NCBI RefSeq assembly: GCF_000702545.1
Contig: NZ_JNIO01000008.1
Coordinates: 310,001-374,000, forward strand
Source: Selenomonas sp. AB3002
GTDB taxonomy: Bacteria > Bacillota > Negativicutes > Selenomonadales > Selenomonadaceae
Length of the DNA stretch: 64,000 nucleotides
Direction: 5' to 3'
Shown: positions 1-64,000 of the stretch, in pieces
Layout of the letters: each line of letters opens with the position of its first letter
Position numbering within the stretch: position 1 is the stretch's first letter
Translations under genes and position numbers: made by a program
Notes under the pieces: model-generated
What the model was told of the DNA's origin: nothing
Database searches by the model: none
What the model saw: the letters and a program-made list of their open reading frames with translations, nothing else

Positions 1-675
1 GCAGATGCCCAAAGGGCTTTGGAGCGGAATGCAGCTTCCTTTCGGGTGGAGGATTACCTGACGGAATACAGCTGTGGCGGCGTTTCCTTTTCGGTGCTGC
101 CCCCTCCCAGGGAGATAAACGATGCCTACATGGTGAATGTAGACACAGTGGCAGAAATCATCCGCCGCATGGGCAGTTTCAATTTCATCGTGCTGGATAT
201 GACGTCTGTCTTCAGTACATTGAACCTCGTGATGCTGGACATGAGCACAGTCATCAATTTTGTGGGCGTGGTGGATTTCCTGCCAGCAGTGAAAAACTAC
301 AAGGTGGGCTATGATACTCTCCTGCGTTTCGAGTATGAGGAACGAAAGATCCGCCTGGTGGAAAACAAGGCAGATGAGGAGAAATACATCAGCTCAAGGG
401 ATGTGGAGCGTCTCCTGGGAGCGAAATTCTATCACAGGCTCCCCAGTGACACGGGGGCTGTGACTCAGTCCATCCGCATGGGCAGGCCCCTGATGTTCGC
501 TGCTCCCTTGTCTCCCCTCACCCAGAGCTACTGGCAGCTGGTGGGCCGCTATACCAACCGTGATGATTCTGCGCAGGCGCAGAATCATCCAGCTTCTGCC
601 CAGGAGGGCAAGAAGTCCCGTGGCTTGTCCTGGCTGCTGGGGTTGGGCGGCTTTGCGGCTCACGGCAGCAAGTGA
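1..675 (+). CDS. TadZ/CpaE-like Tad pilus ATPase, 5' truncated by window edge
   Basis: The frame is open from the first base, so the gene begins outside the window; the TTG at 19 is only an internal codon. The visible 224 residues match the C-terminal half of CpaE/TadZ proteins, the MinD-like ATPases that position the Tad pilus machine at the membrane. Support comes from a hydrophobic FIVLDMTSVF strand where the MinD fold has its switch aspartate, an alternation of strands and helices, and the typical tail with a GAKFYHRLPSD segment followed by SPLTQSYWQLV. The nucleotide-binding loop lies outside the window. A second TadZ-like gene follows 17 bases downstream, so the operon carries a tandem pair. 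The last ~40 residues are low-complexity and end in a short hydrophobic Gly/Leu stretch. Family assignment rests on fold pattern and context. Confidence 0.75.
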   Translation, partial: ADAQRALERNAASFRVEDYLTEYSCGGVSFSVLPPPREINDAYMVNVDTVAEIIRRMGSFNFIVLDMTSVFSTLNLVMLDMSTVINFVGVVDFLPAVKNYKVGYDTLLRFEYEERKIRLVENKADEEKYISSRDVERLLGAKFYHRLPSDTGAVTQSIRMGRPLMFAAPLSPLTQSYWQLVGRYTNRDDSAQAQNHPASAQEGKKSRGLSWLLGLGGFAAHGSK

Positions 676-692
676 AGGGGGGGTGAGGTGCT

Positions 693-1799
693 ATGAAATA
701 TCGTACAGTGCTGGTTGAGCATGAATCAAGCATGCTTTCTCATTTGGCAGGTGCCCTGAAGGCAGACAGCACTTTTGACCTGGCATCGACTTATCACTCT
801 GCCAGCCAGGCTTTGGGACAGAGCAGCGTGTTTTTGCCAAACCTCTTCATCATTGATGTGGATGACAATGAGGCTCTGAGTATGTTGCCGAATTTCATCA
901 GCTTGTTCCCCAATGCTGCTTTTCTGGGAACCATGGAAGCGTGGAAGGCAGACAGGGCTGAGAGAGTAATACAGGCAGGTGCCCTGGGGTGCGTACAGAA
1001 GCCCTTCCGTGCCAGGGATATCCTGGAAGCCATAAGACTATATACACGGCGGGGGCAGAAGCGTCCCACCCGCACCATGGCGTTCTTCAGTCCCAAGGGA
1101 CATTCAGGCCGGACTACCCTCGCTTCGGTGATGGCCATTGAGTTGGCCAAAAAGAGCGGAGAGGCAGTGGCCATCATAGATGCGGATTTGCAGTTCGGAG
1201 ATGTGTCTATTTTCTTCGATGCAGTGCCCCAGCATAACGTGGTGGAAGCGTCCCATGATATACGGCTGCTGACTCCTGCCGCGCTGGAGCCTTACTTCCA
1301 GCCCGTAGGAAATGGCATTTGGATCATGGGGGGACCCACCAGGCCTGAGCACGCAGAATTGGTAGAAGCCAATCAGCTGATAGATGTGGTGCGCATGGCG
1401 GGGAGCCTTTTCCGCTATGTACTGCTGGATCTTCCCTCTGGCTTCAATCCCATTTCGCTGGCTCTGGCGGAGTTTGCAGATACGGATATTCTGGTGTCCA
1501 TGATCAGCAGCGGCCAGGAAGTCCGTCACATGAAGCGTTCCATGAAGATGTTCCATACCTGGGATGCCTATGGCAAGAGAATTTATCCTCTGTTTGCCGG
1601 AGTGAAAAATTGCACTTCTGAGCAAAAAAGAAAAATTGAGGAGGAATTTGGCCGGCATGTGACGAAAATATTACCAGAGGAGAAAAGACTTACCTCTATC
1701 ACAGGCAGCGGACGACTGATGAAGGATTTGCCGGAAGACATGCCTTATGTGAGTACCGTCGCGAGCCTGGCCAATGACATTGTCGTGGGCAGGAGGTGA
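693..1799 (+). CDS. tadZ: TadZ/CpaE pilus assembly ATPase
   Basis: A 368-residue protein with a receiver-like N-terminal domain (residues 1-120: acidic FIIDVDDNE strand, later a KPF motif at about 103-105) followed by a MinD/ParA-type ATPase. The P-loop, residues 134-142, reads PKGHSGRTT. The deviant signature lysine is present, but the canonical Walker A lysine is replaced by arginine, as happens in TadZ proteins that bind nucleotide atypically. The DADLQFGD motif at 163-170 is the A' motif. TadZ proteins act as polar hubs that recruit the CpaF motor. The gene sits between another TadZ-like gene and tadB. The ATG at 693 is preceded by a GGGGGTGAGG-like ribosome binding site. The stop overlaps the ribosome binding site of tadB, which suggests translational coupling. 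Confidence 0.88.
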   Translation: MKYRTVLVEHESSMLSHLAGALKADSTFDLASTYHSASQALGQSSVFLPNLFIIDVDDNEALSMLPNFISLFPNAAFLGTMEAWKADRAERVIQAGALGCVQKPFRARDILEAIRLYTRRGQKRPTRTMAFFSPKGHSGRTTLASVMAIELAKKSGEAVAIIDADLQFGDVSIFFDAVPQHNVVEASHDIRLLTPAALEPYFQPVGNGIWIMGGPTRPEHAELVEANQLIDVVRMAGSLFRYVLLDLPSGFNPISLALAEFADTDILVSMISSGQEVRHMKRSMKMFHTWDAYGKRIYPLFAGVKNCTSEQKRKIEEEFGRHVTKILPEEKRLTSITGSGRLMKDLPEDMPYVSTVASLANDIVVGRR

Positions 1800-1803
1800 G
1801 AAT

Positions 1804-2769
1804 GTGGTTGTTGCTATTGTAGCTTTGATGGCAGCGATGCTGACGTTCTTGCTGATGACATTGCTCATCATCTATGTACGGCAGCAAAGGCGTATGAATA
1901 TCTTCTACCGCCTGCGTCGCTACAACATAGTGGAAGCCGGAGTGACAATTGACGAGCAGACTCCTCTGGGTGACAGAATCAGATTTTGGCTGAAAAGGGC
2001 GGCAGCTCCCTTGGCGGAGTTGCGTCCCATACAGGCTCTCGACCTGAAAATGCGTCAGGCAGGCATTCCCCTGTTGGGAGGAGAGTTCATGATTTTCCTC
2101 TTTGGCAGTACTGGTATAGCTGCTCTGGTTACCTGGTTGCTGACCCTGGATGGCAGTAATGCATTCCTCATTGGTCTTTTGACGGCAGGCCTTATCTGGG
2201 GCATGGTGACCATAAGGATCAGCCGTCGCCGCACTGCTTTTACCGAGCAGTTGGGTGACTGTCTGATTACCGTGGCCAACGCCCTTAGGGCTGGCTACAG
2301 CTTCCAGCAGGCTATGGAGGTGGTGGCCAAGGAGATGGAGCCTCCCATCAGCGATGAGTTTGCCCAGGTCACCCGAGAAGTTGCCATGAGCGTGCCCCTG
2401 GAATCAGCTTTGGAAGGCATGAACAATCGGGTAGGCAGTGCTGATTTCGACCTGGTGGTGACAGCGGTGCTGATTCAGCGAGAGGTAGGTGGCAATCTGG
2501 CTCAGATTCTCGATACCATCAGCGATACTATCCATGAGCGTATCCGCATGAAGCGCGAGATTTACGCTCTGACAGCACAGGGCAGGCTTTCGGCCTGGGT
2601 GTTGATACTGATGCCTTTTGGTTTGGCTCTTATTATGTACCTGTTCAATAGGGAAAGTCTGATGTTGCTTATAACAGAACCGCTAGGACGTATGGCTCTG
2701 TTGGTGTCGTTCTTCCTTGAGATTATCGGCTATGTGGTAATCCAGCGGATTGTCCATGTAGATGTATAA
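1804..2769 (+). CDS. tadB: TadB, inner-membrane platform protein of the Tad pilus
   Basis: A type II secretion F-domain protein, one of the two membrane platform subunits (TadB/TadC) on which the CpaF motor acts. It has an N-terminal membrane segment, a central pair of hydrophobic segments (roughly residues 90-145), the cytoplasmic F domain with the family-typical pattern GYSFQQAMEVVAKE then EVGGNLAQILD, and two C-terminal membrane segments. An ATG at 1774 would overlap tadZ by 26 bases. I prefer the GTG at 1804, because a perfect AGGAGG (1791-1796) lies seven bases upstream of it. The length of about 321 residues is normal. The gene is followed by a 44-base gap and then the pilin. Confidence 0.88.
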   Translation: MVVAIVALMAAMLTFLLMTLLIIYVRQQRRMNIFYRLRRYNIVEAGVTIDEQTPLGDRIRFWLKRAAAPLAELRPIQALDLKMRQAGIPLLGGEFMIFLFGSTGIAALVTWLLTLDGSNAFLIGLLTAGLIWGMVTIRISRRRTAFTEQLGDCLITVANALRAGYSFQQAMEVVAKEMEPPISDEFAQVTREVAMSVPLESALEGMNNRVGSADFDLVVTAVLIQREVGGNLAQILDTISDTIHERIRMKREIYALTAQGRLSAWVLILMPFGLALIMYLFNRESLMLLITEPLGRMALLVSFFLEIIGYVVIQRIVHVDV

Positions 2770-2813
2770 TATTTACTGTTTAGAATTTAATATTTGAGAG
2801 GGGAGTGGATGTC

Positions 2814-3035
2814 ATGTTACAGCGTATCAACAATTTCTTCAGGAAGTCTCAGATTGGGCAGGGCATAGTGGAGTACGCCCTGATTCTGGCCTTTGTTGTG
2901 GCTGTTGCTGTAGTATTGGGGAATGCTGGCGGAATAAGAACTGCCGTACAGAATATTTTCAATAATACAGTGACGCAGCTGAACAGCCAGGGAGGTACTG
3001 GTGGTGCTGGTGGTGCTGGTGGTGCTGGTACCTAA
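2814..3035 (+). CDS. flp: Flp-type major pilin of the Tad pilus
   Basis: A small prepilin, about 73 residues from the ATG at 2814 (GAGGGGAG ribosome binding site; GTG 2805 is the alternative). A short basic leader ends in IG before QGIVEYALIL. Cleavage by a TadV-type prepilin peptidase after that glycine would put glutamate at +5 and tyrosine at +6, the Flp signature, followed by the hydrophobic assembly helix. The C-terminus is unusual: after NSQ it is only Gly, Thr and Ala, encoded by three perfect 9-base repeats (3000-3026). The pilin is expected to be the most abundant product of the operon; a hairpin after its stop may uncouple its level from downstream genes. The prepilin peptidase gene is not in the window. 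Confidence 0.9.
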   Translation: MLQRINNFFRKSQIGQGIVEYALILAFVVAVAVVLGNAGGIRTAVQNIFNNTVTQLNSQGGTGGAGGAGGAGT

Positions 3036-3069
3036 TTCGTAAAAGAGTTATGTTCAATTTGTATCTGAG

Positions 3070-3101
3070 GAAAGAGCTTCCTGTTTTCGGGAGGCTCTTT
3101 C
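3070..3101 (+). terminator. Stem-loop between flp pilin and tadE, possible partial terminator
   Basis: The arm GAAAGAGCTTCC (3070-3081) pairs with GGGAGGCTCTTTC (3089-3101) as a stem of about 12 base pairs with wobbles and a short loop. It is followed only by an interrupted T-rich stretch. It may act as a leaky terminator or a 3' stabiliser that lets pilin mRNA exceed the downstream messages. Confidence 0.5.
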
Positions 3102-3142
3102 TTACCTATTTCGTTTTGTTAATCTTACAGGAGGTGACGGTA

Positions 3143-3574
3143 ATGAAAGGACAAAAAGGGCAGTCAGTGGTGGAATTTGCTCTGGTATTGCCGATATTCC
3201 TCCTGATAATATTAGGCGTGGTGTATGGTGGTTTGGCCTATGCAGATTATCTGCAATACAGTACAGCGGTGCGGGAGGCTGCCAGGGATATTTCAGTGAA
3301 GGACAGTGCAAAGCGCAGTGCCACTGTGGCAGGGCTTAACAGTAACAATGCCGCTACAGTGCAGGAGTATGCTGACCCTCTGACAAAGCTGTATAAAGCC
3401 ACTTTTTCCGTGCGTCCTTTTGTGCGCAATCAGGATGGATCTGAAACTGTGACAGATATCAACAGCGCAGATTTTGTGACGGTGAAGGCGGAGTTTGTTC
3501 TGAATAATACAAACATAAGTGTCCTGCCTGCGACACTCAAGGCTGTGCAATGCACTATGCCTGTGGAAAGATAA
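3143..3574 (+). CDS. TadE-like minor pseudopilin
   Basis: About 143 residues from the ATG at 3143, which has an AGGAGG ribosome binding site eight bases upstream. A longer frame from 3050 would run through the intergenic hairpin and is unlikely. The leader MKGQKG is followed by QSVVEFALVLPIFLLIILG: a prepilin cleavage glycine, glutamate at +5 and a hydrophobic helix, the TadE signature. The remainder is a periplasmic domain (YADYLQYSTAVREAARD and a C-terminal beta-rich part ending in CTMPVER). TadE-type pseudopilins are processed by the same peptidase as Flp and are needed for pilus biogenesis. The gene lies between the pilin and the motor ATPase. Confidence 0.82.
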   Translation: MKGQKGQSVVEFALVLPIFLLIILGVVYGGLAYADYLQYSTAVREAARDISVKDSAKRSATVAGLNSNNAATVQEYADPLTKLYKATFSVRPFVRNQDGSETVTDINSADFVTVKAEFVLNNTNISVLPATLKAVQCTMPVER

Positions 3575-3642
3575 TGTGCAGCAGCAAAATCAGCCATAAT
3601 ATGATGAGGCTTGCGACGGTATGTAGATGAGGCGGTGGGAAG

Positions 3643-5148
3643 ATGTCACTCTTAAAGCGCTTGGGAAAGACGAAAGAAAATGCCATAGAGGAAGTGGGGA
3701 AACGGGAGAATCCTCTGGGAGAATTTGGGAAACAACCTGCCAGGGAGCAAGCTCCTGCAGGCAGAGAGGTGGAAAAGCAGGCCTATCCTCATCTGACTGA
3801 CAATAGCCATCAGGCGCGTCCGCAGATGGCTTCTGCCTTCGCAGCCAGGCGAAATGCTGCTGTGGAGGTAGACCAGATTCAGGAACTGAGACTGGCGGTT
3901 CATCGTCGCATCGTGGACGAAATGACGGTGGCAGAGCATCAGCTGCTATTGCAAGGCTCAGTGGCCAAGGAACAGATTCAAAATCTGATTTCCACTTATT
4001 TTGACAGGGAGATGTCCAATCATTCCTATGCTCTGTCCAGGGCAGACAGGCTGGCGCTGATAGAGGATATCTGTGACGAAATCCTTGGTCTTGGTCCTCT
4101 GGAACCCTTGCTGAAAGATAACACCATCACAGAAATCATGGTCAATGGTCCGCGTGATATCTTCGTGGAGCGGGCAGGCAAGCTGCTCCTTACGGAGTCG
4201 CGTTTTTATGATGAAGCTCACCTGATGAATATCATCGAGCGCATTCTGGCTCCTCTGGGCAGGAGAGTTGATGAGTCGTCACCTCTTGTGGATGCCCGTC
4301 TGGCTGATGGCTCACGCGTGAATATCATCATTCCTCCCCTGTCTCTGGTGGGACCAGCGGTGACCATCCGCAAGTTCTCACAGAAGGCATTATCGGTGGA
4401 AGATCTGATGAACTATGGTACTCTGAATGAGGATATGGCAGACTTTTTGGAGGCCTGTGTCAGGGCGCGGCTGAACATTCTGGTATCCGGAGGTACAGGC
4501 TCCGGCAAGACAACCACGCTGAATGTGCTGTCTTCCTTCATCCCTGCCACTGACCGCATTGTGACCATCGAGGATGCAGCCGAGCTAAGGCTGCAGCAGC
4601 GCCATGTAGTGACTTTGGAATCCCGGCCTGCCAATATCGAGGGCACAGGTGCCATTACCATCCGCGACCTGGTACGCAATGCTTTGCGTATGCGCCCTGA
4701 CCGCATTATCGTTGGTGAGGTTCGCTCTGGTGAGGCCCTGGATATGCTTCAGGCCATGAATACGGGGCATGATGGCTCACTTACCACGGCTCATGCCAAC
4801 AGTCCCCGCGATGTGTTGTCACGTTTGGAGACTATGACATTGATGGCAGGTATGGAACTGCCTGTGCGGGCTGTGCGTACCCAGATTTCCTCTGCTATCG
4901 ACCTTATCCTGCAACAGTCCCGCATCAAGGATGGTACGCGCAAGATTACCCATATTACAGAGGTGCAGGGCATGGAGGGGGACACCATCATCCTCCAGGA
5001 ACTTTTCCGCTATGTGCAGGATTATATTGACGAAAGCGGGAAGTCAGTGGGGCATTTCGAATCCACAGGGATGCAGCCAGCCTTCATGGAAAAATTCCGC
5101 ATGAATGGCGTGAAACTTCCCAGAAACCTGTTTGCCGGAGGACATTGA
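3643..5148 (+). CDS. cpaF: CpaF/TadA secretion motor ATPase
   Basis: A 501-residue hexameric secretion ATPase that powers Tad pilus assembly from the cytoplasmic face. The first ~80 residues are charged and low-complexity, then come the N-terminal helical domain, a PAS-like middle region ([13 protein letters not shown] at about 164-176) and the RecA-like core. Walker [10 protein letters not shown] lies at 283-291, Walker [13 protein letters not shown] near 354, and the His box [11 protein letters not shown] near 376. All expected motifs are intact, and arginines of the core ([15 protein letters not shown]) are present. It overlaps the tadC reading frame at its end. Length and motif order match CpaF closely, apart from the extended N-terminus. 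Confidence 0.95.
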
Positions 5149-5150
5149 TT

Positions 5151-6131
5151 ATGGTATTCTTGACGGCTTTAGTAGTGACAGCGCTTTTCATGCTGATGTT
5201 ATTGCTGATATTCTGTTCCGGGCACATGTCCCAAGTGCGGATTCAGCACCGTATGTCCAAGATGATTGCAGAAGCAGAGCAGGAGCGCAAACTTCTTAAA
5301 CGCCAAAAGCAAAAGGGTGCAGAAGAAGCGGAAGACAAATCTCCAGTCCGCAGTCTGGCAGAAATGCCCTTCAGCGAGCGTGTCATACTGCCCTTTCTGA
5401 AAACCATAGAAGATAATCTTAATCAGTTTGCTCCCCGGGAGCTAAAGAACATGATGGAAATGATGCTCTTTCGCCTGGGAGGGCAGGAGAGATGGACGGT
5501 CAATCATCTGGCAGCAGGCTGGGTGCTTTCCGTGCTGCTGGGGGGATTTTTAGCCTTTCTGACAGGATATGTCATTACCGGCCTGGCACTTATTCAGAAG
5601 ATAACCTTTGTGATTTTGGGAATGGTGGCGGGAGCGGTTCTGCCCTTTATGCTTTTGCAGTCTGCCATCAAGCGGCGTCAGGCCGCTATTAAGAGACAGC
5701 TGCCGGATTTTCTGGATTTCCTCTGCGTCAGCGTGCAGGCTGGTCTTTCCTTTGATGGTGCCGTGGCAAAAATCGTCAGCCGCATGAAGGGGCCGCTGAC
5801 AGATGAATTCCGCAGGATGCTAAGGGATACAAGTCTGGGCATGACCAAGCGGAGATCCCTGACCCAGTTGGGCAAAAGATGTGATGTGGAGGAGATGTAT
5901 CTTTTTACTTCTTCCGTAATACAGGCGGAGCATCTGGGCACCAGTATGTCAAAGACTTTGCAGGTGCAGGCAGAGAATATGAGGGACAGGCATCGTCAGG
6001 CTGTGAAGGCGGCGGCTCTGAAAGCTCCGATCAAGATTATTTTCCCCATGATTGTCTTCATTTTTCCTTCGATTTTCGTCATGGTGATTATGCCGGCGAT
6101 TTTAGCATTGGTGAAATCCTTGGGCAAGTGA
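5151..6131 (+). CDS. tadC: TadC, inner-membrane platform protein of the Tad pilus
   Basis: The second type II secretion F-domain platform protein. It has an N-terminal membrane helix, a charged linker rich in Lys/Glu (residues 30-65), two central hydrophobic segments, a cytoplasmic F domain (LPDFLDFLCVSVQAGLSFDGA, a TadC hallmark) and a C-terminal membrane pair ending near the stop. The ATG at 5151 sits eight bases after GGAGGA, and cpaF ends at 5148; a TTG at 5145 would overlap cpaF. TadB and TadC probably form a heteromeric platform above CpaF. The next gene starts 13 bases after the stop. Confidence 0.9.
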   Translation: MVFLTALVVTALFMLMLLLIFCSGHMSQVRIQHRMSKMIAEAEQERKLLKRQKQKGAEEAEDKSPVRSLAEMPFSERVILPFLKTIEDNLNQFAPRELKNMMEMMLFRLGGQERWTVNHLAAGWVLSVLLGGFLAFLTGYVITGLALIQKITFVILGMVAGAVLPFMLLQSAIKRRQAAIKRQLPDFLDFLCVSVQAGLSFDGAVAKIVSRMKGPLTDEFRRMLRDTSLGMTKRRSLTQLGKRCDVEEMYLFTSSVIQAEHLGTSMSKTLQVQAENMRDRHRQAVKAAALKAPIKIIFPMIVFIFPSIFVMVIMPAILALVKSLGK

Positions 6132-6144
6132 GGGGGTGCAGGCA

Positions 6145-6942
6145 ATGTTGTCTATACGTAAACTCCAACATCTGTTGAATCATCAGCGGGGGCAGGGCAT
6201 GGTGGAGATGGCTCTCCTTATGTGCTTTGCAGTGGCAGTGGTGGTGGGGGTAAATTGGGATAGCTTCAAAGAAAGTATGGGAATCCCTTATCTGAGGATG
6301 GCAAAACGTGTAGGGATGAATACTTCTACTACAAACCCTGTAGATATTTCTGCTTATGCCACTATGCCTACGTCTGAACTGCAATTGGTGAATAATGAAG
6401 AGCGTATTGCTGCTGACAAGGCTACCATGACTGCTTTGGGAGAGTTTCTGCTGACATTGAACAAAAGTGATATTGCGAATCTGTTTCCTGGAACTAAGGA
6501 GTCTCGCTGGACAGGTACAGATGGCAGTGGTAAGCCTGGTGTAGCCTTGTTTGACTACTGCATTGAAAATGCAGGTGATAATGGTGAAGCATTGAAGGTC
6601 AAGCTCCGTCACAATGATGTGGGATACCTTAGTAATCAGCAAGCGATACAGTGGCTGCAAGGTAATTATGATAAAAATACGGAGCCCTATAAAGGTAATA
6701 AAAGCGAGATTGTTTCTAATCGCTTCTTTTACTCGAATGATGCTATAAACCCCAGACCGCAAGCACATTTAACAAAGGGAGAACAGTCAGCTACATTGTG
6801 GGCTGCTTTTACTTTTGATAGTGGTGGGGATGTAACATCTGTTAAGTTAAGTATGACCAGGAGCTATCAAGAAAATGGAAATTCTGGAGCATGGAAGCGT
6901 ACAAATTGTGAGGGGTTGACTGATGTTGTTGTAAGCAAATGA
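6145..6942 (+). CDS. TadE/F-like pseudopilin with large extracytoplasmic domain
   Basis: About 265 residues from the ATG at 6145 (AGGGGGT ribosome binding site; GTG 6136 is the alternative). The short leader ends RG before QGMVEMALLMCFAVAVVVGV. Cleavage after the glycine gives glutamate at +5, which matches class III prepilin processing. The rest is a polar domain without recognised motifs. It is far longer than usual TadE proteins, so it may be a minor subunit or tip protein. The distal domain has codon use visibly poorer in G+C than the neighbouring motor genes, as often seen for exposed, fast-evolving surface parts. The role is inferred from the leader and the operon position. Confidence 0.7.
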   Translation: MLSIRKLQHLLNHQRGQGMVEMALLMCFAVAVVVGVNWDSFKESMGIPYLRMAKRVGMNTSTTNPVDISAYATMPTSELQLVNNEERIAADKATMTALGEFLLTLNKSDIANLFPGTKESRWTGTDGSGKPGVALFDYCIENAGDNGEALKVKLRHNDVGYLSNQQAIQWLQGNYDKNTEPYKGNKSEIVSNRFFYSNDAINPRPQAHLTKGEQSATLWAAFTFDSGGDVTSVKLSMTRSYQENGNSGAWKRTNCEGLTDVVVSK

Positions 6943-6956
6943 GGGAGGTGTGAGTA

Positions 6957-8651
6957 ATGAGAAGACTGGGAAACAGTTCACAGAAGGGGGCCGTCCTGGT
7001 CTTTGTGGCCTTCCTGTTGCCCATGCTGGTTTTCTTTGGGGGCATGGCCATAGATTTCGGACGAGCTTATCTGTATAAATCAGACCTTCAGAATGCAGCA
7101 GATGCGGCGGCGTTGGCAGGGGTTACTGCGGCATCAGGAAGCGGTTCTGCCCGTCTGGTAGACACTACCCCTTCTGGTTTTTTGAAGAATGGTGAAGCGG
7201 ATAAGCTGGTTGTGGCGAAAAACGCAGCTAATGTCATTTTGGTCAAAGATACGGGAGCAGCAAGCGCCAATGAATCCAATACTAAACTTCGCATGACCAA
7301 GGAAGGAAATGACCCCGAAGTCGATGCTGACACTTATTACTATATGGTGGAACTGACCGATGAAGTGAAGATGGTCTTCGCACAACTTTTCCTGCCTCAG
7401 AGCCTTATCCCTAATGACTGGAATGTGAAAGTATCGGTTAAGGCTTGGGCCAAGGCTAGGATAAATGATGGAAAAAATCTCAACGATATGACGAGGGATG
7501 CTATAAGTAATGAAATAGCCTCTAACTATTATGAATGGAAAAAAGATGTTGGGATAGATGATACTACGGCTCAGCAACTAAGCTTTACTACTAATATTGA
7601 ATATGATTATGAAAATGGAACTCGTAGAGAAGTCTTTAACATGAATAATAGTGATTCAGAAAGAAAAGATCTCTTTATTAACCTTAGACAGGATATCTCG
7701 GCTAAAAGTGCATTTGCAGACAATTGGGACCTTTCTGATTTCAGAGGCAAGAGCTATGACGAGATAAATGCTTTTTTCTATGATCTTTCATATGATAAGA
7801 AAAAAGAGAGAGTATGGTTAACTTATCCTAAAAATGATGGTACATTAGGTTTAAATACTATTACTTTGGATCAATTTATACGAAATTACGCAGAAGCAGT
7901 CGATCATATTACCAACCTTAATGACCTAACGGGGAAGGATTTCAATAAATATGAAAATGTAGGTAAAGCACTGGAAATGCTCACATCTGCTGTCAAAGAT
8001 GTTATAAATGTGAATGAAGCTTATCCTGTAAGGAAGGATTTAGACAGTAAAAGTGAGGTTTCTTTCGTATACAATACAGATGAGATTAATCGTCAAGATC
8101 CACTTTTTGTGAGGATTGAAAGTGAAGAATTCAATTCCGGTGACAATGGTAGAACTGCCAACTCTGCTTCTGGTGGTGTTACTAACTCTGTTCGCGACAT
8201 TTCTATCAACATCAATGCGGATAATACTGGTAAAACAGATGAAGGATATGATTTTCGGCCATTGGTATTTTTCTACGAGGGACCTGTAGATGCAGACGGC
8301 AATCGCGGGGTGGGTAGAAAGTCAAATACAGTTGTGTTGAACCTTAATGCAGATTTCAAGGGCATTATTTACGCTCCCAATAGTCCTGTCCATATCAAAG
8401 TCACAGGTGAAAATAGGAAATTTCGAGGTTACATCATTGCCAAGTCCCTGGTGGATGAATTTGGCAATGAAATAGCCACGCCGGCAGATGAAGTTACTAC
8501 GGGCAACGCCGCGGATTTCCAAGATTTTTATCATAATACACTTAACCTGTCGGAGGCAGTGTATGATGATTTTGGCGTAGTGAAACTCAATGTGTATAAG
8601 CCTGAGAAGGATATCTTCTACCTGACAAGCAGGGCGAGCATAACTATTTAA
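6957..8651 (+). CDS. TadG-like pilus assembly protein
   Basis: A 564-residue protein whose N-terminus (SQKGAVLVFVAFLLPMLVFFGGMAIDFGRAYL) has the TadG/TadE-like N-terminal module: a glycine cleavage or anchor site, one long hydrophobic segment, then the DFGRAYLYKSDLQNAADAAALAG motif typical of Flp assembly TadG proteins. Unlike the pilins it lacks glutamate at +5, so it is probably anchored rather than assembled. The long C-terminal part is beta-rich, with a repeated VVLNLNADFKGIIYAPNSPV-like patch resembling autotransporter-type beta-helix turns. I see no MIDAS-type von Willebrand motif. It is the last gene of the operon, 14 bases after the previous stop, and is closed by the terminator at 8654-8702. 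Confidence 0.78.
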   Translation: MRRLGNSSQKGAVLVFVAFLLPMLVFFGGMAIDFGRAYLYKSDLQNAADAAALAGVTAASGSGSARLVDTTPSGFLKNGEADKLVVAKNAANVILVKDTGAASANESNTKLRMTKEGNDPEVDADTYYYMVELTDEVKMVFAQLFLPQSLIPNDWNVKVSVKAWAKARINDGKNLNDMTRDAISNEIASNYYEWKKDVGIDDTTAQQLSFTTNIEYDYENGTRREVFNMNNSDSERKDLFINLRQDISAKSAFADNWDLSDFRGKSYDEINAFFYDLSYDKKKERVWLTYPKNDGTLGLNTITLDQFIRNYAEAVDHITNLNDLTGKDFNKYENVGKALEMLTSAVKDVINVNEAYPVRKDLDSKSEVSFVYNTDEINRQDPLFVRIESEEFNSGDNGRTANSASGGVTNSVRDISININADNTGKTDEGYDFRPLVFFYEGPVDADGNRGVGRKSNTVVLNLNADFKGIIYAPNSPVHIKVTGENRKFRGYIIAKSLVDEFGNEIATPADEVTTGNAADFQDFYHNTLNLSEAVYDDFGVVKLNVYKPEKDIFYLTSRASITI

Positions 8652-8653
8652 AC

Positions 8654-8702
8654 AAAAATCCGGTGCTATTTGATAACTTATATCAAATAGCACCGGATTT
8701 TT
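8654..8702. terminator. Bidirectional intrinsic terminator between convergent genes
   Basis: A perfect inverted repeat of about 21 bases (AAAATCCGGTGCTATTTGATA and its complement) with a 5-base loop, flanked by A-runs on the left and T-runs on the right, so it works in both directions. It ends the Tad operon and the convergent SGNH hydrolase gene, whose stop codon lies inside the right arm's T-run. Confidence 0.93.
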
Positions 8703-10323
8703 AGCGGAATAATTTCTTATTCATATTGATAATCTCACCCATGAGCATCTTACCCCGTATATCCGGGTGCAGCCCGTCGATGGCGAAGCCGGTGTCCATT
8801 TGCTGGCCTGCGGCATCGTAGAAGTATGGCTCCAGGTCTATGTAGTAATCCTGCTGGCGGATCCAGCTGTTGACCTGGGTGAGCTTCATACGCCATTGGG
8901 GGTCGGTGTCCGTGTGGAAGGCGTACTTGATGTTGCCGGGATTGATGGGCATGAGGGTCATGAAGATGGGACGGATGTCGTGGGAGCGGCATTTCCGCTT
9001 GATTTCCTCAAGGTCATTGATAATATCCTGCGGTGAGATTTCTGGGGCTCTCAGACTGTTGGAGCCGGTGAGCACCAGGAGATTCAGGGGATGCAGGGGC
9101 AATACGTCTGTATCGAAACGCTCCTTGGTGGTAGTGGAGGTGTCTCCGCTTCTGCCAAGGTTCAGGCAGGGGAAGTCCAGATAGGTGGTGTAGCTGTACT
9201 CCAGGGAAGCGGGGGAGTAGGAGATGGCCCCGCCCCCGTGGGTGATGCTGTCACCCAGGACAGCGGTCTGTACCCGCTTATCCCGCTGGGGCATGGTGAA
9301 CTTGGCGGTGTCTGACCAGGTGCCGATGATATTGTTGTTGGCATCCAGGGCCCGTACCCGCCAGTAGTATTCTCCTGCATAGGGGCGGGCGTATTCGTCG
9401 TAGCAGGTGTTGGCAGAGTCCACAATGCGGCTCCATACCCGTCCTTTGTCCGGCTGGGTGCCATGCTCCTCTGCCGGAGGGGCGGTCATAAGCTCCACCT
9501 CATAGTGCATGATGTCGTGGAGGGGAATCCACTGGTACACGGGGTAGATGGGCTGCTGGAAGTCGGGCATCTGGTCAAAGGTATTCAAGAGAGGTGCCTG
9601 GGGCATGGGCAGGGAGGAGTCGATATAGATGGGTTCTGACTTGGAAAAGACTCCGATGGGCTGCAGATGGAGATCAAGAGCCCTGGCCCGCCAGTAAATC
9701 ACCTGCCTGTTGGCATAGGGCCTGAGGTCTGCCTGCCAGCCATTGGTATAGACCTTGCGTGTTATGTAAAGCTGGGAAGCTTTGTCCGGCTGTATGCCTC
9801 CTTCCTGGGCGGGAGGGGCAGACAGCAGCTCTACCTCGTAGCACACCGCATCCGGGACTGTGTGCCAGACCAGGAAGGGCATGAGGCTGGCTGGTTTTTC
9901 CTTGGTATAATGGAAGATGGGGACGGGGGCAGACTCCGGACGGGTGGCGGCATAGTTAGGGTTGGCAATGGGAGCGGAAGGCTCTGTCAGCTGGCCGAAC
10001 ATGCCGTAAGCCGTCACACGGTAGTACATGGGGATAGCAGAGCGTGGCACTTCGTAGGAATCATTGAAGGTGAATTCTCCCAGGAAGAAGTGCAGGTCAG
10101 GCTCATTGGCTACCAGTCCCGTGGTCTTGGAATATGTCTCGATGCGGTAGAAGCAGGGATAAGGCAGGCGCTCCCAGGACAGCACCAGATGTCCGTCCGT
10201 CTCCTTGAAGGCAGCAACAAGGGTCTTCTGCTGCAGTCCCAAAACGTCAGTCTTTTCCGCTACGAAAATAGACAAAAGGGTAAATGAGAGTATAATGATG
10301 GCAAAAAGCAAAAATTTCTTCAT
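8701..10323 (-). CDS. Secreted or membrane-anchored SGNH/GDSL hydrolase with fibronectin-like repeats
   Basis: A 540-residue protein starting with a lysine-containing signal or anchor (MKKFLLFAIIILSFTLLSIFV). The middle holds two or three beta-sandwich, fibronectin-III-like units. Two of them share the unusual loop APPA-E-G-QPDK (near residues 170 and 285), a sign of internal duplication. The C-terminal ~190 residues are an SGNH hydrolase: block I GDSITHGGG, block II NLGRSGDTS, block III TGSNS, and block V DGLHPD carrying the catalytic Asp-His pair. Such enzymes remove acyl groups from polysaccharides or lipids in the envelope. The start is ATG with a poor spacer. The gene is divergent from cobO. 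The substrate is unknown; a glycan O-acetyl group is a reasonable guess. Confidence 0.85.
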   Translation of the reverse strand: MKKFLLFAIIILSFTLLSIFVAEKTDVLGLQQKTLVAAFKETDGHLVLSWERLPYPCFYRIETYSKTTGLVANEPDLHFFLGEFTFNDSYEVPRSAIPMYYRVTAYGMFGQLTEPSAPIANPNYAATRPESAPVPIFHYTKEKPASLMPFLVWHTVPDAVCYEVELLSAPPAQEGGIQPDKASQLYITRKVYTNGWQADLRPYANRQVIYWRARALDLHLQPIGVFSKSEPIYIDSSLPMPQAPLLNTFDQMPDFQQPIYPVYQWIPLHDIMHYEVELMTAPPAEEHGTQPDKGRVWSRIVDSANTCYDEYARPYAGEYYWRVRALDANNNIIGTWSDTAKFTMPQRDKRVQTAVLGDSITHGGGAISYSPASLEYSYTTYLDFPCLNLGRSGDTSTTTKERFDTDVLPLHPLNLLVLTGSNSLRAPEISPQDIINDLEEIKRKCRSHDIRPIFMTLMPINPGNIKYAFHTDTDPQWRMKLTQVNSWIRQQDYYIDLEPYFYDAAGQQMDTGFAIDGLHPDIRGKMLMGEIINMNKKLFR

Positions 10324-10347
10324 AAACCTACCGGCTCTTAAAGGATT

Positions 10348-10366
10348 TTCCCTGAATTGTAGGGAA
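10348..10366. promoter_or_regulatory. Inverted repeat in the divergent 8701/cobO intergenic region
   Basis: TTCCCT-7-AGGGAA lies between the divergent starts, partly over a possible cobO -35 (TTGTAG, with TATCAT 16 bases downstream). It could be an operator or a small hairpin in either leader. No cobalamin riboswitch core is visible here. Confidence 0.3.
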
Positions 10367-10403
10367 TAGTTAATAGTATATCATAAAACAGAGGTGTTGC
10401 GAA

Positions 10404-10943
10404 ATGGAAAAGCATGGTTTGATAATGGTACATACCGGTGATGGCAAAGGCAAGACTACGGCGGCTCTGGGGCTGGCCATGAGAGCCTGGGGGGATGGGC
10501 TGAGAGTCCTTATCCTGCAGTTCATCAAGGGTGGCTGGAACTATGGGGAGCTGAAGACTATCGAGGAACTTGGCAAACTCTCTGAGGGACGCATCCGGGT
10601 AGAGCAGTGCGGCAAGGGCTTCACCAATACGGGCAAGGTCAGTATGGAGGAACATAAGGCTGCTGCCCATGAAGCCCTGGCAAAGGCTGAGGACGCCTTG
10701 ACTAATGGCCAGTGGGATCTGGTCATCCTCGATGAGATGAATTATGCGGTGAAGTATGAGCTGGTGACCGAGGAGGAGATGATGGCTCTCCTGGACAAGA
10801 AGCCAGCCGACCTCCATGTGGTGCTGACAGGCCGGGATGCCTGTGAGAAGCTGATTGAGCGGGCTGATCTGGTGACGGAGATGCATCTGGTGAAGCATCC
10901 TTATGACCAGGGGGTGAAGGCTCAGAAGGGCATTGAGTTCTGA
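10404..10943 (+). CDS. cobO: Cob(I)yrinic acid a,c-diamide adenosyltransferase
   Basis: A 179-residue CobO/BtuR-type ATP:corrinoid adenosyltransferase. It transfers the 5'-deoxyadenosyl group of ATP to the reduced cobalt of corrinoids, giving the adenosylated coenzyme. It has the P-loop TGDGKGKTTAALGLAMRAWG near residue 11, the LQFIKGGWNYGE segment, the conserved WDLVILDEMNYA Walker B-like strand and the VVLTGR motif near 140. The full expected length is present. No other cobalamin biosynthesis gene adjoins it, but a PduX-type kinase for the corrinoid nucleotide loop is found at 31.8 kb, so the organism handles corrinoids. It is expressed alone, with a terminator directly behind the stop. Confidence 0.95.
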   Translation: MEKHGLIMVHTGDGKGKTTAALGLAMRAWGDGLRVLILQFIKGGWNYGELKTIEELGKLSEGRIRVEQCGKGFTNTGKVSMEEHKAAAHEALAKAEDALTNGQWDLVILDEMNYAVKYELVTEEEMMALLDKKPADLHVVLTGRDACEKLIERADLVTEMHLVKHPYDQGVKAQKGIEF

Positions 10944-10970
10944 GCAGGGGGCTTTTGCCCTTGCATTTTT
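10944..10970 (+). terminator. Intrinsic terminator of cobO
   Basis: GCAGGGGGC-TTTT-GCCCTTGC forms a short GC-rich stem with one bulge, followed by ATTTTTG. Confidence 0.65.
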
Positions 10971-11036
10971 GTCCATAAAGTTGTAAACTTGTAACATCTT
11001 GCTGTACATTTGTGTACTATTTCAGAAGGAGGAACC

Positions 11037-11075
11037 ATGAGTTCCTGCCCGGTTAGGAGAGCTGATACTTTATGA
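11037..11075 (+). CDS. Short upstream ORF coupled to ilvD
   Basis: A 12-codon frame, [12 protein letters not shown], begins at ATG 11037 just after a strong AGAAGGAGGAACC ribosome binding site. Its TGA stop overlaps the ilvD start in an ATGA arrangement. The better ribosome binding site belongs to this ORF, not to ilvD, so ilvD may be translated mainly by coupling. It has only one valine and one leucine, so it is not a classic branched-chain attenuator peptide. It could also simply be chance. Confidence 0.4.
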
Positions 11076-12724
11076 GAAGCGACGTTGTCAAGAAAGGGGC
11101 CACCCGCTGTGCCCACCGTTCCCTGTTCAATGCTTTGGGCTTCGGTCCTGAGGACCTGCAGAAACCTTTGATTGGTGTCTGCAATTCCTTCAATGAGGTG
11201 ATTCCCGGTCACATGGGGCTGAAGGAGATCACTGAGGCGGCCAAGCTGGGGGTGGCCGCTGCTGGCGGCACTCCCATGGAATTCCCAGCTATCGGTGTTT
11301 GTGACGGCATTGCCATGGGCCACACGGGCATGAAGTATTCTCTGGCCAGCCGCGAGCTTATCGCTGACTCCATCGAGGCTGTGGCTATGGCTTCGGGCTT
11401 TGACGGCCTGGTGCTCATTCCCAACTGCGACAAGGTGGTGCCGGGCATGCTGATGGCGGCTGCCCGCCTGAACATTCCTGCCGTAGTGGTATCTGGCGGC
11501 CCCATGCTGCCGGGACGCTACAAGGGACGGGATATCAGCGTCAGCCAGTCCTTTGAGGCAGCAGGCAAGTTCGCTGCCGGGGAAATGGATGAGGCTGCCA
11601 TGACTGATTTGGAAGCTCATGCCTGCCCTGGCTGCGGTTCCTGCGCCGGTCTCTTCACCGCCAACACCATGAACAGCCTTACAGAAGTGCTGGGCATGGG
11701 CCTGCCGGGCAACGGCACCATTCCCGCCGCCTACAGCGGCCAGCGCCGCCTCCTGGCTAAACGGGCCGGGGCTGCGGTGATGGAAATGATCAAGAAGAAT
11801 GTCTGCCCCCGTGATATCCTCACTAAGGAAGCCTTTGAGAATGCCATCACTGTGGATATGGCTATCGGCGGTTCTTCCAACACGGTGCTGCACCTCACGG
11901 CCATTGCCCATGAGGCAGGCATCGAGATTCCTGCGCCCCTCTTTGACGAAATCAGCCGCCGCACTCCCTATATCGCCAAGCTGAGCCCGGCAGGCACGCA
12001 CCACATGACCGACCTCAACGAGGCTGGCGGCATTCCTGCTGTCATGCATGAGCTGTCCAAGAAGGGCCTTATCCATGAAGAGGCGCTTACAGTCACGGGT
12101 ACTGTGGCAGACCGCATCAAGCATGCGGAAGTCCTCGACAGGAATGTGATCCATTCCGTGGAGGAGCCTTACCGCAAGGAAGGCGGCATTGCCATCCTGC
12201 AGGGCAACCTGGCTCCTGACTATGCAGTGGTGAAGGCTTCTGCTGTGGCAGAGGATATGCTGGTGTATGAGGGCACTGCCAAGTGCTACAACTCCGAGGA
12301 ATCTGCCTGCAAGGCCATCATGGAAGGCGAGATCAAGGACGGCAATGTGGTGGTCATCCGCTACGAAGGCCCCAAGGGCGGCCCGGGTATGCAGGAAATG
12401 CTGAACCCCACGGCAGTCATCACGGGCATGGGGCTCAAGGTGGGTCTCATCACCGACGGCCGCTTCAGCGGCGCCAGCCAGGGGGCCTGCATCGGCCATA
12501 TTTCCCCGGAAGCCATGGCAGGCGGTCCCATCGCCCTCATCGAGGACGGGGATGTCATCTCCATTGATATTCCGGGTCGCAAGCTGGAACTGAAGGTCAG
12601 CGAAGAAGAACTGGCCAAGAGGAAAGCTGAGTGGAAGCAGCCCGAGCCGAAGATCAAGACCGGCTACCTGGCACGCTACGCCAAGCTCACCACTTCCGCC
12701 AGCACCGGGGCAGTGGTAGAATAA
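11072..12724 (+). CDS. ilvD: Dihydroxy-acid dehydratase
   Basis: A 550-residue IlvD/Edd-family Fe-S dehydratase that converts 2,3-dihydroxy-isovalerate and its methylvalerate homologue to the 2-keto acids of valine, isoleucine and leucine synthesis. The family motifs are complete: [13 protein letters not shown] near residue 35, the cluster cysteines in PNCDK (about 115) and [11 protein letters not shown] (about 180-190), [10 protein letters not shown], and the C-terminal [12 protein letters not shown]. Length is normal for the family. The gene stands alone here, apart from the short upstream ORF that overlaps its start, and ends in a good terminator. Codon use is GC-rich like other housekeeping genes in the window. 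Confidence 0.97.
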
Positions 12725-12742
12725 TTTTTATATTGGACTCGG

Positions 12743-12777
12743 CAGTCAGCAAATTCAGCTGGCTGCTGATTTTTTTG
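12743..12777 (+). terminator. Intrinsic terminator of ilvD
   Basis: CAGTCAGC pairs with GCTGGCTG around a 7-base loop and is followed by CTGA and a run of seven T. Confidence 0.8.
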
Positions 12778-12798
12778 TGCTTTGAAGCACACCAAACC

Positions 12799-12827
12799 TT
12801 GTTTTTATTTATGTCATTAGCTATAAT
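12799..12827 (+). promoter_or_regulatory. Promoter for trmL-murB
   Basis: TTGTTT at 12799-12804 and TATAAT at 12822-12827 with a 17-base spacer, 33 bases before the trmL start. Confidence 0.6.
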
Positions 12828-12860
12828 GACAAAGTCAGACGAAAACTAGAGGTGACATTT

Positions 12861-13343
12861 GTGCATATCGTACTTATAGAGCCGGAGATTCCCGGCAATA
12901 CGGGCAATATCGCCCGCCTTTGTGCCGCTACCGGCATTGAGCTGCATCTGGTGAAGCCCCTGGGCTTTGAGATAGATGACAAGCATCTGAAAAGGGCGGG
13001 ACTTGATTACTGGCATCTAGTGAAGGTCCATGTCCATGAGAACTTTGACGAGGTGCTGGAAAAATATGCGGGGCATAATTTCCACTACTGTTCCACCAAG
13101 GCACCACGTGCCCATAGCGAAGCCAGCTATGCAGAGGATGATTTGATTATCCTGGGCAAGGAAACGGCGGGGATTCCTGAGGAAATCCTGCAGGAGCATT
13201 GGGAAGAATGTGTGCGCATACCCATGATAGCAGATGCCCGCTCCTTGAACTTGGGCAATTCTGCCGCCATTGTAGCTTATGAGGCCTTGCGCCAGCTTGG
13301 TTTTCCGGGACTTTCTGAGACAGGTCCGGGACTTCATATTTGA
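12861..13343 (+). CDS. trmL: tRNA (cytidine/uridine-34-2'-O)-methyltransferase
   Basis: A SpoU-family trefoil-knot methyltransferase of about 160 residues. TrmL uses S-adenosylmethionine to methylate the ribose of the wobble nucleotide 34 in certain leucine tRNAs. The motifs are EPEIPGNTGNIARLCAATG at the N-terminus (motif 1 with the catalytic Arg and Asn region), LGKETAGIP (motif 2) and the knot IPMIADARSLNLGNSAAIVAYEALRQ (motif 3). The start is probably GTG 12861, shortly after AGAGGTG; GTG 12852 would be the longer option. It is followed after 19 bases by murB, forming a two-gene operon. Confidence 0.93.
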   Translation: MHIVLIEPEIPGNTGNIARLCAATGIELHLVKPLGFEIDDKHLKRAGLDYWHLVKVHVHENFDEVLEKYAGHNFHYCSTKAPRAHSEASYAEDDLIILGKETAGIPEEILQEHWEECVRIPMIADARSLNLGNSAAIVAYEALRQLGFPGLSETGPGLHI

Positions 13344-13362
13344 TAAGGGGAAGTTTTAGCAA

Positions 13363-14280
13363 ATGAGAATCAGCGAAGAATTTATCAGGGACTGCCGCGC
13401 TTTCCTGCAGGCAGACCAGCTGCTTTTAGAGGAACCTATGAGCCGTCAGACTACCTTTGAGATTGGCGGCCCTGCCGACTGCCTGATTTTTCCTCAGACC
13501 ATAGAGGAAGTCTGCCGGGTGGTTGCCTTGGTGCGGGAATATGACCTGCCTTTGACTGTTTTAGGGAACGGTTCCAACCTGCTGGTGCGGGATGGGGGCA
13601 TCCGCGGCGTGGTGCTGAAGTTCAACGGTCCCATGTCTGAGATGCATCTGGAAGGCAATCATATCATTGCCGGAGCCGGAGCCCATCTGAAGGATGTCAG
13701 CGAGTTCGCTGCCAAGAGCGGCCTCACGGGACTGGAGTATGCCTGCGGCATTCCCGGCAGCATTGGCGGTGCTATCTTCATGAACGCCGGGGCCTATGGC
13801 GGGGAGACCAAGGATGTGGCGTACAGCGTCAAGGCCGTGGCCAAGGATGGCACGATGAAGACCTATAGCAAGGAGGAGCTTGACCTGGGCTACCGCCACA
13901 GCGTCTTCCAGGAGAACGGGGAGCTCATCTGTGAAGTGGAGCTGGCTCTGGAATCTGGTGACGAGGGGGAGATCCGCCAGGTCATGGCAGACTATACCCA
14001 GCGACGTGAAGCCAAGCAGCCTTTGGAAATGCCAAGTGCAGGTTCCACCTTCAAGCGCCCTGAGGGGTACTTTGCAGGCACCCTCATAGACCAGACGGGT
14101 CTCAAGGGCTTGCAGGTAGGCGGTGCCCAGGTATCTACCAAGCATGCAGGCTTCGTGGTGAATGCCGGCGGAGCCACTGCTGCCGATGTGCAGAACCTCA
14201 TCAAGGAAGTGCAGCGCCTGGTCTTTGAGAAGCACGGGGTAAAGCTTTATCCCGAGGTGCGTATGATAGGTGAAGATTGA
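13363..14280 (+). CDS. murB: UDP-N-acetylenolpyruvoylglucosamine reductase
   Basis: A 305-residue FAD enzyme that reduces UDP-GlcNAc-enolpyruvate to UDP-MurNAc with NADPH, the second committed step of peptidoglycan synthesis. FAD-binding motifs TTFEIGGPADCLIFPQ (about 28-44), LGNGSNLLVRDGG and GIPGSIGGAIFMNAGAYGGE are intact. The catalytic serine region GSTFKRP is present. The substrate loop has the short type II arrangement, as in Gram-positive MurB. The C-terminal VKLYPEVRMIGED carries the conserved glutamate. It is co-transcribed with trmL and closed by a terminator 22 bases after the stop. Confidence 0.96.
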   Translation: MRISEEFIRDCRAFLQADQLLLEEPMSRQTTFEIGGPADCLIFPQTIEEVCRVVALVREYDLPLTVLGNGSNLLVRDGGIRGVVLKFNGPMSEMHLEGNHIIAGAGAHLKDVSEFAAKSGLTGLEYACGIPGSIGGAIFMNAGAYGGETKDVAYSVKAVAKDGTMKTYSKEELDLGYRHSVFQENGELICEVELALESGDEGEIRQVMADYTQRREAKQPLEMPSAGSTFKRPEGYFAGTLIDQTGLKGLQVGGAQVSTKHAGFVVNAGGATAADVQNLIKEVQRLVFEKHGVKLYPEVRMIGED

Positions 14281-14302
14281 GGATTTAATTCCTTTAGAGT
14301 TG

Positions 14303-14332
14303 AAAGTCCTTCCCAAGTGGGAGGACTTTTTC
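14303..14332 (+). terminator. Intrinsic terminator of trmL-murB
   Basis: AAAGTCCTTCCC pairs with GGGAGGACTTT (one bulged T) around a 4-base loop, followed by TTTTCTGTTT. Confidence 0.85.
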
Positions 14333-14392
14333 TGTTTGCCAAGAATTAAAACAACATAGAAAACACTCTGATTGCAGAAGGGAGTGGCGGCT

Positions 14393-16009
14393 ATGCGTTT
14401 GGAATTCTGGGGAGCGGCCCATACGGTGACGGGGTCCTGCTATCTTTTGGAGAGCAGTGACAGGAGATACCTGATTGATTGCGGCATGTTCCAGGGAGCG
14501 CGGCGGGTCAGGCTGCTGAACTACAATGATTTTGCCTTCAATCCGGCAGACATAGATGCCGTGGTGCTGACCCATGCCCACGTGGACCACAGCGGCCTGA
14601 TACCAAAGCTGGTGCGGCAGGGCTTCAAGGGCACGGTGTATGCCACCAAGGCCACCTGTGACCTGGCCAAGATAATGTTGCCGGATTCAGCCCATATCCA
14701 GGAGTCTGATTCGCTGCTCATGAACCGCAAGAACGCCCGGCGGGGCCTGGAGCCAATGGAACCTCTCTATACCCTTGATGATGCAGCAGAGGCGCTGAAG
14801 CATTTTTCTCCGTGTCCTTATGATGCAGAGTGGGACCTGGCAGACAATATCAAGGTGAAATTCCGTGATGCTGGGCATATCATTGGTTCTGCCCTGGTGG
14901 AGATGTGGGTGACCGAAGGGGATAAGACCACCAAGCTGGTATTTTCCGGTGATCTGGGGCAGAATGACCAGCCTATTCTGCGTGACCCTTCTATCATAGA
15001 CGGGGCCGATTTCCTCATGGTAGAATCCACCTATGGCGACAGGCTACATCCCATTTACGACAAAGAGACCAGGCTGCTGGAAATCATCAATGACACCATG
15101 GACAGGGGAGGCAACCTGATTATCCCTGCCTTTGCCGTGGGGCGTACCCAGACTCTTTTGTACTACTTATACAATTTGTGGAGGGCGGGGCGGCTGGACA
15201 GCGATATTCCCATTGTGCTGGATAGTCCGCTGGCCATCAATGCCACGAGGATTTTCTTCCAGAATTACGAGAACTTTGATGAGGAATCACTGCAATTGAT
15301 TGGTCCGGACGGCAGTGTGCCGGAGTTCCCCCAGCTGCACCTCTGCGTGACTCCTGAGGAATCGCGGGCTCTGAATTCTTCCGAAGGTTCGGCCATCATA
15401 CTTTCTGCTTCGGGCATGGCCGATGCAGGCCGCGTGCTCCATCATCTGAAGCACAATCTCTGGCGCCCTGAGTCCACAGTGCTCTTTGCGGGCTATCAGG
15501 CAGAAGGGAGCCTGGGCCGCCGGCTGGTGGAAGGGCTGAAGCGTGTCAGGGTCATGGGAGAGGAAGTGGTGGTCAGGGCCAAGATTGAAATCATGAATGG
15601 CTTCTCGGCCCATGCGGACTCCAACCAGCTCATGAACTGGATTGCGGCCATTCAGAATCCCAAGCCTGCCAAGGTCTTTATTGTCCACGGCGAGGCTACT
15701 GCCCAGGAGGCATTGAAGACGCGCATACAGAAGGAGTGCGGGGAAGAGGTCTATATTCCCTTCCGGGGGGATGTGGCCAAGATCAGCGGCAGGGCTTCGG
15801 AAATCCAGTATTCCAATATACCGGAAGTTTCTACAGAGATGGAAATGGAGGAAGTGCTGAAGACCTTCGACGAAGATTACCGCCAGATGCGGCACAAGGT
15901 GCTCCAGTATGTCATTCGCCAGCCCAAGACCATGGACGGCATGGTGAAGGTATTGCAGAAACTCAGGAACTACATGAAGAAGCTGATGGCTTCTTACAAT
16001 ATTGGCTGA
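14393..16009 (+). CDS. Beta-CASP metallo-beta-lactamase-fold ribonuclease or RNA-processing exonuclease
   Basis: About 538 residues from ATG 14393 (AAGGGAG ribosome binding site; TTG 14372 is the longer option). The metallo-beta-lactamase core has THAHVDHSG (two-zinc motif 2) near residue 60, an aspartate/histidine pair in DAGHIIGSA, and FSGDLG. The inserted beta-CASP domain follows, with PAFAVGRTQ and LDSPLA, then the C-terminal Zn-dependent RNA-specificity part with SASGMADAGRVLHHL, FAGYQAEGSLGRRL, FSAHAD and the final VHGE. This order is typical of bacterial relatives of the CPSF73/Ysh1 family that act on RNA. A charged C-terminal tail (last ~60 residues) may bind a partner. The exact RNA target is unknown. 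Confidence 0.9.
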   Translation: MRLEFWGAAHTVTGSCYLLESSDRRYLIDCGMFQGARRVRLLNYNDFAFNPADIDAVVLTHAHVDHSGLIPKLVRQGFKGTVYATKATCDLAKIMLPDSAHIQESDSLLMNRKNARRGLEPMEPLYTLDDAAEALKHFSPCPYDAEWDLADNIKVKFRDAGHIIGSALVEMWVTEGDKTTKLVFSGDLGQNDQPILRDPSIIDGADFLMVESTYGDRLHPIYDKETRLLEIINDTMDRGGNLIIPAFAVGRTQTLLYYLYNLWRAGRLDSDIPIVLDSPLAINATRIFFQNYENFDEESLQLIGPDGSVPEFPQLHLCVTPEESRALNSSEGSAIILSASGMADAGRVLHHLKHNLWRPESTVLFAGYQAEGSLGRRLVEGLKRVRVMGEEVVVRAKIEIMNGFSAHADSNQLMNWIAAIQNPKPAKVFIVHGEATAQEALKTRIQKECGEEVYIPFRGDVAKISGRASEIQYSNIPEVSTEMEMEEVLKTFDEDYRQMRHKVLQYVIRQPKTMDGMVKVLQKLRNYMKKLMASYNIG

Positions 16010-16015
16010 ACTGTC

Positions 16016-16052
16016 GGGCAGCTCCCTAAAATCGGGAGCTGTCCTTGTTTTT
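16016..16052 (+). terminator. Intrinsic terminator of the beta-CASP gene
   Basis: GGGCAGCTCCC pairs with GGGAGCTGTCC around TAAAATC and is followed by TTGTTTTTG. Confidence 0.88.
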
Positions 16053-16123
16053 GTCTTGCCTGCAAAATAAAAAAATGTTACAATCATACGGATAATTGAC
16101 AGTATGCTATGGGAGGGAATAAA

Positions 16124-16849
16124 GTGCCTAACAAGGTAGATATATTGGGAGTGAACGTGGATTCGCTCACCATGCAGGAAGCAGTAGAGCAGGTGGAAAA
16201 ATTCATTGAGGCAGGGACGCCGGTGCTTATTGCCACTGCCAATGCGGAAATGCTCATGCGGGCTACTTACGACGAGGAACTGAAGGAAATCCTCAACGGG
16301 GCAGCTATGGTGACCCCGGATGGGGCAGGCACCGTATGGGCTGCCCATCATCTGGGCTTTGCCATGCCTGAGCGGGTGGCAGGCTACGACCTGGCTCAGA
16401 ATCTCATGGCAGAAGCCTCCCAGCGTGGGCAGAAGGTGTTTTTCTTCGGCTCTGCCCCGGGGGTGGCGGAAAAGGCCAAGGCCAAGGCAGAGCAGCTTTA
16501 TCCCGGCATCGAGATCTGCGGGGTAAGGAACGGCTACTTCAAGGAAGCTGACGAGCCGGCCATCATTGAAGAAATCAAGGCGGCCAAGCCGGATATCCTT
16601 CTGGCAGCTCTCGGCGTGCCCAAGCAGGAGAAGTGGCTCTGGAAATACAAGGATGAGCTGGGCGTACCTGTGTCCATTGGCGTGGGCGGCACCCTGGATG
16701 TCATGGCGGGAGTCATGAAGCGGGCACCCCGCTGGATGCAGAAGGCCAAGCTGGAGTGGCTTTTCCGCGGCATGCTCCAGCCCAAGCGGGCAGGCAGGCT
16801 TATGGCCCTGCCGAAGTTCGTGCTCAAGGTGCACGCATCGAAAAGGTAA
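16124..16849 (+). CDS. WecG/TagA/CpsF-family glycosyltransferase (GT26)
   Basis: About 241 residues from GTG 16124, which lies seven bases after GGGAGG; ATG 16109 would put the ribosome binding site inside the gene. Family motifs include DILGVNVDSLT, the NAEM segment after the first strand (IATANAEMLM), TPDGAGTVWAAHHLG (catalytic aspartate), GSAPGVAEKA, GYF, ALGVPKQEKW and GVGGTLDVMAG. GT26 enzymes add ManNAc or a related sugar to undecaprenyl-diphosphate-GlcNAc at the membrane, in teichoic acid, enterobacterial common antigen or capsule synthesis. Which acceptor is used here cannot be read from the sequence. The gene is alone, flanked by hairpins. Confidence 0.9.
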   Translation: MPNKVDILGVNVDSLTMQEAVEQVEKFIEAGTPVLIATANAEMLMRATYDEELKEILNGAAMVTPDGAGTVWAAHHLGFAMPERVAGYDLAQNLMAEASQRGQKVFFFGSAPGVAEKAKAKAEQLYPGIEICGVRNGYFKEADEPAIIEEIKAAKPDILLAALGVPKQEKWLWKYKDELGVPVSIGVGGTLDVMAGVMKRAPRWMQKAKLEWLFRGMLQPKRAGRLMALPKFVLKVHASKR

Positions 16850-16857
16850 TAAAACTA

Positions 16858-16906
16858 AACGCAGTTATTCAGATTTTGCCTATGGCAAAATCTGAACAAC
16901 TGCGTT
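16858..16906. terminator. Long inverted repeat after the GT26 gene
   Basis: Two 23-base arms, AACGCAGTTATTCAGATTTT plus GCC and a near-perfect complement with one mismatch, close on a 3-base loop. No T-run follows on the plus strand, so it is either a Rho-independent-like element of unusual form, an mRNA 3' stabiliser or a dispersed palindromic repeat. Confidence 0.55.
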
Positions 16907-16984
16907 ATAATCATTAGGTGGTTCATGGGGGAGTGGATTTCCTCATATAACTAACAACAATAATTCTGCTCAGGAGGTGGAGTC

Positions 16985-17623
16985 TTGCTCCATATCGTAA
17001 GGGAAGGCTATCCTTTCATAGGTTTCTGCCTGGCCTTGGCAATAATTTTGGGTTTCTCGGTCAGCCCTTATGTGGCGGTGGTTCCCGCTGTGCTGGCCCT
17101 GTATTTCATGTACTTTTTCCGCAATCCCCGGCGGGAGATTGCGAAAGACTCCCAGCATATCCTTTCCCCTGCCGACGGCACGGTGCAGGACATTGCGGAG
17201 CTGAAGCATGATGAGGATGACTTTGTGCAGGGGCCCTGCAAGAAGGTCACGATTTTCATGTCTGTCTTCAATGTCCATGTGAATCGCAGCCCTATGGACG
17301 GGGAAATCAAGCTGCAGAAGTACTTTTGTGGCCGTTTTCGTCCTGCCTACAAGGATGAGGTGGGCTTTGTGAATGAGCATCACCTTATCGGTCTGGAAAA
17401 TGATCGTCTGCGCATTACGGTGAAGCAGATTGCGGGCATTCTGGCACGGCGCATTGTGTCCTGGGTGACCTTGGAGGACAAGCTGAAGCAGGGTGACCTG
17501 TACGGCATGATCCGCTTCGGTTCCTGCCTGGAAATCGTCATGCCTGCCGAGGTGGAGGTATGCGTCAGGAAGGGCGAAAAGGTTACAGGGGGACAGACTG
17601 TTATCGGGAGGCTGAAGGACTGA
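16985..17623 (+). CDS. psd: Phosphatidylserine decarboxylase, short form
   Basis: A 212-residue PSD of the short class. After self-cleavage to a pyruvoyl enzyme it decarboxylates phosphatidylserine to phosphatidylethanolamine at the inner membrane. Two hydrophobic N-terminal segments (residues 10-45) precede YFFRNPRRE, LSPADGTV, FMSVFNVHVNRSP and NEH; the processing site is the GS of RFGSCLE near residue 180. Cleavage there makes a long beta chain and a short alpha chain. The TTG start follows AGGAGGTGGAG. The stop overlaps the ATG of pssA (TGATG), so the two consecutive enzymes of the pathway are translationally coupled. Confidence 0.94.
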   Translation: MLHIVREGYPFIGFCLALAIILGFSVSPYVAVVPAVLALYFMYFFRNPRREIAKDSQHILSPADGTVQDIAELKHDEDDFVQGPCKKVTIFMSVFNVHVNRSPMDGEIKLQKYFCGRFRPAYKDEVGFVNEHHLIGLENDRLRITVKQIAGILARRIVSWVTLEDKLKQGDLYGMIRFGSCLEIVMPAEVEVCVRKGEKVTGGQTVIGRLKD

Positions 17624-18330
17624 TGGATTACCGCAAGATCATTCCGAATACGTGCACATCCATGAACCTGGTGTTCGGCATGTGTTCAATCATAGCAACA
17701 ATCAACCATGATTTCGTTTGGGGCTCAATTTTCATTCTGCTGGCCCTGGTGGCTGATGGTTTGGACGGACGTACGGCCCGTTTCTTCGGGGTGTCCAGTG
17801 AGATGGGCAAGGAGATGGATTCACTTTGCGACCTAGGCTCTTTCGGCATAGCCCCGGCCATTCTGGCCTGGTCTTTGGTGCTGAAGGATTTTGGCTTCCT
17901 GGGCATGGCTGTGGCTATCTTCTTTGCCATCTGCGGCATGTGGCGGCTGGCCCGCTTCAATGTGAACGCTGACGTGGTGCACGGCTATTTCATGGGGCTG
18001 GCTATCCCTGCCGGGGGCAATATTGTGGCTATGTCCACCCTGCTCTTCGTGGAGACGGGCTTTGACCCTCATGCACTGGGCTATAGCTATCCTCTGCTCA
18101 TGGCAGTGGTGGCTTATCTCATGGTGAGTCATGTGCACTATCCCAATTTCAAGGGAGACGGTGCCGAGCCCATCTATCTGCCCACCAAGATTTTCGCTGC
18201 CCTGTTCTTTGCCGCCATTCTCTATCTGGGGTCTGGGGCTATCGTGCCTGCCATTCTGGCAGCTGTCTTTGGCACCTATGCGGCCAGCGGCATACTTAAT
18301 TCAATCATTGCAATAGCAAGGAAAGGCTGA
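17623..18330 (+). CDS. pssA: CDP-diacylglycerol--serine O-phosphatidyltransferase
   Basis: A 235-residue integral membrane CDP-alcohol phosphatidyltransferase that makes phosphatidylserine from CDP-diacylglycerol and serine, supplying the Psd encoded just upstream. The CDP-alcohol motif D-G-x2-A-R-x8-G-x3-D-x3-D is complete: DGRTARFFGVSSEMGKEMDS followed by LCD at about residues 48-70. About seven hydrophobic segments are visible. The ATG at 17623 overlaps the psd stop. An in-frame extension to 17560 lies inside psd and is not used in my view. The next gene, a membrane glycosyltransferase, follows after six bases. Confidence 0.95.
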   Translation: MDYRKIIPNTCTSMNLVFGMCSIIATINHDFVWGSIFILLALVADGLDGRTARFFGVSSEMGKEMDSLCDLGSFGIAPAILAWSLVLKDFGFLGMAVAIFFAICGMWRLARFNVNADVVHGYFMGLAIPAGGNIVAMSTLLFVETGFDPHALGYSYPLLMAVVAYLMVSHVHYPNFKGDGAEPIYLPTKIFAALFFAAILYLGSGAIVPAILAAVFGTYAASGILNSIIAIARKG

Positions 18331-18336
18331 TAGTAA

Positions 18337-19602
18337 GTGGCATACCCTTTTGATATAGTCATGGTTCCCATGCAGATTCTGATTTTCCTCTTTACCCTGT
18401 ACTTCTTTGTCATAGGCTTCTGCGGTCTTTGGCGCCGCAGGGAACAGAAAATCATGACACCGAAAAAGACCTTTGCTGTCATTGTGGCCGCGCATAACGA
18501 GCAGGCGGTTATTGGGCAGCTGGTGGAGAATCTGCAGCACCTCAATTATCCCAAGGAGCTGTTTGATGTCTTCGTCATTGCGGATAACTGCAATGACAAT
18601 ACGGCTGAGATTGCTGGCAAGGCTGGTGCCATCGTCTGCGAGCGCACTCATCCTACCAAAAAGAGCAAGGGCTTTGCTCTGGAGTGGATGTTCGAGAAGC
18701 TCTTTGAGATGGAAAAACAGTATGATGCCGTAGTCATCTTTGACGCGGACAATCTTGTTCATCCCCAGTTCCTGATGGAGATGAACAACCGCCTTTGCAA
18801 GGGAGACAAGATAATCCAGGGCTATCTGGATGCCAAGAACCCCTACGATACCTGGGTGGCAGGCACCTTTGCCATCGCCTTCTGGGTCATCGACCACATT
18901 TCCCATCTGGCCAAGACCAATATCGGTCTTTCTGCCGTACTGGGCGGCACGGGCATGTGCATCACCACGGATGTGCTGAAGAAGCATGGTTGGCGCGCCA
19001 CCTGTCTGACGGAGGACATGGAGTTCACCATGAAGTCCCTGGCTGAGGGCATCAAGACCACCTGGGCCCATGATGCTATCGTCTATGACGAGAAGCCCTT
19101 GACCTTCAAGCAGTCCTGGAATCAGCGCAAGCGCTGGGCCCAGGGACAGTTCGATGTGGCGCACCGCTTCATCCCCAAGATGCTCATTGAGGGCTGGCGG
19201 CAGAAGGATATCCGCATCTGGGATGGCTGCATCTATCTTCTGCAGCCCCACTTCCTGATGATATCCACCTTCTTCATCATCATCAGCTACGTGCAGCTGG
19301 GCTTTGAGCCTTTCTACACCAATATCTACACTCTGCTGCCTTCGCAGATGATGACGGCCATCATGATGGGCCAGTACATCCTGCCCATGATCATTCTCTT
19401 CAAGATCAGGGCAAAGTGGAAGGCCTGGCTCTACATGCTGCTCTATCCCGTGTTCATCTACTCCTGGATTCCAATCATCTTCCTGGGTTTCATCCACAGG
19501 AATGAGCACGAGTGGAGCCACACTCAGCACACCCGGGCCATGAACATGGCAGACCTGGTGGGCAACGTGAAGAACACCAAGGGCTTCGACAAATTGAATT
19601 GA
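18337..19602 (+). CDS. Membrane family 2 glycosyltransferase, processive type
   Basis: A 421-residue GT2 enzyme. An N-terminal membrane helix (residues 8-30) is followed by the GT-A fold: VIVAAHNEQAVIG, the DxD-like FDADNLV, TEDMEFT, and the QRKRW form of the Q-x-x-R-W motif found in cellulose/hyaluronan/poly-GlcNAc synthase-like enzymes. Three or four hydrophobic segments at the C-terminus would form the membrane channel. The product could be an exported polysaccharide or a glycolipid. The GTG start is directly behind pssA, so it may belong to the psd-pssA transcript. A weak terminator follows. The sugar is not predictable from the sequence. Confidence 0.88.
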   Translation: MAYPFDIVMVPMQILIFLFTLYFFVIGFCGLWRRREQKIMTPKKTFAVIVAAHNEQAVIGQLVENLQHLNYPKELFDVFVIADNCNDNTAEIAGKAGAIVCERTHPTKKSKGFALEWMFEKLFEMEKQYDAVVIFDADNLVHPQFLMEMNNRLCKGDKIIQGYLDAKNPYDTWVAGTFAIAFWVIDHISHLAKTNIGLSAVLGGTGMCITTDVLKKHGWRATCLTEDMEFTMKSLAEGIKTTWAHDAIVYDEKPLTFKQSWNQRKRWAQGQFDVAHRFIPKMLIEGWRQKDIRIWDGCIYLLQPHFLMISTFFIIISYVQLGFEPFYTNIYTLLPSQMMTAIMMGQYILPMIILFKIRAKWKAWLYMLLYPVFIYSWIPIIFLGFIHRNEHEWSHTQHTRAMNMADLVGNVKNTKGFDKLN

Positions 19603-19609
19603 CCATCTA

Positions 19610-19636
19610 GCACTTCGCAGCAGCGGGGTGCTTTTC
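19610..19636 (+). terminator. Intrinsic terminator after the GT2 gene
   Basis: GCACTTCGC pairs with GCGGGGTGC (two G-U pairs) around AGCA, followed by TTTTCTCTC. Confidence 0.65.
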
Positions 19637-19658
19637 TCTCTAAAGGAGGAAATAAAGA

Positions 19659-20036
19659 ATGTATACACTGAAAGTAGAGGGGGCTTTTGAGGCCGCCCAC
19701 CGGGTGGCGGGCTATCCGGGCAAGTGCGACAGGCTCCATGGCCACAACTGGGTGGTGGAAGCCACAGTGAAGGGGACTGAGCTGGACGAGCTGGGGATGC
19801 TGGTGGACTTCAAGGTCATCAAGAAAGCCTTGAAAAACACTCTGGAGCGTTTCGACCACCGTTACCTGAATGAACTGGCACCCTTCAAGGAGGGGCTTAA
19901 TCCCACAGCGGAGAATTTGTCCCGTATCATCTTTGAGGAGCTGGAGGAAAGCGAGGTCTTCCAGCGGGACAGCCAGCTGGCGGCTGTCACTGTCTTTGAA
20001 TCACCGAAATCCAGCGTCACTTATACAAAGGACTGA
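19659..20036 (+). CDS. queD: 6-carboxy-5,6,7,8-tetrahydropterin synthase
   Basis: A 125-residue QueD of the PTPS fold. It converts 7,8-dihydroneopterin triphosphate to 6-carboxytetrahydropterin, the substrate of QueE in queuosine (7-deazaguanine) synthesis. Zinc ligands are the histidine in EAAHRV and the two of HGH; the catalytic cysteine is in GKCDRLHGHN. A DHRYLN motif and the C-terminal FES glutamate region are also present. The start is ATG 19659 with an AAAGGAGG ribosome binding site. queE begins three bases after the stop. queC and queF are not in the window. Confidence 0.95.
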   Translation: MYTLKVEGAFEAAHRVAGYPGKCDRLHGHNWVVEATVKGTELDELGMLVDFKVIKKALKNTLERFDHRYLNELAPFKEGLNPTAENLSRIIFEELEESEVFQRDSQLAAVTVFESPKSSVTYTKD

Positions 20037-20039
20037 GCC

Positions 20040-20771
20040 ATGAAAGAAAATCTTATCGAAATTTTTTCTTCCATCCAGGGAGAGGGAAAATACGTGGGCT
20101 GCCGTCAGGTCTTCGTGCGCTTCGAGGGCTGCAACCTGGACTGCCGCTACTGCGATACGGAAAATGAGCCGGGCAGCCACAAGACCTGCGATATAGAAAC
20201 CTATGCTGGCAGCCGTGAATTCGCCAGGGTGCCTAATCCCCGCGCTGCCAGTCAGGTGGCTATGGAAATAAACCGCCTGTGCCAGGAAGTGCCCCATCAG
20301 GCTGTGAGCTTCACCGGGGGAGAGCCCTTGCTGCACGCTGACTTCATCCGTGAGGTTGCCAAAGAAATAGAGGTGCCTGTCTTCCTAGAGACCAATGGCA
20401 CCCTCTATAAGCAGCTGGAGAGCATCATAGATATCACGGACATCATCAGCATGGACATCAAGCTCCCCAGCATTGTCACCCAGCCCCAGTGGGAGGCCCA
20501 CAGGCGCTTTATCGAGATAGCCAGGGCCAAAGACCTCTATATCAAGCTGGTGGTGGCTGAGGAAACCACGGAAGCAGAATTCCGTCAGGCCATCGACCTG
20601 GTGGCAGAGACCGCCCCGGAAACCCTCTTCATCATCCAGCCCGTGACTCCTTATGGCGGCGTCAAGGCTGCCAGCCCGGAGAAAATCCTTATATGCCAGA
20701 ACTATGCTCTGACCAAACTAAAAGATGTAAGGGTTATTCCTCAGACACATAAGATGATTGGGCAGATTTAA
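20040..20771 (+). CDS. queE: 7-carboxy-7-deazaguanine synthase
   Basis: A 243-residue radical SAM enzyme that rearranges 6-carboxytetrahydropterin to 7-carboxy-7-deazaguanine. The Fe-S ligands are in CNLDCRYCD (C-x3-C-x2-C, residues about 31-38), preceded by SIQGEG and FVRFEG, as is typical for QueE. The SAM motif FTGGEPLLH lies near 85, and an ETNGT strand follows. The cysteine loop is the short type. It is coupled to queD by a 3-base gap. After the stop lies the 610-base non-coding stretch before glnA. Confidence 0.95.
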   Translation: MKENLIEIFSSIQGEGKYVGCRQVFVRFEGCNLDCRYCDTENEPGSHKTCDIETYAGSREFARVPNPRAASQVAMEINRLCQEVPHQAVSFTGGEPLLHADFIREVAKEIEVPVFLETNGTLYKQLESIIDITDIISMDIKLPSIVTQPQWEAHRRFIEIARAKDLYIKLVVAEETTEAEFRQAIDLVAETAPETLFIIQPVTPYGGVKAASPEKILICQNYALTKLKDVRVIPQTHKMIGQI

Positions 20772-20827
20772 GGCTCTTCGTCTGTAGAAGGCGGTTCATG
20801 AGCCGGGCAAATAGGGAGTTTTAGACA

Positions 20828-20858
20828 TGCATTTCACTGTTGCAAAGCAGTGGAATGT
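20828..20858 (+). terminator. Hairpin downstream of queE
   Basis: GCATTTCACTG and CAGTGGAATGT pair around an 8-base loop, with one wobble. There is no clear T-run, so terminator function for queDE is uncertain. The intergenic stretch then continues into the promoter and structured RNA described next. Confidence 0.4.
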
Positions 20859-20884
20859 ATACATATAGATTTATCAGAAAATAA

Positions 20885-20913
20885 TTGACTTTCTATCAAA
20901 TGCGTAGTACAAT
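20885..20913 (+). promoter_or_regulatory. Strong sigma-70-type promoter of the structured RNA region
   Basis: TTGACT (20885-20890), a 17-base spacer and TACAAT (20908-20913). The predicted start is near 20920. No ORF begins for more than 450 bases downstream, so the first product is a non-coding RNA or a long leader. Confidence 0.75.
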
Positions 20914-20919
20914 GGTCCT

Positions 20920-21187
20920 ATAGAAAACAGAAGCGGATCCGTAGCAGGGAACGCACCCTGCGGGTATGAGCTGTAAGCGTCTCCTCCTAAGGGACGATGA
21001 GGGGATTCATTGAGCGCTACGCGCTACGGTCCTGATGGACTTATGCCGGACGGTTCATAGGCGACTGCGGCCTGCTGGTTCAGGCGGCACGGCGTCCATC
21101 ACTACTATAGACGACGCTCCTGGTACTGAGGGAGGAGTCACTGAGGCCATACCTTGAGCCTTCTGTGTATTGCCGGTGTCTATTTTT
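20920..21187 (+). ncRNA. Candidate structured non-coding RNA upstream of glnA
   Basis: Between a good promoter and a T5 tract at 21183-21187 lies a GC-rich stretch without a supported ORF but with many self-complementary parts. ACAGAAG (20927-20933) pairs with CTTCTGT (21160-21166) and would close the whole structure. Internal stems include GCAGGG/CCCTGC, CGTCTC/GGGACG, AGCG/CGCT, GGTCC/GGACT and GCCTG/CAGGC. I compared it by eye with RNase P RNA, tmRNA, SRP RNA, T-box and common riboswitch cores and found no match. It may be an independent small RNA (6S-like in size range) or the first part of a glnA leader. Confidence 0.5.
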
Positions 21188-21207
21188 GTATACATGGAGG
21201 AATGTCT

Positions 21208-21323
21208 TTACAAAGCATTGTAACTGTGTTACTATAATTCCCGTAGAAAGTCATATATGGCAAAGGCGCCATGCAAGGAGAGTTTCCCGCCCGCGAAGGT
21301 GGTTTCTTCTGGCATGGCTTTTT
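21208..21323 (+). promoter_or_regulatory. Putative transcription attenuator in the glnA leader
   Basis: A terminator-like hairpin is formed by GCCATGC (21268-21274) and GCATGGC (21312-21318) followed by TTTTT. Its left arm is also the right arm of a competing small hairpin, ATGGC-AAAGGC-GCCAT (21257-21272), so the two are mutually exclusive. That hairpin has a six-base loop with A at position 1 and G at position 4, the pattern bound by ANTAR antiterminators. A second hexaloop hairpin, TTACA-AAGCAT-TGTAA, lies at 21208-21223 but lacks G4. Regulation of glnA by conditional termination is therefore plausible. Confidence 0.5.
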
Positions 21324-21381
21324 ATGTGCCCATTTGCCTGTATCATGAAGTTGATATTTATTTTAAAAAGGGTGGTAAAAG

Positions 21382-23265
21382 ATGGATGAACTTCTGTATG
21401 TAATTCCCGCTAATTCCAGCAAGGAAGAAGTGCTCAAGTATGTAAGCGAGCATCCGGAAATCAAGTTCGTTTCCCTGGTGGGCATCGACATGGCCGGCAA
21501 TGATACCGATGAGAAGATTCCCATGCGCATCTTCGTTAAGGATATAGATGATTTCTATGCAGGTTCTGCTGTGCAGACCGACGGTTCTTCCGTTGTGCTC
21601 ACCGGCATCGCCACCCTGAACAACGCCAAGGTTGATATGCCTATCGACCCCACGGTGAACTGGTTCGTGGATTACAACTACGAGCATTATGACGAGAGCC
21701 TGGGCAAGCCTGTAGGCACCCTGCGCATCCCTGCCTTCCTGGTGCATGAGGGCAAGCGCGTTGACTCCCGTGCCGTGCTGGCAGATACCCTTGAATATGT
21801 GAAGAAGAACATGCTGGACCTGCTCCATGCCAATCCGCAAATTTCTGGCCTGGATTTGGACGGCAGCCAGGTGGAGGATATCTCCTTCACCTCCGCTACG
21901 GAGCTGGAGTTCTGGGTCAAGACTCCGCTGGATGAGGCCTCCATTGAAGAGATGGAAGCTTCCCAGGTCATGCAGGAGCAGTACTGGGAGCGTACCCACG
22001 GTGCTGTGCGCACGGCTCTTGAGGGCTGCGTGCTGGAACTGGACCGCTACGGCCTGAATGTAGAGATGGGCCATAAGGAAGTGGGCGGCCTCAAGGCTCA
22101 GATTGACGAGAGCGGCAAGATTGCCCACGTCTGCGAGCAGATTGAGGTTGACTGGCGCTTCGATAATGCCCTGCAGGCTGCAGATAACGAGATCCTGGTG
22201 CGCACCGTGGTAAAGGAGATCTTCCGTGCCAACGGCCTGGAAGTCAGCTTCAAGGCTAAGCCCATGATCGGCCTGGCCGGCAACGGCGAGCACACCCATA
22301 TCGGCATGGCTGCTGTCACCAAGGACGGCAAGTTCCATAACCTCTTTGCTCCTGCTGAGGCCAAGAAGGACTTCATGAGCGCTGTGGGCTATGGCGCTAT
22401 CATGGGCATGCTGAAGAACTACGAGGTCATCAACCCCTTCGTTTCCGCTACCAATGACTCCCTGAACCGTTTGAAGCCCGGCTTCGAGGCTCCGGTCTGC
22501 ATCGTCACCTCCCTGGGCCACAGCCCGGAGGTTCCTTCCCGCAACCGTACCATCCTGGCCGGCCTGATCCGTGACCTGGAGAACCCCATGGCCACCCGCT
22601 TCGAGCTCCGTGCCTGCAACCCCTACACCAACACCTATCTGGTCCTGGCAGCCATCTACTCCGCTTGCCTGGACGGCATTCAGATGGCAGTGAAGCACAC
22701 CACCGTGGAACTCCTGAAGGAGCTCTCCAAGAATGCTGGTGAGGAAGGCTTCTATCTGGAGAAGGACCGCGCTTACCGCAGCGAGGAGGATGTGTTCGAG
22801 GATTACACGGATGAGGAGCGCGACCGTCTCTTCGGTGCACCTCCTGCCACTGTCTGGGAGAACATGCAGAACTTCGAGGCTTATCCTGAGAAGAAGGCTG
22901 TCATAACCGCTGGCGGCGCTCTCCGCGACCAGATCATCGACGCTTTCCGCGCCGGTGCCCTGCTGCGCTGGAAGACTGAGCTGGTGGCCCGCATCATCCC
23001 GGAGAACCGCGATATCGTGCGCAAGGCCCGTGAGATTGAGTCCGACTGGGTGACCGACCAGGATGCTTACAACTGGAACAAGATTGCCATCCTGCGCAAC
23101 TACCTGGCCAAGGACAGCATTGATGAGAAGTCTCTCTTCACCCTGTTGATCAATGCCCTGAACGAGAAGGACTACGCAACCGCTTCCGGCCTGCAGGTGG
23201 AGATGTACGACAAGATGGAAGAGCTCAAGGCTCTCTATGACAGCTACAGCAAGAACATGCTGTAA
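21382..23265 (+). CDS. glnA: Glutamine synthetase, large divergent form
   Basis: A 627-residue glutamine synthetase that makes glutamine from glutamate, ammonia and ATP. The catalytic domain retains active-site signatures in altered form: TSATELEFW (metal-binding glutamate strand), GLNVEMGHKEVGG, the LAGNGEHTHIG loop in place of the usual NGSGMH, NRLKPGFEAP, and PSRNRT followed by FELRACNPYTNTYL. The protein is longer than type I enzymes (about 470) and shorter than type III (about 700). It has a C-terminal extension of some 150 residues rich in charged helices. No adenylylation site can be confidently identified. It is monocistronic, with a long regulated leader and a strong terminator. Confidence 0.93.
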   Translation: MDELLYVIPANSSKEEVLKYVSEHPEIKFVSLVGIDMAGNDTDEKIPMRIFVKDIDDFYAGSAVQTDGSSVVLTGIATLNNAKVDMPIDPTVNWFVDYNYEHYDESLGKPVGTLRIPAFLVHEGKRVDSRAVLADTLEYVKKNMLDLLHANPQISGLDLDGSQVEDISFTSATELEFWVKTPLDEASIEEMEASQVMQEQYWERTHGAVRTALEGCVLELDRYGLNVEMGHKEVGGLKAQIDESGKIAHVCEQIEVDWRFDNALQAADNEILVRTVVKEIFRANGLEVSFKAKPMIGLAGNGEHTHIGMAAVTKDGKFHNLFAPAEAKKDFMSAVGYGAIMGMLKNYEVINPFVSATNDSLNRLKPGFEAPVCIVTSLGHSPEVPSRNRTILAGLIRDLENPMATRFELRACNPYTNTYLVLAAIYSACLDGIQMAVKHTTVELLKELSKNAGEEGFYLEKDRAYRSEEDVFEDYTDEERDRLFGAPPATVWENMQNFEAYPEKKAVITAGGALRDQIIDAFRAGALLRWKTELVARIIPENRDIVRKAREIESDWVTDQDAYNWNKIAILRNYLAKDSIDEKSLFTLLINALNEKDYATASGLQVEMYDKMEELKALYDSYSKNML

Positions 23266-23307
23266 GATTCCCATACAACATCATCTTTTCCGTTAAAAGA
23301 ACAGAAT

Positions 23308-23341
23308 GCCCCGGTTCCTGCTTTGGAGCCGGGGCGTTTTT
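23308..23341 (+). terminator. Intrinsic terminator of glnA
   Basis: GCCCCGGTTCC and GGAGCCGGGGC form a strong GC-rich stem followed by GTTTTTG. The T-run merges with the -35 of the next promoter. Confidence 0.92.
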
Positions 23342-23368
23342 GACTAAATATGGCACTGATAGTATACT
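23340..23368 (+). promoter_or_regulatory. Promoter of the gluzincin gene
   Basis: TTGACT (23340-23345), a 17-base spacer and TATACT (23363-23368), 35 bases before the start codon. Confidence 0.7.
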
Positions 23369-23403
23369 AAGCCTGATAAATATCAGATTACGGAGAAGCG
23401 AAG

Positions 23404-25002
23404 ATGAAGAAGATAGCGTTATTGCTCATGACGTTGGTGCTCTTGGGGGCGGGGGCCTTGCTGGGCTACAAGTCTGCCCGGCAGGATGCCCTCTGGCAGA
23501 TAGGAAATCAGCTGGGAATGGTATCCGAAAAGGACGGCAGGATACTGGTGCAGGGAGAGGGAGAACTGGCTGAGACCAGCCTGAAAGATGTGGAGAAGGC
23601 GGCCGATGCCTTCAACCCCTTCCTGCAGGAACAGCTGGGGGCCCATCTGCGGCACCAGGTGGAGCTTTATGTGGCAGGGGAGGAAACTGCCTATCGTAAA
23701 GTGCTGGAGAGGGAGTTTGGTCTCTCAGCTGAGGAAGCAGCCCAGGTGGCCTCCATTTCCGGGGGGTGGTCCGGGGGAAGCAGCCATATCACTGCCATCA
23801 ATGCCGGAGCAGGAGTGATGTCCACTTACGGGGACAGGTACAACACTACGGGCCATGAGCTTTTTCATCAGCTTCAGCATGAGTTGAGCAATGGCAGGGA
23901 TGTGGAGGAGAGCTCTCTTTTCTGGTTGGAGGAGGGGACGGCGGACTATGTGGGAGCGGCCCTGGCAGAGCATCTTGGGGGCAAGCCCCTCTGGAAGTGG
24001 CAGCTTGATGTGAAGGCCGCTCTGGTGCGGGCAGAATCCACTGTGAAGCCGGAATCACTGCAGCATTGCAGCTTTGAGACCCGCAAGAAACTCATGGGCA
24101 AGGAGTATCATACCTATCAGGTGGCAGATTTGATGACTGATTACCTGCTGAGCCGCTTTCCTGAGGAAAGGCGCCTGCCCCTGCTGGCAGAGTATTTCCG
24201 CGCTTTGGGGAAAACTGAAGATGGCGAGACGGCCTTTCAGCAGGTTTTTGGGCTGGAGCTTTCTGCCTTTCTGGAGGAATACAGGACTTGGTGGCAGGCT
24301 TTTGTCCGGCAGCCGGTGGTTTTTGCCTGGCATCAGTCCGGGCAGGAAACGGCTGAGGACAGAGCCGTCATGAGAGAGATGGAGGCGGCCGGGGACTGGC
24401 TGGCCAGGAATCTGGGCAGCCAGCTGCGGGGGGAATACGGAGTCGTGCTGGCGCCAGATGAAGAATCCATGACAGAGTCTCTTGTCCAATATACGGAAAT
24501 TCCCTTGGGAGAGGCCAGGAAAATGTCAGAAAGAAGCCTTTGCATTGAAAATGGGGGGCTCTTGGTGCTGAATGCAAGCCATCTGCAGGAATCCCAGCAA
24601 CGGGCCTTCAGTCTGGGGCTTCTTGTCATGCGCACATACGAGCGGCAGGTGCTGGGGAATTCCCGTGAGACTGGCCAGGCCTGGCTGCTGCACGGGGCGG
24701 CTTATCTGGCGGGAGTCAGCCGTCAGGCAGAGGTAAGCGGCTACGAAGTGGAGGATTATATCAGGACGGCCAGGGAAAATGTGCGGGGCAGGAACCTGCC
24801 CCGGGCCAGGGATTTGCAAAGCGAGGCGGATTATAACCGGGCAGTGGAGAAGTATGGGGAGAAGGAAATCGCTTCCCTGACGGAACTGGCGGTCTATGAA
24901 CTGGTGCGTTCCCACGGCTGGAGCAGCTTTGCAAGGTATTTGCAGGAAACGGCCAAAAGCAAGGATGGAGGACGCGCTTTTAGAAGTATTTATGGCAAAT
25001 AA
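23404..25002 (+). CDS. Exported zinc metallopeptidase of the MA (gluzincin) clan
   Basis: A 532-residue protein with an N-terminal signal or anchor (MKKIALLLMTLVLLGAGALLG). The peptidase part, about residues 60-300, has HELFH (the H-E-x-x-H zinc motif, near residue 155) and, some 25 residues later, WLEEGTADYVG, whose glutamate is the third ligand typical of gluzincins such as peptidase MA-like proteins. The C-terminal ~200 residues repeat the same layout in degraded form (HLQESQQRAFSLG, a TADYV-like segment missing), so it may be an inactive second copy. It acts outside the cytoplasm; the substrate is unknown. It has its own promoter and is unrelated to its neighbours. Confidence 0.8.
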   Translation: MKKIALLLMTLVLLGAGALLGYKSARQDALWQIGNQLGMVSEKDGRILVQGEGELAETSLKDVEKAADAFNPFLQEQLGAHLRHQVELYVAGEETAYRKVLEREFGLSAEEAAQVASISGGWSGGSSHITAINAGAGVMSTYGDRYNTTGHELFHQLQHELSNGRDVEESSLFWLEEGTADYVGAALAEHLGGKPLWKWQLDVKAALVRAESTVKPESLQHCSFETRKKLMGKEYHTYQVADLMTDYLLSRFPEERRLPLLAEYFRALGKTEDGETAFQQVFGLELSAFLEEYRTWWQAFVRQPVVFAWHQSGQETAEDRAVMREMEAAGDWLARNLGSQLRGEYGVVLAPDEESMTESLVQYTEIPLGEARKMSERSLCIENGGLLVLNASHLQESQQRAFSLGLLVMRTYERQVLGNSRETGQAWLLHGAAYLAGVSRQAEVSGYEVEDYIRTARENVRGRNLPRARDLQSEADYNRAVEKYGEKEIASLTELAVYELVRSHGWSSFARYLQETAKSKDGGRAFRSIYGK

Positions 25003-25054
25003 GAGCATGGATAAAATTTTCATATAAAAAATCCATGGTGACAAGGAAAAATAC

Positions 25055-25083
25055 TTGACAGCAGTCTGGAGAGTGCGTATAAT
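25055..25083 (+). promoter_or_regulatory. Consensus promoter of the ylxM-ffh-rpsP-trmD operon
   Basis: TTGACA, a 17-base spacer and TATAAT: a perfect sigma-70 consensus, as expected for a constitutively strong translation/SRP operon. Confidence 0.9.
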
Positions 25084-25118
25084 AGCCAATGTCAAGGAGA
25101 TAACCTTGGCAGATATCA

Positions 25119-25493
25119 ATGACAGGTGAGGATATGCTGGAACAGCTTTTATACTTATCTACGCTCTTTGACCTCTATGGTCCCCTGCTGACAGAAAAGC
25201 AGCAGGAATGCCTGAGGCTCCATCTCTTCGAGGATTTTTCCCTGGCAGAGATTGGGGAGAGCCTGGGGATTTCCAGGCAGGCGGTGTATGACAATATCCA
25301 CCGTGCCCAGAAAGCCATGGAGAGCTATGAGGAAAAGTTGGAACTGGCCAGGCGTTATCACCTGGAGCGGCAGGAACTTACTGAGCTTGCCGGAAAGATA
25401 GAGAGACTGAGGCAGCCGGGGAACGAAGCGGCTGTGGATGATATACTAGGGCGGCTGACTCCGCTTTTGGGCCGCACCAGCCAGGAGGCGTAA
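25119..25493 (+). CDS. ylxM: YlxM/p13-like SRP-associated HTH protein
   Basis: A 124-residue UPF0122 protein. Its helix-turn-helix resembles sigma factor region 4: LTEKQQECLRLHLFEDFSLA, then GISRQAVYDNIHRAQKAMESYE. YlxM binds the signal recognition particle in Gram-positive bacteria and stimulates the GTPase Ffh. Its position directly before ffh (three-base gap) fits this role, as in most Firmicutes. ATG 25119 is used here; ATG 25134 is a possible alternative, since neither has an ideally spaced ribosome binding site. A coiled C-terminal tail follows the HTH. Confidence 0.9.
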   Translation: MTGEDMLEQLLYLSTLFDLYGPLLTEKQQECLRLHLFEDFSLAEIGESLGISRQAVYDNIHRAQKAMESYEEKLELARRYHLERQELTELAGKIERLRQPGNEAAVDDILGRLTPLLGRTSQEA

Positions 25494-25496
25494 CCT

Positions 25497-26882
25497 TTGA
25501 TTTTTGAATCTTTATCGGACCGCCTGCAGCAGACTTTCAAGAAGCTGCGGGGCCATGGCAAATTGACGGAGGACGATGTCAATGAAGCCATGCGTGAAGT
25601 GCGCATGGCACTCCTTGAGGCCGATGTGAACTTCAAGGTGGTCAAGGACTTCATCAAGACCGTGAAGGAGCGGGCGGTGGGCCAGGATATCCTGGAGACC
25701 CTCACCCCTGCCCAGGTAGTGGTGAAGATTGTTGATGAGGAGCTCACCAACCTCATGGGAGGTACCCAGAGCCGCATCAACATGAGCCCCAATCCGCCTA
25801 CTGTCATCATGATGGTGGGCCTGCAGGGCGCAGGCAAGACTACTTCTGCCGGCAAGCTGGGCCTGTCCCTGAAAAAGCAGGGCAAGCGTCCTCTGCTGGT
25901 GGCAGCAGATATCTACCGCCCGGCTGCTATCAAGCAGCTGCAGGTGGTGGGCGAGCAGCTGGGGCTGCCGGTTTTCACCATGCCCCAGGGCACGGATGCC
26001 GTGACTATCGCCAAAGAGGCTCTGCCTTATTCCCAGAGTCATGCCAACGATGTCGTCATCATCGATACGGCAGGCCGCCTGCAGATTGACGAAAAGCTCA
26101 TGCAGGAGCTGAGGGATATCAAGGGCAATGTGAAGCCCCATGAGATCCTGCTGGTAGTAGATGCCATGACCGGTCAGGAGTCCGTGAATGTGGCTCAGAC
26201 CTTCAATGAGAGCCTGGGCCTGGACGGCGTGGTCATGACCAAGCTGGACGGCGATGCCCGCGGCGGCGCGGCTCTGTCTGTCAAGGCAGTGACCGGCGTG
26301 CCCATCAAGTTCATCGGCATGGGTGAGAAGCTGGAGGCTCTTGAGCCCTTCCACCCGGACCGCATGGCTTCACGCATCCTGGGCATGGGTGATGTGCTTT
26401 CTCTGGTGGAGAAGGCGCAGGCTACCTTCGACATGGAGGAAGCCAAGGCCATGGAGAAGAAGCTGCGCAAGGATGAATTCACCCTTGACGACTTCCTCTC
26501 CCAGATGCAGCAGGTCAAGAAGCTGGGCTCCCTGGAGAGCATTCTGGGCATGATTCCCGGCATGGGCGGGCTCAAGAAGCAGCTGGAAGGTCAGGATATC
26601 GACCTGGACGGCAAGGAGATGCGCCAGATTGAGGCCATCATCAAGTCCATGACCCCTAAGGAGCGGGCAGACATCACCATCATCAACGGCAGCCGCCGCA
26701 AGCGCATTGCTATGGGCAGCGGCACCAGGGTGCAGGACGTGAACAGGCTTTTGAAGCAGTTCGGCGAAATGCGCAAGATGATGAAGAAGATGAAGAAAAT
26801 GCAGAAGGGTAAAAAGGGCGGCTTCCCCGGTCTTGGCGCCCTTGGCAGCATGGGACTTCCCAAGATGCCCTTCATGAAGTAA
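25497..26882 (+). CDS. ffh: Signal recognition particle protein Ffh
   Basis: A 461-residue SRP54 GTPase that binds signal sequences and SRP RNA and delivers ribosomes to FtsY at the membrane. It has an N-domain (residues 1-90), a G-domain with GLQGAGKTTSAGKLG (P-loop, about 107), DIYRPAA, DTAGRLQ, TKLDGDARGG and GMGEKLEALEPFHPDRMASRILGMGD, and a methionine-rich M-domain (about 300-461) with the SGTRVQDVNRLLKQF-type RNA-binding helix and a Met/Lys-rich end. The start is TTG behind CCAGGAGGCG. The order ylxM-ffh-rpsP-khpA-ylqD-rimM-trmD is the conserved Firmicute arrangement. Confidence 0.97.
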   Translation: MIFESLSDRLQQTFKKLRGHGKLTEDDVNEAMREVRMALLEADVNFKVVKDFIKTVKERAVGQDILETLTPAQVVVKIVDEELTNLMGGTQSRINMSPNPPTVIMMVGLQGAGKTTSAGKLGLSLKKQGKRPLLVAADIYRPAAIKQLQVVGEQLGLPVFTMPQGTDAVTIAKEALPYSQSHANDVVIIDTAGRLQIDEKLMQELRDIKGNVKPHEILLVVDAMTGQESVNVAQTFNESLGLDGVVMTKLDGDARGGAALSVKAVTGVPIKFIGMGEKLEALEPFHPDRMASRILGMGDVLSLVEKAQATFDMEEAKAMEKKLRKDEFTLDDFLSQMQQVKKLGSLESILGMIPGMGGLKKQLEGQDIDLDGKEMRQIEAIIKSMTPKERADITIINGSRRKRIAMGSGTRVQDVNRLLKQFGEMRKMMKKMKKMQKGKKGGFPGLGALGSMGLPKMPFMK

Positions 26883-26939
26883 AATTGATTTTATCCCTTT
26901 GTGGATGACATAAAGAACCAACGAAAGGTGGTGAAATAC

Positions 26940-27215
26940 ATGGCAGTAAAGATTCGTTTGAACCGCATGGGTGCTAAGAAGAACCCCTTCTATCGCATCG
27001 TGGTAGCTGATTCCCGCGCTCCTCGCGACGGTCGTTTCATCGAGATCCTCGGTAACTACGATCCGTCCAAGCAGCCCGCTGCAGTCAGCGTTGACGAGGA
27101 CAAGGTTCTCGATTGGATGAACAAGGGCGCTCAGCCGACCGACACCGTCAAGAATCTCCTGAGCAAGCAGGGCATCATGGCTAAGTTTGCTGAGAGCAAG
27201 AAGGCTAAGAACTAA
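26940..27215 (+). CDS. rpsP: 30S ribosomal protein S16
   Basis: A 91-residue S16 with the typical [26 protein letters not shown] start, the [12 protein letters not shown] motif and a basic tail. S16 binds 16S rRNA early in 30S assembly. The start is ATG 26940 behind AAAGGTGG; an upstream frame from 26901 has no support. A 57-base gap separates it from ffh and a 14-base gap from khpA. Confidence 0.97.
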
Positions 27216-27229
27216 GGGAGAGCTTAAAC

Positions 27230-27457
27230 ATGAAAGAAATTGTTGAAGTTATCGCTAAGTCCTTAGTGGATCATCCCGAGTCCGTAGAGGTCTCTGAGAA
27301 GCAGGACGGGGACCAGCTGGTGCTGGAACTCCGTGTTGCCGAGGATGATATGGGCAAGGTTATTGGCCGTCAGGGGCGCATCGCGAAAGCTTTGCGCACC
27401 GTGGTCAAGGCTGCAGCCACCCGGGAGAACAAGAAAGTCACGGTTGAGATTATCTAA
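27230..27457 (+). CDS. khpA: KH-domain RNA-binding protein
   Basis: A 75-residue single KH domain (KhpA/YlqC). The GxxG loop is GKVIGRQGRIAKALR at about residues 43-57. In Gram-positive bacteria KhpA forms a complex with KhpB and affects cell elongation and RNA fate. It always lies between rpsP and rimM in this operon type. It is followed by a hairpin that could dampen expression of the downstream genes. Confidence 0.93.
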   Translation: MKEIVEVIAKSLVDHPESVEVSEKQDGDQLVLELRVAEDDMGKVIGRQGRIAKALRTVVKAAATRENKKVTVEII

Positions 27458-27460
27458 AGA

Positions 27461-27500
27461 AAAGCGGCAGGGCCCCTTTGAGGCTTGGCCGCTTTCTTTG
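27461..27500 (+). terminator. Intra-operon hairpin after khpA
   Basis: AAAGCGGC (27461-27468) pairs with GCCGCTTT (27488-27495) with further inner GC pairing, followed by CTTTG. Since the operon continues on the same strand, it is likely a partial terminator that lowers ylqD-rimM-trmD relative to rpsP. Confidence 0.5.
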
Positions 27501-27529
27501 CTATCAAAATAAAAGAAAGAGGTATGGAC

Positions 27530-27952
27530 ATGGATTCTATTTCCCTTAAAATGCCTGTGACCATCAAGGCAAAGCTCACCGAGAAACTCCGCGAGAAGAT
27601 GATCAAGGATTTGGATGAAGGCATCAGCCGCGCCCAGCTGGAGGTCCAGCAGATTGAGATCCAGGCCAAGCGCGCTATTCAGGAGAATGAAGTGCCTGAG
27701 CCTACGGTGACGGATATCCAGCGCCTGAACATGATCAAGCAGCACTTTGGCGAAGAGCGCCAGAAGCGTCTGGACTTCATCGCTGAGTCCCAGCAGCGCC
27801 GCGAGGATGCCCAGAAGCTGGTGCTTGGTGCCGAGATTGTCCAGGGCACTCTGGAGCGCCAGGTGGAGATTCATGTAGGCGACGATATGCGCGAGCTCAT
27901 GAACGTGGAAGTGCTGGTGGAAGATGATAAGATCGTTGCCATCAGAGGCTAA
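27530..27952 (+). CDS. ylqD: YlqD family protein
   Basis: About 140 residues, chosen from ATG 27530 which has AAAGAGG seven bases upstream (ATG 27524 and GTG 27485 are alternatives; the latter lies inside the hairpin). It has a short N-terminal strand region (SISLKMPVTIKAKLTEKLREK), a long charged helical part (about 30-95, likely coiled coil) and a C-terminal acidic strand region (HVGDDMRELMNVEVLVEDDKIVAIRG). This matches the YlqD family, which is conserved in the position between the KH protein and RimM in Firmicutes. Its function is not established; the context points to ribosome or RNA-related work. Confidence 0.85.
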   Translation: MDSISLKMPVTIKAKLTEKLREKMIKDLDEGISRAQLEVQQIEIQAKRAIQENEVPEPTVTDIQRLNMIKQHFGEERQKRLDFIAESQQRREDAQKLVLGAEIVQGTLERQVEIHVGDDMRELMNVEVLVEDDKIVAIRG

Positions 27953-28487
27953 GTCCAAAGACCGCATCACCATTGGCAAGGTGGGGGCTGCCCACGGCAT
28001 CAAGGGGGAGATGCGCATCATTCCCCTGACAGACTTCACGGAGCGCTTCAGCACCATGAAGGAAGTCATGGTGGGAAATGAGCTGCTGCACATTGAAAGC
28101 TGCAAGTACCACAAGCAGTACGTGCTCCTGAAGTTCAGGGAATATCCTCAGCGGGAGCAGGCCGAGGCCCTGACGGGCAAGATGCTGACTGTAGACCGCC
28201 AGGAGGCCGCTCCTTTGGCAGAGGGCGAGTTCTACACCTTTGACATCATCGGCCTCAAGGTGCTTGACCCTGCGGGGCAGGAGCTGGGCACGGTGGAAAA
28301 TGTCCTGCGCACGGGCAGCAATGACGTGTACCAGGCCAGAAAGCCTGATGGGGGAGAGCTCCTGATTCCTGCCCTCAAGGCAGTGGTGAAGGAAATCAAT
28401 ATCCCCGGAGGCACCATGACGGTGGAAATGCCCGAGGAAATCACGGCAGGCGGCAAAAAGGCCGAAGGAGACAGCCATGCGCATTGA
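27924..28487 (+). CDS. rimM: Ribosome maturation factor RimM
   Basis: A 187-residue RimM, which binds S19 and helps the 30S head mature. The N-terminal RimM barrel has ITIGKVGAAHGIKGEMRI, FREYPQREQAEAL and GKMLTV. The PRC-barrel follows with GLKVLDPAGQELGTVENVLRTGSNDVY and LLIPALKAVVKEINI. The ATG at 27924 overlaps ylqD by 29 bases; TTG 27936 is an equally possible start. The 3' end overlaps trmD by 11 bases, so the three genes are tightly coupled. Confidence 0.93.
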   Translation: MIRSLPSEAKSKDRITIGKVGAAHGIKGEMRIIPLTDFTERFSTMKEVMVGNELLHIESCKYHKQYVLLKFREYPQREQAEALTGKMLTVDRQEAAPLAEGEFYTFDIIGLKVLDPAGQELGTVENVLRTGSNDVYQARKPDGGELLIPALKAVVKEINIPGGTMTVEMPEEITAGGKKAEGDSHAH

Positions 28488-29220
28488 CATGGTGACCCTT
28501 TTCCCGGAGATGTTCCTGGGCCCCTTTGGTGACAGCATCACCAAGCGGGCTATTGAAAGCGGCATTCTGGATATCCACTATCTGAATTTCCGTGATTATT
28601 CCTTTGACAAGCATCATCATGTGGACGATTCTCCCTTTGGGGGAGGGGCTGGCATGGTGCTGAAGCCCGAGCCGTTATTTAGGGCAGTCAGGGCTTTGAA
28701 GGAAGAAACCAAGGAGTTTGAAGGCAATCGCCGGGTGCTGCTCATGGACCCTTCTGGTCCTACCTTCACCCAGGCCAAGGCCAAGGAACTGGCGGGGTAC
28801 GACCAGCTTATCTTTATCTGCGGCCACTATGAGGGCTTTGATGCCCGCATTACGGAGAATCTGGCAGATGAGGCCATTTCCATCGGGGATTATGTGCTCA
28901 CAGGCGGGGAACTGCCTGCCATGGTCATCACCGATGCCGTGTCCCGCATGCTGCCGGGAGTGCTGGGGGACGAAGATTCCGCTCCTACGGATTCCTTCTA
29001 CGAAGGTCTGCTGGAGTTTCCCCAGTACACCCGCCCCAGGGAGTTCGAGGGCATGGAAGTGCCTGAAATCCTGCTTTCCGGTGACCACGGCAAGATTCGC
29101 CAGTGGCGGCGGCAGGAGTCACTGCGGATTACCTTGAAGAACCGCCCGGATCTTTTGGAAAAAGCTCCCTTGACGGACAAGGACAGGGAGTATCTGGCAA
29201 GGCTTAAAGAAAACCTGTAA
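28477..29220 (+). CDS. trmD: tRNA (guanine-37-N1)-methyltransferase
   Basis: A 247-residue SPOUT-class TrmD that methylates G37 next to the anticodon and prevents +1 frameshifting. Motifs are MRIDMVTLFPEMF, DDSPFGGGAGMVLKPEP, the trefoil-knot ICGHYEGFDARI and SIGDYVLTGGELPAM, and the C-terminal LLSGDHGKIRQWRR. Full length. It closes the ylxM-trmD operon; its stop precedes the rpsO promoter with no obvious terminator between. Confidence 0.97.
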   Translation: MRIDMVTLFPEMFLGPFGDSITKRAIESGILDIHYLNFRDYSFDKHHHVDDSPFGGGAGMVLKPEPLFRAVRALKEETKEFEGNRRVLLMDPSGPTFTQAKAKELAGYDQLIFICGHYEGFDARITENLADEAISIGDYVLTGGELPAMVITDAVSRMLPGVLGDEDSAPTDSFYEGLLEFPQYTRPREFEGMEVPEILLSGDHGKIRQWRRQESLRITLKNRPDLLEKAPLTDKDREYLARLKENL

Positions 29221-29235
29221 AATCGCCAGTTTTTC

Positions 29236-29265
29236 TTTACAAGCCGGCGTTTCCTATGGTATACT
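29236..29265 (+). promoter_or_regulatory. Promoter of rpsO
   Basis: TTTACA (29236-29241), an 18-base spacer and TATACT (29260-29265). The ~100-base leader up to the rpsO start contains several GC-rich segments (GAGCCACAGCC, GGCGATTCTCC, GGCTGCAGGCGCTG) that could fold into the S15-binding autoregulatory structure common in rpsO leaders; I could not fold it. Confidence 0.55.
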
Positions 29266-29371
29266 GCTAGAGATGTCAAAGACATCAGGGAGCCACAGCC
29301 CAGATGGCGATTCTCCAACGCGTTCTTGGCTGCAGGCGCTGAAACTTATTAGATTTTAGGAGGAATTTTTC

Positions 29372-29638
29372 ATGCTGACTCAGGAAGCAAAACAGGAAAT
29401 CATCAAGAAGTACGCTGTGCACGAGGGCGACACCGGTTCTGCAGAGGTGCAGATCGCTGTGCTCACCGCTCGCATCCAGTACCTCACTGATCACCTGAAG
29501 GAGCACAAGAAGGATCATCATTCCCGTCGCGGCCTGCTGAAGATGGTCGGCCATCGCCGTCGTCTCCTCAGCTACCTCTACAAGACGGATATCGAGCGTT
29601 ATCGCTCCATCATCAACAAGCTGAACCTGCGCAAGTAA
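29372..29638 (+). CDS. rpsO: 30S ribosomal protein S15
   Basis: An 88-residue S15 with all hallmark segments: [36 protein letters not shown] and the C-terminal [17 protein letters not shown]15 binds the central domain of 16S rRNA. ATG start with an AGGAGG ribosome binding site. It lies upstream of pnp, the conserved bacterial order. A strong terminator follows. Confidence 0.98.
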
Positions 29639-29656
29639 TTGCCCCTCAGCTTTGGG

Positions 29657-29682
29657 AAAGCGGGATTTTATCCCGCTTTTTT
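29657..29682 (+). terminator. Intrinsic terminator of rpsO
   Basis: AAAGCGGGAT-TTT-ATCCCGCTTT with a T-run (TTTTTTC). Confidence 0.92.
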
Positions 29683-29765
29683 CTTTGTATGGAGGATTCT
29701 TTGATTTTTTCTAGAATATATACAACTGTTATGTAAAAAGTATCAAGATTCAGGAGGGAAACTAG

Positions 29766-31835
29766 ATGCATAGTTTCGAAATGGAGCTGGGCGGACGCAA
29801 GCTCATCATTGAAAATGGCAAGATGGCCAAGCAGGCTAACGGTGCAGTGCTGGTGCGCTACGGCGACACGGTGGTGCTGGTGACGGCTACCGCCTCAGCA
29901 GAGCCCCGGGAGGGCGTGGATTTCTTCCCCTTGACGGTGGACTATGAGGAGAAGATGTATGCAGCAGGCAAGATTCCTGGCGGCTTCATCAAGCGTGAGG
30001 GGCGTCCTTCCAGCGATGCCATCCTCTGCGCCCGTCTCATTGACCGTCCTATCCGTCCTCTCTTCCCTGAGGGCTTCCGCAATGATGTGCAGATTGTGGC
30101 TACCGTCATGTCCGTGGAGCAGGACAATGCCCCGGAATTGGCAGCCATGATTGGCGCTTCCTGCGCCCTCACCGTATCCGATATTCCCTTTATGGGTCCC
30201 ATTGCCGGTGTGCGCGTGGGCCGGGTGAATGACGAGTTCGTCATCAACCCCACAGAGGCCCAGCGGGAGGTTTCCACCCTGAACCTGACAGTAGCTGGTT
30301 CCCATGATGCGGTGATGATGGTAGAGGCAGGCGCCAACGAGCTGCCTGAGGACGTGGTGCTGGATGCCATCCTCTTCGGCCACAAGGAAATCCAGCGTCT
30401 GGTGGAGTTCCAGCAGGATATCCAGAAGGAGTGCGGCAAGGAGAAGAAGGAAGCCAAGCTTTTCTCTGTGTCTGAGGAGCTCTCTGCCGCTATCAGCGAC
30501 TATGCCAAGGCCCGCCTGGATGAGGCAACCCGCAATCCGGACAAGCTGGAGCGTGATGCCAATATTGCGGAAATCAAGGCCGATACCATGGAGCATTTCC
30601 TGGCTGACTGGCCTGAGTCTGACAAGGAGATTTCCTATATCCTCTACAAGTTGGAGAAGGACATAGTCCGCCACATGATCACCCATGAGAAGATCCGTCC
30701 TGATGGACGTGCTTTGGACGAGGTGCGCCCCGTGTCCTGCGAAGTGGGCCTGCTGCCCCGCACGCATGGTTCCGGCCTCTTCACCCGCGGCCAGACCCAG
30801 ATTCTGAACGTGACTACCCTTGGTGCCATCGGGGATGAGCAGATCATTGACGGCCTTGGCCCTGAGACCACCAAGCACTATATCCATCATTACAACTTCC
30901 CCGGCTACAGCGTAGGCGAGGCCAGGCCCATCCGCAGCCCGGGCCGTCGTGAGATTGGCCACGGCGCTCTGGCAGAGCGCGCTCTGGTGCCGGTCATTCC
31001 CTCTCTGGAAGAGTTCCCCTACACCATCCGTCTGGTGTCCGAGGTCTTGGAGTCCAACGGCTCCAGCTCCATGGGCAGCGTCTGCGGCAGCACCCTGTCC
31101 CTCATGAATGCCGGCGTGCCCATCAAGCGCCCCGTGTCCGGTGTGGCCATGGGCCTGGTGAAGGATGGGGATGCTTATACCATCCTGACGGATATCCAGG
31201 GCATGGAAGATGCTCTTGGCGATATGGACTTCAAGGTGGCAGGTACGGAAAAGGGTGTCACCGCCATCCAGATGGACATCAAGATTGCAGGCATCACCCG
31301 TGAGATTCTCCATGCTGCTCTGGAGCAGGCCAAGCGTGGCCGTGCTTTCATCCTGGGCAAGATGCTGGAGTGCATCCCCGAGCCTGCCAAGGACCTTTCT
31401 CCCTATGCTCCCCGGGTGGAGACTGTCACCATCAAGGTGGACAAGATTCGCGATGTCATCGGCACCGGTGGTAAGGTGGTGCGCAAGATTACCGAGGAAA
31501 CCGGTGTGCAGATGGATATCCACGAGGATGGCAACATCTTCATCACTTCCAACGATGCAGAGGGCATGAAGCGTGCCAAGGAAATGATTGAGGAAATCGT
31601 CCATGAAATTGAAGTGGGCGAGGTCTACACCGGTAAGGTCACCCGCCTCATGAAGTTCGGTGCCTTTGTGGAGCTTCTGCCTGGTCGCGAGGGTCTCTGC
31701 CACATCTCCCAGCTGGCCAAGCGCCGTGTTGAGAAGGTGGAGGACGTGGTGCAGGAAGGCGATCAGCTCCAGGTGAAGGTAGTGGAGATTGACGATAAAG
31801 GCCGTGTGAACGTCAGCCACAAGGTTCTGCTGTAA
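29766..31835 (+). CDS. pnp: Polyribonucleotide nucleotidyltransferase
   Basis: A 689-residue PNPase, the phosphorolytic 3'-5' exoribonuclease of the RNA degradosome. Two RNase PH domains are visible: the first with [14 protein letters not shown] and [25 protein letters not shown]; the second, catalytic, with [44 protein letters not shown] and SSSMGSVCG. Next come the KH domain ([16 protein letters not shown], about 560) and the S1 domain ([28 protein letters not shown], about 620). The protein ends near residue 689 without the acidic tail of Gram-negative relatives. The start follows CAGGAGGG. pduX starts three bases after the stop. Confidence 0.97.
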
Positions 31836-31838
31836 TCC

Positions 31839-32681
31839 ATGGAAATAAAAGTGCGTGTGCCCGGCTCCTGCGGGGAGCTGGTGCAGGGTATCTATCAGGG
31901 GGAGCCTTATCTCATCACCTGCCCTATTGAGGCCTATACCGAAGTGGTAGTTTCAGACAGCTGGCAGGGCCTTGAGGGGCTGGGGGAGAAATCCCGGCAG
32001 GCCCTGGGGCTTACGCTGAAGTATCTGGGGGAAGAGTCCTTTCCTTACGGCATGAGATTAAAGAGCCAATTGCCCCATGGCAAGGGTATGGCTTCCTCCA
32101 GTGCAGATATAGCCGCCGTCTGTGGGGCAGCTGCCGCTGCCCTGGGCAGGAAGTTATCTCCTGAGGAAATCCTGAGGCTGGCGGTGGCTATTGAGCCCAC
32201 TGATCCCATCTTTTTCCCAGGGCTGGTATGTGCCAACCAGATGGAGGGCAGGATTTTTGCCCAGTATCATACTTTCCCACGCCTGTGGATAAGCATTTTT
32301 GACACAGGCGGCAGGGTGGATACCGTCAGTTTCCATGACCATGCCAGACAGGTGGGGGCAGAAATGCCGCCACCTGTCTTTATATCAGGGTCACGGCAGA
32401 GGGCGGAAAAACAACTGGCAGAGGCTGCTACCAAAAGTGCTCTGGCCAATGAGGCTGGTTTGCCAAAACCCTGCTTAAGGGAGTTGCTGGAGACAGCGCT
32501 GAACAAGGGGGCACTGGGGGTCAATGCTGCCCACAGCGGCACGGTTCTGGGAGTGCTCTGGCCTGAAACCATGGGGGCGGAAGCTATAGCCAAGGCTTCT
32601 GCTGCTATAGCTGAGGAGCTTCCCAAGCTGAAGTTCTGGGGACAGACCAGACTTTCCTCTGGCGGGATTTTCTATGAATAA
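31839..32681 (+). CDS. pduX: PduX-type GHMP kinase, probable L-threonine kinase
   Basis: A 280-residue GHMP-family kinase. The N-terminal PGSCGELVQG signature is specific to PduX-like proteins; the ATP-binding GHMP motif is LPHGKGMASSSADIAA near residue 75, and the C-terminal motif is GALGVNAAHSGTVLG. PduX phosphorylates L-threonine to threonine-phosphate, precursor of the aminopropanol linker of cobalamin. This agrees with the cobO gene elsewhere in the window. It is apparently co-transcribed with pnp (three-base gap), an unusual pairing without obvious functional link. Confidence 0.85.
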   Translation: MEIKVRVPGSCGELVQGIYQGEPYLITCPIEAYTEVVVSDSWQGLEGLGEKSRQALGLTLKYLGEESFPYGMRLKSQLPHGKGMASSSADIAAVCGAAAAALGRKLSPEEILRLAVAIEPTDPIFFPGLVCANQMEGRIFAQYHTFPRLWISIFDTGGRVDTVSFHDHARQVGAEMPPPVFISGSRQRAEKQLAEAATKSALANEAGLPKPCLRELLETALNKGALGVNAAHSGTVLGVLWPETMGAEAIAKASAAIAEELPKLKFWGQTRLSSGGIFYE

Positions 32682-32704
32682 TGTCTCCGCTCTTTGGGGC
32701 GGGC

Positions 32705-32733
32705 TTGAAAAATTTCAAAAAAGCAGGTATAAT
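32705..32733 (+). promoter_or_regulatory. Promoter of the gamma-carbonic-anhydrase gene
   Basis: TTGAAA (32705-32710), a 17-base spacer and TATAAT (32728-32733), 60 bases before the start. Confidence 0.65.
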
Positions 32734-32792
32734 AAGAAAGAAGAAAAAACAAGAAATGGAATTCAACTTCTAAGCACTAGGAGGCGGAGCAT

Positions 32793-33311
32793 ATGGGCAA
32801 CATTTTACCATACAATTCCATCATGCCGAAACTGGGCGAGAATGTCTTCGTAGCCCCCACAGCCACCGTGGCAGGGGATGTTACCATAGGAGATGACAGC
32901 AGCGTTTGGTTCGGTGCTGTGGTGCGTGGAGACTTCCAGCCTGTCATCATCGGCAAGGGCACCAATGTGCAGGATAATGCCATCGTCCATGTCATGGGGG
33001 ACAAGCCTACAATTATTGGCGATGGGGTCACCATCGGCCACGGTGCTATCATCCATTGCGGGCGCATAGGCAGCAACTGCCTGGTGGGCATGGGGACCAT
33101 TGTTCTGGGGTACACTGATATTGGGGATAATGTCATCATCGGTGCCGCCAGCCTCATTACCCAGCACAAGAAGATTCCTTCCAATTCCCTGGTCTTTGGC
33201 AATCCAGCCAAGATCATACGCGGCTTGCGTGAGGATGAAATAGAAGCCCTGAAGGAGTCTGCCGATAATTATGCCAAGATGGCGCAAAAATACAAGGCTG
33301 AAATCTTGTAA
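32793..33311 (+). CDS. Gamma-type carbonic anhydrase family protein
   Basis: A 172-residue left-handed beta-helix protein built from hexapeptide repeats (VAPTATVAGDVTIGDDSSVWFGAVVRGD is the typical opening). The three zinc-ligand histidines of gamma carbonic anhydrases are conserved in IVHVM, TIGHGA and IIHCG. The C-terminal helix is GNPAKIIRGLREDEIEALKESADNY. Bacterial members of the YrdA/PaaY group are trimers; some have carbonic anhydrase activity and others thioesterase activity. The stop is 36 bases before ndk, so the two may share a transcript. Confidence 0.9.
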   Translation: MGNILPYNSIMPKLGENVFVAPTATVAGDVTIGDDSSVWFGAVVRGDFQPVIIGKGTNVQDNAIVHVMGDKPTIIGDGVTIGHGAIIHCGRIGSNCLVGMGTIVLGYTDIGDNVIIGAASLITQHKKIPSNSLVFGNPAKIIRGLREDEIEALKESADNYAKMAQKYKAEIL

Positions 33312-33347
33312 TAGAAGCAGCAATTTGAAAAGTAAGGAGTTGTACTA

Positions 33348-33785
33348 ATGGAGAAAACTTTAGTCCTGATCAAGCCCGATGCCTTTGCCAAGCATTACAG
33401 CGGTGACATTATCAAGCGCTACGAGGAGGAAGGCTTCCGCATTGTGGCCATGAAGCTCATGAAGATGGACGAGCGCCTGGCTTCCATCCATTATGCTGAG
33501 CATATCGGCCAGTATTATTATGAGGATCTGGTGGGCTTCATGACTTCTGCTCCCCTTATCGCCATCGTGCTGGAGGGAGAAGATGCCATTGCCCGGGTGC
33601 GGCAGCTCCATGGCAAGACCAACCCCAAGGATGCTGAGGAGGGAACCATCAGGAAGCTCTACGCTTCCAGCGGCAGCCGCAATGCTGTCCACGCCTCTGA
33701 CAGCCCGGAGAACGCCCAGAGGGAGATTCATATCTTCTTCAATGAAACTGAAATCCTTGATGGGGAGTATCATCCGAAAGATTAG
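33348..33785 (+). CDS. ndk: Nucleoside diphosphate kinase
   Basis: A 145-residue Ndk. It moves the gamma phosphate from NTPs to NDPs through a phosphohistidine. The active-site motif SRNAVHASDS is near residue 115; TLVLIKPDAFAK and LHGKTNPKDAEEGTIRKLYA are the other family hallmarks. Slightly shorter contacts around residue 50 (GQYYYEDLVGFMTSAPL) are usual. ATG with a TAAGGAG ribosome binding site. The stop codon abuts the left end of a dispersed repeat. Confidence 0.95.
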   Translation: MEKTLVLIKPDAFAKHYSGDIIKRYEEEGFRIVAMKLMKMDERLASIHYAEHIGQYYYEDLVGFMTSAPLIAIVLEGEDAIARVRQLHGKTNPKDAEEGTIRKLYASSGSRNAVHASDSPENAQREIHIFFNETEILDGEYHPKD

Positions 33786-33946
33786 GGCGTGTTGATTAAT
33801 TCACTCAGCCCATCTTCACGGGTCTTGACTGTCCCTGCTTCGTTGACAAATCCTCGACATAGCCCCGCTATGCCTCCGGTTTGTCGCCTTGCAATGGACA
33901 GCCAATCCCCGCAAATCTGGGCCAAGCTCATTTAATCAACGAGCCC
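33785..33946. repeat. MITE-like palindromic element of about 162 bases
   Basis: The ends are inverted: GGGCGTGTTGATTAAT on the left and ATTTAATCAACGAGCCC on the right. The inside also pairs across its middle (GCCCA with TGGGC, CTGTCC with GGACAG, GACAAA with TTTGTC, CATAGC with GCTATG), so the element could fold into one long imperfect hairpin. It has no ORF. It starts at the last base of the ndk stop codon. It looks like a non-autonomous transposon or a REP-like dispersed element. Confidence 0.65.
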
Positions 33947-33961
33947 TAAAAAGCATAGCAA

Positions 33962-34008
33962 AATGGCCATCGGCAAGTCTAAAAGATTTGCTGATGGCCA
34001 TTCTTTAT
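33962..34008. terminator. Bidirectional terminator between ndk and the XRE gene
   Basis: AATGGCCATCGGCAA pairs with TTGCTGATGGCCATT (one wobble). T-rich stretches lie outside both arms (TTCTTTATTT on the right, TTTTGCTATGCTTTTT on the opposite strand). Confidence 0.85.
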
Positions 34009-34021
34009 TTGACACGGCGGA

Positions 34022-34381
34022 TTATGAAGCCGTGCTCTTTTTTTGTCTGCAAGCTTGTTCTTTGACATACAGGGAATCAAGCACGGTGTCCACGGTTTCC
34101 CGGCTCAAGGGTGGCAGGGTGCGGTATTTCTTGACCAGCAGTTCCTCAGAAGCCGAGAGTGCAAAGGTCCCCGCAGGACGCGAGACAGCTCCGCTCCTAC
34201 CCAGCAGATAGTCAGTAGTAACCTGGAAGAAATCCGCCAGCTTCAGGAGGATTTCCGTATCCATGTTCCGCTTGCCCTGTTCCCATTGGGAGATAGTATT
34301 CTGTGCTACGTTGAAAATCTTGCTGAATTCTTTTTGGCTCATATTCCGCTCTTTTCGCAGCTCTGCGAGCTTATTCTGCAA
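34022..34381 (-). CDS. XRE-family transcriptional repressor of the glycan locus
   Basis: About 119 residues from a TTG at 34381, which has GGGAGG eight bases upstream; longer frames starting at 34447 or 34405 lack a ribosome binding site. An HTH_3 domain fills residues 1-60 (LAELRKERNMSQKEF, VAQNTISQWEQGKRNM and LLKLADFFQVTTDYLLG), followed by a short C-terminal part. It is divergent from the glycan gene cluster whose promoter region holds palindromes, so it very likely represses the cluster and itself. No protease or sensor domain is seen, so the inducing signal is unknown. Confidence 0.88.
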   Translation of the reverse strand: MQNKLAELRKERNMSQKEFSKIFNVAQNTISQWEQGKRNMDTEILLKLADFFQVTTDYLLGRSGAVSRPAGTFALSASEELLVKKYRTLPPLSRETVDTVLDSLYVKEQACRQKKSTAS

Positions 34382-34440
34382 GTCCAACACCTCCCTTGAG
34401 TACATTATCTCATTTAGGGATAGGACTTTCATCTGATATC

Positions 34441-34492
34441 TCAACATGAGTTGACAGAAGCAGAAAATCTTTATATAATCTCATAGTGAGAT
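34441..34492 (+). promoter_or_regulatory. Consensus promoter with overlapping operators for the glycan cluster
   Basis: TTGACA (34451-34456), a 17-base spacer and TATAAT (34474-34479): a perfect promoter. The perfect palindrome ATCTCATAGTGAGAT (34478-34492) overlaps the -10 end and the start point. TCAACATGAGTTGA (34441-34454) overlaps the -35, and a TATCTCATTT half-site lies further toward the XRE gene. Such sites are expected for XRE repressors. Confidence 0.78.
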
Positions 34493-34508
34493 AAAAGGAG
34501 CGGTGGAT

Positions 34509-35792
34509 ATGGAGAACCCGGAAAATCAGCTTAAGCATGAACTCATTCTCTATGGCAGAGGTCTGATTGCAGAGGAGTACTTCCGCTACCTGTCCCGAAA
34601 GGAACAGGCGGGAGAGGTCATGTGTTTTGCTGTGACCACCATGAACGGCCAGGGAGACACTTACTGCGGAAGGCCTTGTCTGGAAATTGAGCCGGCTTTG
34701 GCAAAATTCCCGCAGGCAGAGGTACATCTGGCTTTGCAGGAAAAATATCATGGGGAAGTCGTTTCCCTGCTGGAGAAGCTGGGGAGAAGGCCGGAACGGG
34801 TTATTGGCCTCCATCGCATGACGGAATTATTGGGAGAGCAGGGAATAAGGGAAATCAGCACCGCTTGTTCGGAATTAACGGTAAGGCGCAATCCCCATGA
34901 CTATTCCATGCTGGAAATCGCTGCTAGTGAGCATCCGGAAGAAAAGTTCACTTTTTACCCCATGACTCAAGTGCCTTTATCACCAGAGGATATGGCAAAG
35001 GTGCGTAGTTATGTGCAGGGAAATTTTTTCGAGGGCTGGGGTGGCATAAAAGATTTGGCAAAGTCTGCTTCAAGGCTTGAGGAAAATGTCCTTTACATAG
35101 CCATGGCCACTTCTGCCAAGGATGCCCTGGTCAGCCGTGAGGGCCTGCCGGGCTATGTACACACCGTGCTGGGAGGAGCCGCGGCCTATGAGGGGCAGCG
35201 CTCTGGAGAACTGGCATATGATGATGAAGGGAGAAATATCTCTCTTTATAATAACCTTTACTCGGAACTGACAGTTGCATACTGGCTGTGGCAGAAAGCA
35301 CCGCAGACTAAGTACCTGGGGTTATGCCATTACCGCAGGCATTTTGTGCTGCCTGCGGAAGTGCAGGGGGCTATAGCCAAAGGGGAGATAGACGTCCTTC
35401 TTACCCGCCCACGCCTTACTTTTCCAAGCGTGCGGGAATACTTTGCGAACCTACCAGTCACCACCATGGATGAGCTGGACTATGAAACAATGCTCAGATT
35501 GATAGAGAGTGAAGATTCTGAGCTGGCAAAGTTTTCAAGGGATTTCTTGGAGGGGCAGATTCATTTTCCCAATAACATGGTTATCGCAAAGAGAGATATT
35601 TATCTTGACTATTGTAAATTCATGTTCAAGGTGCTGCAGGGGATGCAGGAGCATTACAAGGGGAAAGGGACTCCCCGCCCGGACAGGTACCTTGGCTATG
35701 TGGGGGAACTGCTGACTACCGTGTACTTCGCCTATCATCGTGGGAGATGGCGGACAGGATTTATAGATTATCGACTGCTGAAAGAAGTATGA
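34509..35792 (+). CDS. DUF4422 glycosyltransferase with N-terminal Rossmann-like domain
   Basis: About 427 residues from ATG 34509 (GGAG ribosome binding site; GTG 34503 alternative). The N-terminal ~130 residues form a Rossmann-like unit beginning ELILYGRGLIAEEYFRYL, a recurring accessory domain in this cluster. The C-terminal ~240 residues are DUF4422, shown by YNNLYSELTVAYWLWQ, LGLCHYRRHF and FPNNMVIAKRDIYLDYCKF. DUF4422 proteins are found in capsule and exopolysaccharide loci and are believed to be glycosyltransferases. It is the first gene after the regulated promoter and is followed after 12 bases by a GT2. Confidence 0.8.
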   Translation: MENPENQLKHELILYGRGLIAEEYFRYLSRKEQAGEVMCFAVTTMNGQGDTYCGRPCLEIEPALAKFPQAEVHLALQEKYHGEVVSLLEKLGRRPERVIGLHRMTELLGEQGIREISTACSELTVRRNPHDYSMLEIAASEHPEEKFTFYPMTQVPLSPEDMAKVRSYVQGNFFEGWGGIKDLAKSASRLEENVLYIAMATSAKDALVSREGLPGYVHTVLGGAAAYEGQRSGELAYDDEGRNISLYNNLYSELTVAYWLWQKAPQTKYLGLCHYRRHFVLPAEVQGAIAKGEIDVLLTRPRLTFPSVREYFANLPVTTMDELDYETMLRLIESEDSELAKFSRDFLEGQIHFPNNMVIAKRDIYLDYCKFMFKVLQGMQEHYKGKGTPRPDRYLGYVGELLTTVYFAYHRGRWRTGFIDYRLLKEV

Positions 35793-35804
35793 GGGAGAGG
35801 TCAT

Positions 35805-37211
35805 ATGCCGGAAATATCCGTAATTGTGCCCCTGTACAATACAAGGAAGTATCTGCAGGAGGCTATTGATAGCGTACTAGCTCAGACTTTTCAGGATTTC
35901 GAAATCATAGTGGTAGATGACTGTTCAACGGATGGCAGCTGGGAACTGGTAAACAGGCTTTATGGAGAAAATGACAATGTCTGCCTGTATCGCCATGAAA
36001 ACAACAAGACAGCAGGTGGCGCCAGAAACACGGGCCTTGAGCACGCTAAGGGCAAATACATTGCCTTTTTGGACAGTGATGATCTCTATATGCCGGAGAC
36101 ATTGGAAATCATGCATAAGGCGGCCGAAAAGTACGGCGCGGAGGTAGTTCATTCCCCAGGTTGTTTGATACCCCAGGGAGATCAGGAGCAGATAAGGACA
36201 ACAGACGAATTCCGCACCATTCTCTTTGACGATATGTCAGCCTCAGAAAAGCCAGTGCTGATAAACGAAGACAAGGCCTATCGCGTGGAGCTTTGGGGCA
36301 GACGGAAACTTTACGGCACCATCTGGAACAAGCTTTTCAGAAAGGATTTCCTGGACAAGCATCACATACGCTTCGAGGAAAACTTAGTGCCGGGGCAGGA
36401 TGCCATCTTCCTGTTCCGTTGTATCTTCTATGCCAGAATCTACCTATGGATTCCGGACATCTTCTACATCTACCGCCGTCCTGTCACATCTGTGACCAGA
36501 AAAAAGCGGGATGCCAAATTTATCGCAATGCAGGCCAAAAATATTGCAGCGAAGATAAAGGCACTGGATACCTATATGGGTGACATCCCGTGGTTCAGTG
36601 ACAAACCGGAAGTACAGGACAAAGTTCGGGAGTTTGCCATTATCGACACTGACCCCTCCTTCATTCAGCAAGGCTACCACAGCCAGGGCCTGCTGGAGGG
36701 CAGTGAGGAAGAAATCCGCCAAGCCTTCAAGGATATTTACGGTGAGCAAGGCTATTTTGCCTATTGGTATTTCCATCACTATCATCTGCTGAAGGCAGGC
36801 GCGGGAGGAACCAATGAGGGCCAGTCATACATCTTCCCCTATCATCTTTTCCAAGAGGGAGAGAGAACCGTCATCTACGGCGCCGGAGAATCCGGCCAGT
36901 CCTTCTACCGCCAGTTGCAGCGGCAAAACTACCTCAAGCCCGTAGGTATAGTGGACAAAAGAGCCAAGGAACTTAAAACCCCGGACTTCCCCGTGCAACT
37001 AGTTGAAGACCTAAAAAAGATGGACTTCGATGCCCTTCTGATTGCCGTCATCAATGAAAAAGCAGCCAGGGAAATCAAGGCCATGCTCATTCAAATGGGT
37101 ATAGCAGAAAACAGGATTCGCTGGCAAGGAAATGCCTACACAGAAGATGACTATTACAACAACTACTATTTTCCCTTACTGAGAGAAAACCATCAAGCAA
37201 GACAAAACTAA
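35805..37211 (+). CDS. Family 2 glycosyltransferase with C-terminal Rossmann-like domain
   Basis: A 468-residue protein. The GT-A domain (residues 1-230) opens with ISVIVPLYNTRKYLQEAIDSVLAQTF and has VDDCSTDGS, GARNTGLEHAKGKY and the DxD-type FLDSDD. A helical stretch follows. The C-terminal 110 residues carry another copy of the cluster's accessory domain (TVIYGAGESGQSFYRQL, then VGIVDKRA, DALLIAVINE, and a final GIAENRIRW-like turn). The enzyme probably adds one sugar in the repeat unit of the surface glycan. The start follows GGGAGAGG. Confidence 0.85.
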   Translation: MPEISVIVPLYNTRKYLQEAIDSVLAQTFQDFEIIVVDDCSTDGSWELVNRLYGENDNVCLYRHENNKTAGGARNTGLEHAKGKYIAFLDSDDLYMPETLEIMHKAAEKYGAEVVHSPGCLIPQGDQEQIRTTDEFRTILFDDMSASEKPVLINEDKAYRVELWGRRKLYGTIWNKLFRKDFLDKHHIRFEENLVPGQDAIFLFRCIFYARIYLWIPDIFYIYRRPVTSVTRKKRDAKFIAMQAKNIAAKIKALDTYMGDIPWFSDKPEVQDKVREFAIIDTDPSFIQQGYHSQGLLEGSEEEIRQAFKDIYGEQGYFAYWYFHHYHLLKAGAGGTNEGQSYIFPYHLFQEGERTVIYGAGESGQSFYRQLQRQNYLKPVGIVDKRAKELKTPDFPVQLVEDLKKMDFDALLIAVINEKAAREIKAMLIQMGIAENRIRWQGNAYTEDDYYNNYYFPLLRENHQARQN

Positions 37212-37218
37212 AAGCCTG

Positions 37219-37266
37219 CCCCGTGAAACGGGGAAGGGGGACCGGCGAAGCCGGTGGAAGGGGGGA
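37219..37266. repeat. Tandem small hairpins, REP-like
   Basis: CCCCGT-GAA-ACGGGG is followed by ACCGGC-GAA-GCCGGT within a purine-rich AAGGGGG context. Two adjacent GC hairpins with identical GAA loops between genes suggest a dispersed extragenic palindrome. Confidence 0.5.
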
Positions 37267-37312
37267 CTAGTCGTCGCACCCTCTCCTTAAAGGCAAAAAG
37301 GAGCAATACACC

Positions 37313-38632
37313 ATGAAAATAGCAATCGCTGGCACCGGCTATGTCGGTTTCGTCACCGCCGTTTGCCTGGCCGAGCACGGCCACCAGGTAACCTGTGTGG
37401 ATGTGGACAAGCAGAAAATCGACAGCCTGAACCGCTACGGCAAGGCCCTGATCTACGAAAAAGACCTGGATGCCCTGATGGAAAAGAACAAGGAGCGCCT
37501 GACCTACACCACGGATTATGCCAGTGCCTACAAGGATGCAGAAATCATCTTTATCGGCGTGGGTACCCCGGAGAAAAGGGATGGCTCCGCCAATCTGAAC
37601 TACGTCTACGCCGTGGCCATGCAGATAGCGGAGACCGCAGAACGTGAGTGCGTGGTGGTAGTGAAATCCACTGTCCCCATCGGCACCAATGAACGAATCG
37701 AAAAGCTTATCAAAGAGCATAGAGTGGAGGGGGCAGCCCCACTCCATGTAGCATCTAACCCGGAGTTTTTGTCGCAGGGTACGGCGGTGCACGATACTCT
37801 CCATGCCTCACGCATCGTCATGGGGGTGGAGGATGACTACTCCAAAGCAAAGCTCACGGAACTCTACAAGGATTTCGCTGCCCCGAAGATCATCACCAAC
37901 CGCCGCAGTGCAGAGATGATCAAGTATGCTTCCAATGATTTCCTGGCGCTCAAGATAAGCTACATCAACGAAATCGCTAACCTTTGCGAGGAAATCGGGG
38001 CAGATATCGAGGACGTAGCCAAAGGCATGGGCTACGACAAGCGCATTGGCAGCAAGTTCCTGCGGGCAGGGATAGGTTATGGCGGGTCTTGTTTTCCAAA
38101 AGATACCAAAGCTTTGCACTGGCTATCTGACTATCATGAGCAGGAGCTGAAGACTGTCAAGGCGGCCATTGAGATCAATGACCACCAGAAGTTGAAGCTG
38201 ATTCGCAAGGCTCATAAGTACTATGAGGATTTGGAAGGTGTCACAGTGGCTGTGCTAGGGCTTACCTTCAAGCCTGGCACAGATGATTTGAGAGAGGCAC
38301 CGTCTCTCACCAATGTACCTATGTTGCTGGAGGAAGGGGCTATAGTGAGGGTTTATGACCCCATTGGTATGGAGCGGTTCAAGGAACTTTATCCTACTCA
38401 GGTGAAGTATTGCAAGGATATAGATACGGTCTTAAAAGGTGCGAAACTTTGCCTGATACTGACAGACTGGCCTCAGGTCAAGGAGTACCCGCTGGAAGGA
38501 TTTAAGAAGAATATGGAGAGGGCCATCGTGCTGGATGGCAGGAACTGTTATAGTTTGGCAGAGGCAGAGTCTGCTGGCATGACGTATGAGTCTATGGGTC
38601 GAAAGGCCATTGTGTCAAAATCAATGGAATGA
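37313..38632 (+). CDS. ugd: UDP-glucose 6-dehydrogenase
   Basis: A 439-residue UDP-glucose/GDP-mannose dehydrogenase family enzyme. It oxidises UDP-glucose twice with NAD to UDP-glucuronate. NAD-binding GTGYVGFVTAVCLAEHGHQV at the N-terminus, GVGTPEKRDGSANL, STVPIGTNER and NPEFLSQGTAVHD are visible. The catalytic cysteine lies in GYGGSCFPKDTKAL (about 260). The C-terminal domain has GLTFKPGTDDLREAPS. Complete length. It supplies uronic acid for the glycan made by the surrounding transferases. The gene follows an AAAAAGGAGC ribosome binding site. Confidence 0.95.
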   Translation: MKIAIAGTGYVGFVTAVCLAEHGHQVTCVDVDKQKIDSLNRYGKALIYEKDLDALMEKNKERLTYTTDYASAYKDAEIIFIGVGTPEKRDGSANLNYVYAVAMQIAETAERECVVVVKSTVPIGTNERIEKLIKEHRVEGAAPLHVASNPEFLSQGTAVHDTLHASRIVMGVEDDYSKAKLTELYKDFAAPKIITNRRSAEMIKYASNDFLALKISYINEIANLCEEIGADIEDVAKGMGYDKRIGSKFLRAGIGYGGSCFPKDTKALHWLSDYHEQELKTVKAAIEINDHQKLKLIRKAHKYYEDLEGVTVAVLGLTFKPGTDDLREAPSLTNVPMLLEEGAIVRVYDPIGMERFKELYPTQVKYCKDIDTVLKGAKLCLILTDWPQVKEYPLEGFKKNMERAIVLDGRNCYSLAEAESAGMTYESMGRKAIVSKSME

Positions 38633-38660
38633 ATGACAGCTGATTTGGAGGAAGAAATAA

Positions 38661-40256
38661 ATGAGCAGGCGTACCAGGAAGAAGAACAGGCAAGTTGCGA
38701 GAAAAGCTTTGATTGAAGAAAAAAAAGTGACAGAAACAGGCAATAGCGCAGCTGCGGAAGCAAAAGAAGTAAAAGAAACAAAAGAAACAATCGTCAGAGA
38801 AGATGAAAAGACCAAAGCAAAAGAGATGCCAAAAGGTGGCTTGATTATATACGGTGCAGGGGATCATCTTAAGGATATGCTTGCCTGGCATAAAGACTTA
38901 GCCAGTAGAATTGCCAGGGTCGTAGATAAGAATGAAGCAAAGATCGGTCAAAAAGTGTACGGCCTTGATTGCAAAGTAGAGGCTCCCAAGGTTCTGAAGG
39001 AGCTTCCTGCAGGTACGCAAGTCGCTATTTCTGCTTTGCGCTATTATGGTGAGATTGTCAAAGAACTGCATGAGATCAATGCCGGCTTGGTTTGCCCAGA
39101 TATTGATCAGGCATACTCGTTTATGTGCCAATTTGAAGCCAGGGGTATGCTAGTGTATGGTGTGGGAGCGCACTTAGAGGATATGCTCGCCTGGCATCCT
39201 GACCTTAAGGGAAGGATTGCCAGAGTATTTGACAAGGACCAGAAGAGGTGGGGGCAGAAGGAACAGGGTACAGGGAGAACCATAGAGAGTCCTGAGGTAT
39301 TGAAGCGCATAGCACCAGGAACAAAGATTGCCATTTCTGCCATACGCTACTATGAAGAAATTGCTGAGGAAATATATGCGTTGAATCCAGGTCTGGTCTG
39401 CTTGGATATTGATGAAGCCTATGCCGCTATGCCTGTAATAAAAACTCCAGCGAAACCAGCTGCAGCAAAAACAGTTGTGGCAAAACAGAAGCCTGCCACG
39501 ACTGTTGCTGCACCAAAGCCGGTGGTAAAGGTGCGTAATGAAATGAGTGTCTTGCAGAAGCAGAGGCTTAGAGGAAAGGAGTCTGCCGAAAGATGGCGAC
39601 GCAAATTTCTTATTGAATGCGCCAATATGCGTAAAGTATTTTGGGGTACCAAGGGTGTGCGGGCCAATTATCTTATACAGGAATACCGTCCCTTCATGGG
39701 GAAGACGGATTTCTTTATTGATGAGGATGTGAATCTGCGTGGGCACATCAAGGCAGGGCTGCCAATTTGTGTGCCAGATGTGCTGAAGGATATACGTGGC
39801 AGATTCAAAATCATAATCCTGTCCCGTGATTATGCCAAGATTAGCGAGAAACTCAGGGATTATGGTTATATAGAGAATGTTGATTTTGTTGAGGGCAGGC
39901 AGCTTTTGGGGGAAGACGAGAACGGTTGTATTGATGTCCCCTGTGTGGACAAGACCAGGGAAGGTATGATTGTCTATGCTGAGTGCACGCATCTGGCAGA
40001 TATGTTGAAGGCGCATCCAGAACTGGCTTGGGCAATCTCTCGTGTTATTGACAAGGATAAGAAAAAGGTCGGCACCCTGGTCAAGGATGTTGGCGTATCG
40101 GTGGAGCCACTGGAAGTGCTGCGTGATGTGCCTGTGGGTACGGAGATAGTTGTAGCTGATATCGAAAATTTCCAGGCTGCCAAAAAGGATATGCTCGAGT
40201 TGCAACCTGGCGTTATTTGCAAAAAAATTGATGATGTATGGCGTGAGTATGTTTGA
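38661..40256 (+). CDS. Repeat protein made of Rossmann-like accessory domains
   Basis: A 531-residue protein without a known name. The N-terminus (1-55) is Lys/Glu-rich. Three homologous ~97-residue units follow at about 59-155, 162-258 and 435-531. They begin IIYGAGDHLKDMLAWH, LVYGVGAHLEDMLAWH and IVYAECTHLADMLKAH, each followed by an RV-DK turn, a P-G-T strand start and a final LVCxDID or similar motif. Between units 2 and 3 lie a Pro/Ala/Lys linker and a different Rossmann-like unit (about 320-425) with FFIDEDVN and GYIENVDFVEG. Similar single units are attached to neighbouring glycosyltransferases. The protein may bind nucleotide sugars or scaffold the enzymes; this is inference. No signal peptide. 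Confidence 0.6.
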   Translation: MSRRTRKKNRQVARKALIEEKKVTETGNSAAAEAKEVKETKETIVREDEKTKAKEMPKGGLIIYGAGDHLKDMLAWHKDLASRIARVVDKNEAKIGQKVYGLDCKVEAPKVLKELPAGTQVAISALRYYGEIVKELHEINAGLVCPDIDQAYSFMCQFEARGMLVYGVGAHLEDMLAWHPDLKGRIARVFDKDQKRWGQKEQGTGRTIESPEVLKRIAPGTKIAISAIRYYEEIAEEIYALNPGLVCLDIDEAYAAMPVIKTPAKPAAAKTVVAKQKPATTVAAPKPVVKVRNEMSVLQKQRLRGKESAERWRRKFLIECANMRKVFWGTKGVRANYLIQEYRPFMGKTDFFIDEDVNLRGHIKAGLPICVPDVLKDIRGRFKIIILSRDYAKISEKLRDYGYIENVDFVEGRQLLGEDENGCIDVPCVDKTREGMIVYAECTHLADMLKAHPELAWAISRVIDKDKKKVGTLVKDVGVSVEPLEVLRDVPVGTEIVVADIENFQAAKKDMLELQPGVICKKIDDVWREYV

Positions 40257-40310
40257 TATTTCCTGACCGTGATTGCGGTCTGGTAGATATATTTTTCTAG
40301 GAGCGATGAC

Positions 40311-43300
40311 ATGATTAGGATTATTGGGACTAATCCTCAGATAGAGGCAATGTTTGCAGGCAAGTCAACCAAGAAAGATGGCAAAGGGATTTGCGTGTTT
40401 TGCGAGAAAACGGGCCAGGTTTTGGAACATGGCACAAAAAAACAGGAAGTGTTCAAGCGTTTTCGCTCCGAAAGAAGTTTTAGCCTGTCATCTTCCATGT
40501 TTGTGGAGGCAAGGGACTATTTCCATGCTGAAGTCAATCATCGGGAAGATATTGTACCCGTACTGGATGTGGAGGGGAATACGGCAGGTTATCTTTACTG
40601 GACACGCAATCGCCTCAGGGATAACAGCATTTATCAGGGGATTCCTGCTGTAGATTTCTGGGAATATGACTTTGAAAAGTATGCTAATGATTTTGTGCTT
40701 GATTGGGCAGACAGTTATGTCTTTTTGCAATTGGAGGAATACACGTATGCCATAGCCAGGCATATTTTAAGCAAGTTCCCAGAGAAGTCGGTCTATTTCC
40801 TTGACCCTTTGGCAGAATTGGCTGTCTGGGGCAAGGAGCAGGAACGCGTGAAAGTAATCGGTTCTTTCTATGATTTGCCAGAAAATTGCAGGCACACCTC
40901 TATGCAGATTACGACCTCAGAGTACAATGCCTATAGCGATCATGCGCCTGAATCAAAGAATCTTGTTTATAATTCTATAAATATCATGTATAGCATGCTG
41001 TGGGGCAAGTCCCTTTCACATCCGGGCAAAAAGCATCATGATAAGGTAGTGGTGCGACTTGACAATAAATTTGCCAGTGTGGGACTGGTAGATATCATCA
41101 AGATTGTCATGAACTTTGCTTATCAGGCAGAGCTGCAAGGCTATGTGCCTGTGGCAGACCTTACCCAGCCCGGTTGCTGTCAGTATTGGGAGCCGGGGAT
41201 CAATGTCTGGGAAGAACTTTTCAGACCATTGAGCGATATAAGGCCTGAGGAAACGGAAGATTGTGCCAATCTCATCAGTGCCCGTCAGGAGGAACGTGGC
41301 TGGCTGGTCAGCGACTGGCGCTCAAATCCCTTGTGGCGTGAGGCTGACTATAGAGGTCTGGCTACAGGCAGGTGGAGCAGCCAGCCTTGCCTGAGTGATA
41401 AAACCTGGAAATTCGTCAGGGAACATGCCCCCGAGCAGCTAAAAGCGCGCATAGAAATAGCTGCTCAAAATGAGGTGGATAAGGTAAAGCCTGTTTCATG
41501 TGCAGCTGACGGCCAACGCATACTTGGGGTGATCATCCGTGGTACGGATTACAGGAAAGAAGCCAATGCTGGTAACGAAAAGAATGCCAATAATGCCAGC
41601 GTAGAACAGATGCTTGGCTGGTGCAAAGATCTGATGAACACAGGTGGATATGACTATTTGTTCCTGGCTACGGAAGATGAAGATTATTTCCAGTTGTTTA
41701 AAGATAACTTCTCTGGTGACAAGCTCTTGTATGTAGACCAGCCACGGGTACATCTTGATTTGTCTCTGGGCAAGCGAATCACTACGGATGTACTTTTCAA
41801 GGATAAGAAAGTGGCAGGGCTTGAACTGGCAAAACTCTATCTGACTGCCTTGAAATGCTTGGTTGTTTGCGATGACCTGATTTCTTCCATGGATAATGGT
41901 ACATACAGGCAGGTCCTGCGGTGGAATGCAGGCAAATATGGACTGGCCAGGATTGTAAAAGATGGAGAAGCACTGCCTGTTTCTGTCAGGAAGGAGCCCC
42001 AGAAGGCAGTTCCGGCAGCGCCTAAGGCAGAAGCGCCTAAAAAGGAAGATGCGAAAAAGGAAGCACTGCCTAGTGCGGCGGCGCCTGCTGCAGTTCTAAA
42101 CTCTCAGGCACTGCTCAGTGACAGGCGCAGAGCACTATGGGTGGAGGGAAATCTGGCGCATCTCAAGAAACCGGAACTGTTGAGAGACGGAGATTTTTTC
42201 ATTGCCGATAATGGCTCCGATTGTGGTAGTTTCCTGCACGGTTCGCCGGTCTGCAGTCCCGAAGTTCTGCGAAGCATGGAAGATAAGCCAGTGGTGGTGT
42301 TGTTGTTGAAAGATGGCAGTGCCGCTAGGAAAAGGCTCCTTGCCCATGGTTATGTGGAGGGAACAGATTTCATATCTTCTTCTGATTTGCAGGCCAGGAC
42401 AAAAACGGAAGAAAAAGCTACCAATAGCTCAGAGCAGAAAGTGGCTCCTCTTGTGTCTATGGCAAAGGAAAAAATTTCAGAACCCGAAAAGACACCTGTG
42501 CTAGCACCTTTAAAAAAGCCAGCTACCAAGCCTCAGCCAGCTGCCAAGCCTCAGCCAGCCGCCAAGTCTCAATCAGCCGCCAAGCCTCAGCCGACTGCGC
42601 CCGTGAAGCAAAATCCTTATGATGAATTTCTTCGCAATTATGGTCAGGTTACTGAGCTTGACAGGTCGGATATGGCCAAGGATATTGCAAGTTTTGCAAA
42701 CCTGCCGCTCATATCCATTATCATGCCGGTCTATAATCCCAAGGAAAAGTTTTTCCGTCTGGCCTTGGACTCTGTTTTGGCTCAGACTTATCCTCGTTGG
42801 GAATTGTGCATGGCAGATGATGCATCCAGTGAACCTCATGTGAGGAAAGTCATAGAGGAGTACAGGAAGAAAGATGCCCGTATCAAGGTGGTTTATCGTA
42901 GCGAAAATGGGCATATCTGCAAGGCTGAGAACAGTGCCTTGGAAATGGCAATCGGAGAGTTCACTGCTCTGATGGATCATGATGATATCCTACAGCCGGA
43001 AGCGATTTATTGCGTGGCAAGGGAGATAAATACATCTCATGGCGAAGTGGATATGATCTATACGGACATGGATTACATAGATGGTGAGGGGCACAGGTCA
43101 AATCCCCGTTTTGGAGGAGATTTTGATCCCATCATTTTTGCTTCCTGGAATAATGTGGCTCATCTTGATGTCTATAGGACTTCAATTTTGAAGGATATGG
43201 GAGGATTCCGCCCTGGTTATGAGGGCAGTCAGGATCACGATATGACGCTGCGTTTCCTGAAGCATACGAAGCTGGAGAGGATACATCACATTCCCCATGT

Positions 43301-45101
43301 CTGCTATAGTTGTAGAAAGTTGGCAGGTGATGAAAGCATAGAGCCTTTCAAGGTAAGTGATATATGTGTAAAGCCTGATAAGCCTGTGTCAGAACCAATG
43401 GTCTCCATAATAATACCTACTAAGGACAAAGTTGATATCTTAAAGGACTGCGTAGAAAGCATTCTGGCAGTGACAGATTATCCTAATTACGAAATTATTA
43501 TTATAGATAACCGAAGTGAAGAACAGGAGACTAAAACATATTTTAAAGAATTGCGCAAAAGGAAAAATGTGCGCGTTTGTCGCTACGACCATCCATTCAA
43601 TCATTCTGGCATATGCAATTTTGGTGTAAAGAAATCTAAGGGAGACTGTTATCTCTTCCTTAACAATGATACCAAGATGATGGAGCCAGGGTGGCTGGCA
43701 AGCATGGTGAGGGAGTTGAATAGGGAAAAGGTAGGTATTGTAGGGGCGAAACTGCTGTATGGAAACGGCAAATTGCAGCATGGCGGAATCGGACTTCGTG
43801 GTGTAAGAATAGCCCATCATCCTGGCTTGGGGACCATGGGAGATCTTGCAGGATATTGTGGTGCTTTGAAGGTTACAAGACAATGCTCTGCAGTTACTGG
43901 AGCTTGCTTGCTTATGAGGCGCGAAGCTTTTGAGAATGTACAGGGCTGGGATGAAGATAACCTGCCGGAAAGCTTCAATGATGTAGATCTTTGCTTGAGA
44001 GCTAGAAAAAATGGCTGGAAGGTAGTTTTTGATGCTCATGCAGTTCTTTACCATTTGGAGTCAATTTCTAGAGGTCATTCTTGGAATAAACCCAGAGATA
44101 TAGCAAGGCAGGAGATGGAGAGAAAAGCACGTCATGTCATGCTGGATCGCCATGGCAGAGAACTTTTTAATGATCCATTTTATAACCCGAATTTGAGCTG
44201 GGATGAACCGACCTACAGAATAGCAAAATTTCCTGCAGTGTCGAAACCTTGGCGCCCTTGGATAGAGTTGGTATGTCCATTCCCGCTTGGAGAGATTTTG
44301 GTGGGAGTTCAGGCGGCCTGTCATGCTTACAGACAGGGAGTGAAATTGAGATTGCATGTGGCGGCAGAGTATCTGCCGTGGTTGTCAGATTTCCAGTTGC
44401 CATTCGCGGTACTTCCTTTGTTCATTGCTGTTCCTGCTGAGGGAAAGAGTGAGGCAGCTTATCGAAAGGCTTGTGAGCAGGTGGCTGCTCTGCCGGATTC
44501 ATCTGGCCTTGTTGTAGGAACTTGTCCCAAAGATTCTTTTGAAAGGGATCACAGGCTTAATATCGTTGAATATCTTCTGAGCCAGTTGCGACTTCCTATC
44601 GGTGAGAGGTTGGAGCGCTTTTTGCCTGAGGCCAAAGAGCTTGGCAAGGAGGTCAAAGAACTACTGTCTGGAAAGATTGCCTTGTTACAGGTGACAGGTG
44701 ATCAGAAGCAGTCAGATTTGCCACAAGAAGTGGCAGAGAAAATGGTGAATCTGTTGCACAAGACGGGATTCCGCGTGGTGCAGATTGGCATGAACGAGAC
44801 TGAATTGGCAAAGGGAGTTGATGCCTGCCTGTTTGAAGCGGGTACGGCAGGCTTCTGGTACACGGTATTTATGCAGGTGGATTTAATTGTCAGCGCTGAT
44901 TCCTGGACTGCACATCTGGCCACTGTGCTGGACATGCCTTTGATTGAAATATTTGGAGGAACTACGTCAGATGATTATTTTAGCAGACCGTTCTTTGAGA
45001 AAGGTACATCTGGCAGTTTGATTTTGGAGAATTTCATATTGAGTGAAAAAAGTATATGTGATTTTTGCCTCGGATTAGCAGGTTGTGCCAATAAAGTATG
45101 A
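40311..45101 (+). CDS. Giant multidomain glycosyltransferase with four apparent catalytic modules
   Basis: A 1596-residue protein. Modules in order: a fucosyltransferase-like region (about 200-560) with VVVRLDNKFASVG and LGVIIRGTDYR near 404, a motif like those of GT23/NodZ enzymes; a Rossmann-like unit (about 605-705) ending HGYVEGTDF; a Pro/Ala/Lys linker with a repeated PQPAAK motif (about 735-770); a first GT2 domain (about 798-1000; ISIIMPVYNP, DHDDI near 889); a second GT2 domain (about 1029-1300; VSIIIPTKDK, LNNDTK near 1117, FNDVDLCLR); and a GT9-like domain (1312-1596; ADSWTAHLATVLDMPLIEIFGG). It could add several sugars in sequence. Single frame, no internal stops. The start follows AGGAGCG. 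Module names are from motifs only. Confidence 0.78.
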   Translation: MIRIIGTNPQIEAMFAGKSTKKDGKGICVFCEKTGQVLEHGTKKQEVFKRFRSERSFSLSSSMFVEARDYFHAEVNHREDIVPVLDVEGNTAGYLYWTRNRLRDNSIYQGIPAVDFWEYDFEKYANDFVLDWADSYVFLQLEEYTYAIARHILSKFPEKSVYFLDPLAELAVWGKEQERVKVIGSFYDLPENCRHTSMQITTSEYNAYSDHAPESKNLVYNSINIMYSMLWGKSLSHPGKKHHDKVVVRLDNKFASVGLVDIIKIVMNFAYQAELQGYVPVADLTQPGCCQYWEPGINVWEELFRPLSDIRPEETEDCANLISARQEERGWLVSDWRSNPLWREADYRGLATGRWSSQPCLSDKTWKFVREHAPEQLKARIEIAAQNEVDKVKPVSCAADGQRILGVIIRGTDYRKEANAGNEKNANNASVEQMLGWCKDLMNTGGYDYLFLATEDEDYFQLFKDNFSGDKLLYVDQPRVHLDLSLGKRITTDVLFKDKKVAGLELAKLYLTALKCLVVCDDLISSMDNGTYRQVLRWNAGKYGLARIVKDGEALPVSVRKEPQKAVPAAPKAEAPKKEDAKKEALPSAAAPAAVLNSQALLSDRRRALWVEGNLAHLKKPELLRDGDFFIADNGSDCGSFLHGSPVCSPEVLRSMEDKPVVVLLLKDGSAARKRLLAHGYVEGTDFISSSDLQARTKTEEKATNSSEQKVAPLVSMAKEKISEPEKTPVLAPLKKPATKPQPAAKPQPAAKSQSAAKPQPTAPVKQNPYDEFLRNYGQVTELDRSDMAKDIASFANLPLISIIMPVYNPKEKFFRLALDSVLAQTYPRWELCMADDASSEPHVRKVIEEYRKKDARIKVVYRSENGHICKAENSALEMAIGEFTALMDHDDILQPEAIYCVAREINTSHGEVDMIYTDMDYIDGEGHRSNPRFGGDFDPIIFASWNNVAHLDVYRTSILKDMGGFRPGYEGSQDHDMTLRFLKHTKLERIHHIPHVCYSCRKLAGDESIEPFKVSDICVKPDKPVSEPMVSIIIPTKDKVDILKDCVESILAVTDYPNYEIIIIDNRSEEQETKTYFKELRKRKNVRVCRYDHPFNHSGICNFGVKKSKGDCYLFLNNDTKMMEPGWLASMVRELNREKVGIVGAKLLYGNGKLQHGGIGLRGVRIAHHPGLGTMGDLAGYCGALKVTRQCSAVTGACLLMRREAFENVQGWDEDNLPESFNDVDLCLRARKNGWKVVFDAHAVLYHLESISRGHSWNKPRDIARQEMERKARHVMLDRHGRELFNDPFYNPNLSWDEPTYRIAKFPAVSKPWRPWIELVCPFPLGEILVGVQAACHAYRQGVKLRLHVAAEYLPWLSDFQLPFAVLPLFIAVPAEGKSEAAYRKACEQVAALPDSSGLVVGTCPKDSFERDHRLNIVEYLLSQLRLPIGERLERFLPEAKELGKEVKELLSGKIALLQVTGDQKQSDLPQEVAEKMVNLLHKTGFRVVQIGMNETELAKGVDACLFEAGTAGFWYTVFMQVDLIVSADSWTAHLATVLDMPLIEIFGGTTSDDYFSRPFFEKGTSGSLILENFILSEKSICDFCLGLAGCANKV

Positions 45102-45151
45102 TTGATTTAAATAAATGTTATGTTATATAGGATTATACGGTGTGGTAAGGG

Positions 45152-45427
45152 GTGAAAGCTTTGCTATTAGGTGAAGAATTACTTGAAGTATTAGTAAGTA
45201 TGGAGTTGCTATCTGATAAGGATATAGCAAGGTTATATGCTCGGATTATAACTGGTAAAAATAGATTATCATGTGAAAGTTTGTTTAGAAAATTAATCAT
45301 ATTAAAACCAAATTCTTATGAGGCTAGAAGATGCTTGGCAGAATGTTTAATGCTGTCGTTAAAATTTAAAGAGGCTGCAAATGAATGGCAGAAAATAAAC
45401 CTTTCGAGGAGAATAATTGCGTTTTAG
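45152..45427 (+). CDS. Small TPR-like protein, probably truncated
   Basis: A 91-residue frame starting GTG 45152 (TTG 45161 possible), with AAGGGGTG upstream. The middle, SLFRKLIILKPNSYEARRCLAECLMLSLKFKEAANEWQKI, looks like two tetratricopeptide helices. The last residues run into sequence that in another frame resembles the end of an acetyltransferase, so the gene was probably fused to a relic and lost its own 3' part. AT-rich DNA begins here. It may be a fragment of the longer TPR proteins common in glycan loci. Confidence 0.4.
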   Translation: MKALLLGEELLEVLVSMELLSDKDIARLYARIITGKNRLSCESLFRKLIILKPNSYEARRCLAECLMLSLKFKEAANEWQKINLSRRIIAF

Positions 45428-45476
45428 CCTGTATTCCTGCCAGAATTGTAAAACGGGAGTGTAATTGGTCATTTTG
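45384..45476 (+). pseudogene. 3' relic of a hexapeptide-repeat acetyltransferase
   Basis: In this frame the translation contains ENNCVLACIPARIVKR, the characteristic C-terminal turn of CatB/WbbJ-type O-acetyltransferases (usually a V-A-G-x-P-A-K/R-I-I-K pattern). The catalytic coils are missing and the sequence overlaps the 3' end of the TPR-like frame. It indicates that an acetyltransferase gene was deleted here. Confidence 0.45.
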
Positions 45477-45498
45477 ATGCAGAGGAGTGCATAGAGAA

Positions 45499-47503
45499 AT
45501 GTTTTCAGCTGGGAGATATCTGTATTATAGGGGATTCTATATTGTTAAAAATGATGTAGTGTTGCCAAATTTTGATAGGTATAACATAGATGGTGAGTAT
45601 AGTCTTTTTGTACACTGTGAGCAAACGATAAAAGAAGTCAAAAATGATAAAATGAAATTATGGGTTATAGGAATATTTTACAACCTAGATGGATTTCAAT
45701 TAGAAGATGTAAAGCGATTTGAGGACTTAGAAGGGATTCTTTACAATACATGTGGGCGTTATATAATCGTAGTTTTATGTGATAAAGAGATAAGAATATA
45801 TGGCGATCCATCAAATTCAATGTCATATTGTTATTCCATAAAGAGTGATGTAGTGGCAAGTTCGTCAAAACTATGCGCCTTTTTATCAAATGATATGGAG
45901 AAGTCTGATATTGATAGGATTTATCAACAATTGGGACTAACTAAAGGGTTTGGATATATTACAAATGAAACATCTTACAAGGATGTTTTTTGGGGAATTC
46001 CTAATTTTTATTTAAATATGTTGCAGAAAAGATTAGTTAGATTTTTCCCGAATCATAAAAATCCTTTTATGGGATTGAGTATAGGCGAATGTGTTTTAGA
46101 AATACAAAAAAATATGCAAAAACAGATACACTTTTTAAAAAGTATTTGTAGTAATATAGTCATGGAGATTACAGGGGGGGGTTGATTCTAGATTTGCTCT
46201 AATTATGTGTAGTAAGTTTGCAAATCAAATAAGATTCTATACTTATGATATTAATGGTTTTTTTAAAGATGATATCACTTCAGTAAAACGGATTGTAGAT
46301 AGATACAAGTTGAACTACATAATGTATGATATTCCTACAAGTTCCTATGAAACATATAATAACTATTGGTGCTTTAGAGAAATCACTTGTATGAATAATG
46401 ATATACCACAACATATACCACAATTAGCCTATTTCTTAGCAGAAAAATTTCATGATAAAAATGCTATACGAATTTATTCAAGAATTTCTGAAATAGGTAG
46501 AGCGTATATACCTTCGTATGACTATATGGGAGATATGAGACTTGTTCATGCAGAATTGGTGCATGTTCAAAGAAAAAACAAGGATTTAATTGAAGCAATC
46601 TTATTAGATCAAAATGAGAGTTTATACAAAAAGGCTAGAGAATTTCTGTCCATACTTAACTATGATGATATAAAAAATCTTGGTTACGATGAATTGGATT
46701 TATTCTACAATGAGAGACGCATGGGGATGTGGAATGGGCAAACTTGTATCGATTTTGAAGCAGCTTTTATGAATAGTATTTCGTTGTATAATAATAGAAA
46801 AGTTATGGATATATTACAGTCTAGGCCGTTTGTAGAACGTGTGCAAAGCTGTATTTATAATATGGTGTTGGATTCTGATTCTGTGATTGGTGCAGATAAA
46901 AGGGAAAGGTTGCTTAAAAGGATAAAATTATTGATAGATAGAAGATTTTTGGACGACGCAATAATGTTACTTAATAGCAAAACTATGATGCAAGAGAAAC
47001 CTTTTATGGCATATAGAGAACTGGCAAGGTGTTATTATTGGAAGAAAGATTTCGAAAAGGCTGTACAGTTTATGGATGCGGCTATAAAGTTAAATCCTGT
47101 ATATAATCATAATCCATGGTTTGTGAGAGAGAAGTGCTGCTATTTGTATATGGGAGGTGAATATGAAAAATGTATAGAATATATTTTCTCAGTAAAGCGT
47201 GGTGCAGAGATGGATTATGTCATGTTGGCTAAATCGTACGCAAGATTGAATGATGAGAAGGCATATACATATGCAAAAAAATGCTTTGAAATAAATACTG
47301 ATAAACTGTTGCTTATACATGGATATCCAGAACAAGCAGAAATATGGAAAGACTTATTTGCAATAGTGTCAGCAAAAGAAAACGATGTAATGTTCTACAG
47401 GAAAAAATATGAAATTTATGTTAAGTCTAGAGGCATAAAGATGTACCCGTCATGGTATGGTGAAATGTTTGAGTTAAACAAGAAGGAAATGTTTATAAAA
47501 TAA
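45499..47503 (+). pseudogene. Asparagine-synthase-like protein split by a frameshift in a G8 tract
   Basis: Two frames (to 46185 and from 46205) join perfectly if one G is removed from the run at 46174-46181: the sequence then reads TGGVDSRFALIM, the PP-loop of asparagine synthetase-type amidotransferases. Before it lies a region with GRYIIVVLCDKEIRIYGDPS, like the N-terminal part of such proteins, but a class II glutaminase cysteine at position 2 is lacking. The second part (about 430 residues) ends in TPR-like repeats (AYRELARCYYWKKDFEKAVQFMDAAIKLNP). In the present phase translation stops right after the loop at 46183. It may be a phase-variable ON/OFF gene rather than a dead one. The likely role is ligase chemistry on a sugar or lipid. 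Confidence 0.75.
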
Positions 47504-47543
47504 TCATTTTTGCGAGGTGCTAATGTTATGAATAGGAGAATAA

Positions 47544-47902
47544 TTTGATGCAGCTTTCTCGTCACATTGCATAGAACATCAGGAAAATTTTATCCGTCAC
47601 CTTGACAATGTATCAAATATTCTGAATCCCCGGGGGCGTACTATCTCTGTATTCCAGACAAGAGGTATATTTTTGATCATTATAAACCAGTAACTACTTT
47701 TGGTGAATCGATAGATGAGTATATTGATTCCAGATTAAGTTTTAGAAAATATTTTAATATGATACTATCTGTTCATAATGACTGCAAACAACATTGGAAT
47801 GGATTACATGGAGATAGAAAACTTACGTCCAAAGATATTAAAGATTTATTTGAAAAGAGACAGATGTTGAATTCTCTGTGTCAGAATATTTTTCTCATGT
47901 GA
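47544..47902 (+). pseudogene. Truncated, frameshifted SAM-dependent methyltransferase
   Basis: The translated stretch reads FDAAFSSHCIEHQENFIRHL, then NILNP, and after a one-base slip at C4G5 (47628-47636) continues YYLCIPDKRYIFDHYKPVT. This is the central part of a class I methyltransferase of the type found in glycan loci (an SSH-x-IEH motif followed by GG-Y and IPDKR). The N-terminal SAM-binding half is missing and no ribosome binding site is seen. The frame ends at 47902, 22 bases before the next gene. It fills most of the gap between 47504 and 47923. Confidence 0.6.
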
Positions 47903-47923
47903 AATGAAAAAGGAGAGATGTAG

Positions 47924-49189
47924 TTGGTATCGGGGTTAGTTTCAATTATTATGCCAACTTATAATAGAGCAAGGATTATAAGTGATGCTATAAAATCTGT
48001 TTTATCGCAAGAGTATGGTGATTTTGAACTCATTATTGTAGATGATGGTTCAAAAGATAATACGGAATTAGTGGTGAGGCAGTTTAAAGATGAGCGAATT
48101 ATATATCATGCATATCATCCTAATCAAGGGGGGAATCATGCCAGAAATGTTGGATTGAGATTATCTAAAGGAGAATACATAGCTTTCCTAGATACAGATA
48201 ATAAATGGGAAAGCTCCTTTTTAACAAAACAGATTGAAACATTGAACAGGTTAAAGGCTGATTTTTGTTTTTGTAGATTAGCTATACATGAAGAACATAA
48301 AACGCAGATTGTCCCATCAGAAGCTAATGAATTATTCCATTCGGAAAGATTATTAGATAATGCAAAACTGGTGCGTGCAATGCTGGGGGGCAACCAGATA
48401 GATACTAATATTGCATGCATGAGACGTAGGTGTATTGATGAAAACCAAGGATTTAATGAAAAATTGAGACGATTGCAGGATTGGGAGTTTTTCTGCCGGG
48501 TAATATTGCCACAGAAATATAAAGTAGCATTTATACCAGAAGTGATGGTTCACAGCTTTATTCAAAAGGACAGCATAAGATATAAATATGATTTTATAGC
48601 AGGTTTTCTTTATGTGTTTGAGCTATGGATGGATTTATATAAAGCACATGATATGGTGGATGCTCAGTGTGAAAGAATTATCCGTCTTAGTATGGATTCC
48701 AAAAGAAAGATAGCCAGGCAGGATGCTTTGGTGGGGTTATTAAGACTGGTATCAGAGGATACTATTAAGCGTGCTATTAAGAAACTTAAACTGAAGTCAT
48801 ATAATCTTGAGAAAGCTAAAAAAATCGTATGCAATTCTGTATGCATTGGGCAATATCAATCTATTCTTAGTATTATCGAGGGTAAAAACTTGATTATTTA
48901 TACTGATGATGATTCTTTGCAATCAAAACTTCCAGCAGTAGATAAGATGTTTTTGAATCACGTAAACTTTATTGCGTGTGATGATATAGAAAATGTTAAA
49001 GGGGTGGAGAATGGTATACCAGTTATTCACTCGTCATATTTAGAGGAGGGAATTTCTAAAATGTTTATCATGATTTTAGGTAACTCAAACTTCGCACAAG
49101 AGAAACAGGCCAGCACCTATGTGCGGTGTAGAGCCATGACTCCTAGAAAGTCTGCCTCATGCACAGCGTTTCAAACACTTGTTCCATAA
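47924..49189 (+). pseudogene. Family 2 glycosyltransferase interrupted at its 3' end by an IS element
   Basis: The TTG start follows AAGGAGAG. Residues 1-230 are a GT-A domain: VSIIMPTYNRARIISDAIKSVL, VDDGSKDN, GGNHARNVGL and the FLDTDN DxD-like motif. The C-terminal part (about 300 onward) is another copy of the cluster's Rossmann-like accessory unit (NLIIYTDDDSLQSKL). At 49082 the gene enters an IS element and the frame runs on to 49189 in IS sequence. Rejoining 49082 to 50668 restores the ending GNYNEHKKYIESLGYVENVDF, so the intact protein would be about 416 residues. The catalytic domain is intact, so the truncated protein could still be active. Confidence 0.8.
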
Positions 49190-50661
49190 ATTCGGCAGAT
49201 TTTCCAAGAACAAATCGAGCATCATGTCCAGTTCCTTTTCCATAAAAAACGTCTTTCCCTTTACCGTAGCAATAAGTTCTTTCAAGAGCAACACCAAGGC
49301 ATCGAGATAACGCAGATCCTGCAATTCGTCATAAGCGAGATAGAATAGCTCACCTATGCTCCGTTTATCGACATTCCGGCGCTGCTCTAGTGACAACATC
49401 ATATACCTTGCAAATACAACGGATACATGTGATGTCATTGCATCATAAGACAGAGCGTGGCTTTCTTTCCCAAGTTTCAGGAATGACTTGCATATCTTGA
49501 AGAAAACCTCGATATTCCAGCGCTTTCCATAAGTCTGGATGATGTCTTCCTCAGACAAACAGGTATCTGTGGATACCAAGATTAGATAGTCCTTGGGGTT
49601 GCTTCTGTTCCTAACGAAAACGAGTTTGACTGGCAGAGTTTTTCCTTCCTTTACCACCGCCGCCTCTACTGAAAGCAGATACTTTGAGCAACCAGGACGC
49701 TTTTTAGACTGGCGAAAGATTGCCATTACACTCTTCATGCGTTCGTCATGAAGGAAATGACTGTTTTCAGACTTTTTTACCATAGCAATGGCATCGAAGC
49801 CGAGTTCCTTGACTTGAACAAGGGAAGACGGTGAACAGAACCAGGTGTCAAAAAGAACGTAGCGGGCTGGAATCTCCATAGATTTTGCCTCAGCCAAGAG
49901 CTTCTGCATAACAACGGTAGCCTTAGTCTGTGCCAGCTTGCGCTGTTTCCCGCCGTTGCTACGCGAGTCGATCTTATCCGAAGACTCCTGCAGCCGATTG
50001 ACACGATTGGCAGATGAAAGCAGACAGTGGCTGAGTGGCAGAAACGAATTCCCATCACTCCAGCCGAGAGTCAGCATGCGGAACCCCCGCGTATACTTGT
50101 GCTCGACGTGGTCAAACACCTTGGCAAGCAGCTCCACATTCTTGGAACGTGCCCTGCTTAACAAGGAGTCATCGATGATAAGCACGTTGCGCCGGTTTTC
50201 ATTGGTAAGAGGTACAATTTTTTGAATGATGGATTTACCAAGCTGCAGAGTGAATTTGCGCCAGTTGACACAACTGGAATTCATGAAACGGTAAAAGGTA
50301 TCTTTAGCAAAGGGAATAACAGATGAATCCATCTTTTCCTGCTGATAAAAGGACTTGTTGCGAAAGGCATTCTCGAACGCAACCTTAAACACATTGCTTA
50401 CAGAGAAACCGCGAACCTTATAGGCATTGCAGGCCTTGAGTATCTTGCCAACATGGAATTCTTCCAGGAAACAAGATATTTTTGAAGAAAGTTGTTCACC
50501 AAAGATATGATTCTGTGATACAATGTTCATGGCATAAGCCCTCCGTTTATGTTATGATTGCTGTCACTTTCATTATACAAAACGGAGAGAGCTTATGCTA
50601 TTTTTTTAGGAAATGGTACAAGTCGAATAATTTGGCAGTTTCACAACTGCGAAGTTTGAGT
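49083..50661. mobile_element. Complete IS4-family insertion sequence with target duplication
   Basis: The 1579-base element has terminal inverted repeats beginning ACTCAAACTTCGCA on both ends (14 identical bases, then partial identity to about 24). The flanks show a 6-base direct repeat, TAGGTA, at 49077-49082 and 50662-50667. It carries one transposase gene on the minus strand. It inserted into the GT2 gene, whose reading frame is restored by removing the element and one copy of the repeat. Confidence 0.93.
49157..50530 (-). CDS. IS4-family DDE transposase
   Basis: A 457-residue transposase. The first catalytic aspartate is in VLIIDDSLLSR, the second in YVLFDTWFCSP, and the glutamate lies in the IS4 signature Y-(2)-R-(3)-E-(6)-K, here YGKRWNIEVFFKICK. 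A beta-strand insertion between the second aspartate and the glutamate is present, as is usual for this family. The ATG at 50530 has GGAGGG eight bases upstream. The frame is intact, so the element may be active. It is oriented opposite to the gene it interrupts. Confidence 0.95.
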   Translation of the reverse strand: MNIVSQNHIFGEQLSSKISCFLEEFHVGKILKACNAYKVRGFSVSNVFKVAFENAFRNKSFYQQEKMDSSVIPFAKDTFYRFMNSSCVNWRKFTLQLGKSIIQKIVPLTNENRRNVLIIDDSLLSRARSKNVELLAKVFDHVEHKYTRGFRMLTLGWSDGNSFLPLSHCLLSSANRVNRLQESSDKIDSRSNGGKQRKLAQTKATVVMQKLLAEAKSMEIPARYVLFDTWFCSPSSLVQVKELGFDAIAMVKKSENSHFLHDERMKSVMAIFRQSKKRPGCSKYLLSVEAAVVKEGKTLPVKLVFVRNRSNPKDYLILVSTDTCLSEEDIIQTYGKRWNIEVFFKICKSFLKLGKESHALSYDAMTSHVSVVFARYMMLSLEQRRNVDKRSIGELFYLAYDELQDLRYLDALVLLLKELIATVKGKTFFMEKELDMMLDLFLENLPNLWNKCLKRCA

Positions 50662-50667
50662 TAGGTA

Positions 50668-50759
50668 ATTATAATGAACACAAAAAATACATTGAATCAT
50701 TAGGTTATGTTGAAAATGTTGATTTTATGGATTTAGGACAGATTATGAGTTGCAGGTAA
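50668..50759 (+). pseudogene. Detached 3' end of the IS-interrupted glycosyltransferase
   Basis: Read in phase with 47924-49082 it gives NYNEHKKYIESLGYVENVDF and a few more residues before TAA at 50757. The GYVENVDF turn matches GYIENVDF in the 531-residue repeat protein of the same cluster, confirming it as the end of an accessory domain. Confidence 0.8.
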
Positions 50760-50790
50760 AATACGAGCACTGGTGTTTTTTGGTAGGTGA

Positions 50791-51066
50791 ATGCTCTTGG
50801 CAAATACAGAATTCAAGTGGGAAAAAGGGAAGATAGGCAATACATCTATCGGTAGATGTTCTTATGGATATGAAGCTTTCTTGAAGCCCTTTGGATTTAA
50901 CTGTAAATCCATTGGTAGCTTTTGCTCTATTGCCAATGGAGTTTCAGTGCTTGATAATCATCCATTTATGGTGACAACTTCACCATTTCTTGATCTAGGG
51001 GCACCATTTAGTGATGGTGAGGCTGAGTTTTCCAAGTACTATTGTACATGTGAAACATCAAACTGA
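50791..51066 (+). pseudogene. 5' part of a CatB/WbbJ-type O-acetyltransferase
   Basis: A 91-residue frame with NTSIGRCSYGYEAF, FNCKSIGSFCSIANGVSVLDNHP, typical of the first left-handed helix coils of xenobiotic/virginiamycin-type acetyltransferases. The catalytic histidine would be that in DNHP. The expected second half (IGNDVWIG coils and the PAK-I-I end) is missing: the frame ends inside the 147-base direct repeat. It likely lost its 3' half through recombination at that repeat. A short ribosome binding site (GGTGAATG) precedes the start. It could also encode a non-functional short protein. Confidence 0.6.
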
Positions 51067-51179
51067 GATGGGTGATACTCATTTGCAAAAGCTTTTGCTA
51101 CAAATTGTGGGGGCACATTGAATATTGTGCCATGGCTCGAGGCTGGCAAATAAATGGCTTTGAGTTTTCTAATTTACAT
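51033..51179 (+). repeat. Direct repeat copy 1, upstream of the GT92 gene
   Basis: A stretch of about 147 bases starting CAAGTACTATTGTACATGTG and ending TTTTCTAATTTACAT is nearly identical to 53461-53606, differing by scattered substitutions and single-base indels. It overlaps the 3' end of the acetyltransferase fragment. It contains no intact frame but looks like decayed coding DNA. Confidence 0.85.
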
Positions 51180-51252
51180 AAATAATAGAGAGTGGGAACA
51201 TTTCATCGTAATAGAGTAAAGGGGAATGTGCTCTGAGGAGGTTTTAATAATT

Positions 51253-53349
51253 ATGGAAGCTGTCTTTGAACATGAGATGGCAGTGGTTGCTATTCTAAAA
51301 AATGAAGGGAATTATATAAAGGAGTGGCTTGACTATCATATGTCAGCTGGGGTTACCAAATTTTATTTATATGATAACGAGAGCGAGGATAATCTTAAGA
51401 ATGTTTTACAACCTTATATTGATGCACAGATTGTGGATTACATGTATTGGCCTGGCACTTGTATGCAGCTAAAGGTTTATAATGATGCTCTCAAAAAACA
51501 TCGCTTTGACTGTCGTTATATGGCGTTTATAGATGCTGATGAGTTTATATTTCCTAAAGATAGAAGAACAATACCTGAAGTAATTGGCTCAATAATGTCA
51601 CTGGATCCTCTTGCGGGAGGAGTGGTAATAAATTGGCGTGTATTTGGTTCTTCTGGTCAGGAAAAAAAGAATTTAGATTTAGGTGTTATAGAAAGATTTA
51701 GGTTTCGCGCAAAAGATGATTTTGGTCCTAATACACATATTAAAAGTATTGTAAATCCAAGACGTGTTGAAAATGTAGTGCATGTACATTATGCTGATTA
51801 TCTTACGGGAATGTATGCAATTGATGAGCATGGCAATAAAGTGGTGTTGTCTGCATTTAATGGAAAAAATACGGTTGATCGTATATGTATAAATCATTAT
51901 TTTGTTAAATCAAGGGAGGAGTGGTTACAAAAGAGATCTAGAGGTACGGCTGATACTGGCAGAGTACGTTCTATGAAAGACTTTGAAAATCATGATAAAA
52001 ATGATGTTTATGACGATGGCATTTTAAACTATTATAAATTGCGGAAAGTCGACAAAAGGAAACATGGCAATTCTAAACAGGTAGTTTCCTTGGCTTTGAA
52101 TAAAATACGAGATTATTTAGAAGGGGAATCTGTTTTTTCTGAAAATGTAAATGCGGAAGTGATTTTGTCTTATTGGTATTTGTGTAAAAAGTATTATTTA
52201 AAGTTACTAGAGTATGATGAAGAAGAAATAATAGAGTTTTTTGTTGGAATTTTGGAATGCAGGGATGTTGGGGAAGTAAATGAGTGGGAATTTAGATTGT
52301 TGCAGAACTGTCTGCCTGATTTCTTTAGTTTTATCAAAAAGGATATAGATAAAAGAAATGCAATGCAATATATATTGTGGAAATTAGGGGGAGATATTGC
52401 AAAAATAGCTACAAAGAAAAATGTAAATTTACTAAAAACATATCATGACACAAGGGTTTATATTAATGCCAAAGGTAAACTTTATCATAATGGGATAAAC
52501 GATGACGAGAAATTTGATCATGGATTGCCAGTATATGCTTCCCTGGTAGCTCACGGTATGTATATTTTTTTTGTTGAATTGGAAGATTGTATGATGTATA
52601 TAAGTGAATTCGATAAAGGCGGGAGTGCAAAGCTATCTATATTACCACAGCTTTTTCGAGTAGAAGAAAATAAAAATGGAACAATTTCAATACATCAGAA
52701 TAATGGTTTTGTATCTGCTATTAGTAATGGATGGTTTCGCATTCAACCACACAATCGAGAATGGGAGCAGTTTTTTTTAGAACCTTCAGTTATGAACATT
52801 AATATCGGGCGTTTTGGTTTTAGGGAAATCCTAAAATTAGGTCCCCAAAAAGAGATGGTTAATAATGGACTTTTTTGCAGGAGAAAAAAAGAAAGGATTG
52901 AACATAAAGTTTTTCGTGATTTATGCACAGCTAGAGTAGATATAAAAAGTTGTGGTAGAAACTGTGGAGTGGAAGTAAAAAATATGTTGACAGATGTCAC
53001 TTTGAATCTGGAAAAACAAACGCCTGTAAATATAGATAGTAAAACTGTGGTGGTACAAAGTATTATAGGCGTGATGAAACTATCAGTTGGTTGCATCGGT
53101 GCAGGGATTTTGAACATAGAACTTAGAGGGCTATTACGTCTTAATAAAGATGGAAAAAGTCTTCCTTACTGGATTACTTATACATCTGTGCGTGCAAATG
53201 ATAATAGCATCTTACCTAGAGCGATGGACGTATGTTATGATAGTCCAATAATATTAAAAAAAGAAGTACAAGATGGAGAGACGTTAATATTAGATATAAA
53301 TTGGCAACCTTGCATGAAATCTGTAAAAGATCTTATGTTAGTGGAATAA
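51253..53349 (+). CDS. Glycosyltransferase family 92 (DUF23-like) protein
   Basis: About 698 residues from ATG 51253, placed 11 bases after GAGGAGG (51235-51241); ATG 51226 would put that site inside the gene. The N-terminal ~270 residues show the GT92/DUF23 layout: VAILKNEGNYIKEWLDYHMSAGV, FYLYDNESEDN, the YMAFIDADEFIF DxD motif, and FGSSG then HVHYADYLTG. The middle is helical; the last ~300 residues are beta-rich (DTRVYINAKGKLYHNG and DINWQPCMK) and could be a carbohydrate-binding or acceptor domain. AT-rich compared with flanking housekeeping genes. It lies between the two copies of a direct repeat. Confidence 0.8.
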   Translation: MEAVFEHEMAVVAILKNEGNYIKEWLDYHMSAGVTKFYLYDNESEDNLKNVLQPYIDAQIVDYMYWPGTCMQLKVYNDALKKHRFDCRYMAFIDADEFIFPKDRRTIPEVIGSIMSLDPLAGGVVINWRVFGSSGQEKKNLDLGVIERFRFRAKDDFGPNTHIKSIVNPRRVENVVHVHYADYLTGMYAIDEHGNKVVLSAFNGKNTVDRICINHYFVKSREEWLQKRSRGTADTGRVRSMKDFENHDKNDVYDDGILNYYKLRKVDKRKHGNSKQVVSLALNKIRDYLEGESVFSENVNAEVILSYWYLCKKYYLKLLEYDEEEIIEFFVGILECRDVGEVNEWEFRLLQNCLPDFFSFIKKDIDKRNAMQYILWKLGGDIAKIATKKNVNLLKTYHDTRVYINAKGKLYHNGINDDEKFDHGLPVYASLVAHGMYIFFVELEDCMMYISEFDKGGSAKLSILPQLFRVEENKNGTISIHQNNGFVSAISNGWFRIQPHNREWEQFFLEPSVMNINIGRFGFREILKLGPQKEMVNNGLFCRRKKERIEHKVFRDLCTARVDIKSCGRNCGVEVKNMLTDVTLNLEKQTPVNIDSKTVVVQSIIGVMKLSVGCIGAGILNIELRGLLRLNKDGKSLPYWITYTSVRANDNSILPRAMDVCYDSPIILKKEVQDGETLILDINWQPCMKSVKDLMLVE

Positions 53350-53460
53350 AATTTTTACATTTAGATTACGATTGTTGTAAATGCGTTGGGAGAGTAGCTG
53401 TTCGTAAGTAGCGTGGGAGTCGATTTCAGGCAACTCCAGCATGATGTTCACCTTCTTTAT

Positions 53461-53606
53461 CAAGTACTATTGTACATGTGAAACATCAAACTGAGATGGG
53501 GATACTCATTCGCAACAGCCTTTGCTGCAAATTGTGGGGGCACATTGAATAATGTGCCGTGGCTCAAGGCAGGCGAATATACGGCTTTGAGTTTTCTAAT
53601 TTACAT
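53461..53606 (+). repeat. Direct repeat copy 2, upstream of the AbiH gene
   Basis: The second copy of the 147-base repeat at 51033-51179. It ends 32 bases before the abiH start. The stretch 53350-53460 before it has no plus-strand gene; on the minus strand it can be read KKVNIMLELPEIDSHATYEQLL, possibly a decayed gene end. Confidence 0.85.
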
Positions 53607-53638
53607 TTTCAGTAGAGAAGGAGGGTAGCTTTATACCT

Positions 53639-54715
53639 ATGAATGTTTTGGTTATAGGCAATGGATTTGATTTGGCACATAAATTACCTACATCTTATGT
53701 AGATTTCATGAACTATTTGGATTTTTGTAATGCTGTTAATATAAATCGAGATATTCTTAAATATATAAGTCATGGTGATGATGAAAATAGGATATGGCAA
53801 ACTTTAAACCCAAAACTTAAAACATTGATTTTAAATCATTTAAATGTAGAAAAAAGTGAGGAGCTTTTACCACCTAGTATTATAGAGCTTATGAACCAAG
53901 ATAATTGTTGGTATAAATATTTTGATTACGAGATAAAACACAACAAATTTGCAAAGAAAAACTGGGTTGATTTTGAGGCAAAAATTGCCGTTGTTGTGAG
54001 ATGCTTAGAAGGAATAATTCAAGGTGAAAAGGTGGCGAAATATAGAAATAATGATAAAGCTTCAATTTTAACATTACTGGCTAATGGAACAATTAGTGGT
54101 TTTGAAAATGAGAATGAATATATAGAGTATATTCGCAAAGACTTAGACCTGTTTATCAAGTGCTTAGATAAGTATATAACGATAGTTGATAAAATTAAAT
54201 TGTCGGAAAGCGAAAAAATAAGCTGTGTTGAAAATATTGATGTTGATAAACTGGTAAGTTTTAATTATACAGAAACTTATTCTAAACTATATAAAAATAT
54301 TGAGAGAGATTGCATTGATTACGCACATGGCAAGGCAGGAGAAGCGGATAAAGGAGATATAAGTAACTTGGTGTTAGGTTGTGAAGAAACCTTGAAGGGA
54401 GATTGGAGGAGTATTGTTACACAGTGCGGATATTTTAAAAAGTATTTACAGAGGGATGTAAAGGGGACTGGACGTAATTATAGGAATTATTATAGAGAAG
54501 GTAAGAGCGAGAAAAACGTTTTGTATATTTTTGGCCATTCGCTTGATATAAATGATGGAGATATTATCAAATACATGATTGATAAAAGTGATAAAGTTGT
54601 TATTTTTTATTGGAATGTTGATGATGTGATTAATAAAGCTCAAAATCTTGTTCGTATTATGAGTAAGGAAGGCTATGAAAATGCCAGATGGAAAATAGAA
54701 TTTAGAAGGCAGTAG
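53639..54715 (+). CDS. abiH: AbiH family abortive-infection protein
   Basis: A 358-residue protein. The N-terminal MNVLVIGNGFDLAHKLPTSYVDFM is the diagnostic AbiH signature, with a further VSFNYTETY near 220 and YIFGHSLDINDGD near 305. AbiH proteins are single-gene phage-defence factors that reduce phage production by an incompletely known abortive mechanism; the fold resembles SIR2-like NAD-binding proteins. An AGAAGGAGGG ribosome binding site precedes ATG 53639. The AT-rich composition and the direct repeat in front suggest horizontal arrival inside the glycan locus. No second defence gene is adjacent. Confidence 0.9.
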   Translation: MNVLVIGNGFDLAHKLPTSYVDFMNYLDFCNAVNINRDILKYISHGDDENRIWQTLNPKLKTLILNHLNVEKSEELLPPSIIELMNQDNCWYKYFDYEIKHNKFAKKNWVDFEAKIAVVVRCLEGIIQGEKVAKYRNNDKASILTLLANGTISGFENENEYIEYIRKDLDLFIKCLDKYITIVDKIKLSESEKISCVENIDVDKLVSFNYTETYSKLYKNIERDCIDYAHGKAGEADKGDISNLVLGCEETLKGDWRSIVTQCGYFKKYLQRDVKGTGRNYRNYYREGKSEKNVLYIFGHSLDINDGDIIKYMIDKSDKVVIFYWNVDDVINKAQNLVRIMSKEGYENARWKIEFRRQ

Positions 54716-54759
54716 CTTTGTGAGGCTATTGTGTCGATGCGTGAGCTGATTATAAGTCT

Positions 54760-54972
54760 TTGGAGAATTGGCCCCAGAAACTGCCTCAAGAGAAGCTAGT
54801 TGTATCTTCGTTGAATAGTCCTTTGCTGAAGGCCTTTTGGGATGTTTGGCAGGGACGACTGGACATGGAGGTGCTCTCTGACTACAGCTACGATGGAATG
54901 TTCAGCGGTCAAGTCGGGATACAGCTTTATGAGCATGATGTTTTTCCTTCCACAAAGAAAATGAGTATTTGA
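54760..54972 (+). CDS. Hypothetical fragment between abiH and rmlA
   Basis: A 70-codon frame starting TTG 54760 without a ribosome binding site; I do not recognise the product. The amino-acid sequence (LPQEKLVVSSLNSPLLKAFW, then DYSYDGMFSGQVGIQLYEHD) looks protein-like rather than random, and base composition returns to moderate GC. It is most likely the remnant of an older gene. The rest of 54716-55047 contains nothing else I can support apart from the rmlA ribosome binding site. Confidence 0.3.
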   Translation: MENWPQKLPQEKLVVSSLNSPLLKAFWDVWQGRLDMEVLSDYSYDGMFSGQVGIQLYEHDVFPSTKKMSI

Positions 54973-55047
54973 GAGCTCGGTTGGCGGTTTGAGGCGTGTC
55001 TTGTTTAAGTGTTGCTGGTTGTTGTTGTGAAAATGGGAGGTATATTT

Positions 55048-55923
55048 TTGATTAAGAAAGGCATTATCTTAGCAGGTGGTTCTGGCACCAGATTGTATCC
55101 TTTGACGGAGGTGGTTTCCAAGCAGCTTATGCCGGTGTACGACAAGCCTATGATATATTATCCTTTGAGCACGTTGCTATTAGCGGGCATCAATGATATT
55201 TTGGTTATCACCACGCCCCATGACCAGGAAGCTTTCAGACAGCTTCTGGGGAATGGCAGCCAGTTGGGGATTAGCATCAGTTATGCTGTGCAGCCACGAC
55301 CTGAGGGTTTAGCCCAGGCGTTCTTGATTGGTGAGGAGTTTATCAATGGGGATGCCTGCGCTTTGGTGCTGGGGGACAACATCTTTTATGGTTCGGATCT
55401 TGCTAAATCCATGCAGAAGGCTGCTGTCTGTGATGATGGCGCTACGGTCTTTGCCTATTATGTGTCTGACCCTGAGCGCTACGGCGTAGTGGCTTTTGAC
55501 AAGGAAGGCCGCGCCACCAGCCTGGAGGAGAAGCCGAAGGAGCCAAAGTCAAATTATGCGGTGACTGGTCTTTATTTCTATGATAAGGATATCGTGGATA
55601 TTGCCAAGGAAGTGAAGCCCTCGCCCCGTGGGGAACTGGAAATCACCGATGTGAACAAGGCTTATCTGGCAGCGGGCAAGCTCAGGGTGGAGAAGATGCG
55701 CCGCGGCTATGCCTGGCTGGATACGGGAACTCATGAATCCCTGCTGCAGGCAGCCCAGTTCGTCCAGACTATCCAGGCCCGCCAGGGGCTCAAGGTAGCC
55801 TGCATCGAGGAAATCGCTTATCGCATGGGCTATATCGGGCCTGAGCAGCTGCTGAAGCTGGCGGAGCCTATGAAGAAGAATGCCTATGGCAAGTATTTGC
55901 AGCAGCTGGCTAGAGAAAAATAA
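55048..55923 (+). CDS. rmlA: Glucose-1-phosphate thymidylyltransferase
   Basis: About 291 residues from TTG 55048, eight bases after GGGAGG (55035-55040); an upstream frame from 55009 is unlikely. It makes dTDP-glucose from dTTP and glucose-1-phosphate, the first step to dTDP-rhamnose. Signature [11 protein letters not shown] at the N-terminus, [25 protein letters not shown] with the metal aspartate, [13 protein letters not shown] and [10 protein letters not shown]. Length is typical. It heads the rmlA-rmlC-rmlB operon; rmlD is not in the window. Confidence 0.96.
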
Positions 55924-55941
55924 GGAAAGGTCGCAGAGAGA

Positions 55942-56517
55942 ATGAAAGTAACGGAAACTAAGCTGAAAGGCGTTTATGTCGTGGAGCCGCAGGTCTTTGG
56001 CGATGCGCGGGGCTGGTTCATGGAGAGCTGGTCCAAGCGCAAGCTGGAGGAAGCTGGCCTGAAAGTGGAGTTCGTGCAGGACAACCAGTCTTACTCCTCT
56101 CAGAAGGGCATCCTGCGTGGCCTGCACTATCAGCAGAATCCCATGTGCCAGGCCAAGATGGTGCGCTGCACCAGGGGCAAGATCTTCGATGTGGCGGTAG
56201 ATATCCGCCAGGGTTCCCCCCAGTACGCCCAGTGGGTAGGGGTGGAACTCTCCGCCGAGAACAAGAAGCAGCTCTTTATCCCCCGTGGCTTTGCCCACGG
56301 CTTCATCACCCTCACGGATGAGGTGGAAGTGCAGTACAAGGCTGACAATTACTACGCTCCCGAGTGCGATGGCAATGTGCGCTGGGATGATCCTGAGATT
56401 GGCGTGGAGTGGCCCATCCAGCCGGTGATTCTCTCCGACAAGGACGAGAAGGCGCCGACCCTGGCTGAGCGCATGGAGAAGAAGGAAATCAACTTTGTCT
56501 ATGAGGAGATGAAGTAA
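55942..56517 (+). CDS. rmlC: dTDP-4-dehydrorhamnose 3,5-epimerase
   Basis: A 191-residue cupin epimerase that inverts C3 and C5 of dTDP-4-keto-6-deoxyglucose. Motifs include FGDARGWFMESW, VQDNQSYSSQKGILRGLHYQ (catalytic histidine), GKIFDVAVDIR, FIPRGFAHGF and YAPECDGNVRWDDPEIGVEWP. Full length. The gene sits 18 bases after rmlA, and its stop overlaps the rmlB start in TAATG. Confidence 0.97.
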   Translation: MKVTETKLKGVYVVEPQVFGDARGWFMESWSKRKLEEAGLKVEFVQDNQSYSSQKGILRGLHYQQNPMCQAKMVRCTRGKIFDVAVDIRQGSPQYAQWVGVELSAENKKQLFIPRGFAHGFITLTDEVEVQYKADNYYAPECDGNVRWDDPEIGVEWPIQPVILSDKDEKAPTLAERMEKKEINFVYEEMK

Positions 56518-57548
56518 TGAATATTGTTGTAACCGGCGGCGCCGGCTTCATTGGTGCCAATTTCGTCTACTATATGCTGGAGAACCGTCCCGAGGACAAG
56601 ATCATCTGCTATGACAAGCTGACCTATGCGGGCAATCTGGCTACGCTGGCAGAGGCTCAGAAGAACAAGCAGTTCAAGTTTATCAAGGGCGATATTGCTG
56701 ACTGCGAGGCAGTTTACAAGCTGTTCGAGGAAGAAAAGCCTGACGTCATTGTGAACTTCGCTGCCGAGTCCCATGTGGATCGCTCCATCGAGAACCCTGA
56801 GATCTTCCTGCAGACCAATGTCATCGGCACCAGCGTGCTGATGGATGCTTGCCGCAAATACGGCATCAAGCGCTACCATCAGGTATCCACTGATGAGGTT
56901 TACGGCGACCTGCCCCTTGACCGTCCCGACCTCTTCTTCACGGAGGAGACGCCGCTGCATACCTCTAGCCCGTATTCTGCTTCCAAGGCCTCTGCAGATT
57001 TGCTGGTCATGGCCTACCACCGCACCTACGGACTGCCCGTGACTATTTCCCGCTGCTCCAACAACTATGGGCCTTTCCACTTCCCCGAGAAGCTCATTCC
57101 CCTCATGATCATAAACGCCATGCACGATAAGAAGCTGCCCGTCTATGGCGACGGCCTCAATGTGCGCGACTGGCTTTTCGTGAAGGATCACTGCGCGGCC
57201 ATCGAGATCATCCTGCGCAAGGGCAAGGTAGGCGAGGTCTACAACATCGGTGGCCACAATGAACGCCAAAATATCCAGGTGGTGAAGGCTATCCTCAAGG
57301 AACTTGGGAAAGGCGAGGAGCTGATCGAGCACGTCACCGACCGCAAGGGCCACGACCGCCGCTATGCCATCGACCCCACCAAGATCCGCGAGGAGCTGGG
57401 CTGGGAACCTACTACTAGCCCAGAGGCTGGCATCAAGGCTACGGTCAAATGGTATCAGGAGCATGAGGACTGGTGGCAGCGTATTGTCTCTGGTGAGTAT
57501 CAGAATTACTACGATAATATGTACGGCAATCGGCAGGTTATTGAATGA
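56517..57548 (+). CDS. rmlB: dTDP-glucose 4,6-dehydratase
   Basis: A 343-residue extended short-chain dehydrogenase that converts dTDP-glucose to dTDP-4-keto-6-deoxyglucose. NAD motif VTGGAGFIGANFVYYML, FAAESHVDRSIENP, STDEVYGDL (catalytic Asp/Glu), the YSASKASADLLVMAYHRTYG Y-x-x-x-K, and NNYGPFHFPEKLIPL are all present. Coupled to rmlC by overlap. With rmlA and rmlC it gives dTDP-4-keto-L-rhamnose; the final reductase must be encoded elsewhere. Confidence 0.97.
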   Translation: MNIVVTGGAGFIGANFVYYMLENRPEDKIICYDKLTYAGNLATLAEAQKNKQFKFIKGDIADCEAVYKLFEEEKPDVIVNFAAESHVDRSIENPEIFLQTNVIGTSVLMDACRKYGIKRYHQVSTDEVYGDLPLDRPDLFFTEETPLHTSSPYSASKASADLLVMAYHRTYGLPVTISRCSNNYGPFHFPEKLIPLMIINAMHDKKLPVYGDGLNVRDWLFVKDHCAAIEIILRKGKVGEVYNIGGHNERQNIQVVKAILKELGKGEELIEHVTDRKGHDRRYAIDPTKIREELGWEPTTSPEAGIKATVKWYQEHEDWWQRIVSGEYQNYYDNMYGNRQVIE

Positions 57549-57555
57549 ATCATAA

Positions 57556-57578
57556 ATCCCCTCGCTAGGCGGGGGGAT
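57556..57578 (+). terminator. Hairpin after the rml operon
   Basis: ATCCCCTCGC pairs with GCGGGGGGAT around a 3-base loop. There is no T-run behind it, so strength as a terminator is uncertain. Confidence 0.45.
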
Positions 57579-57581
57579 GAC

Positions 57582-57705
57582 TCACACGATGCTATATTTT
57601 TCATATAGCTGATTTCTTAATGTAGCATTCTTCGTAGCAGACAATATTTCATCATTTCTTCCCATCTCCAGCAGACGAGCAATGAGCCGTGAAAGCTTAT
57701 CCTAT
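57582..57705 (-). pseudogene. 3' relic of an Rpn-family nuclease gene
   Basis: On the minus strand this reads DKLSRLIARLLEMGRNDEIL followed by SATKNATLRNQLYEKYSIV and a stop, almost the same as the C-terminus of the intact Rpn gene at 59226. The rest of the gene is absent; the relic is joined directly to a RelB-like fragment. Confidence 0.75.
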
Positions 57706-57708
57706 CCA

Positions 57709-57825
57709 TCAGCCCTGTCTTATGTTGATGGCAACAGACACGTTTAGACCTGCATTGCTGCAGAATTCTTCAAAGTATTTCTTGTCATCATGGTCAATTC
57801 TGACGCTGAGGGTAGATTGTGCCAT
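57709..57825 (-). pseudogene. Truncated RelB/DinJ-type antitoxin
   Basis: Thirty-eight codons from an ATG at 57825 with AAAGGAG upstream: MAQSTLSVRIDHDDKKYFEE, then CSNAGLNVSVAINI. This is the ribbon-helix-helix N-terminus of RelB/DinJ antitoxins. The frame ends after ~38 residues where the normal protein has 85-100, and no toxin follows. The break point abuts the Rpn relic, so one deletion probably joined both genes. Confidence 0.65.
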
Positions 57826-57910
57826 ATATATCACTCCTTTTTATACGTTATATAGCTTGTGTGTGACAATGGCAATACAAAAAGTCTTTATCCATGGTAA
57901 GGAGGAGTAT

Positions 57911-58375
57911 ATGGAAAAGTATAAAAATAAAGTTGGACGGCATAAAATCGTCTATAGCCACACGGGTGAATTCGATGCCTGGGTGCCTGCCACCATGGAA
58001 TTCCTCGGCACGCTGATGCCACCCACTCTCTCCAAGCGGGCGGCTGCCATGCTGCTCCTGGTGGCTGGCATGGGCAATGAGGAGATTGTGGAGCTCACGG
58101 GCATGTGTATCCGCAGCGTCCGTGCACTCAGGAAAACCATGGAGGAGCAGGAGCCGACCTCCGAGCTCTTTGCCATCAAGCCCGGCAGCGGGCGAAAGAG
58201 AAAGACCGAGGGCATAGAGGAGCAGGTGTGGGCTGAGTTGGACACAGGCAACTATCAAACACATAAGGATGTGGCGGATATGCTGAAAGAGAAGTTTGGC
58301 ATAGATGCCTCGGTTAATCTGGCTGCCCGGGTGATGAAGCGGTGGAAGGCGGCTCGTGAAGAAATCTCGAAGTGA
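57911..58375 (+). CDS. HTH protein of the duplicated two-gene module (copy 1)
   Basis: A 154-residue protein from ATG 57911 (AAGGAGGAG ribosome binding site); the frame extends upstream to 57689 without support. The centre, LSKRAAAMLLLVAGMGNEEI, then TGMCIRSVRALRKTMEEQ, is a helix-turn-helix like that of IS630-type orfA or homeodomain-like regulators. A GSGRKRKTE basic linker follows, then a second helical unit (HKDVADMLKEKFGI, then ASVNLAARVMKRWK). It could be a DNA-binding regulator or a domesticated transposase N-terminus; no catalytic DDE part follows. The XRE gene begins 16 bases later. A close paralogue lies at 62850. Confidence 0.7.
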   Translation: MEKYKNKVGRHKIVYSHTGEFDAWVPATMEFLGTLMPPTLSKRAAAMLLLVAGMGNEEIVELTGMCIRSVRALRKTMEEQEPTSELFAIKPGSGRKRKTEGIEEQVWAELDTGNYQTHKDVADMLKEKFGIDASVNLAARVMKRWKAAREEISK

Positions 58376-58391
58376 TAGGGGGGCAGCTTCT

Positions 58392-58751
58392 GTGGTTTGG
58401 AAGAATAAGTTCCATGAGCGGATAAACGAATTGTGGAAGCGGGCCAAAGTCCGAAATCGCAAATTGACACAGGCTGAGTATGCCGGTTGCTTCGGTGTGA
58501 CCAGAAATGCTCTGCTGGGCTGGCTGCGAGGCTCAGGGCAGCCTGATACAGACGGCCTGGTCCGTATCGCCAGCACAGAAAACGTCAGCTTGTCCTGGCT
58601 GCTGGGAGCTGAGTGCTCCGGTGGCAAGGACGAATCTCCCTGGGATGAGCAGGAGATACTTCATATTTATCGAAGCATCAGCCCGGAGCATAAGGAGATC
58701 TTGATGGAGCTGGCAAAAAAATTTCAAATACATGATAGAAAACTGTCATAA
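58392..58751 (+). CDS. XRE-family regulator of the duplicated two-gene module (copy 1)
   Basis: About 119 residues from GTG 58392 (AGGGGGG ribosome binding site). It starts VWKNKFHERINELWKRAKVR, with an HTH_3-like domain LTQAEYAGCFGVTRNALLGW, then GSGQPDTDGLVRIASTENVSLSWLLG. The C-terminal helix (EILHIYRSISPEHKEILMEL) resembles oligomerisation tails of small XRE repressors. The start was chosen because the paralogue at 63326 aligns from the same residue. Terminated by a strong hairpin. The target is unknown. Confidence 0.75.
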   Translation: MVWKNKFHERINELWKRAKVRNRKLTQAEYAGCFGVTRNALLGWLRGSGQPDTDGLVRIASTENVSLSWLLGAECSGGKDESPWDEQEILHIYRSISPEHKEILMELAKKFQIHDRKLS

Positions 58752-58797
58752 AAACGGACTTGCATGTGATGATTATTTCCCATGCAAGTCCGTTTTT
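58750..58797 (+). terminator. Intrinsic terminator of module copy 1
   Basis: AAAAACGGACTTGCATG and CATGCAAGTCCGTTTTT form a 17-base-pair stem, working on both strands. Confidence 0.92.
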
Positions 58798-58880
58798 GGC
58801 TATCTGATAACTGAAAGAGAAAAGGGGCTGTATGAGAAAATCAGACCATGGAATACAAGAGCCTTCCGTTGGGGCGGGGG

Positions 58881-59138
58881 TTACCGTAGAACAGTTATAT
58901 CGTATTTGGGTATGATGGTGTCTCTGGTAATGATTGTTAGATTCCTGGGTTGTGCCTGAGCCACGAGTAGTCTGTCAAATGGGTCTCGATGTATGAATGG
59001 TAGCTTTTCTACTATGTCCAGGTCTGGGTAATCTATTCCTAAAAATTGTATTGATTCTTCTTTGCATATACTGGCCATTTCCTCAAAAGTGTAGGGAAAA
59101 CGGAGCTTTCCTAAGCTTTTCTTTATGGACATAAGCAA
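58881..59138 (-). pseudogene. N-terminally truncated PIN-domain (VapC-like) toxin
   Basis: An 85-residue frame. SIKKSLGKLRF and FIHRDPFDRLLVAQA followed by TIITRD are the typical second half of PIN-domain toxins, with later acidic residues of the nuclease site. The first half with the initial LLDT-type aspartate is missing, and an in-frame stop lies shortly upstream of the TTG start. No antitoxin gene is adjacent. Probably an inactive relic. Confidence 0.65.
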
Positions 59139-59225
59139 CGTGGTAGCCGATTATTATTGGGTAAATTGTAGGGAGGCTTAGGAGGAAAATAAAAGCTCCC
59201 GCCGTAGCGGGAGCCGTGTTAGTGG

Positions 59226-60200
59226 TCAGGTGATGCTGTATTTTTCGTAAAGCTGATTTCTAAGTACCGCATTCTTGGTGGCCGAAAGTATCTCGTCTGT
59301 TTTTCCAAGTGCCAAAAGGTGGGCAATTAGGCGGGAGAGCCTGTCTTCACCTCTTGCCTCGCCTCTTGCTTCACCTCTTGCTTCACCTCTTGCTTCACCT
59401 CTTGACTCTGCCTCTTTTATAGAATTTTCCCATGCTCTGCACATATTGATCACCTCATCGTCATTTTTCAAATGTAAGTCGGTTCCCGTAGTGGTTTGGA
59501 TAAAATCGGCAGTATTTCTGTCGATGGCTTGCATACGCTTGTTATTCTGTATCCAGTCCATGTTGTCATCATGCTGATGTTTGAGGAATTGCATGGCAGC
59601 CCCCAGGCTGGTGCGAAATTTGTCGAAGTCTTGCTCATCCAGCAAATCAGGGGACAAGAGGTTCAACTTGTAGTCGGGTACGAACCGCAGGATTTGCTTG
59701 TCCTTCACCGCCAGCAGGTCATGGATGCTCTGGCAGCCATCCCAGTATTTGCCGCTTAGGTTCAGCACAATGGTAATTACGGGCTTCAGGCGGTCACCTT
59801 TGCCAAGGCCGGAGAGAAATTCATGGTAGGTTTGCTTTGGCTTGTCTTTGCGGCGCTGCTCGGTGATGAGTTCCACCTGCTCAGTGTAGCTCAGGGCATC
59901 ATATAGCATTGCCCGGACGGCCATAGCGTAATTGACTTTTGACTCAATTTCCAGACCAAGGATCAGGTAGATAGCCTGGTCATCATGTTGGGCAGCGTAG
60001 AGCCTTAGGATATCGCGGTATTTTTGCACATGTTTTCTGGCCTTGTTGCCATAGGGGATGGCGAGGGCTGTGGTATCCAGTTCATTCAAGTATTCAGGCT
60101 TGATGACGTTTTTGCCGTCATATATCCAGAAGTTGAAAATGTCGCAGAATCGTTCTTTGTTGGATAGGTAGGCCTTTGCCTCGGTATCAATTTTACCCAT
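59226..60200 (-). CDS. Rpn-family PD-(D/E)XK nuclease (transposase-like)
   Basis: About 324 residues from an ATG at 60200 with AAAGGAG upstream; the frame to 60311 is an unlikely extension. Rpn proteins are recombination-promoting DNA nucleases. Visible features are a conserved start (AKAYLSNKERFCDIFNFWIY), an ILGLEIESKVNYAMAVRAMLYDA segment carrying the E-x-x core of the nuclease, and a long helical C-terminal half. Near the end is a repeat of GEAR units (59355-59404) from a 12-base tandem repeat, then the tail DEILSATKNAVLRNQLYEKY, shared with the relic at 57582. Expressed alone between module 1 and gmd. Confidence 0.8.
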   Translation of the reverse strand: MGKIDTEAKAYLSNKERFCDIFNFWIYDGKNVIKPEYLNELDTTALAIPYGNKARKHVQKYRDILRLYAAQHDDQAIYLILGLEIESKVNYAMAVRAMLYDALSYTEQVELITEQRRKDKPKQTYHEFLSGLGKGDRLKPVITIVLNLSGKYWDGCQSIHDLLAVKDKQILRFVPDYKLNLLSPDLLDEQDFDKFRTSLGAAMQFLKHQHDDNMDWIQNNKRMQAIDRNTADFIQTTTGTDLHLKNDDEVINMCRAWENSIKEAESRGEARGEARGEARGEARGEDRLSRLIAHLLALGKTDEILSATKNAVLRNQLYEKYSIT

Positions 60201-60366
60201 GGTGCCGCTCCTTTCTCTCAGTATAGCACAAATTAAGTTGCCACAAAATGTTTTCCCTGTTACTTCAACGGAATATATGTTCTGTTTTAGGTTAATTATA
60301 ACATCTTGCATGATGATTGTATATATCTCTTGTAAATTTTCTCACTAATATGAAGGAGTGTTTCTA

Positions 60367-61389
60367 TTGAAAATTGCACTAATCACCAGCATCACCGGCC
60401 AGGATGGTTCCTATCTCACCGAGCTTCTGCTCGCTAAAGGCTACGAAGTTCACGGCATTATCCGCCGTCATAGCACACCTTGCACAGATCGCATTGATCA
60501 TCTCCTGTCAGACCCTGCCAACAGGGAGCGTCTTTTCCTCCACTATGGCGACCTGACGGATTCCTCTAACTTTCATCGTCTGCTCACGGAGATAAAGCCT
60601 GATGAGGTTTACAACTTGGCGGCTCAGTCCCATGTGGGAGTGTCCTTTGAGGTGCCAGAGTATACGGCTGAGGCTACCGGGGTGGGGACGGTGAAGATGC
60701 TGGAGGCTATTAGGCAGTCGGGACTGCCCATCAGGTTCTATCAGGCTTCCACTTCGGAGCTTTTCGGCGGCATTCCGGGGACGGCTCCACAGAGTGAGGC
60801 TACGCCTTTCTATCCCAAGTCTCCCTATGGGGCGGCGAAGCTCTACAGCTATTGGATCACCAAGAATTACCGTGAGGCCTATGGCATGTTTGCCTGCAAC
60901 GGCATTCTTTTCAACCATGAATCACCTCGCCAGGGCGAGACTTTCGTCACCCGCAAGATTACCTTGGCAGTGGGAAGGATTATGACTGGCAAGCAGGAGA
61001 AGCTGAGTCTGGGCAATATGGATGCCAAGCGTGACTGGGGCTTTGCCGGGGATTATGTGGAAGGCATGTGGCTCATGCTGCAGCAGGAGAAACCGGATGA
61101 TTTTGTCCTCGCTACCAATGAGACTCATACCGTCCGCGAATTCGTGGAACTGGCTTTCAAGGAAGCTGGCGTGGAAATCGAATGGCGTGGTGCCGGTGTG
61201 GAGGAAAAAGGCTACTGCAAGAAGACAGGCAAGCTCTTGGTAGATGTAGACCCGCAGTTCTTCCGTCCTGCCGAAGTTGAGCTGCTCTGGGGCGACTGCA
61301 CCAAGGCAGAAAAGGAACTGGGCTGGCAGCGCAAGGTCAGCTTCCCGCAGCTTGTGAAGATGATGGTAGGAGCAGACAGGATACAGTAA
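60367..61389 (+). CDS. gmd: GDP-mannose 4,6-dehydratase
   Basis: About 340 residues from TTG 60367 (GAAGGAGTG upstream; GTG 60358 alternative). It turns GDP-mannose into GDP-4-keto-6-deoxymannose, precursor of fucose, rhamnose or related deoxysugars. NADP motif [56 protein letters not shown], the Y-x-x-x-K in [12 protein letters not shown], and [17 protein letters not shown] are intact. A fucose-type reductase (fcl) is not present. The GDP-mannose supply genes manC and manB are only relics here, so the substrate must come from elsewhere in the genome. Confidence 0.95.
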
Positions 61390-61397
61390 AAAGTAAA

Positions 61398-61417
61398 AGC
61401 CGCCCCTGTGGGCGGCT
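61398..61417 (-). terminator. Terminator of the HicB gene, overlapping the 3' region of gmd
   Basis: AGCCGCCC-4-GGGCGGCT; T-rich sequence follows on the minus strand, so it serves the convergent hicB gene best. Confidence 0.7.
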
Positions 61418-61421
61418 GGAG

Positions 61422-61790
61422 TTAAGGAGCGACAGGTGAAGCGCTTTGGTTATCAATAATATCCACATAGGAGGATATAGCCTGTTCGACAAGCGCATTC
61501 ATAGAGATGTTCTTCTTCACTGCCTCTGCAGCAATACGTTTGTGCAAATCGGGACGGATGCGGACATTGAATAATCCACGGTACTCTTTCTCCGGCTCTT
61601 TGCCGACTTCTTTGCAAAAATCCAGATAGTCATCAACGGCAGCATGGAATTCAGCCTCTATGCGGGATGAATCCTCGCTTTCAAAAGTGACAAGGTCGTT
61701 GATGCCTTCAATCTTGCCATGCAAGAGCATCGCGTCTGCATCAAACTCTATGCGGGTGCAGTAACCTTTGTATTCCAGTGTGCTGTTCAT
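61422..61790 (-). CDS. HicB-family antitoxin without a recognisable toxin
   Basis: A 122-residue HicB-like protein. The N-terminal half (EYKGYCTRIEFDADAMLLHG, then IEGINDLVTFESED and VDDYLDFCKEVGKEP) is the degraded-RNase H fold of HicB; the C-terminal part (FNVRIRPDLHKRIAAEAVKKN, then SMNALVEQAI) is a ribbon-helix-helix DNA-binding domain. No HicA frame adjoins it. Upstream on the same strand is only a 21-codon frame starting ATGATCATG before the hicB ribosome binding site (AAGGAGATATC), perhaps a trimmed hicA end. A TATAAT lies about 100 bases upstream. It may act as an orphan regulator. Confidence 0.8.
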   Translation of the reverse strand: MNSTLEYKGYCTRIEFDADAMLLHGKIEGINDLVTFESEDSSRIEAEFHAAVDDYLDFCKEVGKEPEKEYRGLFNVRIRPDLHKRIAAEAVKKNISMNALVEQAISSYVDIIDNQSASPVAP

Positions 61791-61940
61791 ATTAGATATC
61801 TCCTTTGCTTTTCAGAGTGTCATGCAAGTCGCGAGTAGAAGAAGGGGACATGATCATTTTTTTGTAACTTGATTTTGGTTACATTATATCATTTTATAAT
61901 TATTTCGTCAATTTACGTCTTATTTTGGAGGAAGAATGTT

Positions 61941-62818
61941 TTGCACATAGTTCTACTATCCGGCGGCTCCGGCAAGCGCCTGTGGCCGTTGTCCAATGAC
62001 ATACGCTCGAAGCAGTTCATCCCACTGTTCCCGCAGGTGGATGGTTCGTATCTCTCCATGGTACAGAGAGTGTTTCGCCAGATCCGCAAGGTGGATAAAG
62101 GAGCAGATATCACTGTCGCAACCTCCAAGTCCCAGGTTTCCACCCTGAAGAATCAGCTGGGGAATAGAAAGACCTGGGCACCTGGAATACCCTGACGGAA
62201 ATCATGCAGGAGCCGTCTATCGGCAATGTCATCTTGGATGACAGCTGCCGGGATACCCATGTGGTGAATGAGATGGACATGCCTGTGCTGGTGATGGGAG
62301 GAAAGAGCCTGGTGGTAGCCGCCAGCCCGGAGGGGATACTGGTGTCCGACAAGGAGTCCTCCAGCCACATCAAGCCTTATGTGGAGAATCTCACCCAGCA
62401 GATTATGTTTGCAGAAAAATCCTGGGGTAGCTTCCAGATTATCGACGTGGAGGATGAGAGCCTTACTATCAAAGTCACTCTTAATGCGGGGCATGGCATG
62501 AATTACCACAGCCACGCGCATAGGCATGAGGTATGGACTGTTGTCAGTGGGGAAGGTACGGTCTTGCGGGATGGCGGGGAGAGAAACTTCAAAGTGGAAG
62601 AAGGCCATTCTGCTCTGAAGAGGGTAGAGGAGGCTTATATCAACAAGGGAGAAATCTCGAATCTTGATGGCCTGTCTGTAGACATGGGAAGCTGGCGCTT
62701 CAACCTGCGTGCTTCCAATACAGAGCCGCTTCTGAGGCTGAATGTGGAGAGCCGTGGAAACAGGAAGCTATGCATGGACAAGGCAGAAGAAATCCTCAGA
62801 ATTGTAAAGGATGATTAG
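61941..62818 (+). pseudogene. Collapsed manC-manB relic (mannose-1-P guanylyltransferase / phosphomannomutase)
   Basis: Start TTG 61941 after GGAGG. The first part, HIVLLSGGSGKRLWPLSNDI, then SKQFIPLFP, is the N-terminus of ManC-type guanylyltransferases. Near 62165 the frame breaks and jumps to the DLGTWNTLTEIMQE region some 200 residues later, so an internal deletion plus frameshift occurred. The C-terminal cupin of ManC follows (GMNYHSHAHRHEVWTVVSGEG), joined at about 62650 to GSWRFNLRASNTEPLLRLNV, the C-terminal end of phosphomannomutase ManB. One event thus fused pieces of two genes. Not functional as an enzyme; parts of the second frame (62204-62818) may still be translated. Confidence 0.8.
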
Positions 62819-62849
62819 CTGTAATTTATTTATAGGAGTGGAGGTAGCT

Positions 62850-63314
62850 ATGCAGGAATACAAAAGCAGAGCAGGAAGGCATAAAATCGCCTATAGTTAC
62901 ACCGGTGAATTCGATGCCTGGGTACCTGCCACCATGCAGTTCCTCGGCACTCTGATGCCGCCTACCCTCTCCAAGCGGGCGGCTGCTATGCTGCTACTGG
63001 TGGCGGGCATGGGCAATGAGGAGATAGTTTCCTTGACTGGGATGTGCATTCGCAGTGTCCGTGCCCTGCGAAAGACCATGGAAGAACAGGAGCCAACCTC
63101 TGAGCTTTTCGCCATCAAGCGTGGCAGCGGGAGGAAGAGAAAGACCGAGGGCATAGAGGAGCAGGTTTGTGGGGAGTTGGATACCGGTAACTATCGTACC
63201 AATAAGGCCGTGGCGGATATGCTGAAGGAGAAATTCGGCATCGATGCTTCGGTGAACTTGGCCGCCCGGCTGGTGAAGCGGTGGAAGCAGGCCCGGGAAG
63301 ATACTGCGGAGTAG
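62850..63314 (+). CDS. HTH protein of the duplicated two-gene module (copy 2)
   Basis: A 154-residue paralogue of the protein at 57911, colinear from the first residues (start MQEYKSRAGRHKI) and mostly identical in the HTH and C-terminal helices. The largest differences are a few surface residues (SLTGM for ELTGM, RTNKAVAD for QTHKDVAD). The ATG follows GGAGTGGAGG. An XRE gene again follows after 11 bases. The retention of both reading frames in both copies argues for function. It shares the IS630-orfA-like HTH pattern but no transposase catalytic domain. Confidence 0.7.
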   Translation: MQEYKSRAGRHKIAYSYTGEFDAWVPATMQFLGTLMPPTLSKRAAAMLLLVAGMGNEEIVSLTGMCIRSVRALRKTMEEQEPTSELFAIKRGSGRKRKTEGIEEQVCGELDTGNYRTNKAVADMLKEKFGIDASVNLAARLVKRWKQAREDTAE

Positions 63315-63325
63315 GTAAATGTGCT

Positions 63326-63688
63326 ATGGTTTGGAAGAATAAGTTTCATGAACTGATAAACGAATTGTGGAAACGGGCCAAAGACCAAAACCACAAAATG
63401 ACACAGGTGGAGTATGCCAGACGGCTCGGTGTAACCAGAAATGCTTTCCTGGGATGGCTGCGAGGTTCCGGGCAGCCTGATGTGGACGGTCTGGTCCGCA
63501 TCGCCAGTACAGAGAATGTCAGCCTATCCTGGCTGATGGGAGATGAACGGCCTAAAGCTGAGAACGAATTGCTTCAGGACGAGCAGACTATGCTTACCTT
63601 ATTCCGGGACATAAGTCCGGAGTACAAAGAGCATTTGTTGTGGCTGGCTAAACGATGGAAAGAGGCCGGAGAAAGTGCTGCTAAATAA
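63326..63688 (+). CDS. XRE-family regulator of the duplicated two-gene module (copy 2)
   Basis: A 120-residue paralogue of the protein at 58392. It starts MVWKNKFHELINELWKRAKDQN, then the HTH MTQVEYARRLGVTRNAFLGW. The middle (GSGQPDVDGLVRIASTENVSLSW) is nearly identical; the C-terminus is divergent (LFRDISPEYKEHLLWLAKRW) but keeps the helix. The ATG at 63326 has GGAGTAGG upstream. Closed by its own hairpin terminator. Confidence 0.75.
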   Translation: MVWKNKFHELINELWKRAKDQNHKMTQVEYARRLGVTRNAFLGWLRGSGQPDVDGLVRIASTENVSLSWLMGDERPKAENELLQDEQTMLTLFRDISPEYKEHLLWLAKRWKEAGESAAK

Positions 63689-63733
63689 AAGAATGCCTGC
63701 ATGTGACGGGACGCCGCATGCAGGCATTCTTTA
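63687..63733 (+). terminator. Intrinsic terminator of module copy 2
   Basis: AAGAATGCCTGCATG and CATGCAGGCATTCTT with a T-run; same layout as the terminator of copy 1 but with a different stem sequence. Confidence 0.9.
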
Positions 63734-63807
63734 AGTTGCCCAGTCTTCAATTTTCAGTCCTTGGAAGAAAGAAATAAGGTAAGGCTTTTTAATGTAGAAG
63801 ACATACC

Positions 63808-63839
63808 TTGACAGCAGTCATTATGGCAGGTAGTATACT
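63808..63839 (+). promoter_or_regulatory. Promoter of the last gene
   Basis: TTGACA (63808-63813), followed by TAGTAT at 17 bases spacing or TATACT at 20 bases. Confidence 0.6.
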
Positions 63840-63877
63840 GACTATGACATTCTATAGTGCAGAGGTGGCGGGACGGC

Positions 63878-64000
63878 ATGGATGATTTGAGATTTACGGA
63901 GTTCGAGCGGATTACTGAGGAGATTTTAGGGTGCTCCGGGGGGGCCTGCGGCATTGCAGAGCAGATGAAGTTCCTGCAGCTGCCCAATAGGGAAAAGGTG
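63878..64000 (+). CDS. Hypothetical protein, 3' end outside the window
   Basis: Forty-one codons from ATG 63878 (GAGGTGGCGG ribosome binding site), open to the window edge. The visible part, DDLRFTEFERITEEILGCSG, then GIAEQMKFLQLP, has a cluster of cysteines and glycines but no motif I recognise. It has its own promoter and GC content like the housekeeping genes, so it probably starts the region beyond the glycan locus. Confidence 0.6.
   Translation, partial: MDDLRFTEFERITEEILGCSGGACGIAEQMKFLQLPNREKV

Follow-up and report, generated by a model that had tools for sequence, protein, structure and literature searches.

The window analysed here, a stretch of 64,000 nucleotides from the rumen bacterium Selenomonas sp. 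AB3002 (contig C8, 310001-374000; the genome amounts to 3.67 Mb in 8 contigs), contains five genes arranged head-to-tail with gaps of 12, 101, 28 and 54 nt, which encode, in this order, a DUF4422 protein, a GT2 glycosyltransferase, a UDP-glucose dehydrogenase, a 531-aa protein referred to below as the array, and a giant multi-domain transferase (Table 1). Genes of the rmlA, rmlC and rmlB type are found further downstream of this five-gene operon. The array is built of four units of ~95 aa, three of which are alike (R1, R2 and R4, the first type) and one of which belongs to a second type (R3). It begins with a disordered head, followed by R1 and R2 directly adjacent to each other; a linker that is disordered and includes one helix leads on to R3, and a second one, short and conserved, connects R3 with R4. 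No catalytic family was recognised in its 531 residues by Pfam and curated models, a search of Rfam yielded nothing useful, and the only match in PHROGs was a family of unknown function.

Table 1. Features of the glycan locus, with positions counted from the first nucleotide of the window
Feature	Position	Strand	Basis or remark
Consensus-like sigma-70 promoter TTGACA-17-TATAAT, 5' of the first operon gene	34451..34479	+	12/12 consensus positions; pattern match only
DUF4422 (GT111-type) protein with N-terminal unit	34503..35792	+	Pfam DUF4422 3e-34
Unit on DUF4422 protein (aa 12-112), Gly-loop kept, beta-2 Asp lost	34536..34838	+	independent profile E 1.3e-6
GT2 glycosyltransferase with C-terminal unit	35805..37211	+	Pfam Glycos_transf_2 1e-39
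Unit at GT2 C-terminus (aa 352-442), Gly-loop and Asp kept	36858..37130	+	independent profile E 6e-9
UDP-glucose 6-dehydrogenase-type gene; Rossmann control, not a unit	37313..38632	+	E 220 to independent unit profile
531-aa enzyme-free array protein, four units with disordered linkers between	38661..40256	+	ORF, domain search, AF2 model
Unit R1 (first type; aa 60-155), Gly-loop, His and Asp kept	38838..39125	+	
Unit R2 (first type; aa 158-255), Gly-loop, His and Asp kept	39132..39425	+	
Unit R3 (second type; aa 323-419), C-terminal end GYIENVDF	39627..39917	+	3nkl fold match Z 9.3
Linker LLGEDENGxIDVPCVDK between R3 and R4, near-invariant across three genomes	39903..39953	+	
Unit R4 (first type; aa 434-531), Gly-loop lost (YAECTH); intact in two relatives	39960..40253	+	
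Giant multi-domain transferase, 1596 aa: two GT2 domains and other parts, internal R3-type unit	40311..45101	+	
Unit inside giant transferase (aa 605-693), pocket loop lost	42123..42389	+	independent profile E 4e-6
GT2 gene interrupted by insertion sequence	47924..49189	+	
Left half of R3-type unit of split GT2	48878..49075	+	z 3.5-4.7 to R3-type units
Insertion sequence inside unit of GT2 at 47924	49076-50668		transposase ORF 49157-50530, minus strand; matching ends CTCAAACTTCGCA
Right remnant of split GT2's unit past insertion (GYVENVDF)	50669..50757	+	

An earlier note on this DNA had described units with an IIYGAG-like start and a GYxENVDF-like end, occurring three times plus a divergent fourth in the array. 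Four units can indeed be found; the two motifs, however, do not lie on the same ones, the IIYGAG-like start being confined to R1 and R2 (it is degraded in R4) and the GYxENVDF end to the R3 type. Smith-Waterman scores against shuffled sequences place the mutual similarity of R1, R2 and R4 far beyond chance (z 27-53) and reveal the unit inside the giant transferase as the clear partner of R3 (z 20), and these shuffled-sequence controls rule out a chance similarity due to shared composition. The GT2 type and the DUF4422 type are weakly linked to each other (z 3.6-4.9), and pairwise similarity between types mostly is at chance level. Judged by their sequences, the units comprise no fewer than two clear-cut types and another two, found at the C-terminus of the GT2 and at the N-terminus of the DUF4422 protein.

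That all these units are homologous and share one fold is shown by profiles, bridging sequences and predicted folds, not by pairwise comparison. Profile-profile comparison connected the first with the second type (E 8e-5, probability 61%) and the GT2 type with the DUF4422 type (E 5.5e-5, probability 66%), the remaining type-to-type comparisons being weak, and among the ORFs of all fetched loci individual domains of other genomes were hit by more than one of the four type profiles (two or three). An independent profile, made of 24 domains with <32% identity to the window types and including neither the window's units nor Rex, matched R3 (1e-11), R1 (1e-9), the GT2 unit (6e-9), R2 (1e-8), the DUF4422 unit (1e-6) and the unit of the giant transferase (4e-6); R4 (E 0.13) and the truncated split unit (E 25) do not pass by themselves, although the pairwise scores clearly identify R4 as a sister of R1 and R2. 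The UDP-glucose dehydrogenases, epimerases and dehydratases encoded at these loci reach no better than E 19 with the same profile, and the possibility that the units are unrelated beyond being Rossmann domains is contradicted by this profile together with the bridging sequences. Aligned by profile and structure, the units thus have the same fold and stand above the UDP-glucose dehydrogenase and the epimerases, with the caveat that the NAD-binding domain of Rex scores E ~1e-7, on par with the units; neither unrelated folds nor a similarity limited to that of unrelated Rossmann domains was found in full. Since Rex scores as well as the units, they have to be seen as one branch of the Rossmann world and not as a private domain.

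The earlier proposal that related units also reside on the DUF4422 protein, on the GT2 at 35805, in the giant transferase and on the split GT2 was borne out, the last being the weakest case. The left half of its unit alone gave no profile hit; the DNA directly past the insertion encodes ...KKYIESLGYVENVDFMDLG, and this GT2 therefore carries an R3-type unit cut in two by the insertion sequence, which is flanked by the 8-bp duplication TTAGGTAA.

The AlphaFold2 model of the array, calculated with an alignment of four sequences (mean pLDDT 64.8; units mostly 70-88, linkers <50; pTM 0.29), displays an identical strand-helix order in all four units and, with this pTM and so few sequences, is silent on the packing between them. 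A second model was obtained for a fusion protein of the relative G133 (L018 4163-6826), in which the GT2 and DUF4422 genes are joined and the resulting 887 aa include two central units next to each other; it predicts the same order in the GT2-type unit (pLDDT ~80-91) and, at lower confidence, in the DUF4422-type unit. The DUF4422 part of this fused relative shows the GT111 fold, matching the GT111 enzyme WbbM (6u4b) with Z 14.2 over 200 residues. As to the units, R3 resembles 3nkl (Z 9.3), Rex (8.8), WeeI (8.7) and WbaP (8t53, 8.2), R4 the C-domain of KijD1 (5t6b, Z 8.4), R2 a domain of FkbM (2py6, Z 8.2), and the GT2-type unit of the relative 2g6t (Z 10.5), 3nkl (9.8), Rex (9.4) and WbaP (9.1). 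A Z near 8 may by itself reflect a common arrangement only, yet the same proteins were retrieved by sequence: searched against solved structures, a profile of the window units and their relatives found 3nkl (3e-11), Rex (1e-9), VioB (2.5e-5), the C-domain of D-mycarose 3-C-methyltransferase (4rv9, 7e-4) and the WbaP accessory domain (1.5e-3), while a search with the first-type or the second-type profile alone was unproductive. According to profiles and models, the unit is a Rossmann-like accessory domain of ~95 aa, belonging to the branch of the WbaP accessory domain, the Rex NAD domain, the N-domains of PglD and VioB and the C-domains of NDP-sugar C-methyltransferases. Because this branch is known and widespread, the finding is less novel than the earlier note had proposed; the domain itself is old, and it is the enzyme-free array that is unusual.

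Each of these relatives differs from the array in what accompanies the domain. The accessory domain of WbaP-type phosphoglycosyl transferases (PF13727, annotated CoA_binding_3) has the Rossmann-like fold in common with the units and an accessory position on a glycan-assembly enzyme, the profile match being a distant one; the PF13727 profile gave no match to the array at E<1. In WbaP, this domain holds most of the dimer contacts and is stabilised by UMP, UDP and UTP, and the enzyme is inhibited by UMP (PMC10942596). Unlike WbaP, the array has neither the four-helix membrane bundle nor a phosphoglycosyl transferase domain, and four units are united in one protein without an enzyme. The N-domain of PglD, VioB and NeuD (PglD_N, TIGR03570) is similar in the Gly-loop, the first pocket Asp and, for R1 and R2, the His of GxGxH. 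In Pcryo_0637 it serves as a UDP platform, with the uracil held by Asp41 and the ribose by Asp40 and Ser11, for which PglD has Asp36, Asp35 and Ser13, and Cys13, which lies against the pyranosyl group, corresponds to His15 of PglD (PMC8040287). Where PglD has its second, base-reading Asp, a Lys stands in R1, R2 and the unit of the GT2, the left-handed beta-helix acetyltransferase domain of PglD and VioB is lacking from the array, and neither the curated score of TIGR03570 (22.6 vs 160.8 bits) nor, by the GT2, the PglD_N cut-off (12.8 vs 23.4) is reached. Similarity to the C-domain of NDP-sugar C-methyltransferases (PF08484; KijD1, mycarose 3-C-methyltransferase) is seen in fold (5t6b) as well as in sequence (4rv9), and relatives from other genomes include clear members of PF08484 (best 1.8e-13); the array remains below the cut-off of this family (18.7 vs 23.5 bits) and has no methyltransferase domain. 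The NAD(H)-binding domain of Rex is close in fold (Z ~8-9) and as similar in sequence as the units are to each other, but the array has no winged-helix DNA-binding domain, is not a regulator gene and does not reach the Rex equivalog score (26 vs 217 bits).

A conserved nucleotide-sugar pocket, for which the earlier note had suggested a check, was found in part of the units: Gly-loop and beta-2 Asp are complete in R1, R2, R3 and the unit of the GT2, whereas R4 and the units of the DUF4422 protein, the giant transferase and the split GT2 lack one or both. R1 and R2 possess G-x-G-x-H plus an Asp at the first PglD-type pocket position, and outside the loci of the genus both Gly residues and the Asp are all kept in 53 of 68 units. 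For some units a ligand thus seems plausible. A common nucleotide-sugar pocket in every unit is ruled out by the lost Gly-loop or Asp in several, and a single common ligand for all five proteins, as the earlier note had considered, is unlikely for the same reason. The units could nevertheless be ligand sensors and nothing else, binding a nucleotide or NDP-sugar for donor anchoring or feedback, in which case the array would buffer or sense nucleotide without docking to any enzyme. The nearest solved relatives do bind UMP/UDP, UDP-sugar, TDP-sugar or NAD(H), the pocket residues are kept in the majority of the outside units just mentioned, and the invariant His of the first type corresponds in position to that of VioB GAGGH. 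We regard this explanation as rather unlikely, as several units of the locus have been retained despite a lost Gly-loop or Asp, a sensor would have no need for four covalently linked copies of two types, and the R3-type units on enzymes are conserved mainly in their second half, away from the Gly-loop.

The array occurs twice in this genome, in the window and as a paralogue on contig C2, which comprises 294 aa and two units, one of the first and one of the second type. In G133 it is 645 aa long with four units, and in G300 three units (alpha-beta-alpha) form the C-terminal part of a GT2 of 700 aa. Altogether, it is present in three out of six genomes of the genus, and since it is so patchy, it is not generally required for glycan synthesis. 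Outside the genome of the window, 398 genomes sampled across the phylum added no close first-type unit. The domain as such, by contrast, is widespread, the R3-type profile matching 47 of 300 genomes of the class. In G089, an R3-type unit is present and the array was not found, so the units on enzymes do not need the array. Among 80 unit-bearing proteins, GT2 (21), GT4-type (7) and DUF4422 (7) domains were encountered, besides methyltransferase, cytidylyltransferase, WbsX, GT8 and capsule-synthesis domains. DUF4422 itself is found in 53 of 200 genomes, and only 6 of 31 further DUF4422 proteins bear a unit; the co-occurrence of units with DUF4422, for which the earlier note had suggested a search in other genomes, is therefore no general link, and a fixed pair of the two is ruled out. 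At the C2 locus, a first-type unit lies at the N-terminus of a GT4, in G133 R3-type units are located on the downstream glycosyltransferases, and tandem units fused to enzymes exist in G083 as well as elsewhere in the genome under study.

With regard to constraint, the array of the window and its C2 paralogue differ by 0.127 amino-acid-changing differences per site in R2, 0.138 in R3 and 0.306 in the linker, the corresponding values being 0.274 for the catalytic domain of the GT2 and 0.14 for DUF4422; proportions of differences, and no dN/dS, were used because synonymous sites are saturated. By these values, R2 and R3 are better conserved than the catalytic domain of the operon's GT2. R4 units from three genomes group together in the tree with support (95/97), which indicates that the unit positions are old, with the R4 of the window on a long branch and its Gly-loop lost. 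These data bear on the idea that the unit is an add-on acting in cis, which homodimerises or stabilises its own transferase, the array being a former GT2 C-terminal region with a minor role or none. The C-terminal alpha-beta-alpha array on the GT2 of G300, the degraded R4 of the window, the C2 copy with only two units and the patchy occurrence within the genus would all agree with such an origin. On the other side, three of the four known array genes stand without a GT2 and in operons with conserved neighbours, R2 and R3 have changed less than the catalytic domain next door, and the R4 clade extends across genomes with positions kept; we therefore hold this explanation to be unlikely.

Our preferred reading, advanced tentatively and with slightly less than even confidence, is that the array may act in trans on the transferases of its operon, by pairing of units in docking or oligomerisation, with the intact units binding a nucleotide or nucleotide-sugar. 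The units of the array would pair with those borne by enzymes through contacts like the ones between WbaP accessory domains, and the array could thereby gather or activate several transferases of the operon; the units with Gly-loop and Asp (R1, R2, R3 and that of the GT2) might bind nucleotide or nucleotide-sugar and so tune assembly. Docking, which had been one of the suggestions of the earlier note, is compatible with the enzyme-free array, with the unit-enzyme fusions (the GT4 of the C2 locus, the GT2 of G300 and the GT2-unit-unit-DUF4422 protein of G133) and with the conservation of the units. The main genomic argument for the array working with transferases is that the same type of unit is found in cis on the C2 GT4 and the G300 GT2 and in trans elsewhere. 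A more specific version, in which the array would serve as a soluble, multivalent scaffold and each of its two unit types would associate with its counterparts on the glycosyltransferases of the operon, the units being former nucleotide-binding domains of which some still sense a nucleotide, seems doubtful at present, yet if true, it would represent a docking system for bacterial glycan assembly. It should also be considered that the array might have a catalytic function of an unrecognised kind, for example as a nucleotide-sugar modifying enzyme, given that this Rossmann branch occurs beside catalytic domains and that the linker LLGEDENGxIDVPCVDK is nearly invariant. With no catalytic family in 531 residues and the remaining stretches mostly predicted to be disordered, we find this highly improbable and the least likely of the alternatives.

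As far as the literature was searched, the earlier statement that no function has been described holds for the stand-alone array and does not hold for the relatives of the domain, such as WbaP and the UDP-sugar acetyltransferases. Searches for a described role of this domain on glycosyltransferases found none, and publications on Selenomonas flagellin glycosylation contained nothing bearing on the array. Rossmann-like accessory domains sit on many glycan enzymes of Negativicutes, on most of which they are left unnamed by the curated models tried and without a role that we could find. A protein consisting of these domains alone separates the function of the domain from catalysis, and this function, be it docking, nucleotide sensing or both, thereby becomes testable; the experimentally studied relative in WbaP provides a concrete prediction for docking as well as for nucleotide sensing.

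Several further observations were made at these loci. In the C2 paralogue locus, the genes of the array and of the giant transferase are in frame, separated by one TAG and five codons (L006 12498-12515). A third DUF4422-GT2-UDP-glucose dehydrogenase block of this genome (L107 6561-10717, contig C8, ~152-157 kb) has a GT2 and a dehydrogenase nearly identical to those of the window; in place of the array, a GT2-GT2 protein bearing two units in tandem comes next, and the block looks like the product of a recent duplication or of gene conversion. A different glycan locus in this genome (L109 5683-14263) encodes a GT4 that bears two units N-terminally and one C-terminally, a protein of 208 aa in which a helical head precedes a single unit, and other glycosyltransferases carrying units. 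The G133 array (L018 6801-8738) contains the stretch ...EWYLKKYPDIARHGLNPLAHYLRHGRKEGR between its units, a putative motif of glycosyltransferase-associated repeats. A 3.5-kb contig labelled uncultured Bacteroidales (L028 1-2457) carries two first-type units of the Selenomonas type joined to a restriction-type helicase; it is probably mis-assembled or mis-binned, and its use was limited to the tree and to a single row of the structure alignment. One alignment that included sequences of untraceable locus was set aside altogether. The N-terminal third of the giant transferase (40311-42100), over which Pfam gave no match, has VIIRGTDYR-like and other motifs reminiscent of GT23/NodZ-type fucosyltransferases, and a stand-alone relative, 720 aa in length, is encoded at the C2 locus (L006 1353-3515). 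Finally, a gene of the AbiH family (phage abortive infection) lies at 53639-54715, amid the glycan gene region.

Follow-up and report, generated by a model that had tools for sequence, protein, structure and literature searches.

Gene surroundings and module layout

The window, that is, the whole stretch of DNA analysed, comprises 64,000 nucleotides of the Selenomonas sp. AB3002 genome, which consists of 8 contigs and is 99.8% complete. An uninterrupted ORF starting with ATG at 40311..45101 (+) encodes a protein of 1596 aa, hereafter P0001. Four genes on the same strand precede it with short gaps, encoding a DUF4422 protein, a GT2 protein, a member of the UDP-glucose/GDP-mannose dehydrogenase family (probably a UDP-glucose dehydrogenase) and a 531-aa protein. 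The features referred to below are as follows.

34503..35792 (+), DUF4422 protein, with which the duplicated cassette begins
35805..37211 (+), single-GT2 cassette protein
37313..38632 (+), cassette member of the UDP-glucose/GDP-mannose dehydrogenase family, sharing 88% identity with the copy on contig C2
38661..40256 (+), 531-aa protein with Rossmann-like units, directly upstream of P0001
40311..45101 (+), P0001, four-module glycosyltransferase (from the ORF, Pfam and the paralogue P0002)
40311..41027 (+), residues 1-239, N-terminal extension belonging to the first module and retained by its close relatives
41028..41990 (+), residues 240-560, predicted NodZ/FUT8/POFUT-like GT-B catalytic module (profile and model)
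41538..41549 (+), R410-G411-T412-D413 motif
42111..42425 (+), residues 601-705, accessory unit common to the 38661..40256 product and its C2 counterpart
42517..42592 (+), PQPAAK linker, an 18-bp tandem repeat of 4.2 copies, approximately residues 736-761
42666..43325 (+), GT2-1, residues 786-1005, with DHDD (889) and GSQD (972)
43383..44210 (+), GT2-2, residues 1025-1300, with FLNND (1116) and NDVDLC (1223)
44247..45098 (+), residues 1313-1596, GT9-like GT-B module (profile-profile comparison and model)
60358..61389 (+), gmd, GDP-mannose 4,6-dehydratase (546.7 bits, cut-off 415)

Pfam recognised two GT2 stretches in P0001, with best ranges of 802-924 and 1029-1250, as well as a weak GT9 stretch at 1520-1553, with no match before residue 790. 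With the profile and structure comparisons described below, the order of modules was NodZ-like, GT2-1, GT2-2 and GT9-like GT-B. The earlier note had seen one unbroken chain with four glycosyltransferase modules, and this was upheld, the ORF being intact and each of the four folds being supported by a profile or a predicted model.

The window also carries rmlABC-type genes, a UDP-sugar dehydrogenase gene and gmd. Adjoining the P0001 gene, neither a flippase nor an exporter gene was identified; an Rfam search gave no match and a tRNA search found none. Window positions 45001-55500 have a low GC content (31-43%) and encode a DDE transposase, an AbiH-like abortive-infection protein and GT2 and GT92 proteins; this stretch looks recently acquired. 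A near-identical pair of genes, regulator-like and helix-turn-helix-like as read by eye, occurs at 57689-58751 and again at 62811-63688, and the second gene is present once more at L125:5872-6204. The pair is perhaps a small mobile unit.

The first module

A family was built outward from the genome itself, beginning with P0003 and P0004 (same genome) and P0005 (genome G004), which share 36-40% identity with the first module of P0001, and continuing with shorter relatives. An alignment of 26 rows was drawn from the copies of the same genome, L037 and the loci of a scan of 189 genomes of the taxonomic family, leaving out fragments and near-duplicates, including L050, L051, L055, L058, L061, L063-L065 and L067. 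Residues R410, G411 and D413 were invariant in all 26 rows. When the resulting profile was searched against PDB sequences, NodZ was matched at E 3.4e-6, FUT8 at 0.014 and POFUT2 at 0.034; all 11 matches were fucosyltransferases, with other families absent up to E 10. The FUT8 sequence VIGVHVRRTDK was aligned against LGVllRGTDy of the profile, which places R410 on the RRTD motif of FUT8, and we take the Arg of that motif to be R365. In Pfam, P0001 itself had no match to the NodZ/FUT8 models up to E 1, two relatives touched them below the cut-off at 15.6 and 12.5 bits, and at the cut-off no model recognised the first-module region in the eleven proteins scanned.

The AlphaFold2 model of the first module (pTM 0.78, mean pLDDT 77) has the GT-B fold of the GDP-fucose fucosyltransferase group. 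Its best structural match over residues 240-557 was NodZ (Z 13.3, rmsd 4.2, 234 aligned), followed by POFUT2 (Z 13.2), FUT8 (12.3), POFUT1 (11.4) and AtFUT1 (9.6). The first non-fucosyltransferase was WaaC with a Z of 8.2, so that, among the matches listed, fucosyltransferases came first and heptosyltransferases next. Foldseek returned POFUT2 at 6e-7 and NodZ at 1.9e-6. Within the N-terminal extension, residues 122-233 were weakly Rossmann/MurC-like on structural comparison (Z 7.6).

Enzymes of the NodZ/FUT8/POFUT type are described as users of GDP-fucose that share a single fold across GT23, GT37, GT65 and GT68, and R365 is described as the invariant donor-binding Arg of FUT8 (PMC7014118). 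By its profile and predicted fold, the first module is a divergent relative of these fucosyltransferases. The GT23/NodZ-like motif (IIRGTDYR) of the earlier note is in line with the top structural matches (NodZ, POFUT2 and FUT8), the profile match to NodZ and the aligned Arg motif.

The accessory unit, the linker and the GT2 modules

Approximately residues 601-700 were 25-31% identical to a unit in the 38661..40256 product and in its C2 counterpart, with E-values of 6e-6 and 1.5e-6 in a search of the whole genome. The earlier note had claimed a Rossmann-like accessory unit for the chain; this unit is related to part of the directly upstream product, which has Rossmann-like units. The PQPAAK repeat linker, likewise claimed earlier, is real at the DNA level as the 18-bp tandem array; it is missing in the paralogue P0002.

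Both predicted GT2 modules combined a GT2 profile match with a DXD-type motif, DHDD (889) in GT2-1 and NND within FLNND (1116) in GT2-2, and a tandem pair of the same kind is present in P0008, a protein from another genus. Relative to P0002, GT2-1 of P0001 has a deletion of 27 residues at its C-terminal end, and C stands in place of the W in its YxWR motif.

The last module

For the last module, the match of P0001 to Pfam GT9 (PF01075) was 18.6 bits against a cut-off of 22, rising to 23.2 bits when in-frame pieces were summed. A two-row profile of the module gave no glycosyltransferase match among PDB sequences. Comparison by hhalign with an alignment of 10 GT9 proteins (10 of the 20 GT9-like ORFs extracted, with the GT2-2 tail trimmed off) gave 96.4% and an E-value of 1.4e-9 over the C-terminal half, while the first module, used as a negative control against the same GT9 profile, gave 0.1%.

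The predicted model (pTM 0.80) has a WaaC/WaaF-type GT-B fold, leaning to GT9 because the 10 GT9 proteins were included in the alignment on which it was built. Its best structural matches were WaaF (Z 15.9, rmsd 4.0, 249 aligned), a Veillonella GT9 protein (15.9), TibC (15.5) and WaaC (14.1), in keeping with the GT9-like last module of the earlier note. A glycosyltransferase fold was therefore found in both the first (240-557) and the last (1313-1596) segment, the two in which its absence would have counted against that note.

The catalytic residues D13, K192 and D261 of WaaC were not all retained in P0001. At these positions, of which the first two are presumed to lie within the aligned motifs, P0001 has E1328, S1468 and D1530, P0002 has G, N and D, and P0008 has D, K and D. 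In WaaC, the substitutions D13A, K192A and D261A are reported to lower activity approximately 4700-, 930- and 2000-fold, respectively (PMC5713226). Since the K192 equivalent is lost and D13 is replaced by E, the last module of P0001 appears GT9-like in fold but its full activity is doubtful. Of the four apparent catalytic modules in the earlier note, the four folds stood; four working active sites were not supported, given the GT9-like module without a K192 equivalent and GT2-1 shortened by 27 residues.

The presence of POFUT2 and TibC among the top structural matches of the two end modules raises the alternative that P0001 glycosylates proteins, such as an adhesin or flagellin, as those enzymes do, and not a lipid-linked glycan. 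This appears quite improbable, as the cassette includes a UDP-sugar dehydrogenase and other glycosyltransferases, the window has rml genes and P0008 adjoins ABC-transporter genes that are wzm/wzt-like (read by eye).

A second copy and unequal change of the modules

The same four-module fusion is encoded on another contig, C2, by P0002 (L028:8815-13497:-), a protein of 1560 aa that is 70, 79 and 53% identical to P0001 in three stretches and is preceded by homologues of the four genes that lie upstream of P0001. The possibility that separate genes had been joined by an assembly or annotation artefact is practically nil, because this syntenic cassette carries the fusion as a diverged second copy in the same order and in an open frame. 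Beyond P0002, the C2 cassette continues (L028:4627-8674) with a protein in which a Rossmann-like N-terminal unit is combined with two stretches of group-1 glycosyltransferase, then a sulfotransferase and then P0004, another first-module protein; the glycan of this cassette may be sulfated.

Pairwise dN/dS between P0001 and P0002 was 0.09 for residues 1-239, 0.06 for GT2-1, 0.14 for GT2-2 and 0.21-0.27 for the last module, values that are rough because dS, at about 2 where computable, is near saturation; for residues 240-560, dS was saturated and gave no ratio. The near-saturated dS also indicates that the duplication is old and that both chains have been kept.

P0008 (genome G204, L073:7927-10698:-), with 923 aa, consists of GT2-GT2-GT9 only. 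Because it has these modules without the first, the NodZ-like part was probably added onto a three-module GT2-GT2-GT9 enzyme, and in the simplest history suggested by the sequences this occurred before the cassette was duplicated. P0008 served as outgroup in relative-rate tests from which gapped columns were dropped. GT2-2 showed 44 P0002-specific versus 10 P0001-specific changes (p 3e-6), the last module 29 versus 15 (p 0.049) and GT2-1 9 versus 11, all resting on one distant outgroup. For the first module, no significant rate asymmetry was seen with P0003, P0004 or P0005 as outgroup. In GT2-2 of P0002, NND has become NCG and the DXD motif is lost.

These differences could reflect a division of labour by decay, in which equal four-module paralogues now each use only some of their modules, P0002 acting via the first module and GT2-1, and P0001 mainly via the first module and GT2-2. 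The faster change of P0002 in GT2-2 and the GT9-like module, the even rates of GT2-1 and the first module, the NCG motif, the G and N that P0002 has in place of D13 and K192 and the deletion in GT2-1 of P0001 are all consistent with such a division. Set against this are the single outgroup behind the P0008-based rates and the otherwise strong conservation of P0001 GT2-1 (83% identity to that of P0002, with the low dN/dS given above), on account of which this module may still work. We regard decay of this kind as possible, with a likelihood somewhat short of even.

Donor sugar genes

The earlier note had pointed to gmd, for a GDP-deoxysugar donor, in the same locus. The gene is indeed intact, approximately 15 kb from P0001 past the low-GC, transposase-bearing stretch; fucose as the donor did not find the same support. 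A second gmd on C2 (424 bits) adjoins an unassigned SDR gene, a candidate reductase, and an intact mannose-1-phosphate guanylyltransferase gene (manC) is at C2:689879-691240 (525.6 bits). With the GDP-L-fucose synthase model at its strict cut-off of 500 bits, no protein of the genome passed. The best match was a 112-residue 3′ remnant at C8:187957-188292 (L125:3760-4314; 146.7 bits), and the best full-length match reached 82 bits. The remnant adjoins a transposase fragment, 5-6 kb downstream of P0003, and a neighbouring phosphomannomutase-like frame is split in two pieces. In the window, 61869-62818 holds a remnant of a mannose-1-phosphate guanylyltransferase gene, an N-terminal piece followed by an isomerase-like end fused to the C-terminal domain of a phosphomannomutase, an arrangement resembling a manC-manB pair collapsed by a deletion.

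In genome G206, gmd (537 bits) is preceded by two first-module relatives, the second overlapping it, and this gmd in turn overlaps a full-length GDP-fucose-synthase-like (Fcl-like) gene (324 bits). As gmd is intact in Selenomonas sp. AB3002 and a full-length GDP-fucose synthase was not found there, the donor of the first module is read as probably a GDP-6-deoxyhexose, fucose in the relatives and uncertainly so here. The first module might instead use another GDP-sugar, GDP-D-rhamnose or a derivative, and not GDP-L-fucose. The finding of a synthase remnant and of no full-length gene, and the SDR gene beside the second gmd, would fit this; the exclusive matching of the PDB profile to fucosyltransferases (11/11), the Fcl-like gene in the G206 run and the chance that an Fcl with an unrecognised sequence exists would not. 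On balance this alternative donor is a realistic prospect, though we would not expect it.

Distribution

The first-module profile matched 43 of 189 genomes of the family at E 1e-5, mostly distantly, and 2 of 398 genomes of a phylum sample at E 1e-10, the genome of origin included. At E 1e-6, the last-module profile had matches in 2/380 genomes from the class and in 1/398 from the phylum sample, again with the genome of origin counted in both. The whole four-module chain was present in 1 of 6 genomes of the genus, that of the window, and in none outside it among the genomes searched; a scan of genome contigs yielded 2 loci from 63 candidate stretches. Searches of plasmids by tblastn with either end of P0001, and of IMG/VR with the last module, gave no match.

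Some first-module relatives have settings of their own. Those at L035:3066-4454(-) and L043-L046, of about 455-460 aa, seem to be flanked by a MATE-transporter-like gene and an anti-sigma-factor-antagonist/kinase-like gene (neighbours read by eye), which seems an unexpected setting for a glycosyltransferase-type fold. One relative in the same genome as P0001, L031:3068-4519(-), is directly 3′ of an NRPS-like gene (read by eye). The IMG/VR scan produced one weak first-module relative (L080:1090-1925, 27% identical) on a putative viral contig.

Proposed function

Taken together, the modules and their surroundings incline us slightly towards P0001 being a multi-module glycosyltransferase with a part in making a glycan of the cell surface, of which it would build one portion, with sugars added successively from one chain. 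For the donors, the acceptor, the order of addition, docking and the type of pathway, we infer the following. The NodZ/FUT8-like first module would transfer a sugar carried by GDP, with a 6-deoxyhexose such as fucose or a related sugar as the likeliest candidate, and GT2-1 and GT2-2 would each add a further sugar from other nucleotide donors. The GT9-like module would be an inheritance from the GT2-GT2-GT9 ancestor that is now weak or structural in P0001, and docking of the chain on the 38661..40256 product may be the role of the accessory unit. Several findings sit uneasily with this function, namely the missing full-length Fcl, the lack of an identified flippase or exporter beside the gene, the changes in GT2-1 and the GT9-like module and the failure of P0001 alone to match a NodZ/FUT8 Pfam model. 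The four-module layout of the earlier note is confirmed as an observation, and its interpretation is partly supported: the folds of the two end segments, the two GT2 modules and the linker stand, four working active sites and fucose as the donor found no support, and for processive assembly of a large part of a repeat unit the results speak neither way.

A broader reading joins these elements. A four-step glycan enzyme, made of a NodZ-like fucosyltransferase-type module and a GT2-GT2-GT9 polymerase, would have been duplicated with its cassette, the copies then losing different modules and, together or each with its own docking partner, making a pair of related glycans for the surface; the first module would stand at the centre of a new family in bacteria that bridges rhizobial NodZ and the fucosyltransferases of animals and plants. 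As a whole this combination is speculative and rather unlikely.

Comparison with known systems

NodZ of Bradyrhizobium (GT23) was the best profile and structure match of residues 240-557, with the Arg motif aligned, yet the aligned identity was only 16-17%. NodZ is a single domain of approximately 330 aa, whereas P0001 adds about 240 N-terminal residues and three glycosyltransferase modules. WaaF, WaaC, TibC and the Veillonella GT9 protein 3tov were the best fold matches of residues 1313-1596 and differ from P0001 in its lost K192 equivalent and its E in place of D13. With at least distant matches in 43/189 genomes, the first module broadens the range of the NodZ/FUT8 fold to include a group within the Selenomonas family.

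Chains with several glycosyltransferase modules that build O-polysaccharide are described in WbbB of Raoultella/Klebsiella O12, with three modules, and in ORF6 of Klebsiella O7, with two GT2 modules (PMC11231755, PMC9587256). These differ in their GT99/GT102/GT103 modules and in the terminator and coiled coil, and a NodZ-like module is not described for them. Chlorovirus A111/114R, of 860 aa, is reported to contain three glycosyltransferase domains, including a fucosyltransferase (PMC7826918); it is viral, and that domain was modelled on H. pylori FucT (2NZW) and not on NodZ. Four domains in one chain are not new either, since the viral proteins Ma468 of Moumouvirus (1666 aa) and R496 of Tupanvirus are annotated with four glycosyltransferase domains (PMC10117803). 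Multi-module surface-glycan glycosyltransferases are thus already known; the family combination in P0001, a NodZ-like module with GT2-GT2-GT9, was not encountered in the titles and opening abstracts of the open-licence papers that the literature searches listed.

For the last three modules the closest relative is P0008, which has them in the same order and a GT9-like part that is 34% identical with its key residues intact, but is without the NodZ-like module, the accessory unit and the repeat linker. Multi-module glycosyltransferases are a natural means of fixing the sugar order of a repeat unit. Because the two paralogues show module-specific decay, assembly module by module is testable, and the two four-module proteins with their different losses, together with the three-module P0008, form a ready set for assigning sugars to modules.

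Follow-up and report, generated by a model that had tools for sequence, protein, structure and literature searches.

A run of eight G residues that falls within the codons of a catalytic loop, and there divides a putative surface-glycan gene into two reading frames, raises the question of whether the gene carries a switch or has merely been broken. The run is the only G8 on either strand of the window, by which we mean the whole 64,000-nucleotide stretch of the Selenomonas sp. AB3002 genome that was analysed, and it lies where two adjacent frames meet, as the preliminary description had it. The features of the gene are as follows.

45482 to 45487, plus strand: GAGGAG, a Shine-Dalgarno-like sequence 11 nt before the ATG at 45499
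45499 to 46185, plus strand: N-terminal frame of the AsnB-like gene, holding the N-terminal domain up to the PP-loop, with homology over the N-terminal half to the G073 paralogs described below and to homologs L196 and L197
46168 to 46192, plus strand: codons of the PP-loop motif ITGGVDSR, interrupted by a surplus G
46174 to 46181, plus strand: G8 homopolymer, the junction of both frames
46181 to 47503, plus strand: C-terminal frame of the AsnB-like gene, from the PP-loop Val onward, with the synthetase domain and a TPR-like C-terminus

The junction reads ATT ACA GGGGGGGG TTGATTCTAGA. The first frame, which starts at ATG 45499 or at GTG 45487, ends at a TGA (46183-46185) directly after the tract, whereas the second is open from just before the tract, runs through it, and continues for 440 codons from 46181 to a TAA at 47501-47503. 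With one G fewer the run supplies both glycine codons of the PP-loop and the opening base of the Val codon that follows, and the in silico product is a stop-free read-through protein of 667 residues that contains ITGGVDSR. The anticipated fusion of the frames by a G7 into a protein of some 670 residues, the restoration of the TGGVDSR loop, and the truncation just after the loop in the phase of the window are all borne out. No second lesion is visible in the gene besides the surplus G, and the two halves agree in codon-position GC (upstream and downstream GC1 0.36 and 0.36, GC2 0.28 and 0.28, GC3 0.25 and 0.29); by this measure no decay is apparent downstream of the break. Two marks of a poly-G phase-variable gene are present, namely a run of at least 7-8 G within a reading frame and a one-base change that, in silico, toggles between truncated and full-length products.

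Homology confirms that the two frames belong together. In tblastn searches the read-through protein aligned with WP_193958546.1 of E. coli plasmid pCE1537-B, annotated as asparagine synthase-related (query 72-452, 24% identity, E 8e-11), and with QCC61358.1 of Natrinema (query 8-458, 20% identity, E 3e-16). Both are encoded in a single uninterrupted frame and align across the junction, where an unbroken [ST][GA]GxDSR crosses the point of the break, and the two window frames are therefore one gene. ITGGVDSR, which conforms to the PP-loop pattern [ST]GGxDS, aligns with SGGLDSR in L196 and TAGLDSR in L197. Unlike the window gene, the E. coli and Natrinema genes have neither a G-run nor a TPR tail. 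They also sit in polysaccharide clusters, the former with wecB/wecC and glycosyltransferases and the latter with a flippase and dTDP-rhamnose genes. The asparagine-synthase-like identity of the window gene was sustained, and its homologs do belong to surface-glycan clusters.

By sequence the window protein is a divergent relative of the AsnB superfamily rather than a curated member. The read-through did not match PF00733, the curated profile of the superfamily, its sole curated family match is a weak TPR, and homolog L196 scored 1.5e-7 against TIGR01536, below the cut-off. Modelled on its own, the protein gave a pLDDT of 37.5, too poor for fold assignment, whereas a model of its 743-aa-type relatives built from 32 sequences reached 86.8 and matched, in Foldseek against the PDB, TsnB9, carbapenam synthetase, beta-lactam synthetase and asparagine synthetase B. 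Three of these 32 members reached Pfam Asn_synthase marginally, and a PDB sequence search using family profiles found nothing useful. The window protein starts MFSAGRY or MHREMFS and has no Cys at position 2, i.e. the N-terminal catalytic Cys of glutamine-dependent AsnB members is absent; the protein therefore probably has no glutaminase half and is more likely an amide ligase that draws on ammonia or an amine. A tested analogue comes from P. gingivalis, where the AsnB-like WbpS/PGN_1234 is required for a sugar uronamide (PMC7468200). Likened to it by description, the window protein is also AsnB-like and putatively of a surface-sugar pathway, and amide formation on a sugar acid is plausible by analogy, but it lacks the Cys that would serve the glutaminase of a WbpS-type sugar amidotransferase. 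In the G8 state the PP-loop would be destroyed and the synthetase domain not made, and the modification would be absent.

Our verdict is that a frameshift, presumably caused by slippage, has left this AsnB-like gene OFF in the sequenced genome. An amide ligase of the superfamily, belonging to a surface-glycan locus, would have been put out of frame by the slipped-strand gain of one G in the codons for the PP-loop glycines. Because a stop codon directly follows the tract, no ATP-pyrophosphatase domain would be made, and since a further slip that removed one G from the run would bring the enzyme back, the most likely behaviour under this mechanism is that of a low-frequency reversible on/off locus; reversal at a useful rate and a glycan phenotype are steps that we infer. 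The break coincides exactly with the homopolymer, the rest of the gene is intact, and the homologs are unbroken there, all of which supports a switch. From the sequence, a maintained on/off switch is plausible, and we hold to it tentatively. The tract could also act through recoding, in which transcriptional slippage or ribosomal frameshifting on the run would yield some full-length enzyme from the G8 allele. G-runs are slippery and the gene is otherwise well kept; however, the shift needed is +1 where the common one is -1, and the homologs have no run at this point, which makes recoding very improbable.

The length of the run has to be read against its genome (3.67 Mb in 8 contigs, 99.8% complete), for which a background was derived from pattern searches and fetched stretches. 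The genome holds 128 G7, 27 G8, 6 G9, one G10 and one G11 runs (35 of G8 or longer), with counts that drop smoothly by about four- to fivefold per added base and no excess of long runs. The window G8 does not stand out from this background, a property that would support a switch without strictly defining one, and since dinucleotide-shuffled versions of the window hold a mean of 4.2 G8 runs, a G8 as such is not unusual. Long ORFs contain 22 runs of at least eight, and 20 of these are in frame (19 G8 or G9 on the G strand and one on the C strand), in genes that include dxs (1-deoxyxylulose-phosphate synthase), a HisA-type histidine biosynthesis protein, MreC, a HemN/HemW-type radical SAM protein, a CobT-type phosphoribosyltransferase and a polyprenyl synthase. 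Because G8 runs sit in frame in housekeeping genes, a G8 alone is no sign of a contingency locus here, and after the genome-wide count it was dropped as evidence of a switch in itself. The window run is also partly forced by coding, as GGG GGG GTT spells Gly-Gly-Val; other glycines of the protein use GGG in 6 of 27 cases.

What does stand out is a run placed exactly where the frame of a gene breaks. Each of the two remaining runs in long ORFs splits an AsnB-like gene, one the window gene and the other a second gene at C8:171625-173872. In a sample of 30 G7 runs there was no such split. That both splits should fall in both AsnB-like genes among 22 has a chance of 1/231, or 1/21 given the window gene, a calculation made post hoc. 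A supposed third split gene (C8:2043368) proved to be an ordinary junction between two different genes, and a run first taken as non-coding (L007) is a real in-frame case, since a window paralog aligns with it over 13-429. Two similar intergenic G8 runs (C8:307189 and C8:1513871), each made up of TTGC or a TTGC-like sequence, G8 and ACTCTT, lie shortly upstream of genes and may serve as promoter elements or belong to a repeat.

The same counts bear on whether the homopolymer was miscalled in sequencing or assembly, leaving an intact gene. Homopolymers are the usual site of such errors. Against this, the in-frame runs indicate a low error rate, from which we argue that miscalls are rare in this assembly, and an error would show no preference for AsnB-like genes; a miscall is accordingly improbable.

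The second AsnB-like gene (C8:171625-173872, equivalent to L067:11625-13872) is split at a G9 (C8:173324-173332) and is followed by an intact tandem 743-aa paralog with its C-terminal module in frame. Its ortholog in the sister Selenomonas sp. RGIG9219 carries a G8 at the same point, in frame. The run has been kept there despite a DNA identity of 73% and divergence of the sequence just upstream. The window gene resembles this pair in being AsnB-like, in lying in a glycan cluster of the same genus, and in being split by a G-run; the pair itself contrasts a split G9 with an in-frame G8. It differs in that the tract of the second gene lies in a linker, near residue 565, before a C-terminal module, so that the synthetase domain is intact when out of frame, and in that the second gene is of a different subfamily with no TPR tail. 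The second gene is a better candidate for phase variation than the window run. The C-terminal module of the protein at L067:13903-16131, about 145 residues (ARIDIKN...WHDKP...), recurs in many glycan-locus proteins of the bacterial family, in up to several copies per protein, and has a weak fold match to CBM35 carbohydrate-binding modules; the product of window positions 51226-53349 ends in a tail resembling it.

The window gene lies in a low-GC island, with 31% GC against about 52%, among the following features.

45152 to 45427, plus strand: upstream orphan ORF of 91 aa, no Pfam match
near 45390 to 45470, in another frame than the orphan ORF: acyltransferase-like tail (CVLACIPARIVKRE), recognized by eye
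47520 to 47920, plus strand: methyltransferase remnant with stops and a frameshift near 47631, weak match to Methyltransf_11 (E 0.0025)
47924 to 49189, plus strand: family-2 glycosyltransferase, C-terminus broken by an insertion sequence
49157 to 50530, minus strand: DDE transposase of the insertion sequence
50791 to 51066, plus strand: acetyltransferase-like fragment with a broken C-terminus, recognized by eye, no Pfam match

The orphan ORF and the acyltransferase-like tail are probably gene remnants. An AbiH-type abortive infection protein (53639-54715) adjoins the glycan locus.

Searches for the window gene elsewhere gave little. Exact peptide patterns of the protein found no relative in genome contigs, five other genomes of the genus held no ortholog, and a class-wide genome search returned only G073, a genome of the Quinella clade. 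Viral contigs and phages gave no match to the protein, and an exact-flank search of viral contigs found no other tract lengths.

Given that the genus genomes searched hold no ortholog, that the island has 31% GC, and that the flanks are decayed or broken by an insertion sequence, one slip in a gene that the cell can do without is a serious rival to the maintained switch. The gene would then be a non-essential one, acquired horizontally, whose longest homopolymer slipped by chance, and it would be starting to decay into a pseudogene within a mosaic glycan locus. That the Gly-Gly-Val coding accounts for the run, and that G8 runs are background in this genome, also speaks for such an inactivation, but the gene is otherwise undamaged, and the only other G-run-split gene of the genome is likewise AsnB-like, with its tract kept in a sister species. 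Taking these together we regard a one-off loss as a real possibility, though on balance a somewhat doubtful one. One genome cannot tell a maintained switch from a single recent mutation.

Relatives also bear on the case for switching. Of 189 genomes of the bacterial family, 20 encode the 743-aa-type protein; they belong to two genera, Selenomonas and the Quinella clade, the latter with records named Quinella sp., Selenomonadaceae bacterium or Selenomonadales bacterium. Among the genes fetched from the Quinella clade, 12 carry tracts of G8 to G14 at one linker near residue 470. Six of these tracts are in frame and six are out of frame, and most of the out-of-frame readings stop within a few codons. 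Mapped onto the model of a relative that has no tract, the tract sites of these relatives lie in low-confidence linkers. Most tract-bearing relatives are MAGs, and the lengths given are therefore consensus lengths. A single conserved site that occurs in many lengths and in both phases, as read from these sequences, is the pattern that contingency loci display, and on the same footing the AsnB-like family as a recurrent poly-G target in rumen Selenomonadaceae is well supported. A homolog in a Spirochaetales MAG from water deer caecum (L154:2335-4492) is split at a G11 near residue 55. Other homologs of the 743-aa type occur in Methanobrevibacter and Methanosphaera, in Alphaproteobacteria and in Blautia. 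Many come from rumen or gut samples, and their scatter over bacterial phyla and methanogens suggests that a surface-glycan gene has spread horizontally.

Within the bacterial family the closest relatives of the window protein are three AsnB-like paralogs in G073 (24-30% identity), each of which is also split by a G-run. In these paralogs, unlike the window gene, the split falls at a G12-13 some 35 residues ahead of the PP-loop, whose codons are mixed and free of runs. G073, a rumen bacterium, has 282 overlapping G10 matches in 2.4 Mb, an estimated 100 or so separate G10 runs and far above most of the bacterial family; among 12 runs inspected, three split a gene and two were in frame, several lying in GT8-like glycosyltransferases. 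By sequence this looks like a large poly-G phase-variation repertoire.

The window run coincides with none of the tract sites of its relatives. In some 20 PP-loops of relatives the Gly codons are mixed and never form a run of seven or longer, so that a run at the same site, a supporting rather than a strictly defining property, was not found. The run would count seven in the ON phase, whereas the tracts of relatives count 8-14, and an in-phase three-base change within the catalytic loop, by which the loop would gain or lose a glycine, is unlikely to be tolerated, so a tract there cannot grow as linker tracts can. To call this the classic layout of a contingency locus was an overstatement, given the in-frame G8 runs in essential genes, a run partly forced by coding and a site that relatives have not kept. 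What stands of the proposed poly-G switch is a frameshift exactly at a homopolymer, in a wider AsnB-like family with switch-like tracts that vary in length and phase; against it, the window tract differs from those of relatives in site and length, and its length is that of the genome background.

Poly-G phase variation is best described in pathogens, e.g. Campylobacter, Helicobacter and Neisseria. The window gene resembles the poly-G/C contingency loci of Campylobacter jejuni in that a G-run lies in a surface-glycan gene and a one-base change, here in silico, toggles full-length and truncated products. A published cut-off for such tracts is at least 7 G/C, within which the window run falls, and for C. 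jejuni NCTC 11168 variability was reported for all tracts of at least 8 (PMC6321876). Unlike the C. jejuni loci, the window run lies in a catalytic PP-loop, is short in the ON phase, and is read from one genome, and this Selenomonas has no genome-wide set of long poly-G runs.

The tract sites described above, at the Quinella-clade linker near residue 470, the Selenomonas linker near residue 565, a position near residue 55 in a Spirochaetales homolog and the pre-PP-loop position in the Quinella clade, may be read together with the window run. AsnB-like sugar ligases of rumen microbes would then have gained poly-G switches independently at several sites, the window variant using the catalytic loop itself for an all-or-nothing enzyme, a reading that we think possible but doubt.

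Our literature searches found no paper linking Quinella with phase variation and none on AsnB-like genes under poly-G control. A G8 run by itself is weak evidence, because essential genes of this genome also contain such runs in frame. Across Selenomonas and the Quinella clade, AsnB-like glycan ligases emerge as a recurrent poly-G target in rumen Selenomonadaceae, which the literature searched does not report. If this is true, commensal rumen bacteria would randomise a surface-sugar amide, plausibly as a defence against phages or protozoal grazing.
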